Part shown: positions 1 to 64,000 of the stretch, in pieces | How positions within the stretch are numbered: the stretch's first letter is position 1 | Layout: each line of letters begins with the position of its first letter | Assembly (NCBI RefSeq): GCF_003113895.1 | Contig: NZ_BDUD01000001.1 | Span: 2,205,093-2,269,092, forward strand | Source of the DNA: Nostoc commune NIES-4072 | GTDB lineage: Bacteria > Cyanobacteriota > Cyanobacteriia > Cyanobacteriales > Nostocaceae | Direction of reading: 5' to 3' | DNA: 64,000 bases | Notes under the pieces: model-generated | Database searches by the model: none | Told to the model about the DNA's origin: nothing | What the model saw: only the letters and a program-made list of their open reading frames with translations | Made by a program: the position numbers and the translations under genes

Positions 1-1051
1 AGCCTTTTTTATTTGTGCTAGCACGAAAAGCTTGTGTAAGAGCCTTAATTTCAATCGGGTCTCCTAAGACGGTTCCTGTACCGTGCGTTTCTACATAAGT
101 AACAGTCTCAGGTTCGACACCAGCTAGGGCAAGCGCTTCTAAAATTACCTCCCTTTGACCATCAACACTAGGAGCTGTATATCCAACCTTTAAAGAACCA
201 TCGTTATTAACAGCAGAACCTTTGATTACTGCATGGATAAAATCACCATCGGCAATAGCATCTTCTAATCTTTTCAAGACTACTACACCTAAACCATTGC
301 CACCATTAGTTCCTTTAGCTTGAGCGTCAAAAGCTCGGCAATGACCGTCAGGAGATTGAATTCCTCCTTGTTGATAGTGATAGCCAGTTTTTTGTGGCAC
401 TGCAATAGAAACACCACCAGCTAAAGCAATGTCGCTTTCGCCATTCATTAAACTTTGGCAGGCTAAGTGGACAGTCACTAATGATGTGGAGCAAGCAGTC
501 TGTACATTGATACTTGGCCCTTTTAGATTTAACTTGTAAGAAACTTGCGTAGGCAGGAAATCTTTATCATTTCCAATCAAAGTTTGGAAGCTGTCTACTG
601 ATTCCATCAACTCTCGGTTGGGATATAAGTTTGAAAGCAGATAGTAACTTGCTGCTACACCAGCAAAAAGGCCAATTTGACCACTATAAGTTTCAGAATT
701 GTAACCAGCATTTTCTAGAGCTGACCAAACACATTCCATAAAAAGGCGGTGTTGTGGATCTGTAATTTCAGCTTCTCTGGGAGAAAAGCCAAAAAAGGAA
801 GCATCAAATAACTCTATGTCTTCTAATACACCGCTTGCTTTCACATAATTGGGATCATTCAGCGATGCTGAATCTATCCCAGCAGATATTAATTCCTCGT
901 CTGTGAAAAATGATATTGACTCTACACCATCCCGCAGGTTTTGCCAAAAGCTATCAACTTTATTTGCTCCAGGAAAACGACCTGCCATACCAATAATAGC
1001 GATTTCGTCTTTATCATTTAAAGTATGAATAAAATTATTTGCTATATCCAT
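1..1051 (-). CDS. Type I polyketide synthase, N-terminal part (ketosynthase), runs off the window
   Basis: This is the first 350 residues of a modular PKS; the gene continues past base 1. It opens with a typical KS start (DEIAIIGMAGRFPGANKVDSF) and has the active-site cysteine in QTACSTS (C187) and the first catalytic histidine in VETHGTGT. The second histidine (NIGHL) would lie beyond the edge. The ATG at 1051 fits the KS start; no strong ribosome site is seen. It is the last visible gene of the siderophore operon, downstream of the decarboxylase and of the Thr-loading NRPS, so it should extend the Thr-terminated chain by one ketide. Whether it carries AT, reductive domains or a thioesterase cannot be seen. 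The KS call is firm; its exact role is inferred from gene order. Confidence 0.93.
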   Translation of the reverse strand, partial: MDIANNFIHTLNDKDEIAIIGMAGRFPGANKVDSFWQNLRDGVESISFFTDEELISAGIDSASLNDPNYVKASGVLEDIELFDASFFGFSPREAEITDPQHRLFMECVWSALENAGYNSETYSGQIGLFAGVAASYYLLSNLYPNRELMESVDSFQTLIGNDKDFLPTQVSYKLNLKGPSINVQTACSTSLVTVHLACQSLMNGESDIALAGGVSIAVPQKTGYHYQQGGIQSPDGHCRAFDAQAKGTNGGNGLGVVVLKRLEDAIADGDFIHAVIKGSAVNNDGSLKVGYTAPSVDGQREVILEALALAGVEPETVTYVETHGTGTVLGDPIEIKALTQAFRASTNKKG

Positions 1052-1120
1052 CAGTCAAACCCTAATGATCAATATTTTTTGTCTACCTTCAAAGCAGTAA
1101 AGAAGACTTAGTTAATTATC

Positions 1121-1262
1121 AATACGGTTCAGTTAGCGCCAAAAACCTTTCAGGACTTACGCAAAAACTCTCTGAAACTCTTATTCCTTTGTGTCCTTTG
1201 CGCCCTTTGTGGTTCGTTTTTTCTTAATTTTGGATAAGTCTTGTCCTTAACTGAACCGTATT
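1121..1262. mobile_element. MITE-like element with 15-bp perfect terminal inverted repeats
   Basis: The 142-bp element is bounded by AATACGGTTCAGTTA (1121-1135) and its exact reverse complement (1248-1262). The interior carries a pyrimidine-rich block ending in TTTGTGGTTCGTTTTTT, a motif also found inside the element at 50215-50344. It has no coding capacity. It fills the gap between the aspartate decarboxylase gene and the downstream PKS, so it is transcribed with the operon and could fold into a long hairpin. Mobility is inferred from structure only. Confidence 0.7.
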
Positions 1263-1265
1263 GAG

Positions 1266-2927
1266 TTAATTATTCATTTTTGATACATGTGAAATTGAAA
1301 TTTCAGAAGCAATCTGAATCTGGTCATTTAAAACTGCGTCAATATCTTCTTCAGTCGTTAACGGATTGGCAATGACTGCACGCATGGCAATTACAGGAAA
1401 TTGTTTATCCAAGCTAATGGTTGTTTTTGTTGTTCGTGAAATAAAAGTGCGACCAATCTGACGCTGCATTTTTTGTAAACATTCATTAAAATTGTTGATG
1501 ATTTGATTATCTTTTTCTATTAGCTTTTTTTCTGCAATTATTCCTCTAAATTCTTCTGGAATATAGCGATAAATTAATAAATTAGTATCAGGATCTGCCA
1601 ACAATTCAAATTCGGGCATCACCGAAATCCGAGCAGCCATGTATTGAGTTTTCCGAATTCCTTCATCAATTAAAAACTCATATCCTTTAAGCCCAATCAG
1701 CTTTAGAGCAGCGTGTAAAAATAAAGCCATGCCCGGTCGAGAACCTTCTAAAGCACGTTTACCTAAATCAAACGATCCCTTACGCATAGTATAGCTAGCA
1801 TGTTTTTCGATTGAAGAAGCTAGATGAGGGTCGCGGAAAAATACCATACCAATACCCATTGGTAAATACAATTGTTTATGTCCATCAATAGTGACTGAAT
1901 CAGCTTTTTCAATACCAGCAAGCTTTTGTTGATGTTTTCGAGAAAAGATAACTGGGCCACCCCAAGCAGCATCTACATGGAAATGTATATTATTTTCTTG
2001 GGCTATCTCGGCAATATCTTCTAGGGGATCAACACTACCAGAATCTGTAGTTCCAGCAATACCAACAATAGCTATAATATGTAAGTTTTTCTGGCGACAA
2101 TCTGCAACGGCTTGGCGTAATGCTTGTATGTTAACTCGATTGTTAGAGTCAACGGCCACTCTAATCAAATTTTGGGTACTAATGCCCATTAAATCCGCAG
2201 CTTTATCAAAAGAAAAATGCATCAATTCGGAGCCAATCACAACTGCTCCTTTGTAACCATAAAAATTTAGAGCTGCTGTTAAACCTTCTTTTTCTACGCC
2301 TAAAAACTCATTTTTTGCTCCCAAAGATTTATTTCGGGCACACCATAGTGCTGTGATATTGGCTGTTGTACCACCAGAAGTTAAAATTCCTAGTGTACTC
2401 TGATTATTTTGAATATGCAGGTTGTAAAAATTATCGGATAAATTATAAATTTGTCGATGCATCATTGCTAAAGCTTCACGTTCATAAAAGCTTAAAGCTT
2501 TAGCAGTCTCTATTTTGACAGCGTTTTGATTCATTGCTGTCATTAGTTTAGCTATAGGTCGTACAAAAGAAGGAAGTGCCGAGGTCATGTGACCAATAAA
2601 TTGTGGTGAAGATGTATGTATAGAGTGGGAAACAACGTTATCACCTAAGTATTGAAAATAGCTTTCAAAGTCAGTAGGTTCTAAAGGTATTTTGCTCTCC
2701 CCAAAATTCTTAATTATTAAATCAATTTCAATATTAGTATTTGCCTTTTTTGTAATTAAAAACTCTTCAGAAAAATCATTAACTATTTCATCTATCTGGG
2801 TTTCAATAGATTTTCCAAGAGTAGGTACAAACATTTGTTTTACATACTCACCAATTTCAGAATGTAATATTCGCTCAGTTGGAGAAAAATTATTTGTGGA
2901 TAATAAACTTTTTTCACTTAATGTCAT
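1266..2927 (-). CDS. PLP-dependent aspartate 1-decarboxylase-like protein (group II decarboxylase, PanP type)
   Basis: The family uses pyridoxal phosphate to decarboxylate acidic amino acids; the PanP subgroup converts L-Asp to beta-alanine. Seen here: a motif resembling PanP proteins (HTSSPQFIGHMTSALP), the cofactor-site block TSGGTTANITALW, HVDAAWGG with the PLP-nitrogen-binding Asp, and the Schiff-base lysine in TIDGHKQLY (K351 counted from the chosen start). The ATG at 2927 is preferred over upstream starts because TAGGAGAC lies 4-5 bases before it; this gives 553 residues. It sits inside the siderophore operon between the Thr NRPS and the next PKS. None of the visible A domains has a beta-Ala type pocket, so its product may be used by a module outside the window or the substrate may differ (for example 2,4-diaminobutyrate, glutamate or hydroxy-Asp). 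The decarboxylase family is certain; the substrate is moderately supported. Confidence 0.85.
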   Translation of the reverse strand: MTLSEKSLLSTNNFSPTERILHSEIGEYVKQMFVPTLGKSIETQIDEIVNDFSEEFLITKKANTNIEIDLIIKNFGESKIPLEPTDFESYFQYLGDNVVSHSIHTSSPQFIGHMTSALPSFVRPIAKLMTAMNQNAVKIETAKALSFYEREALAMMHRQIYNLSDNFYNLHIQNNQSTLGILTSGGTTANITALWCARNKSLGAKNEFLGVEKEGLTAALNFYGYKGAVVIGSELMHFSFDKAADLMGISTQNLIRVAVDSNNRVNIQALRQAVADCRQKNLHIIAIVGIAGTTDSGSVDPLEDIAEIAQENNIHFHVDAAWGGPVIFSRKHQQKLAGIEKADSVTIDGHKQLYLPMGIGMVFFRDPHLASSIEKHASYTMRKGSFDLGKRALEGSRPGMALFLHAALKLIGLKGYEFLIDEGIRKTQYMAARISVMPEFELLADPDTNLLIYRYIPEEFRGIIAEKKLIEKDNQIINNFNECLQKMQRQIGRTFISRTTKTTISLDKQFPVIAMRAVIANPLTTEEDIDAVLNDQIQIASEISISHVSKMNN

Positions 2928-2969
2928 TTTGTCTCCTATAGTAAATAAATTTTGCGCTGCATAACTAAT

Positions 2970-3028
2970 CATCTTTAGGACTTAAGCAAAAAACCTCTTA
3001 TCAGTGTTCTCTGAGTGATTTGCGGTTA
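2970..3028. repeat. Degenerate fragment of the interspersed element interior
   Basis: The short gap between the decarboxylase and the Thr NRPS contains AGGACTTAAGCAAAAAAC followed by TCAGTGTTCTCTGAGTG and TTGCGGTTAATT. This resembles a decayed copy of the interior of the 1121-1262 element (AGGACTTACGCAAAAAC, then a GTGTCC/GTGGTTCG block). No terminal repeats remain. The match was made by eye. Confidence 0.4.
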
Positions 3029-3040
3029 ATTAATTTAATT

Positions 3041-6000
3041 TTATAAATTTTGTTCACCTGATTGAGATGAAACTCCGCTTTCCTTGATTGCTGTTCGATG
3101 TTCTTTTCTGGCTTGTTTTCGACGCTGTAATGAAGCTGTCCTACCTTCAGAAAAATGAGAATGTTTGATAAAAGATGTTTCTTTTCTTGCTTCTTGAATA
3201 AAATATCTGGCTAGGTGGCTGATGGTTGGATATTGAAACATTTCTACCAACAGAAAATCTCTTTGAAATGTTTTTTGCAATTTACTATGAACTTGAACTA
3301 AAAGCAACGAATGACCACCGAGTTGAAAGAAGTTATCATGGATTCCTACGTTCTCAACATTAAGTACTTCTTGCCAAATATCGGCAATAGTTTTTTCGAC
3401 CTCAGTTTGCGGTGGCTGGTAAACTGTTTCCAATTGGGGGCGTGTTGTATCAGGTGCAGGTAGTGCAAAGCGATCAACTTTTCCATTTGGTGTTAGTGGT
3501 AGTGCCTCCAGTGTGATAAAAGCTGTTGGCATCATGTAGTTTGGTAACTTTGACTCTAAAAAGTTACGTAGTTCAGGAATTGTCATTGTTTGCTCTCTTT
3601 GAGCAACTACGTAGGCGACTATTCGTTGAGAGTTTGCTGAAGCTTCGCTGACTACAACTACAGTTTCTCGTATTGCTGGATGTTGGCTAATAATTGCCTC
3701 AATTTCTCCCAATTCAATCCTAAAACCACGTACTTTTACTTGGTTATCAATGCGACCTAAATACTCAATGTCTCCATTTGGTAAATATCGAGCTAAATCG
3801 CCGGATTTATAAAGAAGCGCATTGGGTTTATTACTAAAGCAATTAGGAATAAATCTTTCAGAAGTTAGTGTTGGTCGGTTTAAATAACCCCTGGTCACAC
3901 CAGCACCACCAATATACATTTCACCTGGTACTCCTATGGGTACTGGCTGCCTATATCTATCTAGTAAATAAACTTGTAAGTCACCAATTGGACGACCTAT
4001 TAAACTTGCTGATGCTACTTCTAAGTCTGCTATTTTTAATGGACGATATGTCACATGCACAGTAGTTTCCGTAATCCCGTACATGTTAATTAACTGTGGT
4101 GACTGGTCGCCATGACGTTCAAACCAAGGTCTTAAACTTTCAATTTGCAATGCTTCCCCACCAAAAATCACTTTTCGTAGGCTTAAATTGTTAGTATTTT
4201 CCAGGGATTGCTCTACCTGTATCAGTTGTCGGAAAGCAGAAGGCGTCTGATTAAGTATAGTAACTTGCTGTGTTAACAATAATTGATAGAACTTTTGAGG
4301 TGAACGGCTCAACCAATACGGTACTACCACTAATTTTCCACCATACAGCAATGCTCCCCAAATTTCCCAAACGGAAAAATCAAAGGCTATGGAGTGGAAC
4401 AGTGTCCAAACATCATGTCGGTTAAAGTTATACCAGTGTTCAGTTGCTGCTAACAAACGAACAACGTTGCTGTGATTGACTAAGACGCCTTTGGGTTGAC
4501 CTGTTGAGCCAGAGGTGTAGATGATGTAAGCTAGGTTATCAGTCGTACATTCACTAATTGGGTTTTGTGAGCTTTGTTGAGCTACAATTTCACAATCTGT
4601 ATCTAGATAAACAACCCTAGTTTGATGTTGTGGCAAATTCTCTATCAGCTGCTGCTGTGTTAGTAATACTGATACAGCAGCATCTTGCAATATAAAGGCT
4701 AAACGTTCTGGTGGATATGCTGGATCTAACGGTACGTATGCACCACCTGCTTTGAGGATGGCTAATAGTCCGATGAGCATAGAGAGCGATCGCTCTACAC
4801 AAATCCCTACCAATACCTCTGGTTTTACTCCTAGCTTTTGCAAATAGTGAGCTAGTTGATTCGCTCGGTTGTTCAACTCGCGGTAGGTTAGTTGATCGTT
4901 TTCAAAGACGACTGCGATCGCATCAGGTGTTTTCTGTACCTGTGCTTCAAACAATTCATGGATACATTGCTGTTGAGTATACTCAACTTTTGTGTCATTC
5001 CACTCTCGCAGCAATTGATGCTGCTCAGGTTCTGTTAGTAATGATAATTCTAAAAGTCGTAGCTTCGGTTTTGCAACAATCTTTTTAAGCAATGTCTGGA
5101 AATGTCCAGCCATCCGTTTTATAGTAGTTTCCTCGAATAAATCTGTATTAAACTCCAGATTAGTAAAAAGCTTTTCTGGTGTTTCTATTATTTCTAAAGT
5201 CAAATCAAACTTGGCACTACCATTATCAATTGCCAAGGGACTTACAGTCAAACCAGGCAATTCTAAAATAGGCATTGGTGTGTTCTGAAGTACAAACATC
5301 ACCTGAAATACTGGTGTGTAACTCAAGTTCCGTTGTGGTTGTAGTTCTTCTACTAGTTGCTCAAAAGGTAAATCCTGATGGGCGTAGCCTCCTAATGCTA
5401 CTTTCCGCACACGAGTTAGTAACTCCTCAAAGGTAGGATTACCCGCTAGATTAGTTCGCAATGCAATTGTATTGGCAAAAAGACCAATTAATCCTTCTAA
5501 CTCTGTGCGATCGCGGTTAGCGATCGGTGAACCAACAACAATATCTTCACTACCAGTATAACGACATAGCAATATTTTAAAAGCTGCCAGCAGAGTCATA
5601 AATAAGGTAGTTCCATGCTGCTGGCTTAATTTATTTAAAGCTATATGTAACTCATCGGATAACTCAAATGAATAGGTAGAACCCTGAAAACTGCTAATGG
5701 CAGGTCGTGGTTTGTCAGTGGATAGCTCTAATAATTCTGGTGCGCCCTCTAACTGCTGTTTCCAATAGGATAGTTGTGATTTTAAGACTTCTCCTTGTAG
5801 TTGTTGTCGTTGGAAGCTTGCAAAGTCTACATACTGTATTGGTAGTTGAGCAAGTGGAGACGGTTGCCCTTTAGAAAAAGCTTCATAAAGTGCCGTAACT
5901 TCTTTAATTAGTACTCCCATTGACCAACCGTCGGAAATAATATGATGCATGGTGAACACCAGAATGTGTTCTGTTTCTTTTAGTCGTAGTAAAGTAGCTC

Positions 6001-6439
6001 GCAGTAATGGAGCTTGGCTCAAATTGAAGGGTCGCTGTATTTCTTGTATAACTAACTTCTTAATTTCAACTTCTTGCTTAACCTCAGTTAACTCTTCCAG
6101 ATTTATGGTAGGTAAACTTAAACTTATATTTGGAAGAATTACCTGAACAGGTTTTTCTTCCATAGTTGCGAAAGTAGTTCGCAAAACTTCGTGGCGACGC
6201 ACGATTGTATCAAAGGTTTGTAATAGTGCAGATTTACGAAGGAAACCAGTAAGACGTAAAGCTGTCCATATATGATTAGCAAAATTACCAGGCTGCAATT
6301 GCTCTATAAACCAAAGTCTTTGTTGAGCAAAAGATATTGGGAAAATGTGAGGCTTTTCGACCTTTTCTTGAAGTAGTTTTGCCAAAAGCTCCCGTTTATT
6401 TTGTGATGAAACTTCATTAATATCATGAGTATTGCTCAT
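3041..6439 (-). CDS. NRPS module C-A(Thr)-PCP
   Basis: This is one full elongation module of 1132 residues. The C domain (about 35-450) has the intact HHIISDGWS motif near residue 166. The A domain (about 475-1000) has YTSGSTGQPKG near 643. The PCP (1005-1075) has the carrier serine in LGGHSLLL near 1042. There is no thioesterase. Aligned to the GrsA pocket by eye, the specificity residues read D-F-W-N-I-G-M-V-H, the classical threonine code. The ATG at 6439 overlaps the stop of the upstream PKS by 4 bases (ATGA), so translation is coupled. A basic, charged tail (about 1080-1132, RRKQARKEHR) follows the PCP and may dock to the next PKS. The C domain should condense Thr with the chain delivered by the PKS at 6436-11178. 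Domain calls are firm; Thr is a strong prediction. Confidence 0.95.
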   Translation of the reverse strand: MSNTHDINEVSSQNKRELLAKLLQEKVEKPHIFPISFAQQRLWFIEQLQPGNFANHIWTALRLTGFLRKSALLQTFDTIVRRHEVLRTTFATMEEKPVQVILPNISLSLPTINLEELTEVKQEVEIKKLVIQEIQRPFNLSQAPLLRATLLRLKETEHILVFTMHHIISDGWSMGVLIKEVTALYEAFSKGQPSPLAQLPIQYVDFASFQRQQLQGEVLKSQLSYWKQQLEGAPELLELSTDKPRPAISSFQGSTYSFELSDELHIALNKLSQQHGTTLFMTLLAAFKILLCRYTGSEDIVVGSPIANRDRTELEGLIGLFANTIALRTNLAGNPTFEELLTRVRKVALGGYAHQDLPFEQLVEELQPQRNLSYTPVFQVMFVLQNTPMPILELPGLTVSPLAIDNGSAKFDLTLEIIETPEKLFTNLEFNTDLFEETTIKRMAGHFQTLLKKIVAKPKLRLLELSLLTEPEQHQLLREWNDTKVEYTQQQCIHELFEAQVQKTPDAIAVVFENDQLTYRELNNRANQLAHYLQKLGVKPEVLVGICVERSLSMLIGLLAILKAGGAYVPLDPAYPPERLAFILQDAAVSVLLTQQQLIENLPQHQTRVVYLDTDCEIVAQQSSQNPISECTTDNLAYIIYTSGSTGQPKGVLVNHSNVVRLLAATEHWYNFNRHDVWTLFHSIAFDFSVWEIWGALLYGGKLVVVPYWLSRSPQKFYQLLLTQQVTILNQTPSAFRQLIQVEQSLENTNNLSLRKVIFGGEALQIESLRPWFERHGDQSPQLINMYGITETTVHVTYRPLKIADLEVASASLIGRPIGDLQVYLLDRYRQPVPIGVPGEMYIGGAGVTRGYLNRPTLTSERFIPNCFSNKPNALLYKSGDLARYLPNGDIEYLGRIDNQVKVRGFRIELGEIEAIISQHPAIRETVVVVSEASANSQRIVAYVVAQREQTMTIPELRNFLESKLPNYMMPTAFITLEALPLTPNGKVDRFALPAPDTTRPQLETVYQPPQTEVEKTIADIWQEVLNVENVGIHDNFFQLGGHSLLLVQVHSKLQKTFQRDFLLVEMFQYPTISHLARYFIQEARKETSFIKHSHFSEGRTASLQRRKQARKEHRTAIKESGVSSQSGEQNL

Positions 6440-9400
6440 TGAACAGCCCCTTCAGATTGCAACATATTATTAAGTAATAGCTCAACTTCTCGATCTGAAA
6501 GTTTATTTATATTTGCTAATGTCTGTTGTTCATTACTCCGCTCAATTCTTTCTATCATTTTGAAGTTAAACTTTTCTTCTAAATTCCGCTTCTTTTCATC
6601 AACTATTAAGGCTTGTTCCATGACAGTGGGTGCTTCAAAAAAACCATGCAGAGAGAGTTGTACTTGAAACTCTTGACGCAATCGAGAGAAAACTTGAGTA
6701 GCTAATAATGAATCTCCTCCTAATTCAAAAAAATTATCATAAATACCTATCTGTTTAATCCCCAGCAGATTTTGCCAGACTTCAGCAATAGTTGCTTCAA
6801 CTTCATTTCGGGGAGCAACATAATCATTACGTAGATTAGGACGGGGATGCCTTAGTTGAGAGAGGCTTGTTGAAGCTGATTTATCTTCTAACAATGCTAA
6901 TCCCTCTTCCAGATACTTAAATGAATTATCCTGTTCAATTACTGCTTTAAAATCTTGCGGGGAGACAACAACATGAGACAAGCTACTTAGCAAAATGCGA
7001 TTAAAAGCTTCGGCACCTTCTTGAGATAATATTCCTTTTTTGAGATTCTCTTCCCGTTGGAGTTTTAATTGCTCTGGTAGTGCTGTCTCTACTGCCATGC
7101 CTACTTCTTGCCAAGTACCCCAATTGATTGCCACCGTAAATTGGTCAGATTTAGAAGTACGATAATGTGCATAAACATCTAGAAACGCATTTGCTGCACA
7201 ATAATCAACCTGCCCAAATTCATTTAATATAGAACTTTGCGATGAACAAAGCACTAAAAAATCTAATTTAATATTTTGTAAGTTTAGAATCTCCTCTAAT
7301 ACTAATGTGCCCTTAACTTTTGGCGCTAATACACTGTTTGCTAAATCCTGTGTTTTTAGTTGAATTATGCCACCACCAGCAATACCTGCTGCATGGATGA
7401 CACCATTGATTTGACCAAATTTCTCTAAAGCTTCAGCAACGGCTACCTGCATTTGTTCGTAGTTGGCTACATCGGCACTTTTAACCTCGACCTCTGACCC
7501 CAACTCTTCCAACACGAGCATTTTTTGGATCTTGCGGCTAACACTATCTTCACTATCATGAGTTTCTAGCCATTGCTTCCACTGCGATCGCTCCGGTAAT
7601 CCTTTTCTTCCAATTAAAACTAACTTAGCTTGTACTGTCTTTGCTAAATATTCCGCTAACACCAAACCTATACCGCCAAGTCCACCAGTAATTAAGTAAA
7701 CTCCTCTTTCCTTTAACTTAGTTTTACCTAGAGTGCTTTCATGCAGATGGACAGCTTCAAAGGTTTGAATCCAGCGATGAGATCCTCGATAAGCAACTAG
7801 ATTATCGGTTTGCTGTGTTGTCAATTCCGTAATCAAATAGTCAATAAACTTTTGTGTTAGCGGAATGTTATCAGCAGTAATTACTACATCGATAATACAA
7901 GAACTAATGTTTGGGTATTCTTTGGGAATTATCTTACACGGCCCCAATATAGTTGCCTTCTCTGGGCATAGCTTTTCATCACCAATGACATTATATAAAT
8001 TGTTCGTTACAACCCTTAACTTAAGAGAATCACTGATATTTTCTTTTCCTAATGCCTGTGTAAAATACAATAAACTCCAAAAACCGAGATTATGGTAATC
8101 TTCAAAAGTTTGTTTTTTGAACTTATTGTTAGATAAAGTATTATTTGGCGTAATGCTCCAAAAGTGAGCTACTCCATTTGGAATTAAAGTATCTTTTCGG
8201 AGTTCTTGAAGTAAGGTATTATAGTCATCACTTTGGCGTGGGTTAATGCTATATGTGCATTCGTTCAGCTTAGTAAACTTATCTGCAACCCTAACTGTAA
8301 CAACATAATTTTGCTGTTTGAGCCGTTTAGCAACTTCCCCTCCAATTCCATATTCATCTATAAAAACTAACCAGCAGGTGTTTTGCTCGGTTACTAATTC
8401 TTTCCCTTGGAAAAACTCAAGTGGTGTAGATTGTTTCCATATTGGGATATAAAACCAATCGGCAATATCTGGCTTTTTCCCTATTGATGGTTGCCACGCC
8501 TTTGATAACGTAGTTTCGGGGTCAGCTTCAATCCAGTAACGCTGACGTTCAAAAGGATAGGTAGGCAAAGGAATATGTCTGCGTTGCTCTTTTGCATAAA
8601 AGCCTGTCCAGTTTATTTGCAATCCTGATAGCCAAAGCCGAGAGAGAGTATTAAGCAAAAATGCTACATCAGAAATTTGCTCTTGGGGATGTCGTAACGA
8701 AGTTAGCATTACAGCCTGTGAAACCAACTGTCGTTTGGCTAGGGTAGTTAATGTTTGTCCTGGCCCAACTTCCAATAGGGTTCGTGGTTGTTGCAGCAAT
8801 TCAGCGATTCCCTCGTTAAACAATACGGGTTGTTGTAGGTGTCTAGCCCAGTAGTCAGGATTGATCGCCTGATCTGCCCTAATCCAAGTTCCAGTAACGC
8901 TAGAAACAAAAGGAATTTGAGGTGGTTTCAGGTTGACTTCCCTAAGATGCCGTACAAATGGCTCTAAAATCGGCTCCATCATCTCGGAATGAAAAGCATG
9001 AGATGTATGCAGGCGGCGACAGTCAACACCCTGCTCCGTCAAACGATTTTGTAATAGTGCGATCGCACCAATACCACCAGAAACCACACAAAGGGATGGT
9101 GCATTGCTAGCTGCTAAAGAAAGTTCTGAACCCAACATAGGTTGTATTTCTTCAGCAGAGAGAGAAACGGAAAGCATCGACCCTGGTTCGACTTGTTGCA
9201 TCAGTCGTCCGCGAGTTACGACTAAAGTCAAGGCTTCTTCTAAAGAAAAGACACCTGAAATACAAGCGGCTACATACTCACCGATGCTATGACCAATCAT
9301 CGCTTGCGGATGGACACCCCACGCCATCCAAAGTTTAGCAAGGGCATATTCAATTACAAATAGCGCAATTTGCGTTAAGGAAGTTTGTTTAAGTTGTTCT

Positions 9401-11178
9401 TCTGTAGTTTCTACCGTGGAGGGATAAAGTATATCTTTGAGGTCTAACTTTAAATGTGATTTCAGCAATTCACAGCAATCATCAATTTGTTGCTGAAAAG
9501 CTGGTTCTGTTTCATATAAATCTCGCCCCATGTTTACATACTGCGCTCCTTGTCCGGGAAACATAAACACAATTGAATGGTTACGAGTTTCTGAAAAATT
9601 GCTTAAAACTCTTTCTTGCTTTGGCGCGGTTAGTATTTTTATAGCATCTGAAATATCCTGACATAGGAATACTCGACGATGATTAAAACTTCGGCGACCA
9701 ACTTGCAAAGTATAAGCTACATCAGCAAGATTGCTATCAGGATGGTGTGCTAAATAGTTGGTAAGGTTAGTTGTAGCAGATTCTAAAGCTGTTTGAGTTT
9801 TTGCAGAGAGAATTAACAACTGCCAGGAGCGAGAAACACTCTCTTCGGGTGTAAAAACTGGAGCTTCTTCTAAAATTACATGGGCATTAGTCCCACCAAT
9901 GCCAAAAGAACTTACACCTGCTCGACGTGGTATACCGTTAGTTTTCCACTCTGATAATTTGTTATTGACATAAAAGGGGCTATTGGCGAAATCAATTTGA
10001 GGATTTGGTTCTTCAAAGTGCAGGATAGGAGGAATTTGTTTGTGTTTGAGAGCTAATACTGTTTTAATTAAACCTGCAACACCAGCAGCTGCATCTAAAT
10101 GCCCAATATTTGTTTTTAATGAACCAATTGCACAAAAGTTTTTCTTTTTTGTACTGTTTTGGAATGCTTGCGTTAGGGCTGCAATTTCAATTGGATCTCC
10201 TAAAGATGTTCCCGTCCCGTGAGCTTCAATATAAGTTATTGTTTCTGCTTCTACCTCTGCAACCAGTTGAGCCGTTTTGATAACTTTAGCTTGACCTTCT
10301 ATGTGGGGTGCTGTGTAGCTAACTTTGTTTGAGCCATCGTTATTTATCGCCGAACCTTTAATTACAGCATGGATAAAATCTCCATCATTTAAAGTATCTT
10401 CTAATCTTTTCAAAACAACGATTCCTGCGCCTTCTCCAGCTACTGTTCCCTGTGCTTTAACATCAAAAGCGCGGCAGTGTCCATCAGGAGAACTAATACC
10501 TCCCTCTTGATAAATATAGCCAGCTTTTCTTGATGCACTGATGGAAACACCACCAACCAAAGCTATATCACATTCTCCGTTGAGCAAACTTTGGCAGGCT
10601 AAATGTACAGCTACTAATGAGGTTGAGCAAGCTGTTTGAACTGTATAGCTAGGGCCTGTTAAATTAAGTTTGTAAGAAGTACGTGTAGCAAGGTAATCTT
10701 TATCGGCAGCGATCGCTATTTGTTGTTCATCTACTAAGTTTCTAATATTTTGATTAAAATAAATATTTAGTAAATAACCGCTTAAATTAGAACCAGCAAA
10801 AACACCTATAGAACCATTGTAGGTTTCGGAATTATACCCGGCTGTTTCCAGCGCTTCCCAAGCACACTCTAAAAAAATCCGGTGTTGGGGGTCAGTCATT
10901 TCTGCATCTCTGGGATTAAAACCAAAAAATTCAGCATCAAAAAGTTCTGCATCTTCTATGACAGCATTTCTCTTAACATAGTTGGGATTACTAAGAAGTG
11001 CTGCATCTACTCCTGCTTCCAATAGTTCTTCATCACTAAAAACAGAAATTGACTCTATACCATTTTGGAGATTATGCCAAAATTCATCAACATTTTTAGC
11101 TCCAGGGAATCTTCCTGATAATCCAATAATTGCTATTTCTGAACCGTTAGTAGTATATGCACCAGTTGGAATATTCAT
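6436..11178 (-). CDS. Type I PKS module KS-AT(malonyl)-KR-ACP
   Basis: This 1580-residue module extends the chain from the Asp module by two carbons. The KS (10-430) has C184 in ACSTS, H320 in EAHGTGT and H360 in NIGHL. The AT (535-840) has the nucleophile S631 in GHSIGEY and the HAFH signature (727-730) typical of malonyl-CoA selection. After a structural subdomain, the KR (about 1158-1350) has the NADPH loop GGLGGIG (1165-1171), the active-site serine in CSSQSS, Y1326 and N1330. The ACP (1455-1525) carries S1490 in LGGDSLL. There are no DH, ER or MT domains, so a beta-hydroxy unit is expected. Following beta-hydroxy-Asp it would give a statine-like gamma-amino-beta-hydroxy acid. The start codon is ATG at 11178, 14 bases downstream of the previous stop. 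The KR lacks an obvious LDD motif, so alcohol stereochemistry is not assigned. Confidence 0.95.
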   Translation of the reverse strand: MNIPTGAYTTNGSEIAIIGLSGRFPGAKNVDEFWHNLQNGIESISVFSDEELLEAGVDAALLSNPNYVKRNAVIEDAELFDAEFFGFNPRDAEMTDPQHRIFLECAWEALETAGYNSETYNGSIGVFAGSNLSGYLLNIYFNQNIRNLVDEQQIAIAADKDYLATRTSYKLNLTGPSYTVQTACSTSLVAVHLACQSLLNGECDIALVGGVSISASRKAGYIYQEGGISSPDGHCRAFDVKAQGTVAGEGAGIVVLKRLEDTLNDGDFIHAVIKGSAINNDGSNKVSYTAPHIEGQAKVIKTAQLVAEVEAETITYIEAHGTGTSLGDPIEIAALTQAFQNSTKKKNFCAIGSLKTNIGHLDAAAGVAGLIKTVLALKHKQIPPILHFEEPNPQIDFANSPFYVNNKLSEWKTNGIPRRAGVSSFGIGGTNAHVILEEAPVFTPEESVSRSWQLLILSAKTQTALESATTNLTNYLAHHPDSNLADVAYTLQVGRRSFNHRRVFLCQDISDAIKILTAPKQERVLSNFSETRNHSIVFMFPGQGAQYVNMGRDLYETEPAFQQQIDDCCELLKSHLKLDLKDILYPSTVETTEEQLKQTSLTQIALFVIEYALAKLWMAWGVHPQAMIGHSIGEYVAACISGVFSLEEALTLVVTRGRLMQQVEPGSMLSVSLSAEEIQPMLGSELSLAASNAPSLCVVSGGIGAIALLQNRLTEQGVDCRRLHTSHAFHSEMMEPILEPFVRHLREVNLKPPQIPFVSSVTGTWIRADQAINPDYWARHLQQPVLFNEGIAELLQQPRTLLEVGPGQTLTTLAKRQLVSQAVMLTSLRHPQEQISDVAFLLNTLSRLWLSGLQINWTGFYAKEQRRHIPLPTYPFERQRYWIEADPETTLSKAWQPSIGKKPDIADWFYIPIWKQSTPLEFFQGKELVTEQNTCWLVFIDEYGIGGEVAKRLKQQNYVVTVRVADKFTKLNECTYSINPRQSDDYNTLLQELRKDTLIPNGVAHFWSITPNNTLSNNKFKKQTFEDYHNLGFWSLLYFTQALGKENISDSLKLRVVTNNLYNVIGDEKLCPEKATILGPCKIIPKEYPNISSCIIDVVITADNIPLTQKFIDYLITELTTQQTDNLVAYRGSHRWIQTFEAVHLHESTLGKTKLKERGVYLITGGLGGIGLVLAEYLAKTVQAKLVLIGRKGLPERSQWKQWLETHDSEDSVSRKIQKMLVLEELGSEVEVKSADVANYEQMQVAVAEALEKFGQINGVIHAAGIAGGGIIQLKTQDLANSVLAPKVKGTLVLEEILNLQNIKLDFLVLCSSQSSILNEFGQVDYCAANAFLDVYAHYRTSKSDQFTVAINWGTWQEVGMAVETALPEQLKLQREENLKKGILSQEGAEAFNRILLSSLSHVVVSPQDFKAVIEQDNSFKYLEEGLALLEDKSASTSLSQLRHPRPNLRNDYVAPRNEVEATIAEVWQNLLGIKQIGIYDNFFELGGDSLLATQVFSRLRQEFQVQLSLHGFFEAPTVMEQALIVDEKKRNLEEKFNFKMIERIERSNEQQTLANINKLSDREVELLLNNMLQSEGAVQ

Positions 11179-11192
11179 TATTTATTAATTCC

Positions 11193-14100
11193 TTAATTAT
11201 TTTCAACTGATTTAATTTTTTGGAGACGTTTTCTTTGTTGCGCCTTCCCAGATGAGATTTTTTCTGCTTGAGTATCATTTTCCTGTAAAAATTCTGTGGG
11301 ATTAGGAGATGAATTTAAATAGTTGGCTAAAGAATTAATCGTGGGATATCTAAATAAATCCAGGGTTGATAGTTCTACTTTTAAAATTTCCTGCAATTGG
11401 CTGTGAACCGTAACTAAAAGTAATGAATGACCGCCAATTTCAAAAAAATTATCGTGAATGCCTATTTTTTCAAGATTCAAAGCTTTTTGCCAAACAGAGG
11501 CTATTGTCTTTTCTACCTCAGTTTGCGGTATCACATAAGTAACTTCTAATTCTGGGCGTAGAACATCGGGCATTGGCAATGCTTGACGGTCTACTTTGCC
11601 ATTAGATGTTAATGGTAATGCCTCTAATATCATAAAGGCAGTGGGTAGCGCATGGTCAAGCAATTTATTCTGCAAGAAGCGTCGCAGTTCAGGAGTTGTT
11701 AATGTTTTATCTGGCTGGAGAGTTATATAAGCTATTAAAATTTGATTTCCAGATTTATCCTTCTGAAGGATAACTACACTTGTCGATATTGATGGATGTT
11801 GATTGATAACCGTTTCAATTTCTCCTAGTTCAACACGGAAACCACGTATTTTAACTTGGTTATCGATGCGACCGATATACTCAATATCTCCACTTGGTAA
11901 AAACCGTACTAAATCACCTGTTTTGTAAAGGCGATCGCCTTTTTGTTTACTAAAGGGATTAGGGATAAACTTCAGGGCTGTTAATTCAGGTTGATTTAGA
12001 TAACCTCTGGCTAATCCAAGTCCACCAATATGCAATTCACCTGGTACTCCCATTGGCACTGGTTGCAAATATTGGTCTAAAATGTACAACTGGGTATTAG
12101 CGATCGCCTTTCCAATGGGTATGGAACCTGTAGAATGTTTCCCGACTGGAACCTGATAAACACAGCAGCCTACTACTGTCTCTGTGGGGCCATATTCGTT
12201 TATTAATATTGTATCTGGAGCTACATCTTGCCAGAAGGTAATGCTTTGGGCTAATAAGTTTTCGCCACCAATAATAAAAGCTCTCGTTTTATTTGCTATC
12301 TCTTCTTTAGATAACTGTTGCTTCAGCAAATCTAAGTGAGCAGGGGTAATTTTCACCAAACTTAAATTTGAACTTTTCTTTAAAGCTTGAGAAAGGCTTT
12401 CAATCCCTTGTTTTTCTGATAGTAATTCTACTGCGCCACCGACTAATAAAGGTGAGAAAAGACTGGTGATTGTTAAGTCAAAACCTAGAGATGAGTGGAC
12501 TAAAGTTCCTACTCCTTGCTCTACTGCATATCTTTGAGTAGCCCAACTTAGGTAGTTAACTAATCCTTGATGGGGGATTAGAGTTCCTTTAGGTTTACCA
12601 GTGGAACCGGAGGTGTAAATAATATATGCTAAATTTAATTCGTTTATTGTAGCAATTGGATTTTCATTTTTTTGTTGGTTTATATCCCAATCACTATCTA
12701 TACAAATTACTTTAATTCCATTCGTAGCTAAATCTACCATTAAATGCTGTTGAGTCAGCAGCACTGGCATTTTAGAATCGTTTAAGATAAAAGCTTTTCT
12801 TTCTAAGGGATAGCTAGGGTCAATCGGTACATAAGCACCACCTGCTTTTAAGATGCCTAAAAGTGCAATCAACATTAAAGGCGATCGCTCAACACAAAGC
12901 CCCACCATTACATCTGGCTTAACGCCTAATTTTTGTAAGTAATGAGCTAGCTGATTAGCACGAGTGTTTAATTCTTGGTAGGTAAACTGCTGATTTTGAT
13001 AAATAATAGCAATGTTTTCTGGCGTGCGATCGCACTGCTGTTCAAACCAATGGTGGATGCACTTGTATTGTAGTTCTGCTGTTTTAGTATTATTGAATGC
13101 AACTAAGAGTTCTTCCCGCTCTTGTTCGCTGAAGATATCTAATCGTGATATCGCTGTAGAGGGATTGTTTATAACACTGATTAACAAAGTTTGCCACTGA
13201 TTTGCCAAACGTTGAATATCTTCTTTATGGAAAAGTTTTTCATCATAGTGAAATTCTGCTTTGACTAAATTATTTTGTGTACGAACACAAGAAAGCCTTA
13301 CCTTAAATCGGTCAAAGCATACGTAATGCTGATGAAATGAAAATGATACTTGAGGGGCATAGTAATTAGTTACCGCTTCTTCAAAATCAAAACAAAATGG
13401 TAAATACGAATGTTCTATACCATTTCCATTTATTTTAGGAAATGCATCCCAGCTAAAACCATCCTGCCATTCAAGTATTTCTTCTGCTAAGTTATTAACC
13501 TGTATCAAAGTATTACTGAATGTATCATTTTCTTGCAGATGACAAGCGAGGGGTAAATATTTGGCAAATAAACCTAGTGCTGCTTTTAATTCTTTATAAT
13601 TGCGACCATCACAACCTAGACCTGTAATTAAGTTTGATTGCCCAGTAATACGCCAAAGTAAAATTTGCCAGCAAGTAAGGAAAAATATATCTATTGAAAT
13701 TTGAGATTTTTGGACAATTTCTTCAATTTTAATGAGTAAGTCGCTGTGAATTGCTAACGTAATAACTTGAGGTTCAAATTCTGATTCTTCAGAAAGCCGA
13801 TTCTCAAAAGGAAGCTCTAAGGTATCCAGAGGCGAAAAATCTACTTGCTGCCAATATTTTATCCTTGTTGCAGTCTCCTCTGCTTCAAGTAATTCATTTT
13901 GCCATGTAGCCACATCAGCATATTGTAGTGGTTCTTCAGTTATTTCTGCATTCTGCAAACAGACAGTGTAATATTGACTAATTTCATTAACTATATTTTT
14001 TAATGTTTTATAGTCAGCACACAGAGATGGTAAGTTTATAAATAAAAAGTATTTTTTGGATGAGCAAATTACCAATTCTACTTTTAATAATTGACTTGAC

Positions 14101-14438
14101 GCTAATTTTACAGACTCTTCCTTTATTTTATTAAAAAGTGCTTTTATTTCTTCCGTTTGAGAAGATTGATTTTCTAAAGTATGCTCGGCTATAAATATGT
14201 CTTTGTTAGTATTTATAACCTGAATAGGTATTTTTAAACCACGTGGGCGATGAAAACTTGTGCGAAGAATCTCATTTCTAGCAATAACTTTTTCTAACGC
14301 TTCTTTCAGGATTTTTATTTCTATATCTCCTTCAATAAGGATAGCACATTGACTCCGATATAAATTACTATCTTGCTGTAGTAACCAAAGGTGCTTTTGT
14401 TGAGGAGATAGTGGAAAACCTTGAATTATCTGTTGCAT
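11193..14438 (-). CDS. NRPS module with degenerate condensation-like (interface-type) domain, A(Asp/Asn) and PCP
   Basis: The first ~430 residues have the condensation fold (FPLSPQQKHLW; LGLFAKYLPL near the end), but the catalytic HHxxxDG position reads LPSLCAD, so both histidines and the aspartate are lost. This is what is known for 'interface' domains, which sit before Asp-activating A domains in beta-hydroxyaspartate siderophore synthetases and work with a stand-alone hydroxylase. The A domain (450-950) has pocket residues D-L-T-K-I-G-E-V-G, in the Asp/Asn group. The PCP serine is in IGGHSLLL near residue 1003, followed by a basic tail (QQRKRLQKIK). The ATG at 14438 is preferred to an in-frame TTG four codons earlier. 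The hydroxylase gene lies directly upstream. The upstream NRPS ends in an unpaired, active C domain that can supply the missing condensation. The code cannot separate Asp from Asn; the hydroxylase context favours Asp. Confidence 0.92.
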   Translation of the reverse strand: MQQIIQGFPLSPQQKHLWLLQQDSNLYRSQCAILIEGDIEIKILKEALEKVIARNEILRTSFHRPRGLKIPIQVINTNKDIFIAEHTLENQSSQTEEIKALFNKIKEESVKLASSQLLKVELVICSSKKYFLFINLPSLCADYKTLKNIVNEISQYYTVCLQNAEITEEPLQYADVATWQNELLEAEETATRIKYWQQVDFSPLDTLELPFENRLSEESEFEPQVITLAIHSDLLIKIEEIVQKSQISIDIFFLTCWQILLWRITGQSNLITGLGCDGRNYKELKAALGLFAKYLPLACHLQENDTFSNTLIQVNNLAEEILEWQDGFSWDAFPKINGNGIEHSYLPFCFDFEEAVTNYYAPQVSFSFHQHYVCFDRFKVRLSCVRTQNNLVKAEFHYDEKLFHKEDIQRLANQWQTLLISVINNPSTAISRLDIFSEQEREELLVAFNNTKTAELQYKCIHHWFEQQCDRTPENIAIIYQNQQFTYQELNTRANQLAHYLQKLGVKPDVMVGLCVERSPLMLIALLGILKAGGAYVPIDPSYPLERKAFILNDSKMPVLLTQQHLMVDLATNGIKVICIDSDWDINQQKNENPIATINELNLAYIIYTSGSTGKPKGTLIPHQGLVNYLSWATQRYAVEQGVGTLVHSSLGFDLTITSLFSPLLVGGAVELLSEKQGIESLSQALKKSSNLSLVKITPAHLDLLKQQLSKEEIANKTRAFIIGGENLLAQSITFWQDVAPDTILINEYGPTETVVGCCVYQVPVGKHSTGSIPIGKAIANTQLYILDQYLQPVPMGVPGELHIGGLGLARGYLNQPELTALKFIPNPFSKQKGDRLYKTGDLVRFLPSGDIEYIGRIDNQVKIRGFRVELGEIETVINQHPSISTSVVILQKDKSGNQILIAYITLQPDKTLTTPELRRFLQNKLLDHALPTAFMILEALPLTSNGKVDRQALPMPDVLRPELEVTYVIPQTEVEKTIASVWQKALNLEKIGIHDNFFEIGGHSLLLVTVHSQLQEILKVELSTLDLFRYPTINSLANYLNSSPNPTEFLQENDTQAEKISSGKAQQRKRLQKIKSVENN

Positions 14439-14521
14439 TTTATGTCTCAATTACAATTTAAAAGTTAGTCAAAAATTTTCACAAATTCTAATAGATAATC
14501 ATCAGCTAAAAATTAACTATC

Positions 14522-15565
14522 TCAAGTTTGACTAAAACTTATCAGTTCGCTCATCGCAACAAAAAGCTTACGTTCTCCCACATAAGGATTGCGCCCATGA
14601 GCAGTTAAGATGTTGTCCAGTAATAATATGTCTCCTTGTTGCCAAGAAAAACATATTTCTAGCCTTTGATATACTCCACAGATATCAAGCATTGTAGAGT
14701 CTTCAATGGGAGTGCCATCACCGTAAAAGCAATTTCGTGGCAAATCTTCTTTTTTAAAAGATGACAGTAGCGACTCACGGGTTTGTGCATTTAAACAAGC
14801 TAAATGCCAATGTTGTGCTTGATTAAACCAAGAAAATTCACCTGTTTGAGGATGCTTGATTACAGCTGGGCGAATAGAAATAGTTTTCAATCCACCACCT
14901 TTTTTCCATTCAAAGTCAATTAAATTGTTTTGACAAAACTTCTCTACATCTGCTCTACTTTGAGTTTGAAAAACCGTTTGCCAGTCAAGCCCTAATCCGT
15001 TTCCGTAATTACGAACATACATAACTTGCTTTTCAACAAATTGTTCCCTAATTTTAGGTTCTATGAGTTGAAACACTTTACGACTATCAACTATTGGCGT
15101 TTCTCCTCCTTGCTGTGCAGGTTGACGGCAGCCAAACAAAATTTTTGCAGGCCACTGATGATTAAAAGAATTCTCGTTATGCCACAATAACTTGCTATCC
15201 GCAGGATAAAAAACTGGAGTATAAACTTTACCAGTTACTGTTTCACGGGTATGTTCACCATTTTCATTGAATAGTTCTGAGCAAACCGCTAAACCAAACC
15301 TTTCAAATGCGGTTGTTGTAGTAATATTAAATCCTTTAAAAAGTATAGCACCATATTTAATTAAATTGGCATCTATAAATTCTTTATTTGCCTCCGCCCA
15401 ATCTGCGATATCAACATCTGATATTGATGGTTTTATAATTAACGGTAGTTGCTGATTTTCAAAATTATCTAGTTTAATTAGTTCGGTTTCTAAACTGATA
15501 GATTTTCTTCCACCTTTGGGGAATTTATGCTGTAAGTTAGAGTCGCCTATTTTTACTTGTTTCAT
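14522..15565 (-). CDS. SyrP/TauD-like Fe(II)/2-oxoglutarate hydroxylase, probable aspartyl beta-hydroxylase
   Basis: A 347-residue protein of the TauD/TfdA clan. The iron-binding facial triad is visible as H129 and E131 in LLWHNENSF and H323 in LTAHGRNPY, with R332 in GERKLF as the likely 2-oxoglutarate anchor. HxE rather than HxD is typical of the SyrP-like enzymes that hydroxylate PCP-bound aspartate. The ATG at 15565 is chosen over an in-frame TTG at 15577 because GAGGA lies 5 bases upstream of it. The gene begins 8 bases after the preceding NRPS stop and precedes the Asp module, which carries an interface-like domain. The inferred reaction is trans beta-hydroxylation of the Asp tethered to that PCP, creating an alpha-hydroxycarboxylate iron ligand. 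Stereochemistry is not predictable by eye. The same fold also serves other amino-acid hydroxylases, but the context is strong. Confidence 0.9.
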   Translation of the reverse strand: MKQVKIGDSNLQHKFPKGGRKSISLETELIKLDNFENQQLPLIIKPSISDVDIADWAEANKEFIDANLIKYGAILFKGFNITTTTAFERFGLAVCSELFNENGEHTRETVTGKVYTPVFYPADSKLLWHNENSFNHQWPAKILFGCRQPAQQGGETPIVDSRKVFQLIEPKIREQFVEKQVMYVRNYGNGLGLDWQTVFQTQSRADVEKFCQNNLIDFEWKKGGGLKTISIRPAVIKHPQTGEFSWFNQAQHWHLACLNAQTRESLLSSFKKEDLPRNCFYGDGTPIEDSTMLDICGVYQRLEICFSWQQGDILLLDNILTAHGRNPYVGERKLFVAMSELISFSQT

Positions 15566-15573
15566 TTTATTCC

Positions 15574-18500
15574 TCAACTTTCAGTTACAACAATGTCAAT
15601 TGCTTTTCGCTTAATCACACTTAACTTTTGTTGATATTTCTCTTTTCGCTTTTCTTCTTGATTTAACTGATGTTCTTTGTCTGATTTGTTGATAATTTCT
15701 TCTATCTCACTTAATTTGATGGCAGGATCTACAACAATTTGAGACAAAATTGTTTCAAAGCTATTTAGTAATCTAGCTATGCTATTTGCATCAAATAAGT
15801 CTTTGTTATATTTTAATGACCCAACTATTCCTTGCTCTGTATCTGTTAGTTCCAGCAGTAGATCGAATCTAGCGATCGCATTTTCTAAATCATCTAAACG
15901 AGTCAATGTTAAATCTGAAAGCTCTAAAGGATGTATGGGAGCATTTTGAAGGAGAAACTTGACTTGAAATAGAGGAGTTTGGTTTAAATCTCTTTTGGGA
16001 TTAAGAGCGCTAACTAGCTTCTCAAATGGTAAATCTTGGTGAGCATAAGCTTCTAGACAAACTTTACGTACTTGTTGTAAATATTCGCGAAAACTGGGAT
16101 TACCAAATAGGTTACTACGTAATACTAATTGATTAACAAAAAAACCAATTAAATTTTCTGTTTCAATTCTATTACGATTGGCAATATCGGTACCAACAAC
16201 AATATCTTTGTCGCCTGTATACCAATACATTAAAACATTAAATGCTCCAAGTAGCGTCATAAATAATGTCATTCCAAGACTATTACTTAGCTTCTTAATT
16301 GCTTGTGATAATGTCTTAGAAACTCTCAAAGTTTGCCGCTTCTCCTGAGAGCTTTTAAGTTCTGAAGTTTGACGAATTTTAGGTAATTGCAAAACTGGTA
16401 AGTTGTCTCCTAATTGCTTTTCCCAGTATGTAAGTAAGGTATCAAGTACTTCACCCTGTAACCAGCTTCTTTGCCAAGTAGCAAAGTCTGCATACTGGAT
16501 ATTCATCTCTGTAAGTGGTGAAGGTTTACCACTAGAAAACGCTTCGTAAAGCGCTGACAATTCTCGGATAAAAACTCCTTCTGACCACGCATCGGAAATA
16601 ATATGGTGCATCGTCACCAACAATATATACTCTTTAGTTTTTAATCGTAAAAGAGTTAAGCGTAATAAAGGAGGTTGAGTTAAATCAAATGGTTTTTGGT
16701 AATCTGCTAATCTTAATCTTTCTACTTCTATTTTTTGTTCAGTGTCAGGTAGATTTTGCAAGTCTACTATTTGCAAGGGTATATCTAAAATAGGAGTAAT
16801 AATTTGGACTGGTTGACCATTTGAAATCTGGAAAGAAGTTCGTAATATTTCATGCCTTTGCACTATTTCATTAATAGTTAGCTCTAAAGCTGTTAAGTTA
16901 AGTGAACCTTGTAGTAGTACTGCGCTAGAACCATTATAAATACGTGAATTTGGATTTAATTGATGCAGAAACCATAATCTGTTTTGTGCAAAAGATAAGG
17001 GTAATTCTGTCTCTCGTGAAACCCGTTCAAGTAATATATTAGAATTAGCTGATAGCTTTTTAGACTCGATAATTTTGGCTATTTTTGCAATCGATGGTAA
17101 TTCAAAAAATTGGCGGAGTGGTAAGTCTACATCAAATATTTTATTAATGCGGGATGTAATTTGGGTTGCTAAGAGTGAGTGTCCACCCAATTCAAAAAAG
17201 TTGTCGTTTATGCCGATTTTTTCTAAACCAAGTACTTGCATCCAGATAATCGCTAACTGTTTTTCAACAAGCGTCTGAGGAGCAACAAAGGTTTCTTCAA
17301 ATTCTGGACGTATTGTATCAAGTGTGGATAATGCTTTGCGATCAACCTTACCATTAGGCGTGAGCGGTAGTGCCTCTAATATTACAAAAGCCCCTGGCAT
17401 CATGTAGCTTGGCAACTTTGATTCCAAAAAGCTTCGTAGTTCAGAAATTGCCAGTGTTTGCTCAATTTGAGGAACTAGATATGCGACTATTATTTGAGAA
17501 TCTCCCAAATCATTGTGTACTACAGCTATAGTTTCTCGAACTGTAGGGTGCTGGCTGATTACTGCTTCAATTTCTCCTAGTTCAATGCGAAAACCACGGA
17601 TTTTTACTTGCTGGTCAATGCGACCAATGTACTCGATTTCTCCATTTGGTAAATAGCAAGCTAAATCCCCCGTTTTATAAAGACGCGCAGCTTTTTTACT
17701 GAAAGGATTGGGGATAAATTTTTCTGCTGTCAAATCAGGACGGTTAAAATAGCCTCGTGCGAGTCCCTCCCCACCTATATGCAATTCTCCTGCTACACCT
17801 ACAGGAACTAACTGGCTGTGTTGGTCTAGAATGTAAAGTTGCGTATTAGCGATCGCACCACTAATCGGTACAATAGTACTATCACTTTCTACCTGAGATG
17901 CTGCTGACCAAATCGTGGTTTCTGTCGGGCCGTACATATTCCACAAAGAGGCACACCGATACAATAATTGATTAGCTAATTGTCCAGGTAAAGCTTCTCC
18001 ACCACAGAGAATTTTTAATTGCTTATTGCCACTCCAGCCTGCTGCTAGAAGTAATTGCCAAGTCGCTGGTGTGGCTTGCATAACTGTAGCTTTTGAGTCT
18101 ATCAGTTTTGCTGACAACTGCGTTCCATCTGAGGCAACTTCCCGACTAGCGATTACTAAACAACCACCAACTATGATTGGCAGAAAAAGTTCCAGCGCCG
18201 CAATATCAAAGGAATATGTTGTTACCGCTAGTAAGGTATCTTCATGGGTTAACCCTGGTGTTTGCCTCATGGAGTACAAAAAGTTGCTCAAAGCATTGTG
18301 GGGAATTTGTACACCTTTTGGTTTACCTGTTGAACCAGAGGTATAGATGACATAAGCTAGATTGTCAGTAGTTAGCTCAGATAATAAATTTTTCTTGCTC
18401 TGTTGTGCAATGTTGTGCCAATGTGCATCTAAACAAACAACTTGAGCTTTATGTTGCGGCATTGTTTCCACAAGGGAAGATTGAGTTAGCAGCACTGAAA

Positions 18501-21500
18501 TTTGGGCGTCTTCTAATATAAATGCCAATCGCTCTTGAGGATAACTAGGGTCTAGTGGTATATATGCTCCACCTGCTTTGAGGATAGCTAATAATCCAAT
18601 GACCATAGAGAGCGATCGCTCTACACAAATCCCCACCAATACCTCTGGTTTAACCCATAAAGCTTGCAAATGATGCCCTAGTTGATTTGCTCTGCTGTTC
18701 AGTTCTTGATAAGTAAGTTGTTCTTCCTCAAATACCACCGCCACAGCATCGGGTGTTTTTTCTACTTGCGCTTCAAATAACTGATGAATGCATAGGTGTT
18801 GAGGATACTCAACCTCCGTATCATTCCACTCAAACATTAATTGGCGTCGCTCAGATTCTGTCAACAGTGGTAGCTCCGACAAACGCTGCTTTGAATTAGC
18901 AACAATTCCTTCAAGCAACGTTTGCAAATGCGCTACCATTTCTTGTATAAAACTCTCCTTAAATAAATCAGTATTGTATTCTAAATTACCTAATAAACCA
19001 TCAACTGTTTCAGTTATATATAAGGTCAAATCCAACTTGGCAGTATGACTATTGCTTTCTAAAATGCTTAAAGTTAAACCAGGCAACTCTAAAGCAGACA
19101 TCGGCGTATTCTGAAGTACAAACATCACTTGAAATAGTGGTGTATGACTCAAGTCTCGCTGTGGTTGCAGTTCTTCAACTAACAACTCAAAAGGTAAATC
19201 CTGGTGTGCATAAGCTCCTAAAGCTACTTCTCGCACCCGTTTGAGTAACTCTTCAAAGCTAGGATTTCCTGCGAAGTTAGTCCGCAGTACTAAAGTATTG
19301 ACAAAAAATCCAATTAGCCCTTCTATCTCTGCTCGGTTGCGGTTAGCGATGGGCGAACCAACCACAATATCTTCGCTACCTGTGTAACGCCATAGCAATG
19401 TTTGAAAAGCTGCTAACAGGGTCATAAATAAGGTGCTTCCCTGTTGCTGGCTGAATTTGTTTAAAGCAAAAGAGAGTTTATCAGATAGGTTGAATGAGTA
19501 AGTCGAGCCTCGGAAAGTCTGAATTGCTGGTCTGGGATAATCAGTAGGTAACTCTAAGACTTTTGGCGCGTTCTTTAACTGCTTGAGCCAGTAAGATGTC
19601 TGAGTTTTGAGTACTTCTTTTTGCAACCATTGTCGTTGCCAAGCCGCAAAGTCTACATACTGTATTGGTAGTTCAGGTAAGGGTGAGGGTTGTCCATTAC
19701 AGAAAGCTTGATAAAGTGTTGCTAACTCCCTCACAAGTATATCTATTGACCAACCGTCAGAGACGATGTGGTGCATTGTCAATAATATTATGTGTTCTTC
19801 TTGACCAAGACGTAATAATTTCACTCTCAGTAGCAAGTCGCCGTTGAGATCAAAAGGTTTCTGTGCTTCTTGAAAAGCCTGTTTTTTGACTTCGGCTTCT
19901 TGTTGATTTAAAGGTAGCTCGCTAATATCGAATATTGGTAATGTTAATGACATTACCTCATGGATGACAGCGATCGCTTCCCCTTCTATTGTTTGAAAAT
20001 TGGTTCGCAGGACTTCATGGCGGCTGATAATTTCGTTAAAACTTTGTTGTAGTGCCTCTACATTCAATTGTCCCTCTAGGCGAACAGCAGCAGGCATATT
20101 GTAGAAGGAACTATTTGGCTCTAATTGGGCCAAAAACCATAACCGTTGTTGAGCATAAGATAGCGGTAACTCTGGCGATCGCACAATCTGCTCAATATTC
20201 GTTACCTCATCTGCTGAGTCTACCTTAATCGCTTTTTCAATTTCTTTTGCTAGCCCAGCTATTGTTGGTTTTTCAAATAAATAACGTAAAGGAAGCTCTA
20301 CTTTAAACACTTGCCGGATTCGGGAAATTACGCGAGTGGCGATTAATGAATGACCACCTAATTCAAAGAAATTATTATCAATACCTATTTTTTCAATACC
20401 AAGTACTTCTATCCAAATACCCGCTAATAAATCCTCAATTGGTGTGGAAGGAAGAATAATATTCGATGATGATATCTGTGTTAATTGAGGAATAGGTAGC
20501 GCTTTCCGGTCAACCTTACCATTAGGTGTAACTGGGAGTGCCTCTAACATGACAAAAGCTCCTGGTATCATGTAGCTTGGCAAATTTGACTCTAAAAAGC
20601 CACGTAATTGAGAAATTGTCAGTGTTTGTTCTTTTTGAAGAACTACATAAGCAACTAAACGCTTAGAATCTTCTGATTCACCCACAACAACTACAGTTTC
20701 TTGGACTGCTGGGTGTTGATTGATGACTGCTTCAATTTCTGCCAATTCAATGCGAAAACCACGGACTTTTACTTGATGGTCAATGCGACCAATGTACTCA
20801 ATCTCTCCATCCACTAAATAGCGTGCTAAGTCTCCTGTTTTGTACAACCTTTCCCCTGGCTGCTTCGCGTAGGGATTGGGAATAAATTTATCCGCAGTCA
20901 GTTCAGGTTGATTTAAATAACCACGAGCTAAACCTGCACCGCTAATATACAACATACCAGGTACGCCTACAGGAACAGGTTGGTAATTTTTATCTAATAA
21001 ATAAATCTGGGTATTATGAATCGGACGACCAATAGGTGGCGTGTTGTTAGTACCTTTTTGTATCCAGGCAAAGGTTGAATAAGTTGTATCTTCAGAAGGG
21101 CCATACAAGTTAAAGACTTGTTGTATATTCTCCTGTCGATAAAGTTCTTGTACGAGTTGATTATGAAGCGGTTCACCCGCGATATTAACAGTTTGCACTG
21201 AAGTTGGAATGCCATCAGTTCTTAGTAACTGTGAAATCACGCTTGGAACAGTATTAATTAAGGTTACATTCTCGGATGTTGCCAAGGCTGGTAAATATAG
21301 TGCATTCTCAATTAACAGAACCTTACCACCACAACATAGGGGAACAAATATCTCGAACACCGAAAGGTCAAAGCAAATCGAAGTTGATGCTAAAACTCCT
21401 TTTTTCGCTTGCATCTCAAAGGTTTTGTTTGCCCAATCTAACATTGCAACTGTGCTAGCGTGTTTAATCATTACACCTTTGGGTCTGCCTGTGGAACCAG

Positions 21501-23382
21501 AGGTGTAAATCACATAAGCTAGATTGTCAGGAGTTACTTCAGAGAATAAATTTTCTTGGCTTTGTTGGGCAATATAATGCCAATGTGTATCTAAACAAAC
21601 GACTTGAGCTTTGTGTTGTGGCATTGCTTCTACAAGCGAGGCTTGAGTTAGCAAGACTGATGCTTGGGCATTTTCTAATACAAATGCTAATCGCTCTTGA
21701 GGATAACTAGGGTCTAGTGGGATGTATGCACCACCTGCTTTCAGGATGCCCAACAGTCCGATAATCATAGAGAGCGATCGCTCTACACAAATCCCCACCA
21801 ATACCTCTGGTTTTACTCCTAGCGATCGCAAATGATGTGCCAATTGATTCGCTTTGCCGTTCAGTTCCCCGTAGGTCAATTTTTGGTCTTCAAACACCAC
21901 CGCCACAGCATCGGGTGTTTTTTCTACTTGCGCTTCAAATAACTCATGGATGCATTGCTGTTGAGGATATTCAACCTGAGTATCATTCCACTCCACAAGC
22001 AACTGATGTCGCTCAGTTTCCGTCAACAGCGATAACTCACAAAGACGTTGCTCTGTCTTTGTTATCATACCCTCTAACAAAGTCTGCAAATGTCCTAGCA
22101 TCCGGATGATAGTATCAGTGTCGAAGCGATGCCTACGGCGGGCTACGCCTACGCTATCATCACAAGTAATCTTGAGCAACAACTCTTCACCTGGAATCAC
22201 AGTTAGAGTTATCGGATAGTTAGTCTTTTCAAAGTTATGAAAATCCTTGATCTCAAAATTTAGATCGCTCTGCCGTAAGGAAACATCTATAGGATAGTTC
22301 TCAAAAACGACAATACTCTCGAACAAAGATAAATCTTTGGGAACTTCGCTCCATCCTTGAATTTTCACTAACGGAGTATACTCATACTCGCGTGCTTCAA
22401 CTAGTTGCTCTTTGATTTTCTGAAGCCAAGGCAAAAGAAATTCTTCAGGTGATACTTGTACTCTAATCGGCAGTGTATTTATCAATAGCCCTACCATAGA
22501 CTCAACTTTAGCTAAAGTAGGGGGACGACCAGAAGTTACTGCCCCAAAAACTACATCTTCCTGACCACTATAGCGGCTCAATAGTAAAGCCCAAGCTCCC
22601 TGTACTAGGATGTTTAGGGTTAACTGGTGTTGCTTTGCTACAGATTGCAATCCTGCTGTTGTGACTACAGAAAGCTTAACTTCTCGCTCGTTAGAGGCAT
22701 CTGTTTGAGCTGGTAATTTTATAGCTGCTTTATTTACCGATAGCTGTGTTGGAGTAGTAAAACCTTTAAGCGTCTGTCGCCAGAAAGCCTCAGCCTTGGA
22801 TAGGTTTTGTTGCTGTAGCCAGACAATGTAATCTCGATATGGGCGAATGGGTTCTAGGTGAGTATCTTGAGCATTGCAGAAAGCTTTATAACAAGCAAAG
22901 ACTTCCTTAAAAATCAAAGGAACAGACCACCCATCTAGCAATAGATGATGATGACTCCAGGTAAAGTTATAGGAGATGTCTGAAAGTTTAACTAGTGTTA
23001 GGCACATCAATGGTGGCTGCGTCAGTTCAAAGCCTCTGGAGCGATCGCTTTGCCATAAAAGTTCTAACTTTTGTTGTTGTTCTTCTGAGGAGAGATGCTG
23101 CCAATCATATTCCTGCCACGGTAGCGTCACCTGTCGATGCACAATTTGTACCGGTTCTTTTAAACCTTCCCAAACAAAGCAGGTTCGTAGAATTGAATGT
23201 CGTTCTACAACGTACTCCCATGCGCGATGGAATTCTGTAATGTTGAGCTTTCCTTGGAGAGTCAAACTAAATTGTTCAAAATAGACGCCAGATTTAGGGG
23301 CTGCAAGACTATGGAAGAGAATGCCCTGCTGCATCGGCGAGAGAGGATAAAAGTCTTGAATGTTTTTGTTTTTCACGCTCAT
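15574..23382 (-). CDS. NRPS C-A(Ala)-PCP-C-A(Gly)-PCP-C, ends with an unpaired C domain
   Basis: A 2602-residue synthetase from the ATG at 23382, one base after the upstream stop (GGGAGA about 10 bases ahead). An upstream in-frame start would add 41 unrelated residues and is rejected. C1 (10-440, FYPLSPMQQGILFHSL and HHLLLDGWS) has the look of a C domain that follows an epimerase. A1 (460-960) reads D-L-F-N-N-A-L-T-Y, a cyanobacterial Ala code. PCP1 serine is near 1007. C2 has HHIVSDGWS near 1207. A2 (1520-2020) reads D-I-L-Q-L-G-M-I-W, a Gly code. PCP2 serine is near 2060. C3 (2105-2545) has HHIISDAWS, with Ala for the usual Gly, and no A domain follows. C3 presumably serves the Asp module encoded two genes downstream. 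A charged tail (KRKEKYQQK) ends the protein. About ten residues in the C1-A1 linker come from a 29-bp interspersed repeat. Confidence 0.95.
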   Translation of the reverse strand: MSVKNKNIQDFYPLSPMQQGILFHSLAAPKSGVYFEQFSLTLQGKLNITEFHRAWEYVVERHSILRTCFVWEGLKEPVQIVHRQVTLPWQEYDWQHLSSEEQQQKLELLWQSDRSRGFELTQPPLMCLTLVKLSDISYNFTWSHHHLLLDGWSVPLIFKEVFACYKAFCNAQDTHLEPIRPYRDYIVWLQQQNLSKAEAFWRQTLKGFTTPTQLSVNKAAIKLPAQTDASNEREVKLSVVTTAGLQSVAKQHQLTLNILVQGAWALLLSRYSGQEDVVFGAVTSGRPPTLAKVESMVGLLINTLPIRVQVSPEEFLLPWLQKIKEQLVEAREYEYTPLVKIQGWSEVPKDLSLFESIVVFENYPIDVSLRQSDLNFEIKDFHNFEKTNYPITLTVIPGEELLLKITCDDSVGVARRRHRFDTDTIIRMLGHLQTLLEGMITKTEQRLCELSLLTETERHQLLVEWNDTQVEYPQQQCIHELFEAQVEKTPDAVAVVFEDQKLTYGELNGKANQLAHHLRSLGVKPEVLVGICVERSLSMIIGLLGILKAGGAYIPLDPSYPQERLAFVLENAQASVLLTQASLVEAMPQHKAQVVCLDTHWHYIAQQSQENLFSEVTPDNLAYVIYTSGSTGRPKGVMIKHASTVAMLDWANKTFEMQAKKGVLASTSICFDLSVFEIFVPLCCGGKVLLIENALYLPALATSENVTLINTVPSVISQLLRTDGIPTSVQTVNIAGEPLHNQLVQELYRQENIQQVFNLYGPSEDTTYSTFAWIQKGTNNTPPIGRPIHNTQIYLLDKNYQPVPVGVPGMLYISGAGLARGYLNQPELTADKFIPNPYAKQPGERLYKTGDLARYLVDGEIEYIGRIDHQVKVRGFRIELAEIEAVINQHPAVQETVVVVGESEDSKRLVAYVVLQKEQTLTISQLRGFLESNLPSYMIPGAFVMLEALPVTPNGKVDRKALPIPQLTQISSSNIILPSTPIEDLLAGIWIEVLGIEKIGIDNNFFELGGHSLIATRVISRIRQVFKVELPLRYLFEKPTIAGLAKEIEKAIKVDSADEVTNIEQIVRSPELPLSYAQQRLWFLAQLEPNSSFYNMPAAVRLEGQLNVEALQQSFNEIISRHEVLRTNFQTIEGEAIAVIHEVMSLTLPIFDISELPLNQQEAEVKKQAFQEAQKPFDLNGDLLLRVKLLRLGQEEHIILLTMHHIVSDGWSIDILVRELATLYQAFCNGQPSPLPELPIQYVDFAAWQRQWLQKEVLKTQTSYWLKQLKNAPKVLELPTDYPRPAIQTFRGSTYSFNLSDKLSFALNKFSQQQGSTLFMTLLAAFQTLLWRYTGSEDIVVGSPIANRNRAEIEGLIGFFVNTLVLRTNFAGNPSFEELLKRVREVALGAYAHQDLPFELLVEELQPQRDLSHTPLFQVMFVLQNTPMSALELPGLTLSILESNSHTAKLDLTLYITETVDGLLGNLEYNTDLFKESFIQEMVAHLQTLLEGIVANSKQRLSELPLLTESERRQLMFEWNDTEVEYPQHLCIHQLFEAQVEKTPDAVAVVFEEEQLTYQELNSRANQLGHHLQALWVKPEVLVGICVERSLSMVIGLLAILKAGGAYIPLDPSYPQERLAFILEDAQISVLLTQSSLVETMPQHKAQVVCLDAHWHNIAQQSKKNLLSELTTDNLAYVIYTSGSTGKPKGVQIPHNALSNFLYSMRQTPGLTHEDTLLAVTTYSFDIAALELFLPIIVGGCLVIASREVASDGTQLSAKLIDSKATVMQATPATWQLLLAAGWSGNKQLKILCGGEALPGQLANQLLYRCASLWNMYGPTETTIWSAASQVESDSTIVPISGAIANTQLYILDQHSQLVPVGVAGELHIGGEGLARGYFNRPDLTAEKFIPNPFSKKAARLYKTGDLACYLPNGEIEYIGRIDQQVKIRGFRIELGEIEAVISQHPTVRETIAVVHNDLGDSQIIVAYLVPQIEQTLAISELRSFLESKLPSYMMPGAFVILEALPLTPNGKVDRKALSTLDTIRPEFEETFVAPQTLVEKQLAIIWMQVLGLEKIGINDNFFELGGHSLLATQITSRINKIFDVDLPLRQFFELPSIAKIAKIIESKKLSANSNILLERVSRETELPLSFAQNRLWFLHQLNPNSRIYNGSSAVLLQGSLNLTALELTINEIVQRHEILRTSFQISNGQPVQIITPILDIPLQIVDLQNLPDTEQKIEVERLRLADYQKPFDLTQPPLLRLTLLRLKTKEYILLVTMHHIISDAWSEGVFIRELSALYEAFSSGKPSPLTEMNIQYADFATWQRSWLQGEVLDTLLTYWEKQLGDNLPVLQLPKIRQTSELKSSQEKRQTLRVSKTLSQAIKKLSNSLGMTLFMTLLGAFNVLMYWYTGDKDIVVGTDIANRNRIETENLIGFFVNQLVLRSNLFGNPSFREYLQQVRKVCLEAYAHQDLPFEKLVSALNPKRDLNQTPLFQVKFLLQNAPIHPLELSDLTLTRLDDLENAIARFDLLLELTDTEQGIVGSLKYNKDLFDANSIARLLNSFETILSQIVVDPAIKLSEIEEIINKSDKEHQLNQEEKRKEKYQQKLSVIKRKAIDIVVTES
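22126..22154. repeat. 29-bp interspersed repeat inside the NRPS reading frame (copy 1 of 3)
   Basis: The plus strand reads GCGATGCCTACGGCGGGC and then TACGCCTACGC. The same 29-mer occurs at 41964-41992 (one mismatch, opposite orientation, non-coding) and at 59521-59549 (about two mismatches beyond shared ones, in a histidine kinase). Here it encodes VGVARRRHR in the linker between the first C and A domains, a stretch with no counterpart in the sister modules of this cluster. The frame is kept. Confidence 0.8.
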
Positions 23383-23383
23383 C

Positions 23384-26300
23384 TTACATATCTCCCATAG
23401 CTGCTGTAATGGCGTCGAGATCGGCTTGATCCCATTGGCTTTGCTTAAACTCAGCGAAATCGGAAGGGGTAACACCACCTGCATCATAAGACTGACAATG
23501 AGCAATCAGCGATCGCAATGCCTCAATAAACCTTTGAGCAAGTCCTTCAATCGTGCTTTGCCGATACAACTCCTTGCTGTAAGTCCAACTCATTTGCAAA
23601 TGTCCCTGATAAATACCACCGTTAATTTCTAACAAGTGAGTTCGCTTATTTTGCAACCCGTGACTTGAACCACTTAAACCCTGTACTAAGCTAAATAAAG
23701 ATGATTCTGGTAAAACTTGATCAAACTGTCCTAAATAGTTAAAAATTACTTCAGCTTTTGACAAGGAAAGTTGTTCATTTATTTCCTTATTTTTATTAAT
23801 AAAACGCAGTAATCCATAGCCAATGCCTTGATTTGGAATTACTCGAATCTGCTCTTTAATCGACTTTAAAGCTTTTCCTAGATCGTTAGTATTTTCCAGA
23901 TTTAGGTGTACGGGAAAAATACTTGTAAACCAACCTACAGTCCTCGATAAATCCACATTCTCGAATATTTCTTCTCGCCCATGTCCTTCTAAGTCAATTA
24001 ATAGAGAAGTTTCTCCCGTCCACTGGTGAAATGTTTGGATAAGTGCTGTTAACAATACATCATTAATTTGTGTCCGGTAAGCTGCTGGCACTTGTTGCAG
24101 CAAACTTTGAGTTTCTTCTGTGGATAATGATACTGATACAATAGAACTCGTCTCTTCTATATTATTTCCACCCGGAAAATCTATTGGTATCGACGAAATA
24201 GTTTGATGCTGTGTTGTCAGCCAGAATTCTATTTCTGAAAGCAGTACTGAAGATTGAGCATATTTTTGTAAACAGCTAGACCATTCTTTATAAGAAGTTG
24301 TTTTGGGTGGCAACTTTATAGCTTTTCCCTGACTAATTTGCTGGTAAGCTGTTTGAAAATCTTCAATTAAAATTCGCCACGATACAGCATCAACAACTAA
24401 ATGATGAATAATCCAAAGCAAGCGGTTGGCTTGATTTTCACCCAAGTTAAAAAGAGCAACTTGGAATAATGGCCCTTGTGAAAGATTTAAGCTAGCTTGT
24501 AGTTTAGTGGCTGCTGCTTCGATTGCTGCTGCTTGTTTATCTTTTGGCAGCGCTGAAAAATCGAAGTATGTCAGTGGCATCCCATCATCAGGACTCGCGA
24601 ACAGTGCTTGAGTACTAAATTCCTCTTGTATAAATCGTAAACGTAGGACATCATGATGATTTTGTAGATACTCTATGATTTTTTCTAAGATTACAGGGTC
24701 AATTTTTTGCTTGCTTTCTAACAATACCGACTGATTCCAGTGGTGTGGTTCTGGTTGATGTTGCTCAAAAAACCAGTGTTGAATGGGTGTTAAATCTAAA
24801 GCGCCAGTCACCGCCATCTGCTCGGCTTCAATTTTTTTTGTTGTTCCAGCTACAACCGCTAATCGAGCGATGGTTTGATGTTGAAACAATTGCTTAGGAG
24901 TCAAATTTAGCCCTATTTGGTTGGCTTTAAATATTACTTGAAGGCTAAGAATAGAATCGCCACCTAATCTAAAAAAGTTGTCGTTTCTACCTATTTTTTC
25001 CAAACCTAATACCTCTGCCCAAATAACAGCTAATTGTTTTTCAATAGTGGTTTGTGGTGCAACAAAGGTTTCTTCAAGTTCTAGACGTACCGTATTAGGA
25101 ATAGGTAGTGCTTTACGATCAACTTTACCATTCGGCGTGAGCGGTAGTGCCTCCAAGATTACAAAAGCTGCTGGTATCATATAGCTTGGCAACTTTGGCT
25201 CCAAGAAGCCGCGCAGTTCAGTAATTGTCAGTGTTTGTCCTTTTTGAGGAACTACATAAGCGACTAAACGTTTAGAATTTACAGAATCTTGACTTACGAC
25301 AACTACAGTTTCTCGAACGGCTAAGTGTTGATTGAGTAAGACTTCTATTTCACCTAATTCAATGCGAAAACCCCGAATTTTAACTTGATGGTCGATGCGT
25401 CCGATAAATTCCAAGTTGCCATCAGGTAGATAACGAACTAGGTCGCCTGTCTTATAAAAACGCGCTCCTGGTTCTGTAGTATAAGGATTGGGGATAAACT
25501 TTTCTGCTGTTAATTCTGGTCGGTTGCGGTAGCCTCTTGCTACACCCACACCTCCAATATAAAGTTCTCCTGGAACACCTATTGGTACCAATTGCAGAGA
25601 TGAATCGAGTACATATGACTGAATGTTATTAGTTGGTTTTCCAATTGGCAACTCACATCCTACAGTTTTAATATCTGTTACTGCCGAGAAATCGCACATT
25701 GTCGCAGAAATTGTCGTTTCTGTAGGGCCGTAGCAATTAATGAGTCGCACTTGTTCCTTTGCCTGTTGCCGCCATATTTTCAACCGAGAGGGTTCAGCTT
25801 TTTCGCCACCAATCAGAACTAATCGTACTGTTGCGGGTAGTACTAAATTTCCTATAGACAGATCATCTGTTAGCTGATGCCAAAAGCTAGTAGGTAAGTC
25901 AAGTATTGTAAGTTCCAAATTATTACATTGATACAGGAACTCCGATATGGAACTCAACATTTGATCAGTTCGCAGTATTAGGGTTGCACCTTGCACTAAA
26001 CACGAAAAGATTTCTTCGGCAGCTACATCAAAACTAATTGAAGTAAACTGCAATAGGCGATCACTCGACTTCAGTGCAAACTCTATATATGTAGTATTAA
26101 TATAATTACTTAAAGAGCGATGCTGAATCATTACTCCTTTGGGTGTTCCCGTTGAACCAGATGTATAAATTAGATAAGCAAGGTTTTCAGGTTGTGTCTG
26201 ATTAATCGGGTTATCTTGGCTATTATCAGCAATTTTTTGCCAGTCTGTATCTAAGCAAATGGCTTGAGATTGATGTTCACAGAGTGTGTCCAATTGTACT

Positions 26301-29300
26301 GATGTAGTTAGTAAAACTGACACTTGGGCATCCTTTAACATCAAAGTGAGGCGTTCTTTTGGATAGGCTGGATCTAGAGGCAGATATGCTCCTCCAGCTT
26401 TGAGGATTCCCAAAAGTCCGATAATCATCTCTAAAGAGCGTTCTATGCAGATTCCCACTAAAACTTCTGGTTTGACTCCGAAGTTTTTGAGGTAGTGCGC
26501 TAGTTGATTGGCTCGCTGATTTAATTCTCTGTAAGTTAAATACTGATTTTGAAACACCACTGCAACTGCATTTGGTGTCCGTTCTACCTGCGCTTCAAAT
26601 TGTTGATGAATGCATTCTTGAGAATTGGGAATTTGAGATTTATTTGTACTAAGTTCTAGTAACTCATGATGATCTGCGGCGCTCAAAAGTGGGAAGTTGG
26701 ATAGCCGAGCTTGAGGATTAACAGCAATGCCTGAGAGCAAATTCTGAAAGTGTCTCAGCATCTTAGTGATGGTAACAGCATCAAATAGGTCAGTATTATA
26801 CTCAAATGATGCCATCACTCGTTCTTTAGTAATCTCAATAGACAAGCTTAAATCAAACTGCGCTGTTTTGGTTTCTATTTTTAATAAGCTCAATGCCAAA
26901 CCAGGCATTTCTGGTAAATGCGAGTAATCTTGGACATTGAACATAACTTGGAAAAGCGGCGTTTGACTGGTATGCCGTTCTGGCTGCACTGCTTCTACAA
27001 TTTGGTCGAAGGGCAAATCTTGGTGTGTATAAGCTCCTAAAGCTACTTTTTTTACCCGCGTTAGCAACTCGTCAAAAGTCGGGTTGCCGCTCATATCTGT
27101 ACGTAGCACCAATGTATTGACAAAAAAGCCAATTAACTGTTTGATTTCATCACAGTTACGGTTAGCGATCGCTGTTCCTACAGCAATATCATCTTGATCG
27201 GTATAACGATAAAGAAAAGTCTGAAATGCTGCTAATAGCAACATGAATAGAGTTACACCCTCTTGACGAGCGATCGCCTTTAATTGCTCAATGACTTTTT
27301 CAGGCAACTCGATAGATTGTTGAGCGCCGTGTGAAGTTTGCACTACCGGTCGAGGTCGATCAGTAGGTAGTTGTAATGCGGCTGGGATACCCTCAAGTTG
27401 TTGCTTCCAGTAAGAGAGTTGCGTTTGTAGAATTTCCCCTTGTAACCATTGTCGCTGCCAGTGTGCAAAGTCTTTGTATTGGATAGAGACTTCCAGTAGA
27501 GGTGAAGAACTTCTAGTTAAGAACGCTTTGTACAGTAATGCTATCTCTTGTAAAAATACCTCAACAGACCAGCCATCAGAGATTATGTGGTGCATCTCAA
27601 GCAAAAGAACATGCTCTTGCTGTTCTAGGCGCAAAAGTTTAGCACGTAACAATGGCCCCTGTATTAGATCAAAAGGTTGTTGGCTTTGTTGAGTCAACAA
27701 TTGCTGGACTGCGGCATTTTGATAATCTATTACTGATAAAGATAATTTTAGAGAAGAAGCAATAATTTGAACCGATTGTCCGTTGACTGTAGAAAAAGTG
27801 GTTCTTAGCGTTTCATGTCGCTGAATAACTTCATTCAGACTTTGTTCTAGTGGAGTAACTTCAAGCTGACCTTTGAGATTAATAGCTAAGGAAATATTGT
27901 AAGCTGGGTTGCCTGGTTCTAAACGATCAAGGAACCATAGTCGTTGTTGGGCAAAAGATAGGGGATAAACTTCGGCTTTCTGGACTTGGGTAAGGGATAG
28001 TGATGGTATTGCCTCAGCTGTTAGTTGAGCTAGAATCTTCGTGACGAGCGATCGCGTACTCATCCCTTCAAAAAAGTCTGCTACGGATACTTCTACTTCT
28101 AAATCAACCTCAATCCGGTTTTTCAAATCGAATACTTTTAAAGAATCAAGTCCCAGCGTGCTTAATGGTTCTTGTGGATTAATATCATCCGGTGCGATAG
28201 AAAGTACTCTCGCCAAAAGTTCAATCAGATATGACTCTAAAATCGGTTGACACTCTCTTGGGGAAAGCGCCAAAAGTTCAGAACGTTGTAATTGAGTTTC
28301 TTTTCTGGCAATATCACTAATCTTGAGAATGTCACTTTCAACTACATTCAGTTCACCATTTTCAAACTGAGCGCGAGTTGCACGACGTTGAATCTTACCG
28401 CTAGAAGTTTTAGGTATACTACCTGGTTTAATTAAAACTACACCATAAACTTGTACTTCATGTTCTTCAGTAATTGATTGCCGAATTGCACTAGCCACTT
28501 CTGCTAAATTTGGCTTGGCGCGAAACTCTAATTCTTGTACAACTACCAGCCTTTCTTCGTTGTTAACCTCTACTGTAAATGCTGCATTAGCACCGCAACG
28601 TAAGGATGAATGGCTGCGTTGGGCGGTTAATTCGATATCTTGCGGGTAAAGATTGCGACCGCGAATAATAATTAAATCTTTTGCTCTACCTGTAATGAAA
28701 AGCTCACCATTGTCTAAAAAGCCTAAGTCACCAGTCCGTAAAAACGGCCTCTCTTTTGTGTCTTTCAGATAGGCGTGGAATGTTTGCTCTGTTTCTTCTG
28801 TTCGATTCCAGTAACCCTGACCTACACTCAGTCCAGATACCCAGATTTCGCCAACTTCATCTGATGAACAGCGAGTTAATGTTTCAGGATTAACAATCAC
28901 AATCTGCTGTTGAGGAATAGTTTGACCACAACTGACAAAGCTTTGGATATCTTGATTCTGGATAGTTGCTTCGACTATCTGGTTCTGTGAAAGTGCAGAT
29001 TTCTCTACAGTTTTTACTTGAGCTAAGGCTGTTTTGATCCCACCAGAAACTATCAAAGTTGCTTCCGCCATGCCGTAACAGGGGTAGAATGCTTCAGGGC
29101 GAAAGCCACACTCTGCAAAGGTGGTTGCAAATAGCTCAAGAGTATCTTGTCGGACTGGTTCAGCACCGTTAAATGCAACACTCCAACTACTTAAGTCAAG
29201 AGTTTCTTTTTGTTCTTGAGTAATCCTTTGAACACATTGTTCATAGGCAAAGTTGGGGCCACCACTGGTTGTACCTTTGTAGCGGGAAATTGCTTGCAAC

Positions 29301-30070
29301 CACCGATAAGGTCTTTGCAGAAATGATGCTGGGGACATTAAGACGCAAGGAAAACCACCATACAAAGGTTGTAAAATCCCACCAATCAAACCCATATCAT
29401 GGTAAATAGGTAGCCAGGATACAAACTTACTACTAGGCGAATGTTCCATCATTTGGTAGGTTACGGCGGCGTTGTGCAGCAGATTGCCATGACTGAGCAT
29501 GACTCCCTTTGGTGTACCTGTAGAACCTGATGTGTATTGCAAAAAGGCTAGGGTATCCTCATTGATTGCAGGTTGTTGCCAAGAATCTTCTATACCCTGT
29601 GCAATGTTGTCAGTTGTCAGCCAGTGAAAATTTCCCTGTTTTGTTAGGAGTGTGAGTATTGATTGTAATGTGGGGAGCATTGCTGTTGTGGTGAGAGCAA
29701 TACTTGCCTGTGCATCTATGCTAATAGCCTGTATTCTGGGCGTTTTACGTTGATTGGAAGGCGGATAAGCTGGAATCGCCACTACCCCAGCATATAGACA
29801 ACCAAAAAATGCGCTTAAGTAATCCAGTCCAGGAGGATAGAGCAATATGGCACGTTCCCCACTCAAACCAAGAGCTTGGAGTTGAGCTGCTACAGCCCGA
29901 CTGCGCCGATCCAATTCTTGGTAAGTCAGCGTTAATTCCTGAGTCTCTCCATCTTCAAGGAAAGTAAAAGCTTGTGTGTGCGGCATCTGGAAACTGCGAT
30001 CGCGCAGAATATCAACCATAGTCGCACACTGAGAGGGAATTTCTTGGAATTTATTGATAAATTGAGTCAT
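23384..30070 (-). CDS. Loading/first module: FAAL-ACP-C-A-PCP-E
   Basis: This 2228-residue protein starts the assembly line. The fatty acyl-AMP ligase (1-590) shows LQYTSGSTGTPKG, WLPIYHDMGLIGG, GGPNFAYE and YGMAEATL. The ACP (610-690) has its carrier Ser in LGLDSLK near 638. A C domain (700-1135, HHIISDGWS near 828) should N-acylate the first residue. The A domain (1160-1660) has pocket residues D-V-E-D-L-G-C-I-S, which I cannot match to a known code; the acidic E239 and D278 hint at a basic side chain. The PCP serine is near 1705 (LGGDSIL). An epimerase (1755-2190; HHLVVDAVSWRIL, EGHGRE, RTVGWFTS) makes the residue D. The start is ATG at 30070. The 1.2-kb upstream gap should hold the operon promoter. 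The acyl chain length is not predictable. Confidence 0.95.
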   Translation of the reverse strand: MTQFINKFQEIPSQCATMVDILRDRSFQMPHTQAFTFLEDGETQELTLTYQELDRRSRAVAAQLQALGLSGERAILLYPPGLDYLSAFFGCLYAGVVAIPAYPPSNQRKTPRIQAISIDAQASIALTTTAMLPTLQSILTLLTKQGNFHWLTTDNIAQGIEDSWQQPAINEDTLAFLQYTSGSTGTPKGVMLSHGNLLHNAAVTYQMMEHSPSSKFVSWLPIYHDMGLIGGILQPLYGGFPCVLMSPASFLQRPYRWLQAISRYKGTTSGGPNFAYEQCVQRITQEQKETLDLSSWSVAFNGAEPVRQDTLELFATTFAECGFRPEAFYPCYGMAEATLIVSGGIKTALAQVKTVEKSALSQNQIVEATIQNQDIQSFVSCGQTIPQQQIVIVNPETLTRCSSDEVGEIWVSGLSVGQGYWNRTEETEQTFHAYLKDTKERPFLRTGDLGFLDNGELFITGRAKDLIIIRGRNLYPQDIELTAQRSHSSLRCGANAAFTVEVNNEERLVVVQELEFRAKPNLAEVASAIRQSITEEHEVQVYGVVLIKPGSIPKTSSGKIQRRATRAQFENGELNVVESDILKISDIARKETQLQRSELLALSPRECQPILESYLIELLARVLSIAPDDINPQEPLSTLGLDSLKVFDLKNRIEVDLEVEVSVADFFEGMSTRSLVTKILAQLTAEAIPSLSLTQVQKAEVYPLSFAQQRLWFLDRLEPGNPAYNISLAINLKGQLEVTPLEQSLNEVIQRHETLRTTFSTVNGQSVQIIASSLKLSLSVIDYQNAAVQQLLTQQSQQPFDLIQGPLLRAKLLRLEQQEHVLLLEMHHIISDGWSVEVFLQEIALLYKAFLTRSSSPLLEVSIQYKDFAHWQRQWLQGEILQTQLSYWKQQLEGIPAALQLPTDRPRPVVQTSHGAQQSIELPEKVIEQLKAIARQEGVTLFMLLLAAFQTFLYRYTDQDDIAVGTAIANRNCDEIKQLIGFFVNTLVLRTDMSGNPTFDELLTRVKKVALGAYTHQDLPFDQIVEAVQPERHTSQTPLFQVMFNVQDYSHLPEMPGLALSLLKIETKTAQFDLSLSIEITKERVMASFEYNTDLFDAVTITKMLRHFQNLLSGIAVNPQARLSNFPLLSAADHHELLELSTNKSQIPNSQECIHQQFEAQVERTPNAVAVVFQNQYLTYRELNQRANQLAHYLKNFGVKPEVLVGICIERSLEMIIGLLGILKAGGAYLPLDPAYPKERLTLMLKDAQVSVLLTTSVQLDTLCEHQSQAICLDTDWQKIADNSQDNPINQTQPENLAYLIYTSGSTGTPKGVMIQHRSLSNYINTTYIEFALKSSDRLLQFTSISFDVAAEEIFSCLVQGATLILRTDQMLSSISEFLYQCNNLELTILDLPTSFWHQLTDDLSIGNLVLPATVRLVLIGGEKAEPSRLKIWRQQAKEQVRLINCYGPTETTISATMCDFSAVTDIKTVGCELPIGKPTNNIQSYVLDSSLQLVPIGVPGELYIGGVGVARGYRNRPELTAEKFIPNPYTTEPGARFYKTGDLVRYLPDGNLEFIGRIDHQVKIRGFRIELGEIEVLLNQHLAVRETVVVVSQDSVNSKRLVAYVVPQKGQTLTITELRGFLEPKLPSYMIPAAFVILEALPLTPNGKVDRKALPIPNTVRLELEETFVAPQTTIEKQLAVIWAEVLGLEKIGRNDNFFRLGGDSILSLQVIFKANQIGLNLTPKQLFQHQTIARLAVVAGTTKKIEAEQMAVTGALDLTPIQHWFFEQHQPEPHHWNQSVLLESKQKIDPVILEKIIEYLQNHHDVLRLRFIQEEFSTQALFASPDDGMPLTYFDFSALPKDKQAAAIEAAATKLQASLNLSQGPLFQVALFNLGENQANRLLWIIHHLVVDAVSWRILIEDFQTAYQQISQGKAIKLPPKTTSYKEWSSCLQKYAQSSVLLSEIEFWLTTQHQTISSIPIDFPGGNNIEETSSIVSVSLSTEETQSLLQQVPAAYRTQINDVLLTALIQTFHQWTGETSLLIDLEGHGREEIFENVDLSRTVGWFTSIFPVHLNLENTNDLGKALKSIKEQIRVIPNQGIGYGLLRFINKNKEINEQLSLSKAEVIFNYLGQFDQVLPESSLFSLVQGLSGSSHGLQNKRTHLLEINGGIYQGHLQMSWTYSKELYRQSTIEGLAQRFIEALRSLIAHCQSYDAGGVTPSDFAEFKQSQWDQADLDAITAAMGDM

Positions 30071-30635
30071 TATTATGCTTCAGGTAATCAAATGCACACA
30101 AACAATAGTGGCAAAATTAATTAATCTCACACTCACTCCTGGCTGAACAAGGGTTTGAGCAGTTTTTGTGGGTATCTTAATTTAAAAATCCACTTAAATA
30201 CAGCTAACCTTAAACTGACATACCTCTTTCTGGCTCAAAGTGCTGCCTTTAGAGGATTATTTAATTGAATTGGTGAAACCCAAAGAACAGACCTCAATGT
30301 TGCTCTAGGGAAGACAAGGTGAAATTAGTAAGTCATTTAAACTTCTATATTGCTAGTAATTTTCATTTAGACTTTCTTACATTACTAGTGATTGTGGCGT
30401 TTAGCAATACTGTAATTAATAAGGAATAATTATCAATAATTGAATATATGTCATTCTTAGACTATTACCAAAATCTTCTATGACTTTTGATAGATATCAA
30501 CGGCTGAAAAGTCGAATGGTTTCAACGACCTGATTTTAGCGGAAGATGAAATTTTGTAGTATGAGGATAGTTCTGACATAGATAGAAGGATGAGGAAAAA
30601 TGTGAAGTGAGTAGCTTGAACTGTTACCAAATTAA

Positions 30636-30650
30636 TGATAATCTTTATTG
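30636..30650. promoter_or_regulatory. Possible Fur box upstream of the NRPS operon
   Basis: TGATAAT-C-TTTATTG matches the 7-1-7 Fur consensus TGATAATNATTATCA at 10 of 14 informative positions. The left half is perfect and the right half weak. It lies about 570 bases upstream of the FAAL-NRPS ATG and about 595 bases before the MbtH-like ATG, which is far for either unless the transcript leader is long. Iron repression of the cluster is expected from its function. Confidence 0.3.
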
Positions 30651-30841
30651 TTAAGTAAATTCAGTAGATGAAAAAGTTTTCCAAAGGTCTTACCAGCCCT
30701 TTATTTGAGATGGGGAATACAATTCTCTGAAAGCAGCTTATAATCTACCTTTTGGCTTAACCTTGTTATGGATTGACTCAAGAGCGATCGCAGATTGCAG
30801 GTGCTTTGTGCATCGCAACCTTTGAGAGGTTAGTGGTGTTA

Positions 30842-30874
30842 AGATCCCCGACTTCTTCAAGAAGTCGGGGATCT
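30842..30874. repeat. Interspersed palindrome (GATCCCCGACTTCTT family), copy 1
   Basis: Two 16-bp arms, AGATCCCCGACTTCTT and its exact reverse complement, are separated by one base. A second member, with 12-bp arms and a 9-base spacer, is at 61550-61582. Both are non-coding. It could form a strong hairpin if transcribed, but a T-run is missing, so a terminator role is not claimed. Confidence 0.8.
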
Positions 30875-31244
30875 AGTAGCTCCGCAAAATTAATGCGATA
30901 GACCACTAGTATGCCAAGTGTGATTATGACAGGTTAAACAAGTTAGTAGTAAGCACTTTACCCGGATTTCTCACAAAGGTTTAAACGAGTAGCCCAAAAC
31001 GCTTATGCCACTTAGACTTGAGATAAAATACGCCGTTCACATATTGTTGTGATTCGTGCAGTGTCTAAAACGCTCAAAATCTAAGCCTGATAAAGGTTTG
31101 GTAATAGCGATCGCACCGCTTGTGAGAAATGCGGGTTTAGTACTTAAATTACGGCTAGAGCCACCAACTACTAACTTATTGTCGTGAAGTACTGGATTAT
31201 CGAATTTTAAAAAGCATAGCCAATTAAGTAGCAGGAGACAAATT

Positions 31245-31472
31245 ATGTACCAAGACGACAAAGAGGATACAACAATTTACAAAGTTGTACTCAATCATGA
31301 AGAACAGTATTCCATTTGGCCTGCTGACCAAGAAAACGCACTCGGCTGGAAGGATGCTGGCAAAAGTGGTTTGAAACAAGAATGTCTAGATTACATCAAA
31401 GAAGTTTGGACTGATATGAGACCATTAAGCCTTCGCAAGAAAATGGAAGAAACTGCTGGGGGTAAATCATAA
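31245..31472 (+). CDS. MbtH-like protein
   Basis: A 75-residue cytosolic chaperone-like partner of NRPS adenylation domains, needed for folding or activity of many of them. The family signature is nearly complete: [10 protein letters not shown], the [10 protein letters not shown] block, [15 protein letters not shown] and LSLRKKM. A good ribosome site (GCAGGAGAC) lies 8 bases before the ATG. It is divergent from the NRPS operon and is followed by a MITE-like element and then the transport genes. Its obvious clients are the five A domains of this cluster. Confidence 0.97.
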
Positions 31473-31560
31473 CGAATTTGATTTTTCGTAACGCCTGGTG
31501 ACTGAAACTGCTGGGCGTTGAGCATTGATTATTCTTCTTTGCCCCTCTGCTTCCCAGTCC

Positions 31561-31681
31561 CTAGTACCGCAAGGCGGAAGTTAAAAGTCAAAAGTACAAA
31601 AGTCAAAAGTCACGCATAATTGTATTCCGAGCTTCTTGCGCCATTTAAAATAGTATGTTTATTTCCGCCGTGCTGTACTAG
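31561..31681. mobile_element. MITE-like element (CTAGTACCGCAAGGCGGAA family), copy 1
   Basis: This 121-bp element begins CTAGTACCGCAAGGCGGAA and ends TTCCGCCGTGCTGTACTAG; the two ends are inverted repeats at 17 of 19 positions. It is non-coding, with AAAGTCAAAAGT repeats near the left end. A second copy at 61610-61703 shares both ends and the left interior but differs in the middle. It is probably mobilised in trans. Confidence 0.75.
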
Positions 31682-31864
31682 TCTCTAGTGCCCAGGAACC
31701 TTTTCGGTAACAAGGCAAAGCTGTACGTAAGTGACTTTGACAAAGCAGATTTAAGTTAATCTAACAATATCACTCTATTGAGAAAATTTGTCAAGCTATA
31801 AAGAGTATCCTTTATTCCGTGTAAAAAATGGGGAAATGGCTACACGATGATGTAATCTATAATA

Positions 31865-31898
31865 TTTATCAAGAAAGATTATCAACTTTAATGATTAT
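31865..31898. promoter_or_regulatory. Possible iron-regulatory (Fur-like) hexamer array before the transport operon
   Basis: The stretch contains TTTATC, GATTATCA and TGATTATG within 34 bases. Its best 7-1-7 alignment (31870-31884) matches the Fur consensus in only about two thirds of positions, but Fur can bind hexamer arrays. It lies 86-119 bases upstream of the first permease ATG, a suitable position. Confidence 0.25.
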
Positions 31899-31983
31899 GA
31901 AAGCTGTTAAATATTATGAGTAGCAATGTAGAGTATTTTTCATTTATTTTATTTGAACCACAATCCTGGGTAGGATAGTACAA

Positions 31984-33015
31984 ATGATCAAAGCGGCGAT
32001 AGTGTCACCGAAACGATTGAAAAAGCCACAAATATCGGCTTTTTTTGGTCTGGCTTTGGCAGTGTGTATGCTGCTTATTTGCTTGGTGTACAGTGTGACG
32101 CTAGGTGCAGCAGAAATACCTTTAGACAAGATTTTTACATCTTTTATAGCCTTTGATGGTTCCTACGATCACTTAGTCATTCAGACAGTAAGATTACCGC
32201 GATCGCTAATTGCTATTTTTGTAGGTTCAGCCCTTGCTGTATCGGGAGCATTGATGCAGGGTTTGACACGAAACCCCTTAGCAGATCCAGGTATTTTGGG
32301 TATTGAGTCGGGAGCCGCCCTCTTTGTAGTTGTGGCAACTTTTGTTTTTGGCAGTTCATCCCTAAGTATTTACGCTCTTGTGGCCTTTTTGGGTGCGGGA
32401 GTAACAGCAGTGTTAGTTTACATCCTTGGTTCTCTGGGACGAGGAGGAGCTACCCCACTGAATTTGACAATAGCGGGAGCGGCGTTGACTGCTCTAATTT
32501 CTTCCTTCACCACCGGTATCCTCATTGTTAGTCAACAAACACTCGAACAAGTGAGATTTTGGTTAGCTGGTTCATTATCTGGTCGAGATTTTAATTTATT
32601 CTTGCAACTACTGCCTTTTGTCAGCATGGGATTAGTTATAGCTTTTGCCCTCGGCAGACAAATTACCACTATGAGTTTAGGTGAAGATATCGCTAAAGGT
32701 TTGGGGCAACAGACAGCTTGGATCAAAATATTTACCGCTATCAGCGTAGTTTTACTAGCAGGAAGTTCCGTTGCCCTTGCAGGGCCAATCGGCTTCATTG
32801 GTTTAGTCGTTCCCCATATAGTGAGATTTTACATTAAAGCCGATTATCGTTGGATATTACCTTATTGTGCAGTTTTGGGAGCAATTTTACTTTTAGTTGC
32901 AGATATTGCTGCCCGTGTATTGCTCAAACCACAGGAGTTACCTGTGGGTGTAATGACAGCAATAGTTGGCGCTCCTTTTTTTGTCTACCTGGTTAAATCA
33001 AAGGTGAAAAAATGA
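31984..33015 (+). CDS. FecCD-family iron-siderophore ABC permease 1
   Basis: A 343-residue inner-membrane permease with about nine to ten hydrophobic segments. Family hallmarks are [45 protein letters not shown] and the coupling-helix region [15 protein letters not shown]. The end ([20 protein letters not shown]) is also typical. The ATG at 31984 is preceded by TAGGATAG. It overlaps the next permease by 4 bases. Together they form the channel for the ferri-siderophore delivered by the binding lipoprotein at 37210-38187. Confidence 0.95.
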
Positions 33016-34052
33016 GTTTTGATTGGCTAGTCATTCGTTCCCAAGCGATATCTTTCCGCATCGACCGACGTGTACCAGTCGTATTGTTATGTTTGGGAGT
33101 AGCGATCGCAGTGGCGATAGTGATGAATGTGGCCAAAGGTGAATATCCAATCTCGCCTTTGGATATCGTGAAAACTATATTGGGTTTAGATACAGGAAAC
33201 CCAGACCATAAATTTGTGATTCAAAATCTGCGTCTACCCCGCACCCTTGTGGCTTTTATGGTGGGAATGGCGCTGGCAATTTCAGGTACTATATTTCAAG
33301 GACTGACACGCAATCCATTGGCTGATCCTGGTATTATCGGCATCAACGCTGGGGCAAATCTGGCGGCAGTTATAGTAATTGTATTGTTTCCATCAGCACC
33401 AATTTATACTTTACCTTTATCAGCCTTTGCTGGTGCTTTGTTGATGGCGATTTTAATTTACTCACTGGCTTGGAATAACGGTAGTTCTCCGATTCTATTA
33501 ATTTTAATGGGTGTTGGCTTATCTGCGATCGCTAGTGCTATAACCACCTTGATGATTACCTTTGGCGAAATTTATGACGTAAGTAATGCTTTGGTTTGGT
33601 TAGCTGGGAGTGTCTATGGCCGGACTTGGGAGCAAGTCTTTTCGTTATTACCTTGGTTAATTGTTTTTATCCCAATGGCTTTGACACTAGCAAGGCATTT
33701 GAACGCCTTAAATTTGGGAGATGATGTTGCCAAAAGTTTAGGTAGTCGGGTGGAATGGCAACGTGGTTTACTCGTACTGGTGGGTGTAGCCTTAGCAGGT
33801 GCAGGAGTGGCCACCGCCGGAAATATTGGTTTTATTGGTTTAATCGCACCTCATTTAGGACGACAGTTGGTAGGTGCAACTCATGAAGGCTTGATTCCTA
33901 CTTCCGCACTCTTGGGGGGAGTGATTGTTGTGATGGCAGACTTGTTAGGAAGAACGTTGTTTGCACCTATCGAACTTCCTTGTGGGGTGGTAACTGCTGC
34001 AATTGGCGCTCCTTATTTTCTTTATTTATTAATTCATAACCGCAAAAAATAA
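33012..34052 (+). CDS. FecCD-family iron-siderophore ABC permease 2
   Basis: A 346-residue second permease subunit, paralogous to the preceding gene: [68 protein letters not shown] and [16 protein letters not shown]. Starting with ATGA across the previous stop codon, it is translationally coupled. It has the usual length and no missing segments. The heterodimer with permease 1 and the FecE-type ATPase downstream makes a complete importer core. Confidence 0.95.
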
Positions 34053-34070
34053 AGCTGGGAAATATCACTT

Positions 34071-34892
34071 ATGAAAGGACTCTCAACCAAAAGTCTGTCT
34101 TTAGCTTACGATGGTGCGCTAATTATCCGTGACCTAAATTTGGCAATCCCTACCGGACAAATTAGTGTTTTAGTTGGTGCTAATGGTTGTGGAAAATCAA
34201 CTTTGTTAAGAGGTTTGGCAAGATTACTTAAACCCCGTAGCGGTACGGTCTATCTTGATGGAACATCTATTTTTAATCTTTCCACCAAAGAAGTAGCACA
34301 GCAGTTAGGTATTTTGCCTCAAGGGCCAGTAGCACCGGAAGGTTTAACAGTACAAGATTTGGTAGCACAAGGACGTTACCCTTATCAAAATTGGTCGCAG
34401 CAGTGGTCGGCAAAAGATGAAAAAATCGTGCAGCAGGCACTCTTAATTACAGATTTGTTGGAATTGGCACAGAGAGCATTAGATACTTTATCCGGTGGAC
34501 AACGACAAAGAGCTTGGATTGCAATGGCGTTGGCACAAGACACAGATATTTTACTTTTAGATGAACCGACTACTTTTTTAGATTTGGCGCACCAAATAGA
34601 CATTTTAGATTTGTTGTATGAGTTGAATCAAAATCAGGGACGAACAATTGTAATGGTGCTGCATGATTTAAATCAGGCATGTCGTTATGCTGATCACTTA
34701 GTTGCAGTCAAAGAAGGTCGGATTTTTGCTGCTGGGGAACCAAAACTAGTAATGACTCAAGAAATGGTTCAAGAGGTTTTTGGGTTAGAGTCTCGAATTA
34801 TTTCTGACCCAGTGATGGGGACACCGATGTGTGTACCGATAGGACGCAAGGGAAAAGTAGTAAATAACCAACAAATTTACTTAAATTCCTGA
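34071..34892 (+). CDS. FecE-type ABC importer ATPase (iron-siderophore)
   Basis: A 273-residue ATPase with Walker [10 protein letters not shown] (near residue 37), signature [10 protein letters not shown], Walker B ILLLDEPT followed by the D-loop, and the H-loop histidine in [14 protein letters not shown]. The last motif and the length are typical of the FepC/FecE/FhuC family. It starts 18 bases after permease 2, with GGGA as ribosome site. It powers ferri-siderophore import from the periplasm. Confidence 0.95.
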
Positions 34893-34953
34893 TTCTATTT
34901 TTATTAGAAATATCGACTCTCATGAATCATCTAACTACAAAGAAGAAATAGTC

Positions 34954-36765
34954 GTGACAATCATATCAAAATCTCCTAGAGTATCCAATAAGCTTATAAA
35001 TTCAGCCCACCCTTTACAACGCTTGCTCAACTATGGTAGCCAATATCGCCAACAAATTTGGCAAGCAACATTATGTTCTATCATCAATACGATTTTAGAT
35101 TTAGCACCACCGTGGTTAATTGGTATTGCGGTAGATATTCTTGTAGAACAGCAAAATTCTGTATTTGGCAAGTTGGGTGTAAAAGATATAGTTTGGCAAT
35201 TTTTATTACTTTCATTGCTCACTATCATTGTCTGGATACTAGAATCAAGTTCTGAGTATGCATATAATAGAATTTGGCGTAATTTAGCCCAAAATATCCA
35301 GCATAATTTACGCTTGGATGCTTACAATCATGTACAAGAATTAGATTCAGCTTACTTTGAAGAAAGCAGCACTGGCGGTTTGATGTCAATTTTAAACGAT
35401 GATATTAACGAGTTAGAAGATTTTTTAAATTTTGGAGCCAATGAAATTATTAATATTACCACCTCACTGATCATTTTAATTGGTGGTGCATTATTCATTT
35501 TACCTCCCTACATCACCTTTGCAGCAATGTTACCAATGCCATTTATTGTTTGGGGTTCATTTAGTTATCAAAAACGTCTAGAAGCTCGTTACGCTGAGGT
35601 GCGAGAAAGGGTAAGCTTTCTGAACTCACGCCTAGCAAATAATATTAGTGGTATTACCACAATTAAAAGTTTCACTGCTGAAGCTTATGAAAGCGCTAGA
35701 TTGGCAGGAGATAGCGAAGCATATAGAAAAAGTAACACCAAAGCAATTAAACTTTCTGCTGCATTTGTGCCTTTAATTAGAATGTTAGTTTTAGTAGGGT
35801 TCACAGCTTTATTATTTTGGGGAGGTATGGCAGCGTATGGTGGTCAAATATCTATTGGTAGCTATAGTGTTTTACTTGTTTTAGTACAAAGATTATTATG
35901 GCCTTTAGTAACATTAGGAGAAATATTTGACAAATATCAAAGGTCAATGGCTTCTACAAAACGGGTCATGGATTTATTAGATACTCCCATAAATATTATT
36001 ACGGGAGACAAATATTTACCTATTGCTCAAGTACGTGGTGAAATTTGCTTTAAACAAGTTACTTTTGCTTATCACGATAGAGAGCCAGTAATTAAAAAAT
36101 TATCCTTACATATACCCGCCGGGAAAACTATCGCTATTGTTGGTTCTACGGGTTCTGGTAAAAGCACTTTAGTTAAATTATTATTGCGATTATATGATAT
36201 TTCTTCTGGCACAATCACTATTGATAATATTAATATCCAAAAATTAAATCTAGGTGATTTGCGTCGTAGTATTGGCTTGGTCAGCCAAGATGTATTCTTA
36301 TTTCATGGTACTATTGCTGAAAATATCGCCTATGGTACTTTTAATGCTACCAATAAACAAATCATTGAAGCTGCGAAAATTGCCGAAGCTGATGATTTTA
36401 TTATGCGGCTACCCCAAGGTTATGAGACAATAGTTGGAGAACGAGGTCAAAAATTATCTGGTGGACAACGCCAAAGAATTGCGATCGCTAGGGCTGTTTT
36501 GAAGAATCCACCTATTTTAATTTTAGATGAAGCCACCTCAGCAGTAGATAATGAAACTGAGGCTGCTATTCAGCGTTCTTTAGAACGGATTACAGTTAAT
36601 CGAACGACCATAGCCATAGCTCATCGTCTTTCCACTATCCGCAATGCTGATTGTATTTATGTGATGGAATATGGAGAATTAGTTGAGTCGGGAACACATG
36701 AAGCATTATTGGATAAGAAGGGGATTTATGCTAGCTTATGGAACGTGCAATCAGGGGTGAAATAA
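34954..36765 (+). CDS. ABC exporter half-transporter (TMD-NBD), probable siderophore exporter
   Basis: A 603-residue fused transporter. The N-terminal half has about six hydrophobic helices (type I exporter fold, EEVGxL-like region ESSTGGLMSILNDDI). The C-terminal nucleotide-binding domain has [24 protein letters not shown] and ILILDEATSAVD, with H-loop IAHRLSTI. It acts as a homodimer or with a partner not in the window. The start is GTG at 34954, 62 bases after the importer ATPase. Next to a siderophore synthetase cluster it is a natural candidate for exporting the finished lipopeptide; that role is inferred, as drug, lipid and peptide exporters share this architecture. Confidence 0.92.
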   Translation: MTIISKSPRVSNKLINSAHPLQRLLNYGSQYRQQIWQATLCSIINTILDLAPPWLIGIAVDILVEQQNSVFGKLGVKDIVWQFLLLSLLTIIVWILESSSEYAYNRIWRNLAQNIQHNLRLDAYNHVQELDSAYFEESSTGGLMSILNDDINELEDFLNFGANEIINITTSLIILIGGALFILPPYITFAAMLPMPFIVWGSFSYQKRLEARYAEVRERVSFLNSRLANNISGITTIKSFTAEAYESARLAGDSEAYRKSNTKAIKLSAAFVPLIRMLVLVGFTALLFWGGMAAYGGQISIGSYSVLLVLVQRLLWPLVTLGEIFDKYQRSMASTKRVMDLLDTPINIITGDKYLPIAQVRGEICFKQVTFAYHDREPVIKKLSLHIPAGKTIAIVGSTGSGKSTLVKLLLRLYDISSGTITIDNINIQKLNLGDLRRSIGLVSQDVFLFHGTIAENIAYGTFNATNKQIIEAAKIAEADDFIMRLPQGYETIVGERGQKLSGGQRQRIAIARAVLKNPPILILDEATSAVDNETEAAIQRSLERITVNRTTIAIAHRLSTIRNADCIYVMEYGELVESGTHEALLDKKGIYASLWNVQSGVK

Positions 36766-36887
36766 AAAGTTTAGACTTTACCAGCTTGATTAATCGCGAT
36801 CGCGGTTGCTCCAATAATTGAGTCACAAAGCTATGATATTATAGGCGGAATTTGGGCGAAAATCGCAGACTGCCAAACTTTCGGAAG

Positions 36888-37205
36888 CTATTCCCAAGCT
36901 ATAGCCCCTTTACGCTTTTTAATATACAGTTGCATAAATTCTACTAATGCTGCTGGGCTTTCTTCTGGGAGAAGATTCACAAACAGATAGGTGGGTTTGT
37001 CTTGGCTAGATACAGCTACAACACAGCCTTGACTGCAAGCCCATAAACATTTAACTGGGTGAATTTCAAATTTGTCAGCATGTAATTCATCACATAAACT
37101 ATTTAGTTTTTCAAGTAAAATAGTGCCATCGAAAGGCGAAGTTTCTGGTCGTTCTTCAGATGAACGGTGGCAGGATTTGCAGACAAATAGCGTGTGTTTG
37201 GGCAT
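36888..37205 (-). CDS. DUF1636 ferredoxin-like metal-binding protein
   Basis: A 105-residue protein with a CxxC near the N-terminus (CKSC) and a second cluster KCLWACSQGC (Cx3Cx3C), consistent with a thioredoxin-fold 2Fe-2S-like protein of the DUF1636 family. It follows the siderophore-binding lipoprotein by 4 bases and ends the receptor operon. A redox role, such as releasing iron from the chelator inside the cell, is tempting but is inference only. Confidence 0.8.
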   Translation of the reverse strand: MPKHTLFVCKSCHRSSEERPETSPFDGTILLEKLNSLCDELHADKFEIHPVKCLWACSQGCVVAVSSQDKPTYLFVNLLPEESPAALVEFMQLYIKKRKGAIAWE

Positions 37206-37209
37206 GGAC

Positions 37210-38187
37210 TTAAGGAGTTTTTACGAGGTATTTATAGAGGTCATCGATTACTGCATCAGCTGCAAGTAAATTTGACTCCCTCCAAGTTGACAGATTTATA
37301 ATATATACATGATTTTGTTGAACAGCTTTAAGGGTATTCCATAGTGGTTTTTGTTTGAGTTTATTAAAGGTTTTTCCTTCATCATCCCCATCAAAGCCTA
37401 TAAATATAACATCACCATCAATTTTCGATAATTCTTCTTCAGGAATAAAAATGTATCCGTATGGAGTAATCACATCTTGTAATTCTGTGCGTTGCAGACC
37501 CACATCATTCAGGATTGAGCCAGCAAATACATTTTTTAGTTCGCTAATAAATATAGGGCGATTGCTATCTTCTACATAAACATAAGAAACTTTTTTATTT
37601 TGATAGCGATCGCCTAGTGCCGCTTTCAGTTCTCGAATTCGATGATAATAATGATTCCAAGCCTGTTGAGAAGCATTTTCTCTTCCTAAAACTTTGATGA
37701 CAAAATTAAAATGCTCCTTCCATTGACGGGGGCCTTCCCAACCAGTTTGTACAGTTGGGGCAATTTTTGATAGTAGAGGATAAATACTTATATCGTCGCT
37801 CAAATTTATAATCAAATCGGGTTTGAGTTGTAATATTTTTTCTAGATTGGGTTGAGTAACATCTCCCACCGATTGAATCCCATCTATTTTTCCTTCAAAA
37901 TATTTAGGAAAATCACTTTTCTGATATCCAGTTGCACTTCCAATTGGTTTAACACCAAGAGCAACTAAATTGCCCAAGGTAGCTATATGTAAGGCGATAA
38001 TACGTTGAGGATTTTGAGGTACACAAGTTTCTCCTGCTAGATGCTGAATTATCCGACAGTTCACCGGGCGAGATAATTCGTTTAGATTTTCTGCATTTTT
38101 AGTTAATTTTTGATTGCAAGCAGAAAACAGGAAAGTTGTTAGGCTAGCAAGTATAAATATAATTATTGCACGACTTACTTTCTTCAT
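37210..38187 (-). CDS. Iron-siderophore substrate-binding lipoprotein (FecB/FhuD-like)
   Basis: A 325-residue binding protein from the ATG at 38187; a longer GTG-initiated frame would bury the signal peptide. The N-terminus MKKVSRAIIIFILASLTTF ends in the lipobox FSAC, so it is a lipid-anchored periplasmic protein. It has the class III fold markers NPQRIIALH, GVKPIGSATG, SVGDVTQPNLEKILQLKPDLII and the closing YVINLSTW region. It sits between the TonB receptor and the DUF1636 protein. It should hand ferri-siderophore to the FecCD permeases encoded at 31984-34052. A truncated sister copy precedes it. Confidence 0.93.
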   Translation of the reverse strand: MKKVSRAIIIFILASLTTFLFSACNQKLTKNAENLNELSRPVNCRIIQHLAGETCVPQNPQRIIALHIATLGNLVALGVKPIGSATGYQKSDFPKYFEGKIDGIQSVGDVTQPNLEKILQLKPDLIINLSDDISIYPLLSKIAPTVQTGWEGPRQWKEHFNFVIKVLGRENASQQAWNHYYHRIRELKAALGDRYQNKKVSYVYVEDSNRPIFISELKNVFAGSILNDVGLQRTELQDVITPYGYIFIPEEELSKIDGDVIFIGFDGDDEGKTFNKLKQKPLWNTLKAVQQNHVYIINLSTWRESNLLAADAVIDDLYKYLVKTP

Positions 38188-38234
38188 CAGAGGAATAATG
38201 ACAGGATTTGCAGACGAATGTGCAAGCACATTCC

Positions 38235-38423
38235 CTATAAAGTAACAACATGCTGGGGGTTAACGGGAACACAGGTTTCCCCCATTGTGTGTTTAACTAT
38301 GCGACATTCTGCGGTTGCTAGTTTAGGTGAATAGGATATATTTTGAGATGCCTGATGATTGCAAGCTGTAACTAAAGTAAATTTTAAGATGCCCAATATT
38401 AGCCAACAGAAAAAAATTCGCAT
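38235..38423 (-). pseudogene. Truncated siderophore-binding lipoprotein (N-terminal remnant)
   Basis: A 62-codon frame with an N-terminal hydrophobic signal and lipobox (VTAC), followed by ECRIVKHTMGETCVPVNPQHVVTL and a stop. The last segment parallels CRIIQHLAGETCVPQNPQRIIAL of the intact neighbour, so this is the start of a duplicated binding protein. It stops exactly where the conserved beta-strand of the family begins. The 47 bases that follow do not continue the homology; the intact gene then starts. It is best read as a remnant of a tandem duplication collapsed by deletion. The short lipopeptide might still be made, since ATG and GAGAC are intact. Confidence 0.75.
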
Positions 38424-38434
38424 TGTCTCAATTA

Positions 38435-41257
38435 TTAAAATTGCCAGGAAACTGTTCCTTGAAGTGTAAAAGGCTGCCCGTAATAAACACGATTAGAATT
38501 AAGCGCACTTTCAAAATAGTTTATGTCAAATAGATTTTTGAAGTTGAGTGCAACTCGGAACTTATCTCGGTTATAGAAAATCGCCGCATCAGTGCGAACA
38601 TAACTAGGCACATCATAAGTATTGGGCAAATCTCCAGCGCGATCGCCTACAAAAAACAAGCCGAATCCAGCCCCTAAACCTTGTAATTCCCCTTGTTGAA
38701 TTTCGTAGCTTGTCCATAAGTTAAAAGAATGGTCTGCGGTATTTGGTAAGCGCTTTCCAACAAATTCAGGATTAATATCTTCCGTAGTATGTGCATCGAT
38801 ATAAGCATAGCCTGCATATACATTCCAGCCCGGCAAAATTTCACCTGCAATATTTAGTTCAATACCTTGGCTATTTTGCTCACCTACTTGGATAAAAAAA
38901 CCTGAACGATCAGGGTCTGCTGTAGAGACATTAGTACGGGTTAAATCAAAGAATGCGAGTGTTGCAGAAAGTCGATCGCTCAAATCTGCCTTTACCCCAA
39001 TCTCATACTGATTACCACGTTCTGGCTGCAAGGAAGAGTCAACACTAAAAAAGAATGTACCGCCTGGTGGGGTAAATGAACTTGTGTAACTTGCATAGAG
39101 TGAGATGGCTGGGATGGGTTGATAGACAATCCCAAAACGAGGACTAAATGCACTATCTGATGCACTGCTTTCTGTGTTATTGATGAAATCTGTATATTTC
39201 CGATCAAAAGTATCAAACCGCACGCCTAACAACAACTTTAAGCCTTCTGAGAGTGTAACTTGGTCTTGAACATAAATTCCCCATGAGTTGGTGAGCGAGC
39301 GATCGCTACTTTCAAAAACGATGGCTGCTCCCGGTATTTTTGCTTGACCATAAATAGGATCAAAGATATCAATCGGGTTCGCTTCCCGTTCAGCATATAT
39401 TGGTGACAAGTTTTCTAAACTATTAAAATCAACTCCAAATAGTAGTTGATGCTGAATTGAACCAGTGGAGAACTTGCCAACCAAATTTGTGGTCAAAGTA
39501 TAATTTGTATTTTCAAGCTCGTATTCTCGATCTACACGATTAAAAGTTCGATTGTCTGCATCCAATCTTCCGGGAAGCGTAAGTTGGTCACTGTAATCAC
39601 GAGACACAAACCGAAACGCATTGCGTAATGACCAGTTATCATTAAATTTATGTTCTAGTTGGTATCCAAGCCTTGTAATTGTCTGTTCAAATTCGTCAGA
39701 AGGTTCACCAAAGTTGCGGTTACGAGAGACTTCACCGATGGGGTTAGATAATACACTGCCAATTACAGGTACGCCAGATGCGTAGGAATCTCTTGTCTTG
39801 ATGTATTCTCCCTCTAATATGAGGTTAGTTCTCTCGCCAATGTCCACACTGATAACAGGCGATATGTTTAAGCTTTCACCATTAAAGAAATCAACAAAAC
39901 TATCTGAATTTCTGTAGGCTACGTTGAGACGATATAAAGCCGTCTTTGAGTCATCTAACGGCCCTGATAAATCAATTGCACCTCGATAATAACTATAAGT
40001 TCCAACGGTTGCGTCAATACCATAAAAAGGTTCGCTTAAAGGACGTTTAGATATTAGGTTGATACTTCCCCCTGGATTACCTAAACCAAATAGCACTGAT
40101 GCAGGCCCTTTGAGAACTTCGACTCGCTCAATACTGGAAAGTTCACTCACTTCTCCAGCTACAGGGTCAAGTAGCCCATCTCTGAGGAAATTTGTTGCTG
40201 TTGCCTCGAATCCGCGAATGGTATAAGTGGTAAGTGGCCCAAAGTTAAAGTTCTGATTAACACCAGGGACGTTTCTAACCGCATCTTCTATGCGAGTCAC
40301 CTGTTGGTCGCGCAACACTTCTTGAGGCACTACCTGAATCGATTGAGGAATATCACGCAAAGGTGTATCGGTCTTTGTCCCAGTCGTAGTATTCGTTACG
40401 CGATACCCATCTTGCTCTCCTGTCACCACCAACTCAATCGGCTCATCCGGCTGCGCTGCTGATTCCTCTTGTGGTGTCTCACTTGCTGGCTGTTGTGCTT
40501 GTGGTGTTTGGGGCTGCTGTGATGGCTGCGTTGCTGTTGCAGCAGAATTTATCCCAAAAACCAGCCCTGCATTATCATCAAATAACTCAACTGTGGGTGA
40601 CTTTGCATCACCTACAACTGTCACTCGAACAGTATTTGCATCAATATTTATAACCGTTATTTCAGTAACTCCCGCAAGGGGTTTTTCTGAACGAAATACG
40701 AAAGCCTCACCACTGGGTAAACGCAGTTGGGCATTGGGAATATCAGCAATAAAGTTATTATCCTGACTGCGATTTGTAACTTGCAGTTGTTCTCCAAGAG
40801 ATGTCTCTAAAATTACCTCTATACCTGTGTTTGTGGGATTTGCCTTGACTCCCGTGATTGGTATGATTTGTTCCCCAGTTCTTTGTTCTGGGTTAGGGGG
40901 ATTGGTTGGTGTTGGTGACTGTACCAGCATTTGGGCGCTAGTAGCGGGAAGTTCGATTTCGCTGAGTTGACGAATATTTTTACTTGTTTTATCCGATACT
41001 CTTTGCAGTGAACTTGCAATTTGAGACTTAAAGAGTCGGGATTTCCTGGTGCTGGGAGCTAATACTGAAGATTTGCGGTTCGCAAATTTTTTATCTGTAA
41101 CTGCAAGCTTCTGATCTAATGCAGATTTTCCTACTCTCTGGGTAGAAGATTTGCCTTGAATATCCTCTCGTACTTCCTCACCTTTAGCAGGAGCGTTAAT
41201 CACAACAACAACCGCACCTGTTAGCAGCAGGGTTTGAAAAAATTTATCTAACTTCAT
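38435..41257 (-). CDS. TonB-dependent siderophore receptor with N-terminal AMIN domain
   Basis: A 940-residue outer-membrane receptor from the ATG at 41257; the frame's earlier start is a TTG. A signal peptide (KFFQTLLLTGAVVVVINAPA) is followed by a low-complexity linker, an AMIN domain (about 130-235), a Pro/Gln-rich spacer, a TonB-box-like IELVVTGE, and the plug (DIPQSIQVVPQEVLRDQ, RIEDAVRNVPGV, TIRGFEATATNFLRDG). The beta-barrel ends in NLFDINYFES and a terminal aromatic (SWQF). AMIN-receptor fusions are known in cyanobacteria, where the AMIN part probably holds peptidoglycan or polysaccharide. No STN signalling domain is present. A strong Fur box lies 60-74 bases upstream. It heads an operon with the binding lipoprotein. 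Confidence 0.95.
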   Translation of the reverse strand: MKLDKFFQTLLLTGAVVVVINAPAKGEEVREDIQGKSSTQRVGKSALDQKLAVTDKKFANRKSSVLAPSTRKSRLFKSQIASSLQRVSDKTSKNIRQLSEIELPATSAQMLVQSPTPTNPPNPEQRTGEQIIPITGVKANPTNTGIEVILETSLGEQLQVTNRSQDNNFIADIPNAQLRLPSGEAFVFRSEKPLAGVTEITVINIDANTVRVTVVGDAKSPTVELFDDNAGLVFGINSAATATQPSQQPQTPQAQQPASETPQEESAAQPDEPIELVVTGEQDGYRVTNTTTGTKTDTPLRDIPQSIQVVPQEVLRDQQVTRIEDAVRNVPGVNQNFNFGPLTTYTIRGFEATATNFLRDGLLDPVAGEVSELSSIERVEVLKGPASVLFGLGNPGGSINLISKRPLSEPFYGIDATVGTYSYYRGAIDLSGPLDDSKTALYRLNVAYRNSDSFVDFFNGESLNISPVISVDIGERTNLILEGEYIKTRDSYASGVPVIGSVLSNPIGEVSRNRNFGEPSDEFEQTITRLGYQLEHKFNDNWSLRNAFRFVSRDYSDQLTLPGRLDADNRTFNRVDREYELENTNYTLTTNLVGKFSTGSIQHQLLFGVDFNSLENLSPIYAEREANPIDIFDPIYGQAKIPGAAIVFESSDRSLTNSWGIYVQDQVTLSEGLKLLLGVRFDTFDRKYTDFINNTESSASDSAFSPRFGIVYQPIPAISLYASYTSSFTPPGGTFFFSVDSSLQPERGNQYEIGVKADLSDRLSATLAFFDLTRTNVSTADPDRSGFFIQVGEQNSQGIELNIAGEILPGWNVYAGYAYIDAHTTEDINPEFVGKRLPNTADHSFNLWTSYEIQQGELQGLGAGFGLFFVGDRAGDLPNTYDVPSYVRTDAAIFYNRDKFRVALNFKNLFDINYFESALNSNRVYYGQPFTLQGTVSWQF

Positions 41258-41304
41258 TGATCCGCTTACACTCAATCACACTACTTAGTCGTACCCGAAG
41301 ACAC

Positions 41305-41333
41305 AATGACAATCTTTGAAAATAATTGTCATT
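41305..41333. promoter_or_regulatory. Fur box / inverted repeat before the TonB receptor gene
   Basis: TGAAAAT-A-ATTGTCA (41317-41331) matches the 7-1-7 Fur consensus TGATAATNATTATCA at 12 of 14 informative positions. It is embedded in a wider perfect inverted repeat, AATGACAAT (41305-41313) and ATTGTCATT (41325-41333). It lies 60-74 bases upstream of the receptor ATG, the usual place for repression. This predicts derepression under iron starvation. Confidence 0.65.
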
Positions 41334-41963
41334 TAGGTTTAAGCTAGTTGAATCATATTATGAAGTGATGCAAGACACAAGATAATTAATAATCTTTTTT
41401 ATTTAATATGAATGCCAAGCAGCAATAATTCTTATAGCTAGGTGTTTGCTTGACACATAATTAACTATTGAGTTGGTATCTAAAATTACTTACAATATAA
41501 GTATATATCAAAGCCAAAGTAGTTTTATTAATTACGGTTCTGCTCCAATTAGGATGAAACCGTAAGTAATGTAGCCTTATGCAAAACTTAGATATCTGTT
41601 TTGGGATGAAATTTTAAATAGTATATTGGTTACCATGTATAATACAGATATATTAATAAAACTTATGATTTAACTCTTATTCATATAAATTATCTATAAA
41701 ACTATATTGCTAAAGCAACTTATTCTCGTTAAGGTAATCAAGAATAAATAAATATTACTTGCAATAGTGAAAATATTTATCCAAAAAAACTTGATGGAAG
41801 TCGTGCGCTTAAAAAGCTTTACGCAGACCATTGGTGAAAGGTTAAGATAATCTTACTTTTGTCAATTAGAAAATATGCTTAAAATTTGGAAAGAGCAGAG
41901 GTATGAAACTCACTCTTGTACTGAACTTCGGCGACAACAATGAATGATATGTATCAAGATGAC

Positions 41964-41992
41964 GCGTAGGCGTAGCCCGTCGTAGGCATCGC
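41964..41992. repeat. 29-bp interspersed repeat (copy 2 of 3, intergenic)
   Basis: GCGTAGGCGTAGCCCGTC followed by GTAGGCATCGC is the reverse complement of the 22126-22154 copy with one mismatch. It lies in non-coding DNA here. Confidence 0.8.
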
Positions 41993-42222
41993 CTCCTCAA
42001 AAATTGTGTTTCCGACCCCGATTTTCACAACATTTTAAGTAAAGAGTGCTTATTGACAATTGCTATTCGACCTTAACCTCTCACGAATATACGCAGACAG
42101 ACAGAGATGCTTTTACCTTTTTGTTAGATGGGGAAACAGAACCAAATAGTATACGAACATGATAAGCTGATGCGCGAAAAGAATTGTACATTGCAATCGT
42201 TAATATTGTCCTTTGAAATACA

Positions 42223-42256
42223 AATGACTAATGACTAATGACTAATGACTAATGAC
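42223..42256. repeat. Heptamer short tandem repeat (AATGACT)x4.9
   Basis: Nearly five perfect copies of AATGACT stand head to tail. This is the short tandemly repeated repetitive sequence type common in heterocyst-forming cyanobacteria. There are no spacers, so it is not a CRISPR. Confidence 0.9.
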
Positions 42257-42382
42257 AACCCTCACGAGTAAATATCCAATCTTATTTGCGTAACAGCTTA
42301 TAAACACCGTTGACAGGGAAAAATTACTCCTATCCGCAGCTAACTACCGATTTATAGAGCTTCTTTGAGTTATGGAAAGCAG

Positions 42383-45300
42383 TTAGTCAAATTGTACAAG
42401 CGATCGCCCCGATACAATAATAAAACCGACAGAATCAAGTCTAATTTGGGGCTGGCGAATTCCCTCTAGAATGGCTGCATTTAAAGCAGTTTCTATGTTC
42501 AATTCTTCAGCTAATGCATTATCCCAATTTTGCTGATTCAGACGCAGCCGTAATTGTTCGACTCTATTAGCTAATTTCTTTTCGGCGACCTTAGCACAAC
42601 TTTGGCATAAATCAATAAAATCGGGACGATTAGAGAGTAATTCTGAAGAAGTATTACGCACTTGATAGCAGAAATTTTGCCATTTACTAGGGTCAACAAA
42701 ATCGTCAATAATTCCTAAGCGCTCTTTTGCTAGATTGTAATCTCGTCCTTGATTGTTGTTTTTATCTTTATATGGACGTTGCAGAATGCTTAAGAGCGCT
42801 TTATCTTCAACAGTGCGTATTGGCTCCTGGCGACCATTAACATAGATAGTTTCTATAATTGGCGGAAATAGAGCATCGACACGTCGCTGCAAGTTTTTGA
42901 ATTGAGAATTATCTAGTTTGTTATCTAGTAAAACAAGTTTTGCAAGTTTTAAATTTGCCTCGACTACATAATTGCATTGGAAACCGAACCATTCCTTCCC
43001 TTCTTTAGAGTCCCAAGATGCATCAGTGCGCCACATCGCAAAGGCTTCACCTCGGTCATCCCAGTTTATATAGTTCCAGAGTGCTTCAATAAATCCTTCC
43101 CCAACTCGAAAGAGTTTAATACCAGGATTCTGGTTTGCTACCCTGCGATTATAAGTACCAAATTGGTCTAGGGAACTCTCAGCAAAACGATTTTTTAAGT
43201 CATTTATGGGAACTAATGTCCGCGTTGTCGGTTGATAACGTCGCATTTCTGATGAGTCGGGATTATTCAGTCCTCTGAATCCCAATGCGTCACAAATCCA
43301 GCCTTCAATTGCTCGCCTAATTTCTAGATGACAAGCATCGTAATTATCTAACTCTTGAAAATACTCGGTGGCAATTTCATCGTTAGCGTCAATTTCATCT
43401 AGAGCATTTTGTTCACTAATTTTTGCTATTTCAGCTTCAATTTGTTCTTGAATTGGCGGAATCATCTCTAACAGTTCAGCAGCACCTGATTGAAACAAAA
43501 CTGTTTCTAATTCTGCAAGTTTCTCATCCACATAAAACTGGAGACTGGCAATTGATTGCTGGAATATACCAAACCCATCTTTCAATACTTTATACCAAGC
43601 ATTGTGAGGACTATCTTCCAAGTAGGGGCCAATCAATACACAAGATTGGACTCCAATTTTGCTGCCAATACGGTCAAGTCTGCCAATTCTTTGCTCTAAT
43701 TGATTAGGCGACCAAGGAAGGTCAAAATGAATTAACCAATCGGCAAACTGGAGGTTACGCCCTTCTTCTCCAGAGCGATCGCATACTAAAATAAAGCAGT
43801 TTGGGTTATTCTTGAACTTATTTAAGCCTTCCTCAACCTTATCTGGTGATTCTCCAAATTGATGGCTGGCTACTGTCTCTGCACCAAAGGTATCAGATAA
43901 ATACCGGACAATTTCGCCGCAAGTTTGCACAAAACTGGTAAATACAACAAATTTGGGCAGAATATCGCCAGTAATTGGTCTTTTGATTCTCTGCTGTATC
44001 CTCGTGATGAATTCCTTTTGATTCTTCCGAACATTTGCGGGAATTTTAAAGTATGTACCTAGCTGATTCAGCAGTACTGTTTTCAAATTTTCCGTCCGTT
44101 GTCCGTCCTCTTGAGGTTGACGAATAATTTTTAGCAAGGATTGCAGAATCTCTTCTTCCCCTGAGAATTTTGGAGTTGTAGTTAATAGGCGAATATCATC
44201 TTCTTTAAACTCCTGGATGAGTTTAGCATGAGGCTTACCAGTTAACCGGGCGGTAATTACCTGCTCTAAAATGCCTAACCAAGTACCAGCAGCTAGGAAT
44301 AATAACAGAAAAATTCGCTGATATTGCTCACCAGGAGCAACACTACGCCATTGATTGAGTAGTTCGTGGATATCAAGCGATCGCTCGTCTAAATCATACT
44401 CTTCTTTCGGCGTAAAATTCCGGTCAAATATCACATCTTCCACCGCAGCGCGACGGTTGCGAAGCATTCGGCGGTGTAGTCGATAGATATCGCTGACATG
44501 GACGCGAATCGCTTGGAGAATTTGCTCTTGCTCGGTAGAATTTGCTGGTAAATTTTCTAAATCATCCGCCAGCTTCAGTAAATACTCATCCTCAGCGAAG
44601 AGGTTTCGCAGTTGCTGCAAGTTGCTTTTGAGGACAGCAGGTTCCGCACCTTCTTTAAAAGAAAGCAGAACTTTACCAATTTGCTGACGGCTTTCAACTT
44701 TGGCCCGAAAACCTGGTAAATCACCAAGTTTATAGGTTGTCGGGTCAAGCAAGTGCAACATTGCTAAGAAATCTTGCTCGTGATTGAGAACAGGAGTAGC
44801 AGATAATAAAAGTAAGCGATCGCTTTTATGAGCAAGTTCTTTGCAAGTCTGAAAACGCTGGCGCACTGCCGCATCCTTAGAAGTTGCCATTGCTGCGATA
44901 TGATGGGCTTCATCTAAAATTAAGCAGCCTATCTTCGCTTTCAGGTTGACTTTATGGATATCTTCAACCGCTAGCACAGCTACCCGTTTGCCAAAATGGG
45001 AAATGTAAAATTTGTTTTCTAACTCAAGCCGCCATTGTTTGAGCAAATATTGCGGAACTAATACCACCGCATTTTTTTTCGGTTCATCCAGAAGGAATTG
45101 ACGTAGAATCGCACCCGCTTCGATGGTTTTTCCTAGTCCCACCTCGTCTGCTAGCAAGTAGCGTTGAATTGGGTCTTCCAGTACCCGCCGCACAACTTCA
45201 ACTTGGTGAGGATAAAGATTGATATTTGCCGAAATCAGTCCCGTCATCCCGCGACTGACAGCGCGTTGCTTAATCAAGGATTTGACGAAAGCCAATCTTT

Positions 45301-45688
45301 TGTCGTGGAAGTAGGGGGTTTCGTGACCCTTCATCGCCAGAGTTTCGATGGGGTCTGTGTTTGGGAGATTACAACGAACGTAAATGTCTTCTTCAGTAGC
45401 GATCGCAGTTTTCTTATCTGGTAAATCAATTTGATACATTTCTGTATCTTCATCCCAGATGAAAACTCTACCAACTATCCATTTATCCTGCGTTTTGGAC
45501 TTAATATAGCATCGAGCTTGGGGTTCAAGCCTAACTTGAGACAGAGAATTTAAAGGTAAAGTTTTTTGAAGACGTTGCCCTATAGAGCAGAAATACTCAA
45601 CATTCGCATTGGTATCAGATATTTCAGTAACTTTTCCTATACCCAAATAGTTATTCTGGGACTGTACCAATAAACCGAGCTTAATCAT
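42383..45688 (-). CDS. SNF2/RapA-family helicase-like ATPase (possibly DpdE-like)
   Basis: An 1101-residue superfamily 2 ATPase. The N-terminus has beta-rich Tudor/SH3-like repeats (GIGKVTEI, then WIVGRVF). The first motor domain has motif I DEVGLGKT (near 181) and the DEAH box LDEAHH (near 261). The second has VFTSFVQTCGEIVRYL, DRSGEEGRNLQFADW and the arginine-finger region QLEQRIGRLDRIG (near 640-670). A long C-terminal domain follows. The layout resembles HepA/RapA and, in length and N-terminus, the DpdE protein of the 7-deazaguanine DNA modification systems. No other dpd genes are in the window, so DpdE is a tentative label. It is monocistronic, with ATG at 45688. Confidence 0.85.
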   Translation of the reverse strand: MIKLGLLVQSQNNYLGIGKVTEISDTNANVEYFCSIGQRLQKTLPLNSLSQVRLEPQARCYIKSKTQDKWIVGRVFIWDEDTEMYQIDLPDKKTAIATEEDIYVRCNLPNTDPIETLAMKGHETPYFHDKRLAFVKSLIKQRAVSRGMTGLISANINLYPHQVEVVRRVLEDPIQRYLLADEVGLGKTIEAGAILRQFLLDEPKKNAVVLVPQYLLKQWRLELENKFYISHFGKRVAVLAVEDIHKVNLKAKIGCLILDEAHHIAAMATSKDAAVRQRFQTCKELAHKSDRLLLLSATPVLNHEQDFLAMLHLLDPTTYKLGDLPGFRAKVESRQQIGKVLLSFKEGAEPAVLKSNLQQLRNLFAEDEYLLKLADDLENLPANSTEQEQILQAIRVHVSDIYRLHRRMLRNRRAAVEDVIFDRNFTPKEEYDLDERSLDIHELLNQWRSVAPGEQYQRIFLLLFLAAGTWLGILEQVITARLTGKPHAKLIQEFKEDDIRLLTTTPKFSGEEEILQSLLKIIRQPQEDGQRTENLKTVLLNQLGTYFKIPANVRKNQKEFITRIQQRIKRPITGDILPKFVVFTSFVQTCGEIVRYLSDTFGAETVASHQFGESPDKVEEGLNKFKNNPNCFILVCDRSGEEGRNLQFADWLIHFDLPWSPNQLEQRIGRLDRIGSKIGVQSCVLIGPYLEDSPHNAWYKVLKDGFGIFQQSIASLQFYVDEKLAELETVLFQSGAAELLEMIPPIQEQIEAEIAKISEQNALDEIDANDEIATEYFQELDNYDACHLEIRRAIEGWICDALGFRGLNNPDSSEMRRYQPTTRTLVPINDLKNRFAESSLDQFGTYNRRVANQNPGIKLFRVGEGFIEALWNYINWDDRGEAFAMWRTDASWDSKEGKEWFGFQCNYVVEANLKLAKLVLLDNKLDNSQFKNLQRRVDALFPPIIETIYVNGRQEPIRTVEDKALLSILQRPYKDKNNNQGRDYNLAKERLGIIDDFVDPSKWQNFCYQVRNTSSELLSNRPDFIDLCQSCAKVAEKKLANRVEQLRLRLNQQNWDNALAEELNIETALNAAILEGIRQPQIRLDSVGFIIVSGRSLVQFD

Positions 45689-45812
45689 AGATCCAGTCCC
45701 CTGAACACATTAAAAGAACCTTCCAGACTAGTTTGTTCACCTATATCTGGCAGTTTTCTCGATCAACATTATAGATAATAAACTGGCATCACAGTTTTTG
45801 TTATAGAATTTG

Positions 45813-46031
45813 TCAAAGCCAGTTACCAACTAAAACATAAGGTGCCCAGTAGCCAGGACGACTGTAATTAGGATAGTCTTTTAACAACTTTATTTGGGCA
45901 CGACGCAAAGCTTCAGCCTTTGTTACCTCAGTTTTAACTAACTGACGATAAAATTCACCAATTAAGATAGCAGTAGATTTATCACTGATATGCCATAGTG
46001 AAGCCAAGGTACTACGGGCGCCAGCTTTCAC
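45813..46031 (-). pseudogene. CHAT-domain protein, C-terminal remnant
   Basis: 72 codons matching the end of CHAT (caspase-like) domain proteins: AGARSTLASLWHISDKSTA, then FYRQLVKTEVTKAEALRRAQ and a terminal GYWAPYVLVGNW. The catalytic part is missing. It starts with GTG, overlapping the preceding haemagglutinin fragment by four bases out of frame. This looks like the right end of a larger deleted gene. Confidence 0.8.
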
Positions 46032-46444
46032 GGATGCTCCTCTAGGCGGGAATTGTTCCCAAATAAAATACCATTGGGATTGATAAAAAATAAATTTGCA
46101 CCACCATCTACCCCCAAAGTGCCAAGAATATTGGAGACGTTACTTCCTGTCACCCTTGTGAGAATATTGGAAATTCCCGTAGGATTGGCAAAATAAACAC
46201 GTTGCAACTCCCCCACATTGAATTCCTGAAAACTATGGAACAAGTTTGCACCGCGAATTGCTCCGCCATCAATGCGATCGCCAACACTACCTTTAATATT
46301 GACATTGGGAGTGATTTTTGAAGAGCGATCGCCCAATGTTCTATCAGGAGTAATCTGGGCTAAAGCGTGATTTTCACAACAAAATATGACATGAGCAAGC
46401 ACTCCAGTAATGCTAAAAACTGTTAGTAATAATAATAATACCAA
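46028..46444 (-). pseudogene. Filamentous haemagglutinin / TPS-domain protein, N-terminal remnant
   Basis: 138 codons with a signal peptide ending in HALAQITPD and the start of a two-partner-secretion domain: GGAIRGANLFHSFQEFNVGE, VYFANPTGI, NILTRVTG, and LFFINPNGILFG. The frame stops just after this motif, whereas full proteins run on for hundreds of residues. The only upstream start is TTG. It abuts a CHAT C-terminus; haemagglutinin and CHAT genes are often neighbours in cyanobacteria, so an internal deletion joined them. Confidence 0.85.
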
Positions 46445-46512
46445 TTTGAAATATCATTCAAAACTGCCTAGAATAATGCTTCTAGCTTGCCACTATCCTA
46501 TAGCCTCCTCTT

Positions 46513-46542
46513 GTAGAGAGACGCGATATATCGCGTCTCTAC
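46513..46542. terminator. Perfect 30-bp palindrome after ilvD (GTAGAGA hairpin family)
   Basis: GTAGAGAGACGCGAT and its exact complement form a palindrome 9 bases beyond the ilvD stop. Related hairpins with GTAGAGACG arms are at 54123-54151 and 57278-57306, also just past gene ends. It could stop or stabilise transcripts, but it is also an interspersed repeat. Confidence 0.5.
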
Positions 46543-46550
46543 CTTACTTC

Positions 46551-48260
46551 CTACTCATTAAATAAATCCAAGTCTGTGACAGCACCAATACTGCTAGAGG
46601 AAACTAACTTCGCATATTTTGCTAAGATGCCTTTTGTATAACGGGGTGGACGGGGTTGCCATTTGGCGCGGCGACGGGCTAACTCTGCATCAGAAATGTT
46701 GATTTGTAACAAGCGAACAGGTGCATCAATAGTGATGCTATCACCTTCTTCGACCAGAGCGATCGCACCACCAACGGCGGCTTCAGGAGCAACGTGTCCG
46801 ACTACCATCCCGTAAGTCCCGCCTGAAAAGCGTCCATCAGTAATTAATCCGACTGCATCACCTAAACCTGCACCAATAAGTGCTGAGGTGGGAGCCAACA
46901 TTTCCCGCATACCAGGGCCGCCTTTAGGCCCTTCGTAGCGGATGATAATTACATCACCAGCTTTAATCTTACCTGCAAGGATGGCATCTAAGCATTCTTC
47001 CTCGGAATCAAATACCCGTGCAGTACCAGTAAGACTGGGATTTTTCACCCCGCTAATTTTGGCGACTGCTCCCTCTGTAGCCAGATTCCCTTTCAGGATG
47101 GCTAAGTGACCTTGGGCATACATCGGGTTATTCCAGGGACGAATCACATCTTGATTAGTGGGTGGTTCATTGGGGACATCTGCTAAAATTTCGCCGATGG
47201 TTTTACCTGTAATGGTGATACAGTCACTGTGAAGTAATCCATGTACCAATAGCATTTTCATGACTTGGGGAATACCACCAGCTTGATGTAAATCTGTGGC
47301 GACATATCTACCACTGGGTTTTAAATCACATAAAACAGGAACACGACCACGGATAGTTTCAAAATCATCTAGATTAAGTTCTACACCAACCGCACGAGCG
47401 ATCGCTAGAAAATGTAACACGGCGTTAGTTGAACCACCCACAGCCATAATTACAGAAATAGCATTTTCTATAGATTTACGGGTGATAATTTGTCGAGGTA
47501 ACAGTTGATTACGAATTGCTTCTACTAATACCTTGGCTGATTCTTCGGTGCTATCGGCTTTTTCGTCATCTTCTGCCGCCATTGTGGAAGAATAGGGTAA
47601 ACTCATACCCATAGCTTCAAAGGCAGAGGACATAGTATTAGCTGTGTACATCCCGCCACAAGAACCAGCACCAGGACAAGCGCGGCGTTCTACTTCCATC
47701 AGTTCGGTGTCGTCAATTTTACCAGCACTGTATTCACCCACAGCCTCAAAGGAACTCACAAGAGTCAAGTTGCGACCCTGGTAATGTCCAGGTTTAATTG
47801 TTCCACCGTAAACAAAGATAGCCGGGATATTCATCCGTGCCATTGCAATCATTGCCCCTGGCATATTTTTATCACAGCCACCGATGGCAATCACACCATC
47901 CATACTCTGACCATTACAGGCTGTTTCAATAGAGTCAGCAATTACTTCTCGTGACACTAGGGAATATTTCATCCCCTCAGTTCCCATCGAAATCCCATCA
48001 CTAATAGTAATTGTGCCGAACATTTGCGGCATTGCCCCAGCTAGTTTTATTCCAGCTTCAGCTATGAGTGCTAGTTGATTAATCCCCATGTTACAGGGAG
48101 TGATGGTGCTGTAGGCATTAGCCACACCCACAATTGCTTTGTTAAAGTCTTCATCCTGAAAACCTACTGCACGCAGCATAGCCCGATTTGGCGATCGCTG
48201 CACTCCTTGTGTAACAACTTTACTTCTAAAATTCTCTGACGAAATTGTTTTTTCATCCAT
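46551..48260 (-). CDS. ilvD: Dihydroxy-acid dehydratase
   Basis: Catalyses dehydration of 2,3-dihydroxy-3-methylbutanoate (and the methylpentanoate) to the 2-oxo acid, the shared third step of valine and isoleucine synthesis, in the cytosol. The 569-residue sequence has the Fe-S ligands and metal-site motifs [11 protein letters not shown] and [17 protein letters not shown], plus [21 protein letters not shown] and GRFSGGTYG. The ATG at 48260 is preferred to a TTG six codons earlier. It is divergent from a LysR regulator with 104 bases between, a layout that suggests control by that regulator. Confidence 0.97.
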
Positions 48261-48364
48261 TGCTTTGGCCTTGCTCAAATCTTTGTAAGAGTATGATATG
48301 TAGACTTTTTTAAGATGTCCAATATATATTTATTGTAAATTGAGACTTATAAACTATCAAAAAT

Positions 48365-49273
48365 ATGGAACTACGACACCTGCGCTACTTTATTGCTGTA
48401 GCTGAGGAACTACATTTTACTAAAGCCGCAGAAAGGCTGCATATAGCTCAACCGCCTTTGAGCCAACAAATTCAGCAACTAGAAGCAGAACTAGGAGTAA
48501 AACTTTTTGAACGCAAAACTAAGCGACAAGTACAACTAACAGAAGCTGGTAAGGTTTTTTTACAAGAGGCTTATCAACTACTGGTGCAACTAGAAACAGC
48601 AGTGGAGCGGACTCAAAGGACTGGAAGAGGTGAAACAGGTCAACTCCGAATCGGATTTACTAGTTTGGTAATTTACGACCTATTACCCTTAATTTTGCGG
48701 CAATTTCGTGAGCAATTTATGGAAGTAGAACTAGTCTTACTAGAGTTAACTACAAGTAAACAGGAGCAAGCACTGAGAGATTCATTAATCCATGTGGGTT
48801 TTGCTCATCCACCTTTAGAAGATGACACATTATCTTATAAATGCATTCACAGCGAAACTTTAGTTGTGGCTTTGTCCTCAACTCATTCATTGGCTGAAAA
48901 AGAACACATCTGTGTACAATCACTTTTAAGTGAACCTTTGATCATGTTTCCCCGCTATCTAGCCCCAGGACTTTATGATCGCATCATGAGTCTTTTTCAG
49001 CAGGTAAATTTCAAACCTAACATTACTCAGGAGGCAATTCAAATGCAAACAATTATTGGACTAGTCTCGGCTGGAATGGGCGTGGCGATTACACCATCTT
49101 CTCTACAGAATCTTCAAAGGTCTGGTGTAGTTTATCGTCCTATTCTTGAAGAAGTACCTGTAATAGAAACTGCTGTGATCTGGCAGCAAAACAATTTAAC
49201 GCCTATTCTAGAGAATTTTTTAAAATTTACTCAAAAAGCTATTAGTAAGTTTAAAGAAATACACGACTACTAA
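48365..49273 (+). CDS. LysR-family transcriptional regulator
   Basis: A 302-residue regulator. The N-terminal winged helix-turn-helix is clear (MELRHLRYFIAVAEELHFT, AAERLHIAQPPLSQQIQ, LEAELGVKLFERKT). A periplasmic-binding-like effector domain follows from about 90 (GQLRIGFTS). The opening resembles the CatM/BenM/CbnR-type subgroup. It is divergent from ilvD, which is its most likely target. The effector is unknown. Confidence 0.93.
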   Translation: MELRHLRYFIAVAEELHFTKAAERLHIAQPPLSQQIQQLEAELGVKLFERKTKRQVQLTEAGKVFLQEAYQLLVQLETAVERTQRTGRGETGQLRIGFTSLVIYDLLPLILRQFREQFMEVELVLLELTTSKQEQALRDSLIHVGFAHPPLEDDTLSYKCIHSETLVVALSSTHSLAEKEHICVQSLLSEPLIMFPRYLAPGLYDRIMSLFQQVNFKPNITQEAIQMQTIIGLVSAGMGVAITPSSLQNLQRSGVVYRPILEEVPVIETAVIWQQNNLTPILENFLKFTQKAISKFKEIHDY

Positions 49274-49415
49274 TAGACCTCTTGGTAATATGGGATAGTT
49301 AACAATAGCGCGAGCGATCGCTAGAAGACCAAGACGTAGTAATAGATTATACCGAACAAACCGAGTAAATGATTTTTATCCTAAATTGAAAAGTTCCTCT
49401 TTTATCTTGTGAGTA

Positions 49416-49832
49416 ATGCTGCAAATTTCCAACAAAGTGATTATCCCACAGAGTGAGATTCAAATTAATGCAATTCGTTCGCAAGGAGCGGGAGGTCAAA
49501 ATGTAAATAAGGTTTCCACAGCGATTCACTTGCGCTTTGATATTGCTGCTTCATCATTACCCAATTATTATAAAGAACAGCTTTTAAAGCTGAACGATCG
49601 ACGGATCACCCAAGACGGAGTTATTGTAATAAAAGCGCAGGAACACCGAAGCCAAGAGAACAATCGAGAGTCAGCTTTGAAACGACTTCAAGAACTTATT
49701 CAAAGCGCAGTTGTAGTGACGATAAAACGCAAATCCACGAAACCAAGTCGCAGTTCTCAAAGAAAACGCCTTGACTACAAAACTAAGCGTGGACAGGTTA
49801 AGTCTAACAGAGCGGAAGTGACAGATTATTGA
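49416..49832 (+). CDS. arfB: Ribosome-rescue peptidyl-tRNA hydrolase ArfB (YaeJ type)
   Basis: 138 residues with a class I release-factor catalytic loop, SQGAGGQNVNKVSTAIHLRF; the GGQ motif hydrolyses peptidyl-tRNA on stalled ribosomes. No codon-recognition domains are present. A basic C-terminal tail (KRKSTKPSRSSQRKRLDYK) is the mRNA-channel-binding helix of this family. The length equals that of typical ArfB. It stands alone on the plus strand. Confidence 0.93.
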   Translation: MLQISNKVIIPQSEIQINAIRSQGAGGQNVNKVSTAIHLRFDIAASSLPNYYKEQLLKLNDRRITQDGVIVIKAQEHRSQENNRESALKRLQELIQSAVVVTIKRKSTKPSRSSQRKRLDYKTKRGQVKSNRAEVTDY

Positions 49833-49970
49833 TTTATAAATTAGACTTTGGCGCTCAATTGTATTGCAAAATCTTACCAGAGAACTAAGACTAATTCCTT
49901 CTATTGATTGTGGTCAATATCACTACTTAGCTGGTTAGCTTGAGAGTAGCAACTATTAAAGGTGAAAAAG

Positions 49971-50147
49971 ATGAATAAGACATTACTAACGATTTTGATG
50001 CTTGCACTCTTACTCTTATTCATCATCTCTCCCTTTGCTGCCCTTGCTAGTTTAATGATGATAGTGTTCGTTTCGGCGTTTTTCTCTATACTAGGAAACT
50101 TGTTTCAAGTAATAATTGGTGGTGATACCGATCCTAAAGCATTTTAA
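49971..50147 (+). CDS. Small hydrophobic membrane protein, unknown function
   Basis: A 58-residue peptide from the ATG at 49971, with AAAGGTG five to eight bases upstream. Two hydrophobic segments fill most of it (TLLTILMLALLLLFIISPF and SLMMIVFVSAFFSILGNLF), followed by a short polar end (GGDTDPKAF). No family is recognised. The good ribosome site and clean composition suggest a real gene. Confidence 0.6.
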   Translation: MNKTLLTILMLALLLLFIISPFAALASLMMIVFVSAFFSILGNLFQVIIGGDTDPKAF

Positions 50148-50477
50148 GTTATATCTTGCACCTGCCTATCCCACCTAAGAATAAATTTTCTTTTCTTATA
50201 GCCTACAACCCTTACTTAGAGACTTCCAAATAAAAAATGTTCCAAAACTGACGCGAAAGCTCTCTCTATTCCTCCTCTCTCTGTGTTCTCTGCGTCTCTG
50301 TGGTTCGTTTATTTTAGATAATTTATTTCTTGGAAGTCCCTTAGTCTTCAATAGATAGACTTTAGCTATAAGCCTCAGAATTCATTCTGAGGCATTCTTG
50401 GAGACTGGTAGTTCTGAGTTAAACGGTGCGTTAGGTTTAGCGCCATAACGCGCCTCTACAAGCGACAAACTTTAAGC
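50148..50477. other. Intergenic region with a MITE-like element
   Basis: The gap between the small membrane protein and the convergent GNAT gene holds the element at 50215-50344. After it comes the short hairpin GCCTCAGAATTC / GAATTCTGAGGC-like (50371-50394), which may act as a terminator. Nothing else was seen. Confidence 0.5.
50215..50344. mobile_element. MITE-like element with 15-bp imperfect terminal inverted repeats
   Basis: The left end CTTAGAGACTTCCAA (50215-50229) and right end TTGGAAGTCCCTTAG (50330-50344) are inverted repeats at 13 of 15 positions. The interior contains the block CTCTGTGTTCTCTGCGTCTC followed by TGTGGTTCGTTT. A similar block lies inside the otherwise different element at 1121-1262. 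It is non-coding. Confidence 0.7.
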
Positions 50478-50984
50478 TTAAAAATCAATTTTCATCTTAA
50501 AAGAGATGCTACCAACTCGATTGATTGTCTCACTGTCAGCAACAACTTCCCAGCCAAATCGTTTATACAAACCCACGGCTCGATTTGTCGCTCTGGTACT
50601 AAGTGATATTGATGAATAAGATGTTTTAGCTGCTGCTAACAAATGTGTGAGTAACTGCGTTCCTATGCCTTTATTTCTATGTTGAGGAAGAATGGCAATA
50701 GCTAGTTCAGGAATTTCGTCATCAACATAGCCATATCCTTGATTTTCACTTGTCAATAGACGCAGCCATGCCGCTCCTATCGGTTGATTACTACTTTCCA
50801 GAATAGCGACAAAGCCGCTATCATCTTTACGTCCCCAATCTTTAACATATTTTGCCAAATCAGGATTATTCATTGCATCCTGCACTGTCAAATTACCTTG
50901 TTCTTGCAGATGGGCTGCTTCGTAAAGCATTTGCCAAAGAAAAGGCTCATCTTGCTGTGTGAGTGGACGAATAGAATAATCCAT
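50478..50984 (-). CDS. GNAT-family N-acetyltransferase
   Basis: 168 residues of the GCN5-related fold. The acetyl-CoA-binding motif A is visible as LAIAILPQHRNKGIGTQLL (R/QxxGxG/A), with a motif B region LSTRATNRAVGLYKRFGWEV. It opens with YSIRPLTQQDEPFLWQML. The substrate is unknown. ATG at 50984; the next gene upstream, a PPOX protein, has the same direction, 32 bases away, so they may be cotranscribed. Confidence 0.9.
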   Translation of the reverse strand: MDYSIRPLTQQDEPFLWQMLYEAAHLQEQGNLTVQDAMNNPDLAKYVKDWGRKDDSGFVAILESSNQPIGAAWLRLLTSENQGYGYVDDEIPELAIAILPQHRNKGIGTQLLTHLLAAAKTSYSSISLSTRATNRAVGLYKRFGWEVVADSETINRVGSISFKMKIDF

Positions 50985-51016
50985 AACTAATGCCCCAAAG
51001 TCCGCTTTTGTAAAAT

Positions 51017-51571
51017 CTAAGATAATTTACTCAGTGGTGTGGCTAAACCGTCAATGCTGACAAGATTTTTTTGCTGTTGATATTCTCGAACTCCCTCTTC
51101 GCCTTTTTTACTAGCCCAGTTTACTAAAGTCTCGCGCTCACCTTGATATTCATAAAGTGGTACGCCAAAACCACAAGAAGTCTGTACTTTTTCGATATCA
51201 GCGACGATAATTTGACGAGTTCCAGGCATCGGCACAAATAAAGAGTACAAGGAGTCCCAATCTGGAGAACTCGGTAAAATCGTCTTTCCTTGGCCGTAAA
51301 GACGCAGGATACACGCGGGTTCTTCAAAGGCGCAAAACATGAAGGTTATTCGCCCATTTTCTTCCAAATGCGCTGATGTTTCGTTACCACTGCCTGTAAG
51401 GTCTACGTAACCTACACGGTTGGGAGAGATGACACGAAAGCAGCCTAAACCTTTAGGAGAGAGGTTAACATGACCCGTAGGACTCAAGGGTGCAGAGCCA
51501 ACAAAGAAAAGGTGTTGGGCTGCAATAAAGCCTTGCTGTTCCTCAGTAATACAGTCAAAAACTTTAGCCAT
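51017..51571 (-). CDS. Pyridoxamine 5'-phosphate oxidase-family protein
   Basis: A 184-residue split-barrel flavin-type protein. Visible features are FFVGSAPLSPTGHVNLSPKG, then VGYVDLTGSGNETSAHLEENGRI split over the FMN-binding strands, and ILRLYGQGKTI. It lacks the C-terminal dimer segment of true PdxH. The substrate is unknown. ATG at 51571. It shares its strand with the GNAT gene just downstream. Confidence 0.88.
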   Translation of the reverse strand: MAKVFDCITEEQQGFIAAQHLFFVGSAPLSPTGHVNLSPKGLGCFRVISPNRVGYVDLTGSGNETSAHLEENGRITFMFCAFEEPACILRLYGQGKTILPSSPDWDSLYSLFVPMPGTRQIIVADIEKVQTSCGFGVPLYEYQGERETLVNWASKKGEEGVREYQQQKNLVSIDGLATPLSKLS

Positions 51572-51680
51572 AGACTGTCTGATATATATTTACTAATTTT
51601 CTATCTTCTCAGCCTATGCTTTAGCTAAAAATCTAGCAAGGGTAACTGCCGATGTCTAAGGGAGTGGGGGTTAAGAAGTG

Positions 51681-52205
51681 TTACCGTTTCATATACCGAC
51701 TAGCCATTTGGATGGCATCAGCGATATCGACATCACCATCGCCGTCAGCATCTAAGAAGGAATTCAATACAGAGTTACCGCCACCTTGGGGATTTTGAGC
51801 ATTTGCACCTGATTGCAAAAAATTCAGTACTAAAGGTACTGCTAAAGGCAGCAATTGTTGAATTATACCAGCATCCAATCCAGTGCGCCCGGCAGCTACC
51901 TGAGCTACCTGTTGTTGTATCTGAGGAGAAAACAGCGAATTGACGGCTTGGGGGTTAGGTGAAGTCCCAGCATATTGATTAACTAGACTTTGTGCGGCTT
52001 CATTACCATCTGTGGCTTGCTTTTGTTGTAAAGCAGAACGCACTTGACTACCGACAATTGACAAAACTGATTGGATGGTAGACGGGTTTGTGCCAGTGCG
52101 ATCGCTCATTTGCTGTACACTGTTAACAATACTTCCTAATTGACCTAAGCTGCCCTGTTGATTGGGATTAGCAACGGCACCAAGAATTTGATCGAAAAGT
52201 CCCAT
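51681..52205 (-). CDS. DUF937-type protein with a C-terminal dockerin/EF-hand-like calcium motif
   Basis: 174 residues. The N-terminal part is an Ala/Gln-rich helical DUF937-like region (MGLFDQILGAVANPNQQG, LSIVGSQVRSAL, PQIQQQVAQVAAGRTGLD). The C-terminus holds one calcium-loop-like segment, DADGDGDVDIADAI, reminiscent of half a dockerin. No signal peptide is seen. Function unknown. It is divergent from the GTPase gene at 52473. Confidence 0.75.
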   Translation of the reverse strand: MGLFDQILGAVANPNQQGSLGQLGSIVNSVQQMSDRTGTNPSTIQSVLSIVGSQVRSALQQKQATDGNEAAQSLVNQYAGTSPNPQAVNSLFSPQIQQQVAQVAAGRTGLDAGIIQQLLPLAVPLVLNFLQSGANAQNPQGGGNSVLNSFLDADGDGDVDIADAIQMASRYMKR

Positions 52206-52472
52206 AAGTTTTCTCTCTTTGTTCTGAAAAAGCTTGCCAAAACTGGCGTAATTCCACTAATAAATTAGAACACGCGAGCTTCATAGTGAACGAATAAAAT
52301 TTTAAAAGCTACTAGCTTAAGGATGATAAATCGATTAAGGTATTTTGTTAGTCAAGCAGATGAGCGTTCTTGGTTGAATCAAAAGCTGCTTCTGACTACT
52401 CTGGTAAAAAACACTGAAACTATTAAAATCAGAAGCATCTGCCTACTGAATATCCACTAATTTTTCCCAGCC

Positions 52473-54026
52473 ATGCCTCTGTCACGCATAGTAACGCTGA
52501 TTGTTGGTCTGATCGTCATTTTGGGGCTAGCCCTATGGCTAATTGATTCCCTATCGCGCCTCTATTGGCAATTGTCCTATTCGCCGTTGCTAGGCAATTT
52601 GCTGCTGTTGCTGCTGATTGTCCTCATTGGGGCGTTGGTTGCCGCTTTTGTCTATTATGTATTGGTGATTCAATCTGGAGAAAAGCGATCGCGTCGCAAC
52701 CCGAAGCGAGTAACTGCGGCGCAAATTCCTGCTGGCAAATCTGATGCTGCTTCTACAACTCTCCAGGCTGTGCGCCAACAGGTAGGGCAAATTCAAGATG
52801 AAGTAGCACGCCAAGCTTTATTAAGTAAATCGCGCGAGATTGAAGCCAACTTAGCACGGGGTGAAATTCAAGTAGTGGTATTTGGTACGGGGAGCGCTGG
52901 CAAAACTTCCCTAGTTAATGCGATTATGGGACGCATGGTCGGTCAAGTAGATGCACCGATGGGTACAACTCAGGTTGGAGAAACCTATTGTCTACGGTTG
53001 AAGGGATTAGAACGCAAGATTTTAATTACGGATACGCCAGGAATTTTAGAAGCAGGGGTGGCGGGAACGGAACGCGAACAAATGGCGCGAGAACTGGCTA
53101 CAGAAGCCGATTTACTCTTGTTTGTGGTAGATAATGACTTACGGCGCTCAGAATATGAACCATTGCGGGGATTAGCAGAAATTGGCAAGCGATCGCTCTT
53201 AGTTCTCAACAAAACTGATTTATATACAGATGAAGATAAAGAATCAATCCTTGCAAGGTTGCGTCAACGGGTACGGGGATTTATTGCTACTAATGATGTG
53301 GTAGCGATCGCTGCTAATCCCCAACCTGCACAATTAGAAACTGGCGAAACCTTCCAACCGGAACCCGATATTGTTCCTTTGCTGCGGCGCACGGCTGCTG
53401 TTTTACGCGCCGAAGGTGAAGATTTGGTGGCGGATAATATTCTTTTACAATCTCTGCGATTGGGAGACGAAGCCCGAAAACTCATCGATGGCCAGCGTCG
53501 CCGTCAAGCTGACAAAATTGTAGAACGCTTTCAGTGGATTGGTGCTGGTGTGGTATCAGTTACGCCGATACCAGTGGTAGATTTGTTAGCCACAGCTGCT
53601 GTTAATGCTCAAATGGTCGTAGAAATTGGCAGAGTTTACGGCTGTGAATTGAATATGGAACGGGGACGAGAGTTAGCCCTTTCTTTAGCGAAAACTATAG
53701 CCAGTTTAGGCATTGTTAAGGGAGCGATTGAATTATTATCTACAGCTTTGCAACTCAACGTTGCTACTTTTCTTATTGGTAGAGCAATTCAAGGCGTGAC
53801 AGCAGCTTATTTAACGCGAATTGCTGGTAAAAGTTTTATTGAATATTTTCGTCATGACCAAGATTGGGGTGATGGTGGAATGACAGAAGTTGTGCAGCGA
53901 CAGTTTCAAATTAATCGCAGAGATGAGTTTATTAAGGCTTTTATTCAAGAAGCGATCGCGCGGGTAGTGAAGCCATTACAAGATAAATCTGAAGTAGTTG
54001 AACACGATGAAGAAGTCAATAGTTAA
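52473..54026 (+). CDS. Membrane-associated GTPase with DUF697 domain
   Basis: 517 residues. Two N-terminal hydrophobic helices (VTLIVGLIVILGLALWLI and LLLLLLIVLIGALVAAFVYY) anchor it. An Era-like GTPase follows with G1 GTGSAGKTS (near 138), G3 DTPG and G4 NKTD. The C-terminal half is a DUF697-like hydrophobic region (GVVSVTPIPVVDLLATAAVN). The family is common in cyanobacteria and plants, without a settled role. The start ATG is at 52473. Confidence 0.9.
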   Translation: MPLSRIVTLIVGLIVILGLALWLIDSLSRLYWQLSYSPLLGNLLLLLLIVLIGALVAAFVYYVLVIQSGEKRSRRNPKRVTAAQIPAGKSDAASTTLQAVRQQVGQIQDEVARQALLSKSREIEANLARGEIQVVVFGTGSAGKTSLVNAIMGRMVGQVDAPMGTTQVGETYCLRLKGLERKILITDTPGILEAGVAGTEREQMARELATEADLLLFVVDNDLRRSEYEPLRGLAEIGKRSLLVLNKTDLYTDEDKESILARLRQRVRGFIATNDVVAIAANPQPAQLETGETFQPEPDIVPLLRRTAAVLRAEGEDLVADNILLQSLRLGDEARKLIDGQRRRQADKIVERFQWIGAGVVSVTPIPVVDLLATAAVNAQMVVEIGRVYGCELNMERGRELALSLAKTIASLGIVKGAIELLSTALQLNVATFLIGRAIQGVTAAYLTRIAGKSFIEYFRHDQDWGDGGMTEVVQRQFQINRRDEFIKAFIQEAIARVVKPLQDKSEVVEHDEEVNS

Positions 54027-54122
54027 ACAATTTAAAATTCAATAATAAATGTGCTTACTATTATTAGGAACCCAGGAAAACAATGGATTCTTCAGTTGCT
54101 GATTAGATGTATGAAACTTGTT

Positions 54123-54151
54123 GTAGAGACGTTGCAATGTAACGTCTCTAC
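54123..54151. terminator. Hairpin between convergent genes (GTAGAGACG family)
   Basis: GTAGAGACGTT (54123-54133) pairs with AACGTCTCTAC (54141-54151) across a 7-base loop. It lies between the GTPase stop and the PEP-CTERM gene stop, where a bidirectional terminator is expected. It belongs to the interspersed hairpin family. Confidence 0.55.
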
Positions 54152-54167
54152 CAACATTCATTGTTAT

Positions 54168-54878
54168 TTAACTTTTGTTTTTTAGAGACACTTCTCGCTT
54201 GCGCTTTAGCCACCAGCCTCCAACACCAACAACCACTATCCCACCAAGGGCGCTAGGTTCTGGAACATGGGTTGAATCGGCGGTATCGACCACAAGTTTA
54301 GCAAACCCTTGATCGCCACTCTCAGAAAAAAGATATTCCTCACTAAGATCCCCTAAAAGCGCACCTCCAATTGAGAAAAAATTTCCGCTTCTAGCGTTAA
54401 TATCTGCAATGGCGTTAGAGTTGAGAGCAAAACTCAGGATTTCGTTTGGATCGCCAGAAGTAGTGACGTCAAAAGTTCCATAGTTTTTACCACTGCCCAA
54501 ATCATTATAAATAGTGTTATTGGGGCTATTATTTTTTTGACTCAACACATCAGCAGGTGTTGAAACATCAAAAAAACCTAGAGTCTCTGTTGGATTTCCT
54601 GAACCCACAAATCGTTGAATTTGCAAGGTTGCTGAAGTGACTCCTACTACATCACCAAGATCGAATTTAAAAAAGTTACGTAAATCTGTTCCACGTATAT
54701 TTCCAGTTACGTAGTTGGTATTATCGTTAGAATTAGGCCCATTCAACCCACCTTCAGCAGCCCACCAACCTTGATCTGATGCAGTCTGAGTAAAACTTGC
54801 TGCTTGGGCTGTATTAAGCGTTCCTAATCCGAACCCAACAATAGCAGACGCAATTGCTAATTTATAAAACGTTTTCAT
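54168..54878 (-). CDS. PEP-CTERM sorting-domain protein, exported
   Basis: 236 residues. It has a signal peptide (MKTFYKLAIASAIVGFGLG, cleaved after AQAAS), a beta-rich extracellular region of the DNRLRE/CBM96-like sort (FFKFDLGDVVGVTSATLQIQ), and a C-terminal PEP-CTERM signal: VPEPSALGG, a hydrophobic stretch and KRKRE. Such proteins are processed by exosortase and placed on the surface or in exopolysaccharide. No exosortase is in the window. The function of the body is unknown. Confidence 0.9.
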   Translation of the reverse strand: MKTFYKLAIASAIVGFGLGTLNTAQAASFTQTASDQGWWAAEGGLNGPNSNDNTNYVTGNIRGTDLRNFFKFDLGDVVGVTSATLQIQRFVGSGNPTETLGFFDVSTPADVLSQKNNSPNNTIYNDLGSGKNYGTFDVTTSGDPNEILSFALNSNAIADINARSGNFFSIGGALLGDLSEEYLFSESGDQGFAKLVVDTADSTHVPEPSALGGIVVVGVGGWWLKRKREVSLKNKS

Positions 54879-55466
54879 GGATATCTCTTTGAGTCAGAAC
54901 CTGTTTAGCTGAAACTCACAAATCTATTCTTTATACAATCACTGCTTGGTAAAAAATGTCGTTGCTACAGTACGCTATCAAGTTTGATTTGATCAGTTGG
55001 TAGTTGATGTTTTAGCGCTAAAGCGCCAACTATCAACAACCCATACTCCTCAATTTTTCGTTTACAGATTACTAGTAATGAAAAATTAAGTACTGGGATA
55101 GCATTCTATGACATTATTACCCTTGTATTAGATGTAACAGTAGTTACGTCCATATAGTAATTAAAAAAGTTGTGATTTTGCAATGATAAATACATAAAAT
55201 TTATACAAGCTTTACATAATCTTTATGATTTAGTGTCAATTTATGAATTAACACTAAATAAAAATAATGGTTTTGGCTATCTTTTGTGTCATTTATATTG
55301 TTAAAGAAATTAGAAATATTGTTGCTAATTTTTTTTAAATATTTAAGTAATAATACTTATTTGAATTTCAGTAATTCAGGTTTGAAATATGTATTTTTCA
55401 AGCATTCCGGAAACAGTAGGAAATGCCAGGAAAACTAAATAAAAGAACTTACTGAGTAACCAGATC
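54879..55466. other. Divergent promoter region
   Basis: 588 AT-rich bases between the PEP-CTERM gene and the divergent Ser/Thr kinase gene. No frame or known RNA was seen. A nested inverted repeat (TAGTTG ... TTTAGCGCTAAA ... CAACTA, 55001-55032) is the only clear structure and could be an operator or a small hairpin. Confidence 0.5.
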
Positions 55467-57182
55467 ATGACCTACCACATAATCGGTAAATTACTACAAG
55501 GGCGTTACAAAATTATCCAAAACCTGGGTGCAGGGGTATTTGGACAAACATACATAGCTGTAGACGTAGATTATCCAGAGAATCCCAAATGCGTTGTTAA
55601 GCAGATTAAAGTTAGTAGTTCCGAATCCGGCTACTTGGACTTGGAGATGCTGAGGTTACTGTTTCTGACTGAAACCCAAACCCTGAAGCTTTTGGGAAGC
55701 CATCACCAAATTCCTGAATTTATCGCCTGCTTTGAAGAAAACGAGCGATTTTATTTAGTCCAAGAGCAGATTGAAGGACATGCGCTGACTGCGGAATTAC
55801 CCATCGATCAACAATGGGGGTGTCTGTGGAGTGAAAGGGAAGTTGTAGAATTCCTGATAGATGTCTTAGGTATTCTGGAATTTGTTCATTCTCAGGGCGT
55901 TATCCATTGCGATATCAAACCAGAAAACTTGATCAGACGTAATAGCGATGGTAAATTAGTTCTGATTGACTTTGGCTCAATCCAGTCTATCGATTTTGGC
56001 ATAGGTGCGGAATTGCCCATTCATAGAATTCCTGTCACTTCATTGGGATATATACCGCCAGAGCAATTTATTGGTCAAACACAGCCCAACAGTGATATTT
56101 ATGCTTTGGGTATGATTGCCATCCAGGCTTTAACTGGGTTAGAACCACTAAAATTAAAAGCTGATCCTTATACTAATGAAATTGTTTGGCGTTCTGAAAA
56201 CACGCCAGTTAACGATTATCTAGCTGCTGTTCTCAGCCAAATGATCCGCTACAATTACCAAGACCGATTTCAGTCTGCGAGTGAGGTGCTGCGAGTACTC
56301 AAACAAATAATATGGGAACAGCCAGCAGAAATATTAGAAGCGGCGGTTGAAAATCATAATCCTACATCTGGAAATTCATCTCCGTTATTAACAGGAATGA
56401 AAGTAGGACTGGCGGCTAATTCTTTAGTGATGGGATTTGGTGTATATTCTTTAATTAATGCTGCGCCTGCATACTCAGAAACAGAAACTTTATCTAAAGC
56501 CACACAAGAATATCAAGCAGGAGATTTAGAAGAAGCGATTGCACTTGCTAAATCAATTCCCTCCCACAGCAATGTTTATCCAGAAGCGCAAGCCACAATT
56601 GAAGAATGGCAAGAGCAATGGCAAGTAGCTGCACAGCAATACCAAATAGCTCAAACAGCTTTCTATGATAGCAGATGGTCAGATGTTATTCATGCTGTTG
56701 CTAATATTCCAAATATTTCATATTGGAAATCTAAAACAGATAAATTAGTTCAGCAAGCATACGTCAACATTGAAGCACAGACGCAAGATTTATTAGCAAA
56801 AGCTTACGATAGTGCCGATACAAAAGATTTTTCTGCTGCTTTACAATATCTGCGGCAAATTCCTAAAGAAAGTCGTGCGGGTGCTTTAGTTCAAGACAAA
56901 TTAGCTGAATACAATCGAAAGCGCCAGATTAGAGCAGCTTACTTTTTACAGAAAGCCTATAAACAAGCACTTGTTGGAGATTTTAATCGAGCTATAAAAT
57001 TTCTCCGAAATATTCCCAACGATACTCTAGTTTATGCTCAAGCTCAAGTCAAGTTGAATGAGTATACTCAAAAACAACGCCTGCTGACTGATTATCAAAA
57101 TGTCGCTTCTGTAAAAAGAAAAAATTCATTTTTTTCTAAAAACGCAGCCACTAATATTCAATATGTTCAAGGAGGAAATTAG
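55467..57182 (+). CDS. Serine/threonine protein kinase with C-terminal helical repeats
   Basis: 571 residues. The Hanks-type kinase domain (1-275) has a glycine-rich loop (LGAGVFGQTY), the ATP lysine in CVVKQIKV, the catalytic loop HCDIKPENL (HCD in place of HRD) and DFGS for DFG. A hydrophobic segment follows near 305-325 (SLVMGFGVYSLINAAPA), then an alpha-helical TPR-like tail (LAKSIPSHSNVYPEAQ). HCD/DFGS variants are seen in cyanobacterial Pkn2-like kinases and are compatible with activity. It is a relative of the kinase at 61700. Target unknown. Confidence 0.92.
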   Translation: MTYHIIGKLLQGRYKIIQNLGAGVFGQTYIAVDVDYPENPKCVVKQIKVSSSESGYLDLEMLRLLFLTETQTLKLLGSHHQIPEFIACFEENERFYLVQEQIEGHALTAELPIDQQWGCLWSEREVVEFLIDVLGILEFVHSQGVIHCDIKPENLIRRNSDGKLVLIDFGSIQSIDFGIGAELPIHRIPVTSLGYIPPEQFIGQTQPNSDIYALGMIAIQALTGLEPLKLKADPYTNEIVWRSENTPVNDYLAAVLSQMIRYNYQDRFQSASEVLRVLKQIIWEQPAEILEAAVENHNPTSGNSSPLLTGMKVGLAANSLVMGFGVYSLINAAPAYSETETLSKATQEYQAGDLEEAIALAKSIPSHSNVYPEAQATIEEWQEQWQVAAQQYQIAQTAFYDSRWSDVIHAVANIPNISYWKSKTDKLVQQAYVNIEAQTQDLLAKAYDSADTKDFSAALQYLRQIPKESRAGALVQDKLAEYNRKRQIRAAYFLQKAYKQALVGDFNRAIKFLRNIPNDTLVYAQAQVKLNEYTQKQRLLTDYQNVASVKRKNSFFSKNAATNIQYVQGGN

Positions 57183-57543
57183 TTGCAAGAGGTTAATATT
57201 CGCTAGTTACAGCATTTTTTTGATTCATACATTAGCTACATATAATACAATACACTTGAGTTAAGGATTTTTGGTATGTAGAGACGTTGCTTTTCTTCGT
57301 CTCTACAAAAGATTTTGGGCTGAACTGAACTGTATTGACATCAATACTTGTCGGGTTTTGGGGAAGGGGAAAGAAAAAACCTTTAACCCAAACCCAGTAA
57401 CCTTTTCCCCAAATCCAATTCCGAGTTAAAAATGCTTTACCCGAACAGTATTGGTATTGACATATAACAATTTGAAAATGCGAGTAGGGGCACAATATAT
57501 TGCACCCCTACGTGTTGATTTTATTGGGTTTGTAAATTCTCAT
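57183..57543. other. Intergenic region between convergent kinase genes
   Basis: 361 bases with a hairpin of the GTAGAGACG family at 57278-57306. A short GTAGGGGCACAATAT and ATTGCACCCCTAC inverted pair (57483-57512) gives a second hairpin. No gene is supported. Confidence 0.55.
57278..57306. terminator. Hairpin between convergent genes (GTAGAGACG family)
   Basis: GTAGAGACG (57278-57286) pairs with CGTCTCTAC (57298-57306), with an 11-base loop. It lies between the Ser/Thr kinase stop and the response-regulator kinase stop, in a terminator position. Confidence 0.5.
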
Positions 57544-58839
57544 TTATCGAATGGGTAGTTCAATGATAAACTCTATGCCTTCACCTGATTTGGAATCGTA
57601 TTTGAGCTTGCCGTGATGATTATTTACGACAATTTGATAAGCAATAGATAGACCAAGCCCTGTTCCTTTACCAACAGGTTTTGTTGTGTAAAAAGCATCA
57701 TATATTTTTGTTGCATCTGCTTTACTGATACCTGAACCATTGTCGGCAACTCTTAAAATAACTTGCTCTCCAATTGCCTCAGTTTTAATTTTAATAACTC
57801 CAGGATTTTGATAAACTGTCTCAATATCTTTATTTTTATACTTTTCTTCAATTGCATCGATCGCATTACAAATTAAATTCATAAAAACCTGATTAATTTC
57901 CCCAGGAAAACACTCAACAAGTGGCAAGCTTCCATATTCTTTGACTAATTTGATACTTGGTTGATGAGCATTATATTTAAAGCGGTGCCCCAGAATGAGT
58001 AATGTACTATCTAACCCTTCATGCAAGTTGGTTAGTTTTTTACCCTTTTCTCTGTGTCGTGAAAAGTTGTTTAAATATGACACAATTTCTGTAACGCGAT
58101 CTGTACCAAGTTGCATGGATTGAATAATTTTAGATAAATCATCTAACAAAAAATTTAGATCGCTTTTTTTAATCGCGGTTTTAATTTCTTCTGGGGGATC
58201 GGGCAGATATTTTTGATAGAGATACAGTAAACTAACTACCTCCTGTACATACTGTTCAACAAAATTTAAGTTGCCAGCTATAAAATTGATGGGATTATTA
58301 ACTTCATGAGCAATTCCTGCTGTGATTTGTCCTAAAGCTGCTACCTTTTCTGCTTGAATCAGTTGAGTTTGAGTCTGTTCTAATTCGGTGTTTTTAGCGC
58401 TTAAGGTTTTGGTCAAATTTCTCAGCTTTAGATGATTTTCAATCCGTACTAAGACTTCTTCATGCTGAAAAGGTTTGGTAATGTAGTCTACGGCTCCCAA
58501 TTGCAAACCTTTGATTTTATCAGCAGTTTCTGAGAGGGCTGTCATAAAAATGACCGGAATATCTTGGACACGAGGATTGCTTTTTAGCTGTTTACAGGTT
58601 TCAAAACCATCTATACCAGGCATCATTACATCCAGCAAGATTAAATCAGGTAAATCATCATTTTCTAATCGCTGAATGGCTCTCTCACCGCTCCGTGCTG
58701 CCCAAACTTCAAAACTCGACTGATCCAGAAAGCTGGATAAAACTTGTAAATTAGCAGGGTTATCGTCAACGACTAAAATAATTCCCTTAGAAAAAGCGCA
58801 ATTTATAGAATTTTTTTGGCCTTCAATAGTAGTTTTCAT
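57544..58839 (-). CDS. Response regulator-histidine kinase hybrid (REC-HisKA-HATPase)
   Basis: 431 residues. The receiver domain (15-135) has phospho-acceptor D in LILLDVMMPGIDGFE and the lysine in YITKPF. A short coiled segment (KNTELEQTQTQLIQAEKVAA) follows, then the dimerisation histidine in GIAHEVNNPINFI and an ATPase domain with NLICNAID, VADNGSGIS and KGTGLGLSI. No membrane segment. It overlaps the upstream hybrid kinase by 4 bases (ATGA), so the two are made together and probably form one phosphorelay. Confidence 0.95.
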   Translation of the reverse strand: MKTTIEGQKNSINCAFSKGIILVVDDNPANLQVLSSFLDQSSFEVWAARSGERAIQRLENDDLPDLILLDVMMPGIDGFETCKQLKSNPRVQDIPVIFMTALSETADKIKGLQLGAVDYITKPFQHEEVLVRIENHLKLRNLTKTLSAKNTELEQTQTQLIQAEKVAALGQITAGIAHEVNNPINFIAGNLNFVEQYVQEVVSLLYLYQKYLPDPPEEIKTAIKKSDLNFLLDDLSKIIQSMQLGTDRVTEIVSYLNNFSRHREKGKKLTNLHEGLDSTLLILGHRFKYNAHQPSIKLVKEYGSLPLVECFPGEINQVFMNLICNAIDAIEEKYKNKDIETVYQNPGVIKIKTEAIGEQVILRVADNGSGISKADATKIYDAFYTTKPVGKGTGLGLSIAYQIVVNNHHGKLKYDSKSGEGIEFIIELPIR

Positions 58840-61283
58840 GCTGGTTCTATTGCATATTGAGTCAAGAAATTGAGGATTAAATCTTCATCAAATTGCCTTG
58901 CTAGCTGCTTTATTTCGCTAGCAAATGGCGCGAAGGTTATATCTGTTTCCTCCAGTTGATCGGCCCACTTGAGAATAGCATTGAAGTTACCTTTACTAGC
59001 TAAGGTGACTAGTTCCTGCAACACTTGGGGGGAAGGAGGGGTTAATTGAGCAGATTGGCTATTTGCTATTGCTTCTTTGGCTTTTTCTCCATCAGGCTGA
59101 GATTGCTTGTAAATCCATACCAAATTTAAATATTGTTGTAGTTGATGCAATAATTCATCTACATGTATAGGTTTGGTTAAGAAGGCGTTACCTCCAGCTT
59201 GCAGACTGCGATGTTTGTCGGCTTCAAAGACACTGGCGGAAGAAACAATAATCAATACATCCTTAATTTCTGGAGTGTGACGCAGGTGTTCAATTAATTC
59301 AAACCCATCCATTTCTGGCATCAGCAAATCTGTGATGATTAAGTCTGGCTTGAGGGCGATCGCTATTTCTAAACCTTCTTTACCATTGCTGGCTTCAACT
59401 ACATTAAAACCCAGTGGTTGCAGTAAGTTTGTAATCACTGTGCGATTCTCCCAGCGATCGTCAATCATCAGGATGGTGTAAGAGTTACCCTCAAAGCCAA
59501 TGATTTGTTTCTCTGATGATCCGTAGGCGTAGCCCGTCGTAGACATCGCAGATTGTACCCAGTCTGTTGCTTCGGAAATCTCCAATTCAAACCAGAAGCT
59601 ACTCCCCTGACCGATCTGACTCTCAACATGGATATCGCTACCCATCATCTGTACTAACTGTCGAGTAATAGCTAAACCCAGCCCTGTACCTTCAGCTTGG
59701 CGCTTTTTATCACCTACTTGTTCAAATGGCAAGAAAATTTTGCTCAATTCTGCGGGAGTTATACCAATTCCCGTATCTTCTACGGTGCATCGAAGGCGAT
59801 GTTTCTGGCGATCGCTGGAAGGTTGATCGATTACTTCAATATTGAAAGTAACCTGACCTTCATCTGTAAATTTTATGGCATTTCCCAACAGATTTAATAG
59901 CACCTGACGTAATCTTTTGACATCAACATGAACCCCTGTAGGCAAGTTGATCGCGGGTTTATAAACAAACAAAATGCCTTTTTGTTTTGCCCGAATCTGG
60001 CATATTTCCACAATTCCTTGGAGAAAAGATGGGAAATGCACATCAACTGGATGCAGTTCTAGCTTTTTTGCTTCAATTTTGGAGAGATCCAAAATATCAT
60101 TAATTAAAGTTAGCAAATGAGAGCCGCATTGTTCAATAATATTGACATGATATTGTTCTTGATTCGGTAAAGCTGGGGAACGCAGTAAAATTTGGGCACA
60201 ACCGAGAATGCCATTCAAAGGCGTTCGCAGTTCATGGCTCATGTTGGCTAAAAATTCACTTTTAGCATGGTTGGCTGTATCAGCCGCAGCTTTAGATTTT
60301 TTCAGTTCAGCTTGTTCAAATGCTTGCACTTGCCACAAGACGGTGATCATGGTGACTGTCAATCCACCAACAATTAAGGCGATTAAATCGAGGAATTGCA
60401 ATCGAGATTCGATATTTTCGCGGGGAATCACCAAAGCTACAGACCAATTAGCGGCTTGCAACGGCAGATAAGCTACATACTTTTTAGTGCCGTCAATTTC
60501 CATTAACTCAATTCCCTGTTGTTTGTTTACCATCTGCTGCGCGATCGCATTTAAATTGCGATCGCCAATTTTCAGCAGGCTGGGTGCAGGCTTTTCTACG
60601 GTTGACATTAACGCCGAATTAGGATGTACGATCGCTTGTCCTTGAGAATTGAGAGCAAAAGCATAACTATTTGCACCGTAGTACAGGGAGTTGACAACAT
60701 CTGCAATATGATCGACTTTCACATTGCCGTGGAAAGTCCCTATCGGTGAACTACTGATAGCAGAATTTGACCAAATCGGGGTAGATATTGCAATTAAAGA
60801 AATTCCTGTAGAACGGCTAATGAAGGGATCGGAAATGTTGCTCTTTCCCGCAATTGCTTTTTGAAAGTAGTCTCGATCCCGAATATTTTTATTTGCTCGA
60901 CCAACTTTTGTATTGGAATATGAACCATCTGGGGTAGCTATTTGGAAAAAGAAAAATTCATGAATACGCTTGACTTCTGCCTTTAAATAAGGTTCTGCCA
61001 CAGACCAGTTTAAGGAACGTACAGTTGAAGTATTAGCTAGGGTTTGTACCTCCACTTGGCGAACGTGTAACCACTCCTCAATTTCAGCACCCCCTCTTTG
61101 TACCTCTAAAAAAGCGCTATGTCTCAAATCTTTGAGCATCATATTTCTAGCGGCTTGATAGCTAAAATAAGCAGAAATACTGACTATAAGGGTAGTGCCG
61201 CCAAGAATAAATCGAATTAGTAAATTTCGTGAGGGATGACTTTCTCTGTTAGATGCTGATAGGCTGGAGTTTGCTCGGATCAA
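58836..61283 (-). CDS. Membrane hybrid histidine kinase (Cache-HisKA-HATPase-REC)
   Basis: 815 residues. A TM helix near 25-45 is followed by a periplasmic double-Cache sensor (to about 290), a second TM, HisKA ([18 protein letters not shown]), an ATPase domain ([21 protein letters not shown]), and a receiver ([14 protein letters not shown], with FLTKP). A short helical C-terminus follows. The start is an unusual TTG at 61283, supported by the strong ribosome site AAGGAG seven bases before it; the next ATG would remove the first membrane helix. About ten residues ([10 protein letters not shown]) between the ATPase and receiver derive from a 29-bp repeat. The ligand is unknown. Confidence 0.93.
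59521..59549. repeat. 29-bp interspersed repeat inside the hybrid kinase gene (copy 3 of 3)
   Basis: CCGTAGGCGTAGCCCGTC then GTAGACATCGC matches the intergenic copy at 41964-41992 at 27 of 29 positions. On the coding (minus) strand it reads AMSTTGYAY, a different frame and orientation from the NRPS copy. It lies in the linker before the receiver domain. Confidence 0.8.
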
Positions 61284-61699
61284 GGGTTAGCTCCTTAATG
61301 GCATAGTTCGGCAAGGAGAAATTCTAGGTTATCTTTAGATTGCCCAAGAAACTACCGATGCTCACAGCTTTTGATAAAATAATTAATAAATTTATAGTAA
61401 TGGCGTGTATTATAAGTTTTTATTTGATATTCTTTAAAATCAACTAATATTCCAATTATTGGCTATAAGAAGTGTTGTTAACAATTCTGAATTCCGAATT
61501 GTTAATGTACTATAGGAATCCTAAATGAGTTGCGAAAATTGAGAGACTCAGATCCCCGACTTCTTTGAGCAGTCGGGGATCTTATTGTTCACGATTAGGA
61601 CTGCTATAATACCGCAAGGCGGAAGTCAAAAGTCAAAAAGCTCTAATTTTGGGCTTTTTGGCTGTAATGAAATCGTAGCTTTATTTACGCCGTGCTGTA
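61284..61699. other. Intergenic region with a palindrome and a MITE-like element
   Basis: The gap upstream of the hybrid kinase and downstream of the TPR kinase contains AT-rich DNA (probable kinase promoter, 61320-61450), the palindrome at 61550-61582 and the element at 61610-61703. No gene was seen. Confidence 0.6.
61550..61582. repeat. Interspersed palindrome (GATCCCCGACTTCTT family), copy 2
   Basis: AGATCCCCGACT (61550-61561) and AGTCGGGGATCT (61571-61582) are exact inverted arms around a 9-base loop. It is the partner of the copy at 30842-30874. Confidence 0.75.
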
Positions 61700-61703
61700 C
61701 TAG
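61610..61703. mobile_element. MITE-like element (CTAGTACCGCAAGGCGGAA family), copy 2
   Basis: The left end TACCGCAAGGCGGAAGT and right end GCCGTGCTGTACTAG match copy 1 at 31561-31681. It is shorter (about 94 bp). Its last bases contain the TAG stop codon of the TPR kinase gene (61700-61702, minus strand), so insertion set or replaced that protein's C-terminus. Confidence 0.7.
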
Positions 61704-63835
61704 GGTGTCGTTTGCGGTGAATTAGTAGCATTAGGAAATGGGAGAACTGGCACAATTACAGGTTTAGGCTTTGATATTTCGCCTTGTAATTGAATTTGGG
61801 CTTGATTGCGCCCCTCTATTGCTTGTTGGTAATTAGGCTTGTATTTTATTGCTTGATCGTAAGACGCGATCGCATCTTTAAACTGCTTCAAATTTAAGAG
61901 CGCATTGCCTCTGCTATACCAGCTTTCAGAATGGTCTGGTTTATAACGAACTGCCTTATTATAAGACGCGATCGCATCTTCGTATTTTTGCAAAATGTAT
62001 TGCGAATTCCCCAAATTATACCAGACTTGATAATCTTTTTGCTTAAGTGTTGCTGCTTTTTTATAAGCTTTTATTGCTTCTTCATAGCGTTGGGCTTGAT
62101 GCAGCGACCAACCCAGATTATACCATGCTTGATAATTACTGGGATTATATTTGATTACTTGATTAAAAGATTCAATTGCTTCTGGATAACGTTGTAAATT
62201 GAGTAGTACATTACCTCTTGATAACCAGGCTTGATAATAATTTGGCTGGTATTGCACAGCTTTATCATAAGCTGTAAATGCGTCTCTATAGCGTTGCAAT
62301 TTAACTAAGGCATTTCCCCAATTATACCAGGCTTGCTCGTAGTCTGGTTTTAAATCTACAACTTTTTGGTATGCTGCGATCGCTTCTTCGTATCGGTTAG
62401 AATTTTGTAAAGCTAATCCTTTTTTATACCAAGCCTCGTAATTATATGGTTGAAATTCAATCGCTTTTTCATAAGATTGAATTGCTTGGTCATATTGATT
62501 TAAATTACTAAAAGCTTCACCCTTAGCATTCCAGATTTCCGAGCTTTTATTATTGAATTGTAAGGCTTTGTCAAAAGAGGCGATCGCTTCTTGATATCGC
62601 TGTAGATTTCCCAATACAAAACCTCGTCCACTCCAAGCTTCAAAATAATCTGGCTGAATTTGAATTGCTCTATCATACGCCGCTAGCGCATCTTTGTACT
62701 TTTTTAGTTTATAGAGCGTTTTACCTTGACCATTCCATCCTTGAGCATAATCTGGTCTAATATTAACGGCTTTTTCATATACTTCTAATGCGTCTTGATA
62801 ACGTTGCAAATCAAAAAGAGTATTTCCTTGTTTGGATAATTCTATAGCGTTATTTGAATTAATGTAATTAAAAACTAATATTGATGCTATTGTGCTAACT
62901 CCAATTAACAATATTGCTAGTAAAATTTTACCAAAAATACCTTTTTTCGGTTGAGATTTGTTGATATTTATTGGTGGAGAAATAGGAGTTAATGCAATTG
63001 TCTGTGCAGGTGGTTGTGTTAACTCTTTCAGCGCTTGTAATGCTACCGTTGCCGAAGCATAGCGTTGGCGAAAATCGTAGCACACCATCTTATCTAAGAA
63101 TTGAGCGAATTCTGGCGTTACTGTGGCTTGATTGTGCCAGATAATTTCATTAGTATCGCGATCTTTTACTATTTCTTCTGGTGATAATCCCGTGAGAGCT
63201 TGAATAGCTATTATTCCCGTAGCGTAAATATCACTGCTTAATTTTGGTGTACCATGAGCTTGTTCTCCAGGGATATATCCAGGCGTACCTATAGCAACAG
63301 TACCTTTAATTGAGCCTTCGGGAAGAATCACCTGGGTAGTAATTTGTTTAACTGCACCAAAATCAATTAAGATTAATTTGCCATCTGGGTGGCGTCTGAG
63401 GATATTTCGCGGATTGACATCACGGTGAATTACATTCTGTTGATGGACAAATTCTAGGATTGTCAAAAGTTCTTGTAAAAATGAAATTACTTGCTCTTGA
63501 CTCCAGGTTTTACCTGGAATTAATTCTAGACTCAAGTCATGCCCTTCAATCAATTCCTGTACGAGATAAAATTCAGCGTTCTCCTCAAAGTAAGCTAAAA
63601 GTTGGGGAATGCGATCGTGAGTTCCTAATTTATACAGAACTTGTGCTTCCGTATCAAATAAACGCCTAGCTGTCTCCAAGGTTACGGGATCACTTGCTTG
63701 GGGTTTAAGTTTCTTAACAACACATGGAGGTGAACCGGGTAATTGTGTATCACTTGCCACAAAAGTTTCACCAAAACCCCCACCTCCCAAGTTACTAATA
63801 ATCTGGTATCTTCCTACAAGTGTGTTTCCCAGCAT
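61700..63835 (-). CDS. Serine/threonine protein kinase with ten TPR repeats
   Basis: 711 residues. The kinase domain (1-275) has loop LGGGGFGETFVA, the ATP lysine in CVVKKLK, the catalytic HRDVNPRNIL near 141, DFGAVKQ, and GTPGYIPGEQ. One TM helix (about 298-320, ILLAILLIGVSTIASILVF) is followed by ten consecutive 34-residue TPRs (330-690), for example AWYNLGWSLHQAQRYEEAI. The C-terminus ends in a short Pro-rich tail. The stop codon lies in a MITE end. The kinase faces the cytosol and TPRs the other side if the TM is real. Its target is unknown. Confidence 0.95.
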   Translation of the reverse strand: MLGNTLVGRYQIISNLGGGGFGETFVASDTQLPGSPPCVVKKLKPQASDPVTLETARRLFDTEAQVLYKLGTHDRIPQLLAYFEENAEFYLVQELIEGHDLSLELIPGKTWSQEQVISFLQELLTILEFVHQQNVIHRDVNPRNILRRHPDGKLILIDFGAVKQITTQVILPEGSIKGTVAIGTPGYIPGEQAHGTPKLSSDIYATGIIAIQALTGLSPEEIVKDRDTNEIIWHNQATVTPEFAQFLDKMVCYDFRQRYASATVALQALKELTQPPAQTIALTPISPPININKSQPKKGIFGKILLAILLIGVSTIASILVFNYINSNNAIELSKQGNTLFDLQRYQDALEVYEKAVNIRPDYAQGWNGQGKTLYKLKKYKDALAAYDRAIQIQPDYFEAWSGRGFVLGNLQRYQEAIASFDKALQFNNKSSEIWNAKGEAFSNLNQYDQAIQSYEKAIEFQPYNYEAWYKKGLALQNSNRYEEAIAAYQKVVDLKPDYEQAWYNWGNALVKLQRYRDAFTAYDKAVQYQPNYYQAWLSRGNVLLNLQRYPEAIESFNQVIKYNPSNYQAWYNLGWSLHQAQRYEEAIKAYKKAATLKQKDYQVWYNLGNSQYILQKYEDAIASYNKAVRYKPDHSESWYSRGNALLNLKQFKDAIASYDQAIKYKPNYQQAIEGRNQAQIQLQGEISKPKPVIVPVLPFPNATNSPQTTP

Positions 63836-63890
63836 CTCGTTTGCCTAGTTAAGTGCGATGCGATCTGATTTCAATCTTGCCACACGTTAA

Positions 63891-63964
63891 GGAGTGGGGG
63901 GACGAGGGGGATGAGGGGGATGAGGGGGATGAGGGAGATGAGGGGGATGAGGGAGAAGGGGAAG
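63891..63964. repeat. Purine-only 9-bp minisatellite (GATGAGGGG type)
   Basis: After GGAGTGGGGG come seven or so imperfect copies of ATGAGGGGG. The strand is almost purely purine with G-runs every nine bases. It lies upstream of the TPR kinase gene start. Confidence 0.85.
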
Positions 63965-63980
63965 AAGAACTATTGATTAT

Positions 63981-64000
63981 TGCCCAATGCCCAATGCCCA
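63981..64000. repeat. Heptamer short tandem repeat (TGCCCAA), cut by the window edge
   Basis: TGCCCAATGCCCAATGCCCA gives nearly three perfect copies and continues past the window. Confidence 0.8.

Follow-up and report, generated by a model that had tools for sequence, protein, structure and literature searches.

Organization of the locus

The window, a 64,000-nucleotide stretch of the Nostoc commune NIES-4072 genome, carried a set of biosynthetic genes on the minus strand. The loading protein has the domain order FAAL-ACP-C-A-PCP-E (23384..30070, minus strand). It lies next to an NRPS of the order C-A-PCP-C-A-PCP-C (15574..23505, minus strand), with the adenylation (A) domain codes DLFNNALTYK, which we take to be Ala, and DILQLGMIWK. 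The latter code is assigned to Gly (PMC12283262). The terminal C domain of this NRPS (15670..17013, minus strand; residues 2165-2612) carries HHIISDA at the motif and would be the likely condensation donor to the following module. Behind it lies a Lys/Arg-rich C-terminal tail (15574..15669, minus strand), which resembles the linker of fused C-hydroxylase proteins and also the N-terminus of the hydroxylase.

The hydroxylase ORF (14522-15577, minus strand) has a likely ATG start at 15565, so the gene was taken as 14522..15565. It encodes a stand-alone protein of the TauD/TfdA Fe(II)/2-oxoglutarate type, in which Pfam detected TauD alone (140.7 bits). The next ORF (11193-14450, minus strand) has a mechanical TTG start and a likely ATG start at 14438, and encodes an interface-type (I) domain, an A domain and a peptidyl carrier domain (PCP). 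Pfam detected Condensation (residues 12-449, 196.8 bits), AMP-binding, AMP-binding_C and PP-binding in this protein. The initial annotation had placed the hydroxylase and this module at 11193..15565 and had the degenerate domain open its own protein, and both statements held. The A domain (11586..13052, minus strand) has the asparagine-type code DLTKIGEVGK, with Glu at GrsA position 322, and the PCP (11313..11510, minus strand) would hold the hydroxylated residue. A PKS module, KS-AT-KR-ACP (6436..11178, minus strand), would extend this residue, and is followed by a C-A-PCP NRPS (3041..6439, minus strand) with the Thr code DFWNIGMVHK; DFWNIGMV has been matched to a Thr module (PMC3207962).

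Genes for siderophore transport were also present in the window: a TonB-dependent siderophore receptor (38435..41275, minus strand; TIGR01783, 442.3 bits, above the cut-off), a periplasmic iron-siderophore binding protein (37210..38229, minus strand), and two FecCD permeases with an ABC ATPase for iron-siderophore uptake (31984..34892, plus strand).

The interface domain has lost both motif histidines

The catalytically degenerate C-family domain at the N-terminus of the module (13104..14426, minus strand; ORF residues 9-449) was assigned from Pfam PF00668, the tree and the structure model. Alignment with the other C domains of the window showed PSLCADY at the HHxxxDG columns (14010..14030, minus strand; ORF residues 141-147). 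Both His are thus gone and the Asp is retained, as the earlier reading of LPSLCAD at this site had it, while HHxxxD is present in the five C domains and the E domain of the window. The domains that follow the hydroxylase in cyanobacteria were then aligned (n = 88, domains of 380 residues or less being dropped from the counts). Both His were absent in 87 of the 88 and the Asp was retained in all, and the site mostly read P/S-A/S-L/I/M-C-A-D. The loss of the histidines is beyond chance, given that none of the 88 following domains has the second His. The first His was still present in one following domain, that of locus L100.

A tree of 30 interface domains from two phyla and 41 other C-family domains, in which the LCL, DCL and E labels were given by position and not by a reference set, was divided by a single branch with an SH-aLRT of 94, slightly under the 95 mark. 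When the domain of locus L154 was labelled by a stray HH, this separation was rejected in the AU test; by its motif columns L154 is an interface domain. The phylogeny proposed in the initial annotation thus placed the window domain with the interface domains, together with proteobacterial examples, and apart from active LCL and DCL domains, E domains and putative cyclisation-type domains; the clustering with active LCL/DCL domains named there as a refutation was absent. The interface domain was N-terminal in all of the best 120 of 985 relatives. The model of the whole I-A-PCP protein matched C-A-PCP structures, with McyA2 C-A-PCP at the top (E 5e-83). What the structure models added was information on folds only.

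Interface domains and I-beta-H hydroxylases of siderophore NRPSs were reportedly described by Reitz in 2019, and the siderophore interface domain is profiled in antiSMASH 8. Judged from its sequence, the window domain is of this known kind: it belongs to the C family, has lost HHxxxDG, falls in a separate tree group, precedes an A domain and has a TauD beta-hydroxylase beside it. The window shares with these known systems (PMC12971057, PMC12230676) a His-less C-family domain in front of an A domain for Asp, Asn or His, a TauD hydroxylase alongside and the siderophore setting.

Gene order and co-variation

The order C domain, hydroxylase, I-A-PCP was examined in a cyanobacterial sample of 80 loci chosen among the matches listed; L008 and L067 were left out of the counts, since they were judged to represent the plasmid already covered by L002. 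The hydroxylase came after a C domain in 89 of 90 copies, and in 89 of 90 the next protein began with a C-like domain. The preceding C domains kept HHxxxD (89/89 aligned). The hydroxylase was fused to the preceding C domain in 34 of 90 copies and to the following interface domain in none of the 90. Such a natural fusion had been sought for folding as one chain; the five relatives with both domains, among the matches listed, had the order I-A-T-C-OX.

A scan of named genomes, which started from a fused sequence and used the best 80 loci (nearly all Pseudomonadota), gave 72 of 99 hydroxylase copies fused to a C domain. By text pattern, 70 of these 72 were followed by a C-like domain without HHxxxD, L154 being the 71st by alignment, and the upstream C domain lacked HHxxxD in four of the 72. 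As had been proposed, the C domain missing from the module stands at the end of the upstream NRPS, and relatives have this layout as a rule; that this C domain is lent to the module is a prediction from the layout.

Over 82 loci (L003 and L007 left out), hydroxylase distances correlated with those of the interface domain (r 0.69) and the A domain (0.68) more than with those of the upstream C domain (0.36); the partial correlations were 0.43, 0.43 and 0.13, respectively. Within the clade of the window hydroxylase, its distances tracked the A domain at 0.88 versus the interface domain at 0.84. Gene order and tree support the proposed pairing of an interface-type domain with a trans hydroxylase.

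The hydroxylase clade and its partner A domains

The iron ligands of the window hydroxylase, H133-N-E135 and H327, were invariant in an 84-row alignment. Together with the Pfam match and the structure model, this confirmed the TauD-fold protein with HNE...H noted just upstream of the module. The term SyrP-like was upheld at the level of the TauD family only, and the nearest solved structure was 1y0z (25% identical). The window hydroxylase fell inside a 31-member clade (SH-aLRT 100). The sister clade was mostly fused and Asp-coded, and holds the cyanochelin B enzyme. The suggestion that the enzyme might cluster with those acting on free substrates unrelated to Asp was answered in part: it nests among NRPS-linked, Asp- or Asn-coded enzymes, in a tree without free-substrate enzymes.

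The A-domain partners of the clade were 30 Asn-type, one unread and none Asp, that is, an Asn-type residue in all readable cases. All 30 readable rows of the clade have Glu at position 322, versus His in all 29 readable rows from cyanobacteria in the sister clade; the fused named-genome copies likewise had the Asp-type His (60 of 60 readable, 12 unread), unlike the partner in the window. Comparison codes were taken from PMC10391617, PMC12283262 and PMC3207962. The window code DLTKIGEVGK differs in this residue from DLTKIGHVGK, the code of the cyanochelin B beta-hydroxy-aspartate module, found after the fused hydroxylase (taken as CcsI by place). The window shares with the siderophore aspartyl beta-hydroxylases (IBH_Asp, CyanoBH_Asp1/2) a TauD fold with HxE...H and nearby siderophore transport genes, but not an Asp-type partner A domain. 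The claim that the module makes beta-hydroxy-Asp on the PCP was not supported, since asparagine is indicated by the A-domain code as well as by the clade of the hydroxylase, and beta-hydroxy-asparagine would be the likelier product.

A TonB siderophore receptor lay within 60 kb of at least 27 of the 31 clade copies, and a second, more distant hydroxylase within 60 kb in at least 12 of the 31 clusters. Five of these 12 second pairs were typed, three as Asp-coded and two as His-coded; one was without a readable code and six were left untyped. Two codes within one cluster suggest two residues. The genome of the window had a single hydroxylase match (E <= 0.001), with the Asn-coded partner.

Hydroxylase residues 138 (F versus H), 257 (W versus H) and 196 (G versus D) separated the clade (30/30) from the fused Asp group (29/29). 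They were rejected as specificity markers, since other Asn- and Asp-coded groups do not follow them: ten stand-alone Asp-coded rows had Y138 and F257 with a mixed position 196 (six D, four G), and six other Asn-coded rows had Y138.

Proposed function and alternatives

We propose, with a probability of about 0.6, that the His-less C domain acts as a landing platform for the hydroxylase encoded beside it; this enzyme is predicted to beta-hydroxylate carrier-bound Asn. The A domain would load Asn, and the hydroxylase would dock on the interface domain and act on Asn-PCP at the beta carbon. The upstream terminal C domain would then join the Gly-ended chain to beta-hydroxy-Asn in trans, and the KS-AT-KR-ACP module would extend it. 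The L form is expected because no epimerase follows. The pathway probably ends in a siderophore of the lipopeptide-polyketide type.

The platform reading competes with one, quite unlikely in our view, in which the hydroxylase recognises the carrier or the A domain; under this reading the interface domain is the vestige of a C domain, a mere structural spacer between subunits. The A-domain distances, which track the hydroxylase as well as the interface distances do, fit this; so does locus L136 of Eleftheria terrae, where no His-less interface-like domain was seen in the stretch read (one C domain being cut), so that TauD hydroxylation may occur without one. The recurrent motif signature with its retained Asp is, however, unlike random decay, and interface domains form their own group across two phyla and consistently open their proteins. 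That the domain is unusual but still active, in condensation or in a modification such as dehydration or heterocyclisation, is highly improbable: the C fold is preserved and so is the motif Asp, but both His are gone, the domain groups apart from the C, E and putative cyclisation-type domains, and it comes after a full C domain.

As to the residue, the A domain might load Asp despite its code, as in the cyanochelins, and the pair would then make beta-hydroxy-aspartate as the iron ligand of the siderophore. The cyanochelin B enzyme stands in the sister clade and its residue is beta-hydroxy-Asp by NMR (PMC12628792), siderophore transport genes adjoin, and E-type codes can admit Asp. The Asn-type code DATKIGEVGK in tistrellabactin gave mixed Asn/Asp products with Asn favoured (PMC10391617), and one code, DLTKVGHVGK, occurs in Asp- and Asn-activating domains alike (PMC12283262). 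With one hydroxylase in the genome, beta-hydroxy-Asn would leave the main ligand of the siderophore unexplained. The Glu322/His322 division and the Asp- or His-coded second pairs speak against Asp. Code and clade led us to reject beta-hydroxy-Asp as first choice and to keep it as the main rival to beta-hydroxy-Asn, an unlikely one by our estimate. The siderophore setting itself favours beta-hydroxy-Asp, a proven ligand, and counts against beta-hydroxy-Asn.

A broader reading, tentative and held at somewhat under even odds, is that cyanobacteria retuned the interface machine from Asp to Asn, with a dedicated stand-alone hydroxylase lineage making beta-hydroxy-asparagine in siderophore clusters; this ligand should resist the light-driven breakdown by which cyanochelin-type siderophores, with beta-hydroxy-aspartate, give up iron. 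If the clade makes beta-hydroxy-Asn, current genome-mining rules that name cyanobacterial hydroxylases Asp enzymes could mispredict a widespread set of siderophore clusters. The natural Asn/Asp and stand-alone/fused pairs, at times in the same cluster, offer a test bed for what the interface domain recognises. More speculatively, a light-stable form of an otherwise photoreactive ligand would be of consequence for how phototrophs share iron.

Comparison with known systems

The cyanochelin B synthetase of Leptolyngbya NIES-3755 (L004; PMC12628792) has the same order of C domain, hydroxylase and interface-A-PCP in a siderophore cluster, with the motif PALCADT. It differs in having a pair of beta-hydroxylases that go with Asp modules, a C-fused one and a stand-alone one, instead of the single, Asn-coded enzyme here. 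The same paper, citing Reitz, assigns S to fused and R to stand-alone enzymes at the beta carbon. This guide was dropped and no stereochemical claim is made at the beta carbon, because the stand-alone window enzyme is sister to fused ones. The plasmid cluster of Nostoc sp. NIES-3756 (L002) has a stand-alone hydroxylase 72.6% identical to that of the window, the same Asn-type code and siderophore genes, but there the donor C domain is encoded by a gene of its own, and the cluster also contains a second pair, fused and Asp-coded. In PMC7100376, the potashchelin synthetase of Halomonas is written C-TauD-C-A(Asp)-PCP, an order as in the window, but with a fused hydroxylase and with Asp in place of the Asn predicted here; the word "interface" is absent from the text of that paper.

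TauD/TfdA enzymes that act, or are proposed to act, on assembly-line Asn are HynE (hypeptin), PflD (flavipulchrin) and the clovibactin enzyme, according to PMC12819058, in antibiotic or lipopeptide clusters as opposed to the siderophore setting here. The Eleftheria terrae enzyme of L136 fell outside the 31-row clade, on a long branch, in a tree without HynE, and resembled the stand-alone Asp-coded group at residues 138, 257 and 196. The product of this locus is presumably clovibactin. AsnO hydroxylates free Asn, unlike the carrier-bound Asn proposed here. AsnO (CDA, A54145) and the rotihibin homologue provide hydroxy-Asn for an NRPS (PMC8552735).

The interface domain and its partner genes

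The initial annotation had proposed that the I-A-PCP protein opens with an inactive condensation-like interface (I) domain, which works with a stand-alone hydroxylase to form beta-hydroxy-Asp. This interpretation is right in kind and likely wrong in substrate. The domain (13104-14426, minus strand) belongs to Pfam family PF00668, and the alignment columns of HHxxxDG read PSLCADY, which bears out the loss of the motif. The likely start codon, an ATG at 14438, lies 4 residues ahead of the domain by the analysis profile (7 by Pfam), so that no docking domain precedes it. The best matches of the predicted structure of the whole I-A-PCP protein (mean pLDDT 77.8) were C-A-PCP modules. The upstream NRPS (15574-23505, minus strand) ends in a C domain as claimed, which is intact and has the motif HHIISDA.

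A tree of 110 rows was built with LCL, DCL, E and cyclisation domains, labelled by position, among the comparison domains. The 31 interface domains came out as a single group with a support of 93, separate from the other C-family domains, and four other rows without HHxxxD fell elsewhere. A second tree, of 71 rows, set 30 interface domains (19 cyanobacterial, 11 proteobacterial) apart from 41 C-family domains (support 94). Locus L154, with motif columns SPLVADR, was counted as an interface domain in this tree, and the same split with L154 labelled as non-interface failed the AU test (p 1e-8). The clustering with active LCL/DCL domains that would speak against an interface domain did not occur; the interface domains grouped apart.

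Conservation of the gene order

The cyanobacterial set comprised 90 hydroxylase copies. They came from the window, from five named plasmid records and from 79 family-search loci (80 sampled, one duplicate dropped). A C domain preceded the hydroxylase in 89 of the 90 copies (the other had none in the stretch), and HHxxxD was kept in all 89. A C-like domain opened the next protein in 89/90 copies, and the remaining copy had none. The hydroxylase was fused to the preceding C domain in 34 of the 90 copies and to the following C-like domain in none. Among the 88 following domains long enough to be aligned, the second His was lost in all and both His in 87, while the motif Asp was kept in all 88, the motif being mostly P/S-A/S-L/I/M-C-A-D; HH was kept by the Vibrio comparator alone. 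The proposed pairing of interface domain and trans hydroxylase, behind a terminal C domain, is supported. By text pattern, such a domain begins every one of the best 120 of 985 relatives of the interface protein.

The named-genome set held 99 copies at 80 loci (best rows), with titles nearly all from Pseudomonadota and one from Mycobacterium. The hydroxylase was fused to the C domain in 72 of the 99 copies, a share biased by the fused sequence that led the scan. A C-like domain without HHxxxD followed in 70 of these 72 by text pattern, with L154 as the 71st by alignment, and by text pattern the upstream C domain likewise showed no HHxxxD in 4 of the 72. A second kind of stand-alone hydroxylase was seen in Proteobacteria, including Vibrio harveyi (loci L137, L139, L185, L188, L193, L204, L205 and L007), followed by a C domain (HHIAGDF, HHISGDF or HHIAGDY) and an Asp-type A domain, with no interface domain between.

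Probable partners of the hydroxylase

Across 82 loci, hydroxylase distances tracked the interface domain (r 0.69) and the A domain (0.68) more closely than the adjoining upstream C domain (0.36); the partial correlations were 0.43, 0.43 and 0.13, respectively. None of 500 permutations matched the hydroxylase-interface value. For the 30 loci of the window's clade, the corresponding figures were 0.84, 0.88 and 0.60. The correlations are compatible with a hydroxylase whose partner is the I-A part, and do not tell the interface and A domains apart. In 28 fused Asp loci, the correlations with the C domain (0.71) and the interface domain (0.69) were about equal, as expected of a hydroxylase and C domain on a single chain.

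Fused proteins carry a Lys/Arg-rich linker between C domain and hydroxylase. Stand-alone systems have a similar stretch at the end of the upstream protein and another at the hydroxylase start. For 53 of the 56 stand-alone copies (the others had no such pair or fell outside the length filter), true tail/start pairs averaged an alignment score of 24.7; stretches of different loci averaged 23.2, shuffled sequences 18.7 and tails taken from other proteins 17.0. The mean of the true pairs was reached in 28 of 2000 re-pairings. Thus the motif is common to both stretches, and true pairs are only slightly more alike. These comparisons suggest that a duplication of the motif accompanied the separation or fusion of the genes, and the stretches may bear on docking.

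Substrate of the module

The A domain code of the module is DLTKIGEVGK, with Glu at GrsA position 322 (Asn-type; His322 is Asp-type). PMC12283262, in its section on Asp/Asn, describes this code as fitting cyano-alanine as well, which is derived there from Asn. In PMC10391617, DATKIGEVGK is given as Asn with some Asp, Asn being favoured, and DLTKVGHVGK as beta-OH-Asp; in PMC3207962, DLTKIGHV is assigned to the surfactin Asp module. The module behind the fused hydroxylase of cyanochelin B carries DLTKIGHVGK, in contrast to DLTKIGEVGK here, and NMR identified the residue as beta-OH-Asp (PMC12628792).

The partner codes of the 34 fused copies were 29 His322, 4 Glu322 and 1 unread. Those of the 56 stand-alone copies were 32 Glu322, 10 His322, 8 DSALIAEVWK, 1 other and 5 unread. 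In a 99-row hydroxylase tree, the window's hydroxylase (14522-15565, minus strand) fell in a 31-member clade (SH-aLRT 100), all stand-alone, with 30 Asn-type codes and 1 unread. The code and this clade both point to Asn, and beta-hydroxy-Asn is a likelier product than beta-hydroxy-Asp. The sister group, joined at 99, held 29 Asp-type rows, 3 proteobacterial rows and 1 unread. Since the tree has Asn-type codes in other places as well (L126-L129, L005 and L108), the change of code type probably arose more than once.

The eight stand-alone pairs with DSALIAEVWK, which we take to be a His-type code (L091, L092, L094, L096, L097, L098, L104 and L107), have hydroxylases that group in one clade together with a single unread row; the code suggests that they make beta-hydroxy-histidine. 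Two proteins, P0143 and P0144, have the order I-A-PCP-C-hydroxylase. They combine an Asn-type A domain (NEYGPTE) with a C-terminal hydroxylase bearing HNESSH, the motif of the fused Asp group, which suggests an Asn module and a following Asp module linked through a single chain.

Interface domains and their hydroxylases were reportedly described by Reitz et al. in 2019, and the window's membership in this kind is not new. The 2019 work is cited in PMC12971057 and PMC12230676, antiSMASH 8 has profiles for both components, and PMC12971057 names two cyanobacterial Asp hydroxylase clades. For hypeptin, flavipulchrin and clovibactin, TauD enzymes that act on Asn have been reported or proposed (PMC12819058). 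Searches of open-access papers gave no Asn lineage linked to interface domains in siderophore clusters, which is weak evidence of absence because most subscription papers, the two key ones among them, lay outside the search.

Siderophore setting

The minus-strand NRPS/PKS cluster, in a genome of 8.2 Mb, runs FAAL-ACP-C-A-PCP-E, C-A-PCP-C-A-PCP-C, hydroxylase, the I-A-PCP module, KS-AT-KR-ACP, C-A-PCP and a PLP decarboxylase. Beyond the window's start (read as L009, G000:C1:2190093-2206500) follow two PKS proteins, the first partly inside the window, a methyltransferase, C-A-PCP-TE and a P450. The C-A-PCP-TE protein has an odd A code, VDWIISLANK, read by alignment and possibly misread. Adjoining the cluster are FecCD permeases, an ABC ATPase, a periplasmic binding protein, a TonB siderophore receptor and an ABC exporter, and from these neighbours the product is likely a siderophore.

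A TonB receptor above the family cut-off lay within 60 kb on the same contig for at least 27 of the 31 hydroxylase copies of the window's clade; of the others, one had a weak split match and three, on contigs shorter than 52 kb, had none there. For at least 12 of the 31, another, more distant hydroxylase lay no more than 60 kb away. Five of these second pairs were typed, three as Asp-coded and two as His-coded, and a sixth had no readable code. The genome search found one hydroxylase match in the window's genome, so that the cluster would hold OH-Asn without OH-Asp.

The decarboxylase (1266-2972, minus strand), embedded among the NRPS and PKS genes, is a PanP-like PLP aspartate decarboxylase (TIGR03799, 623.6 bits; cut-off 606.1) and may be the source of a decarboxylated building block. 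Directly past the siderophore transport genes lies a DpdE helicase gene (42383-45688, minus strand; NF041062, 1105.7 bits), presumably of a Dpd DNA-modification/restriction system.
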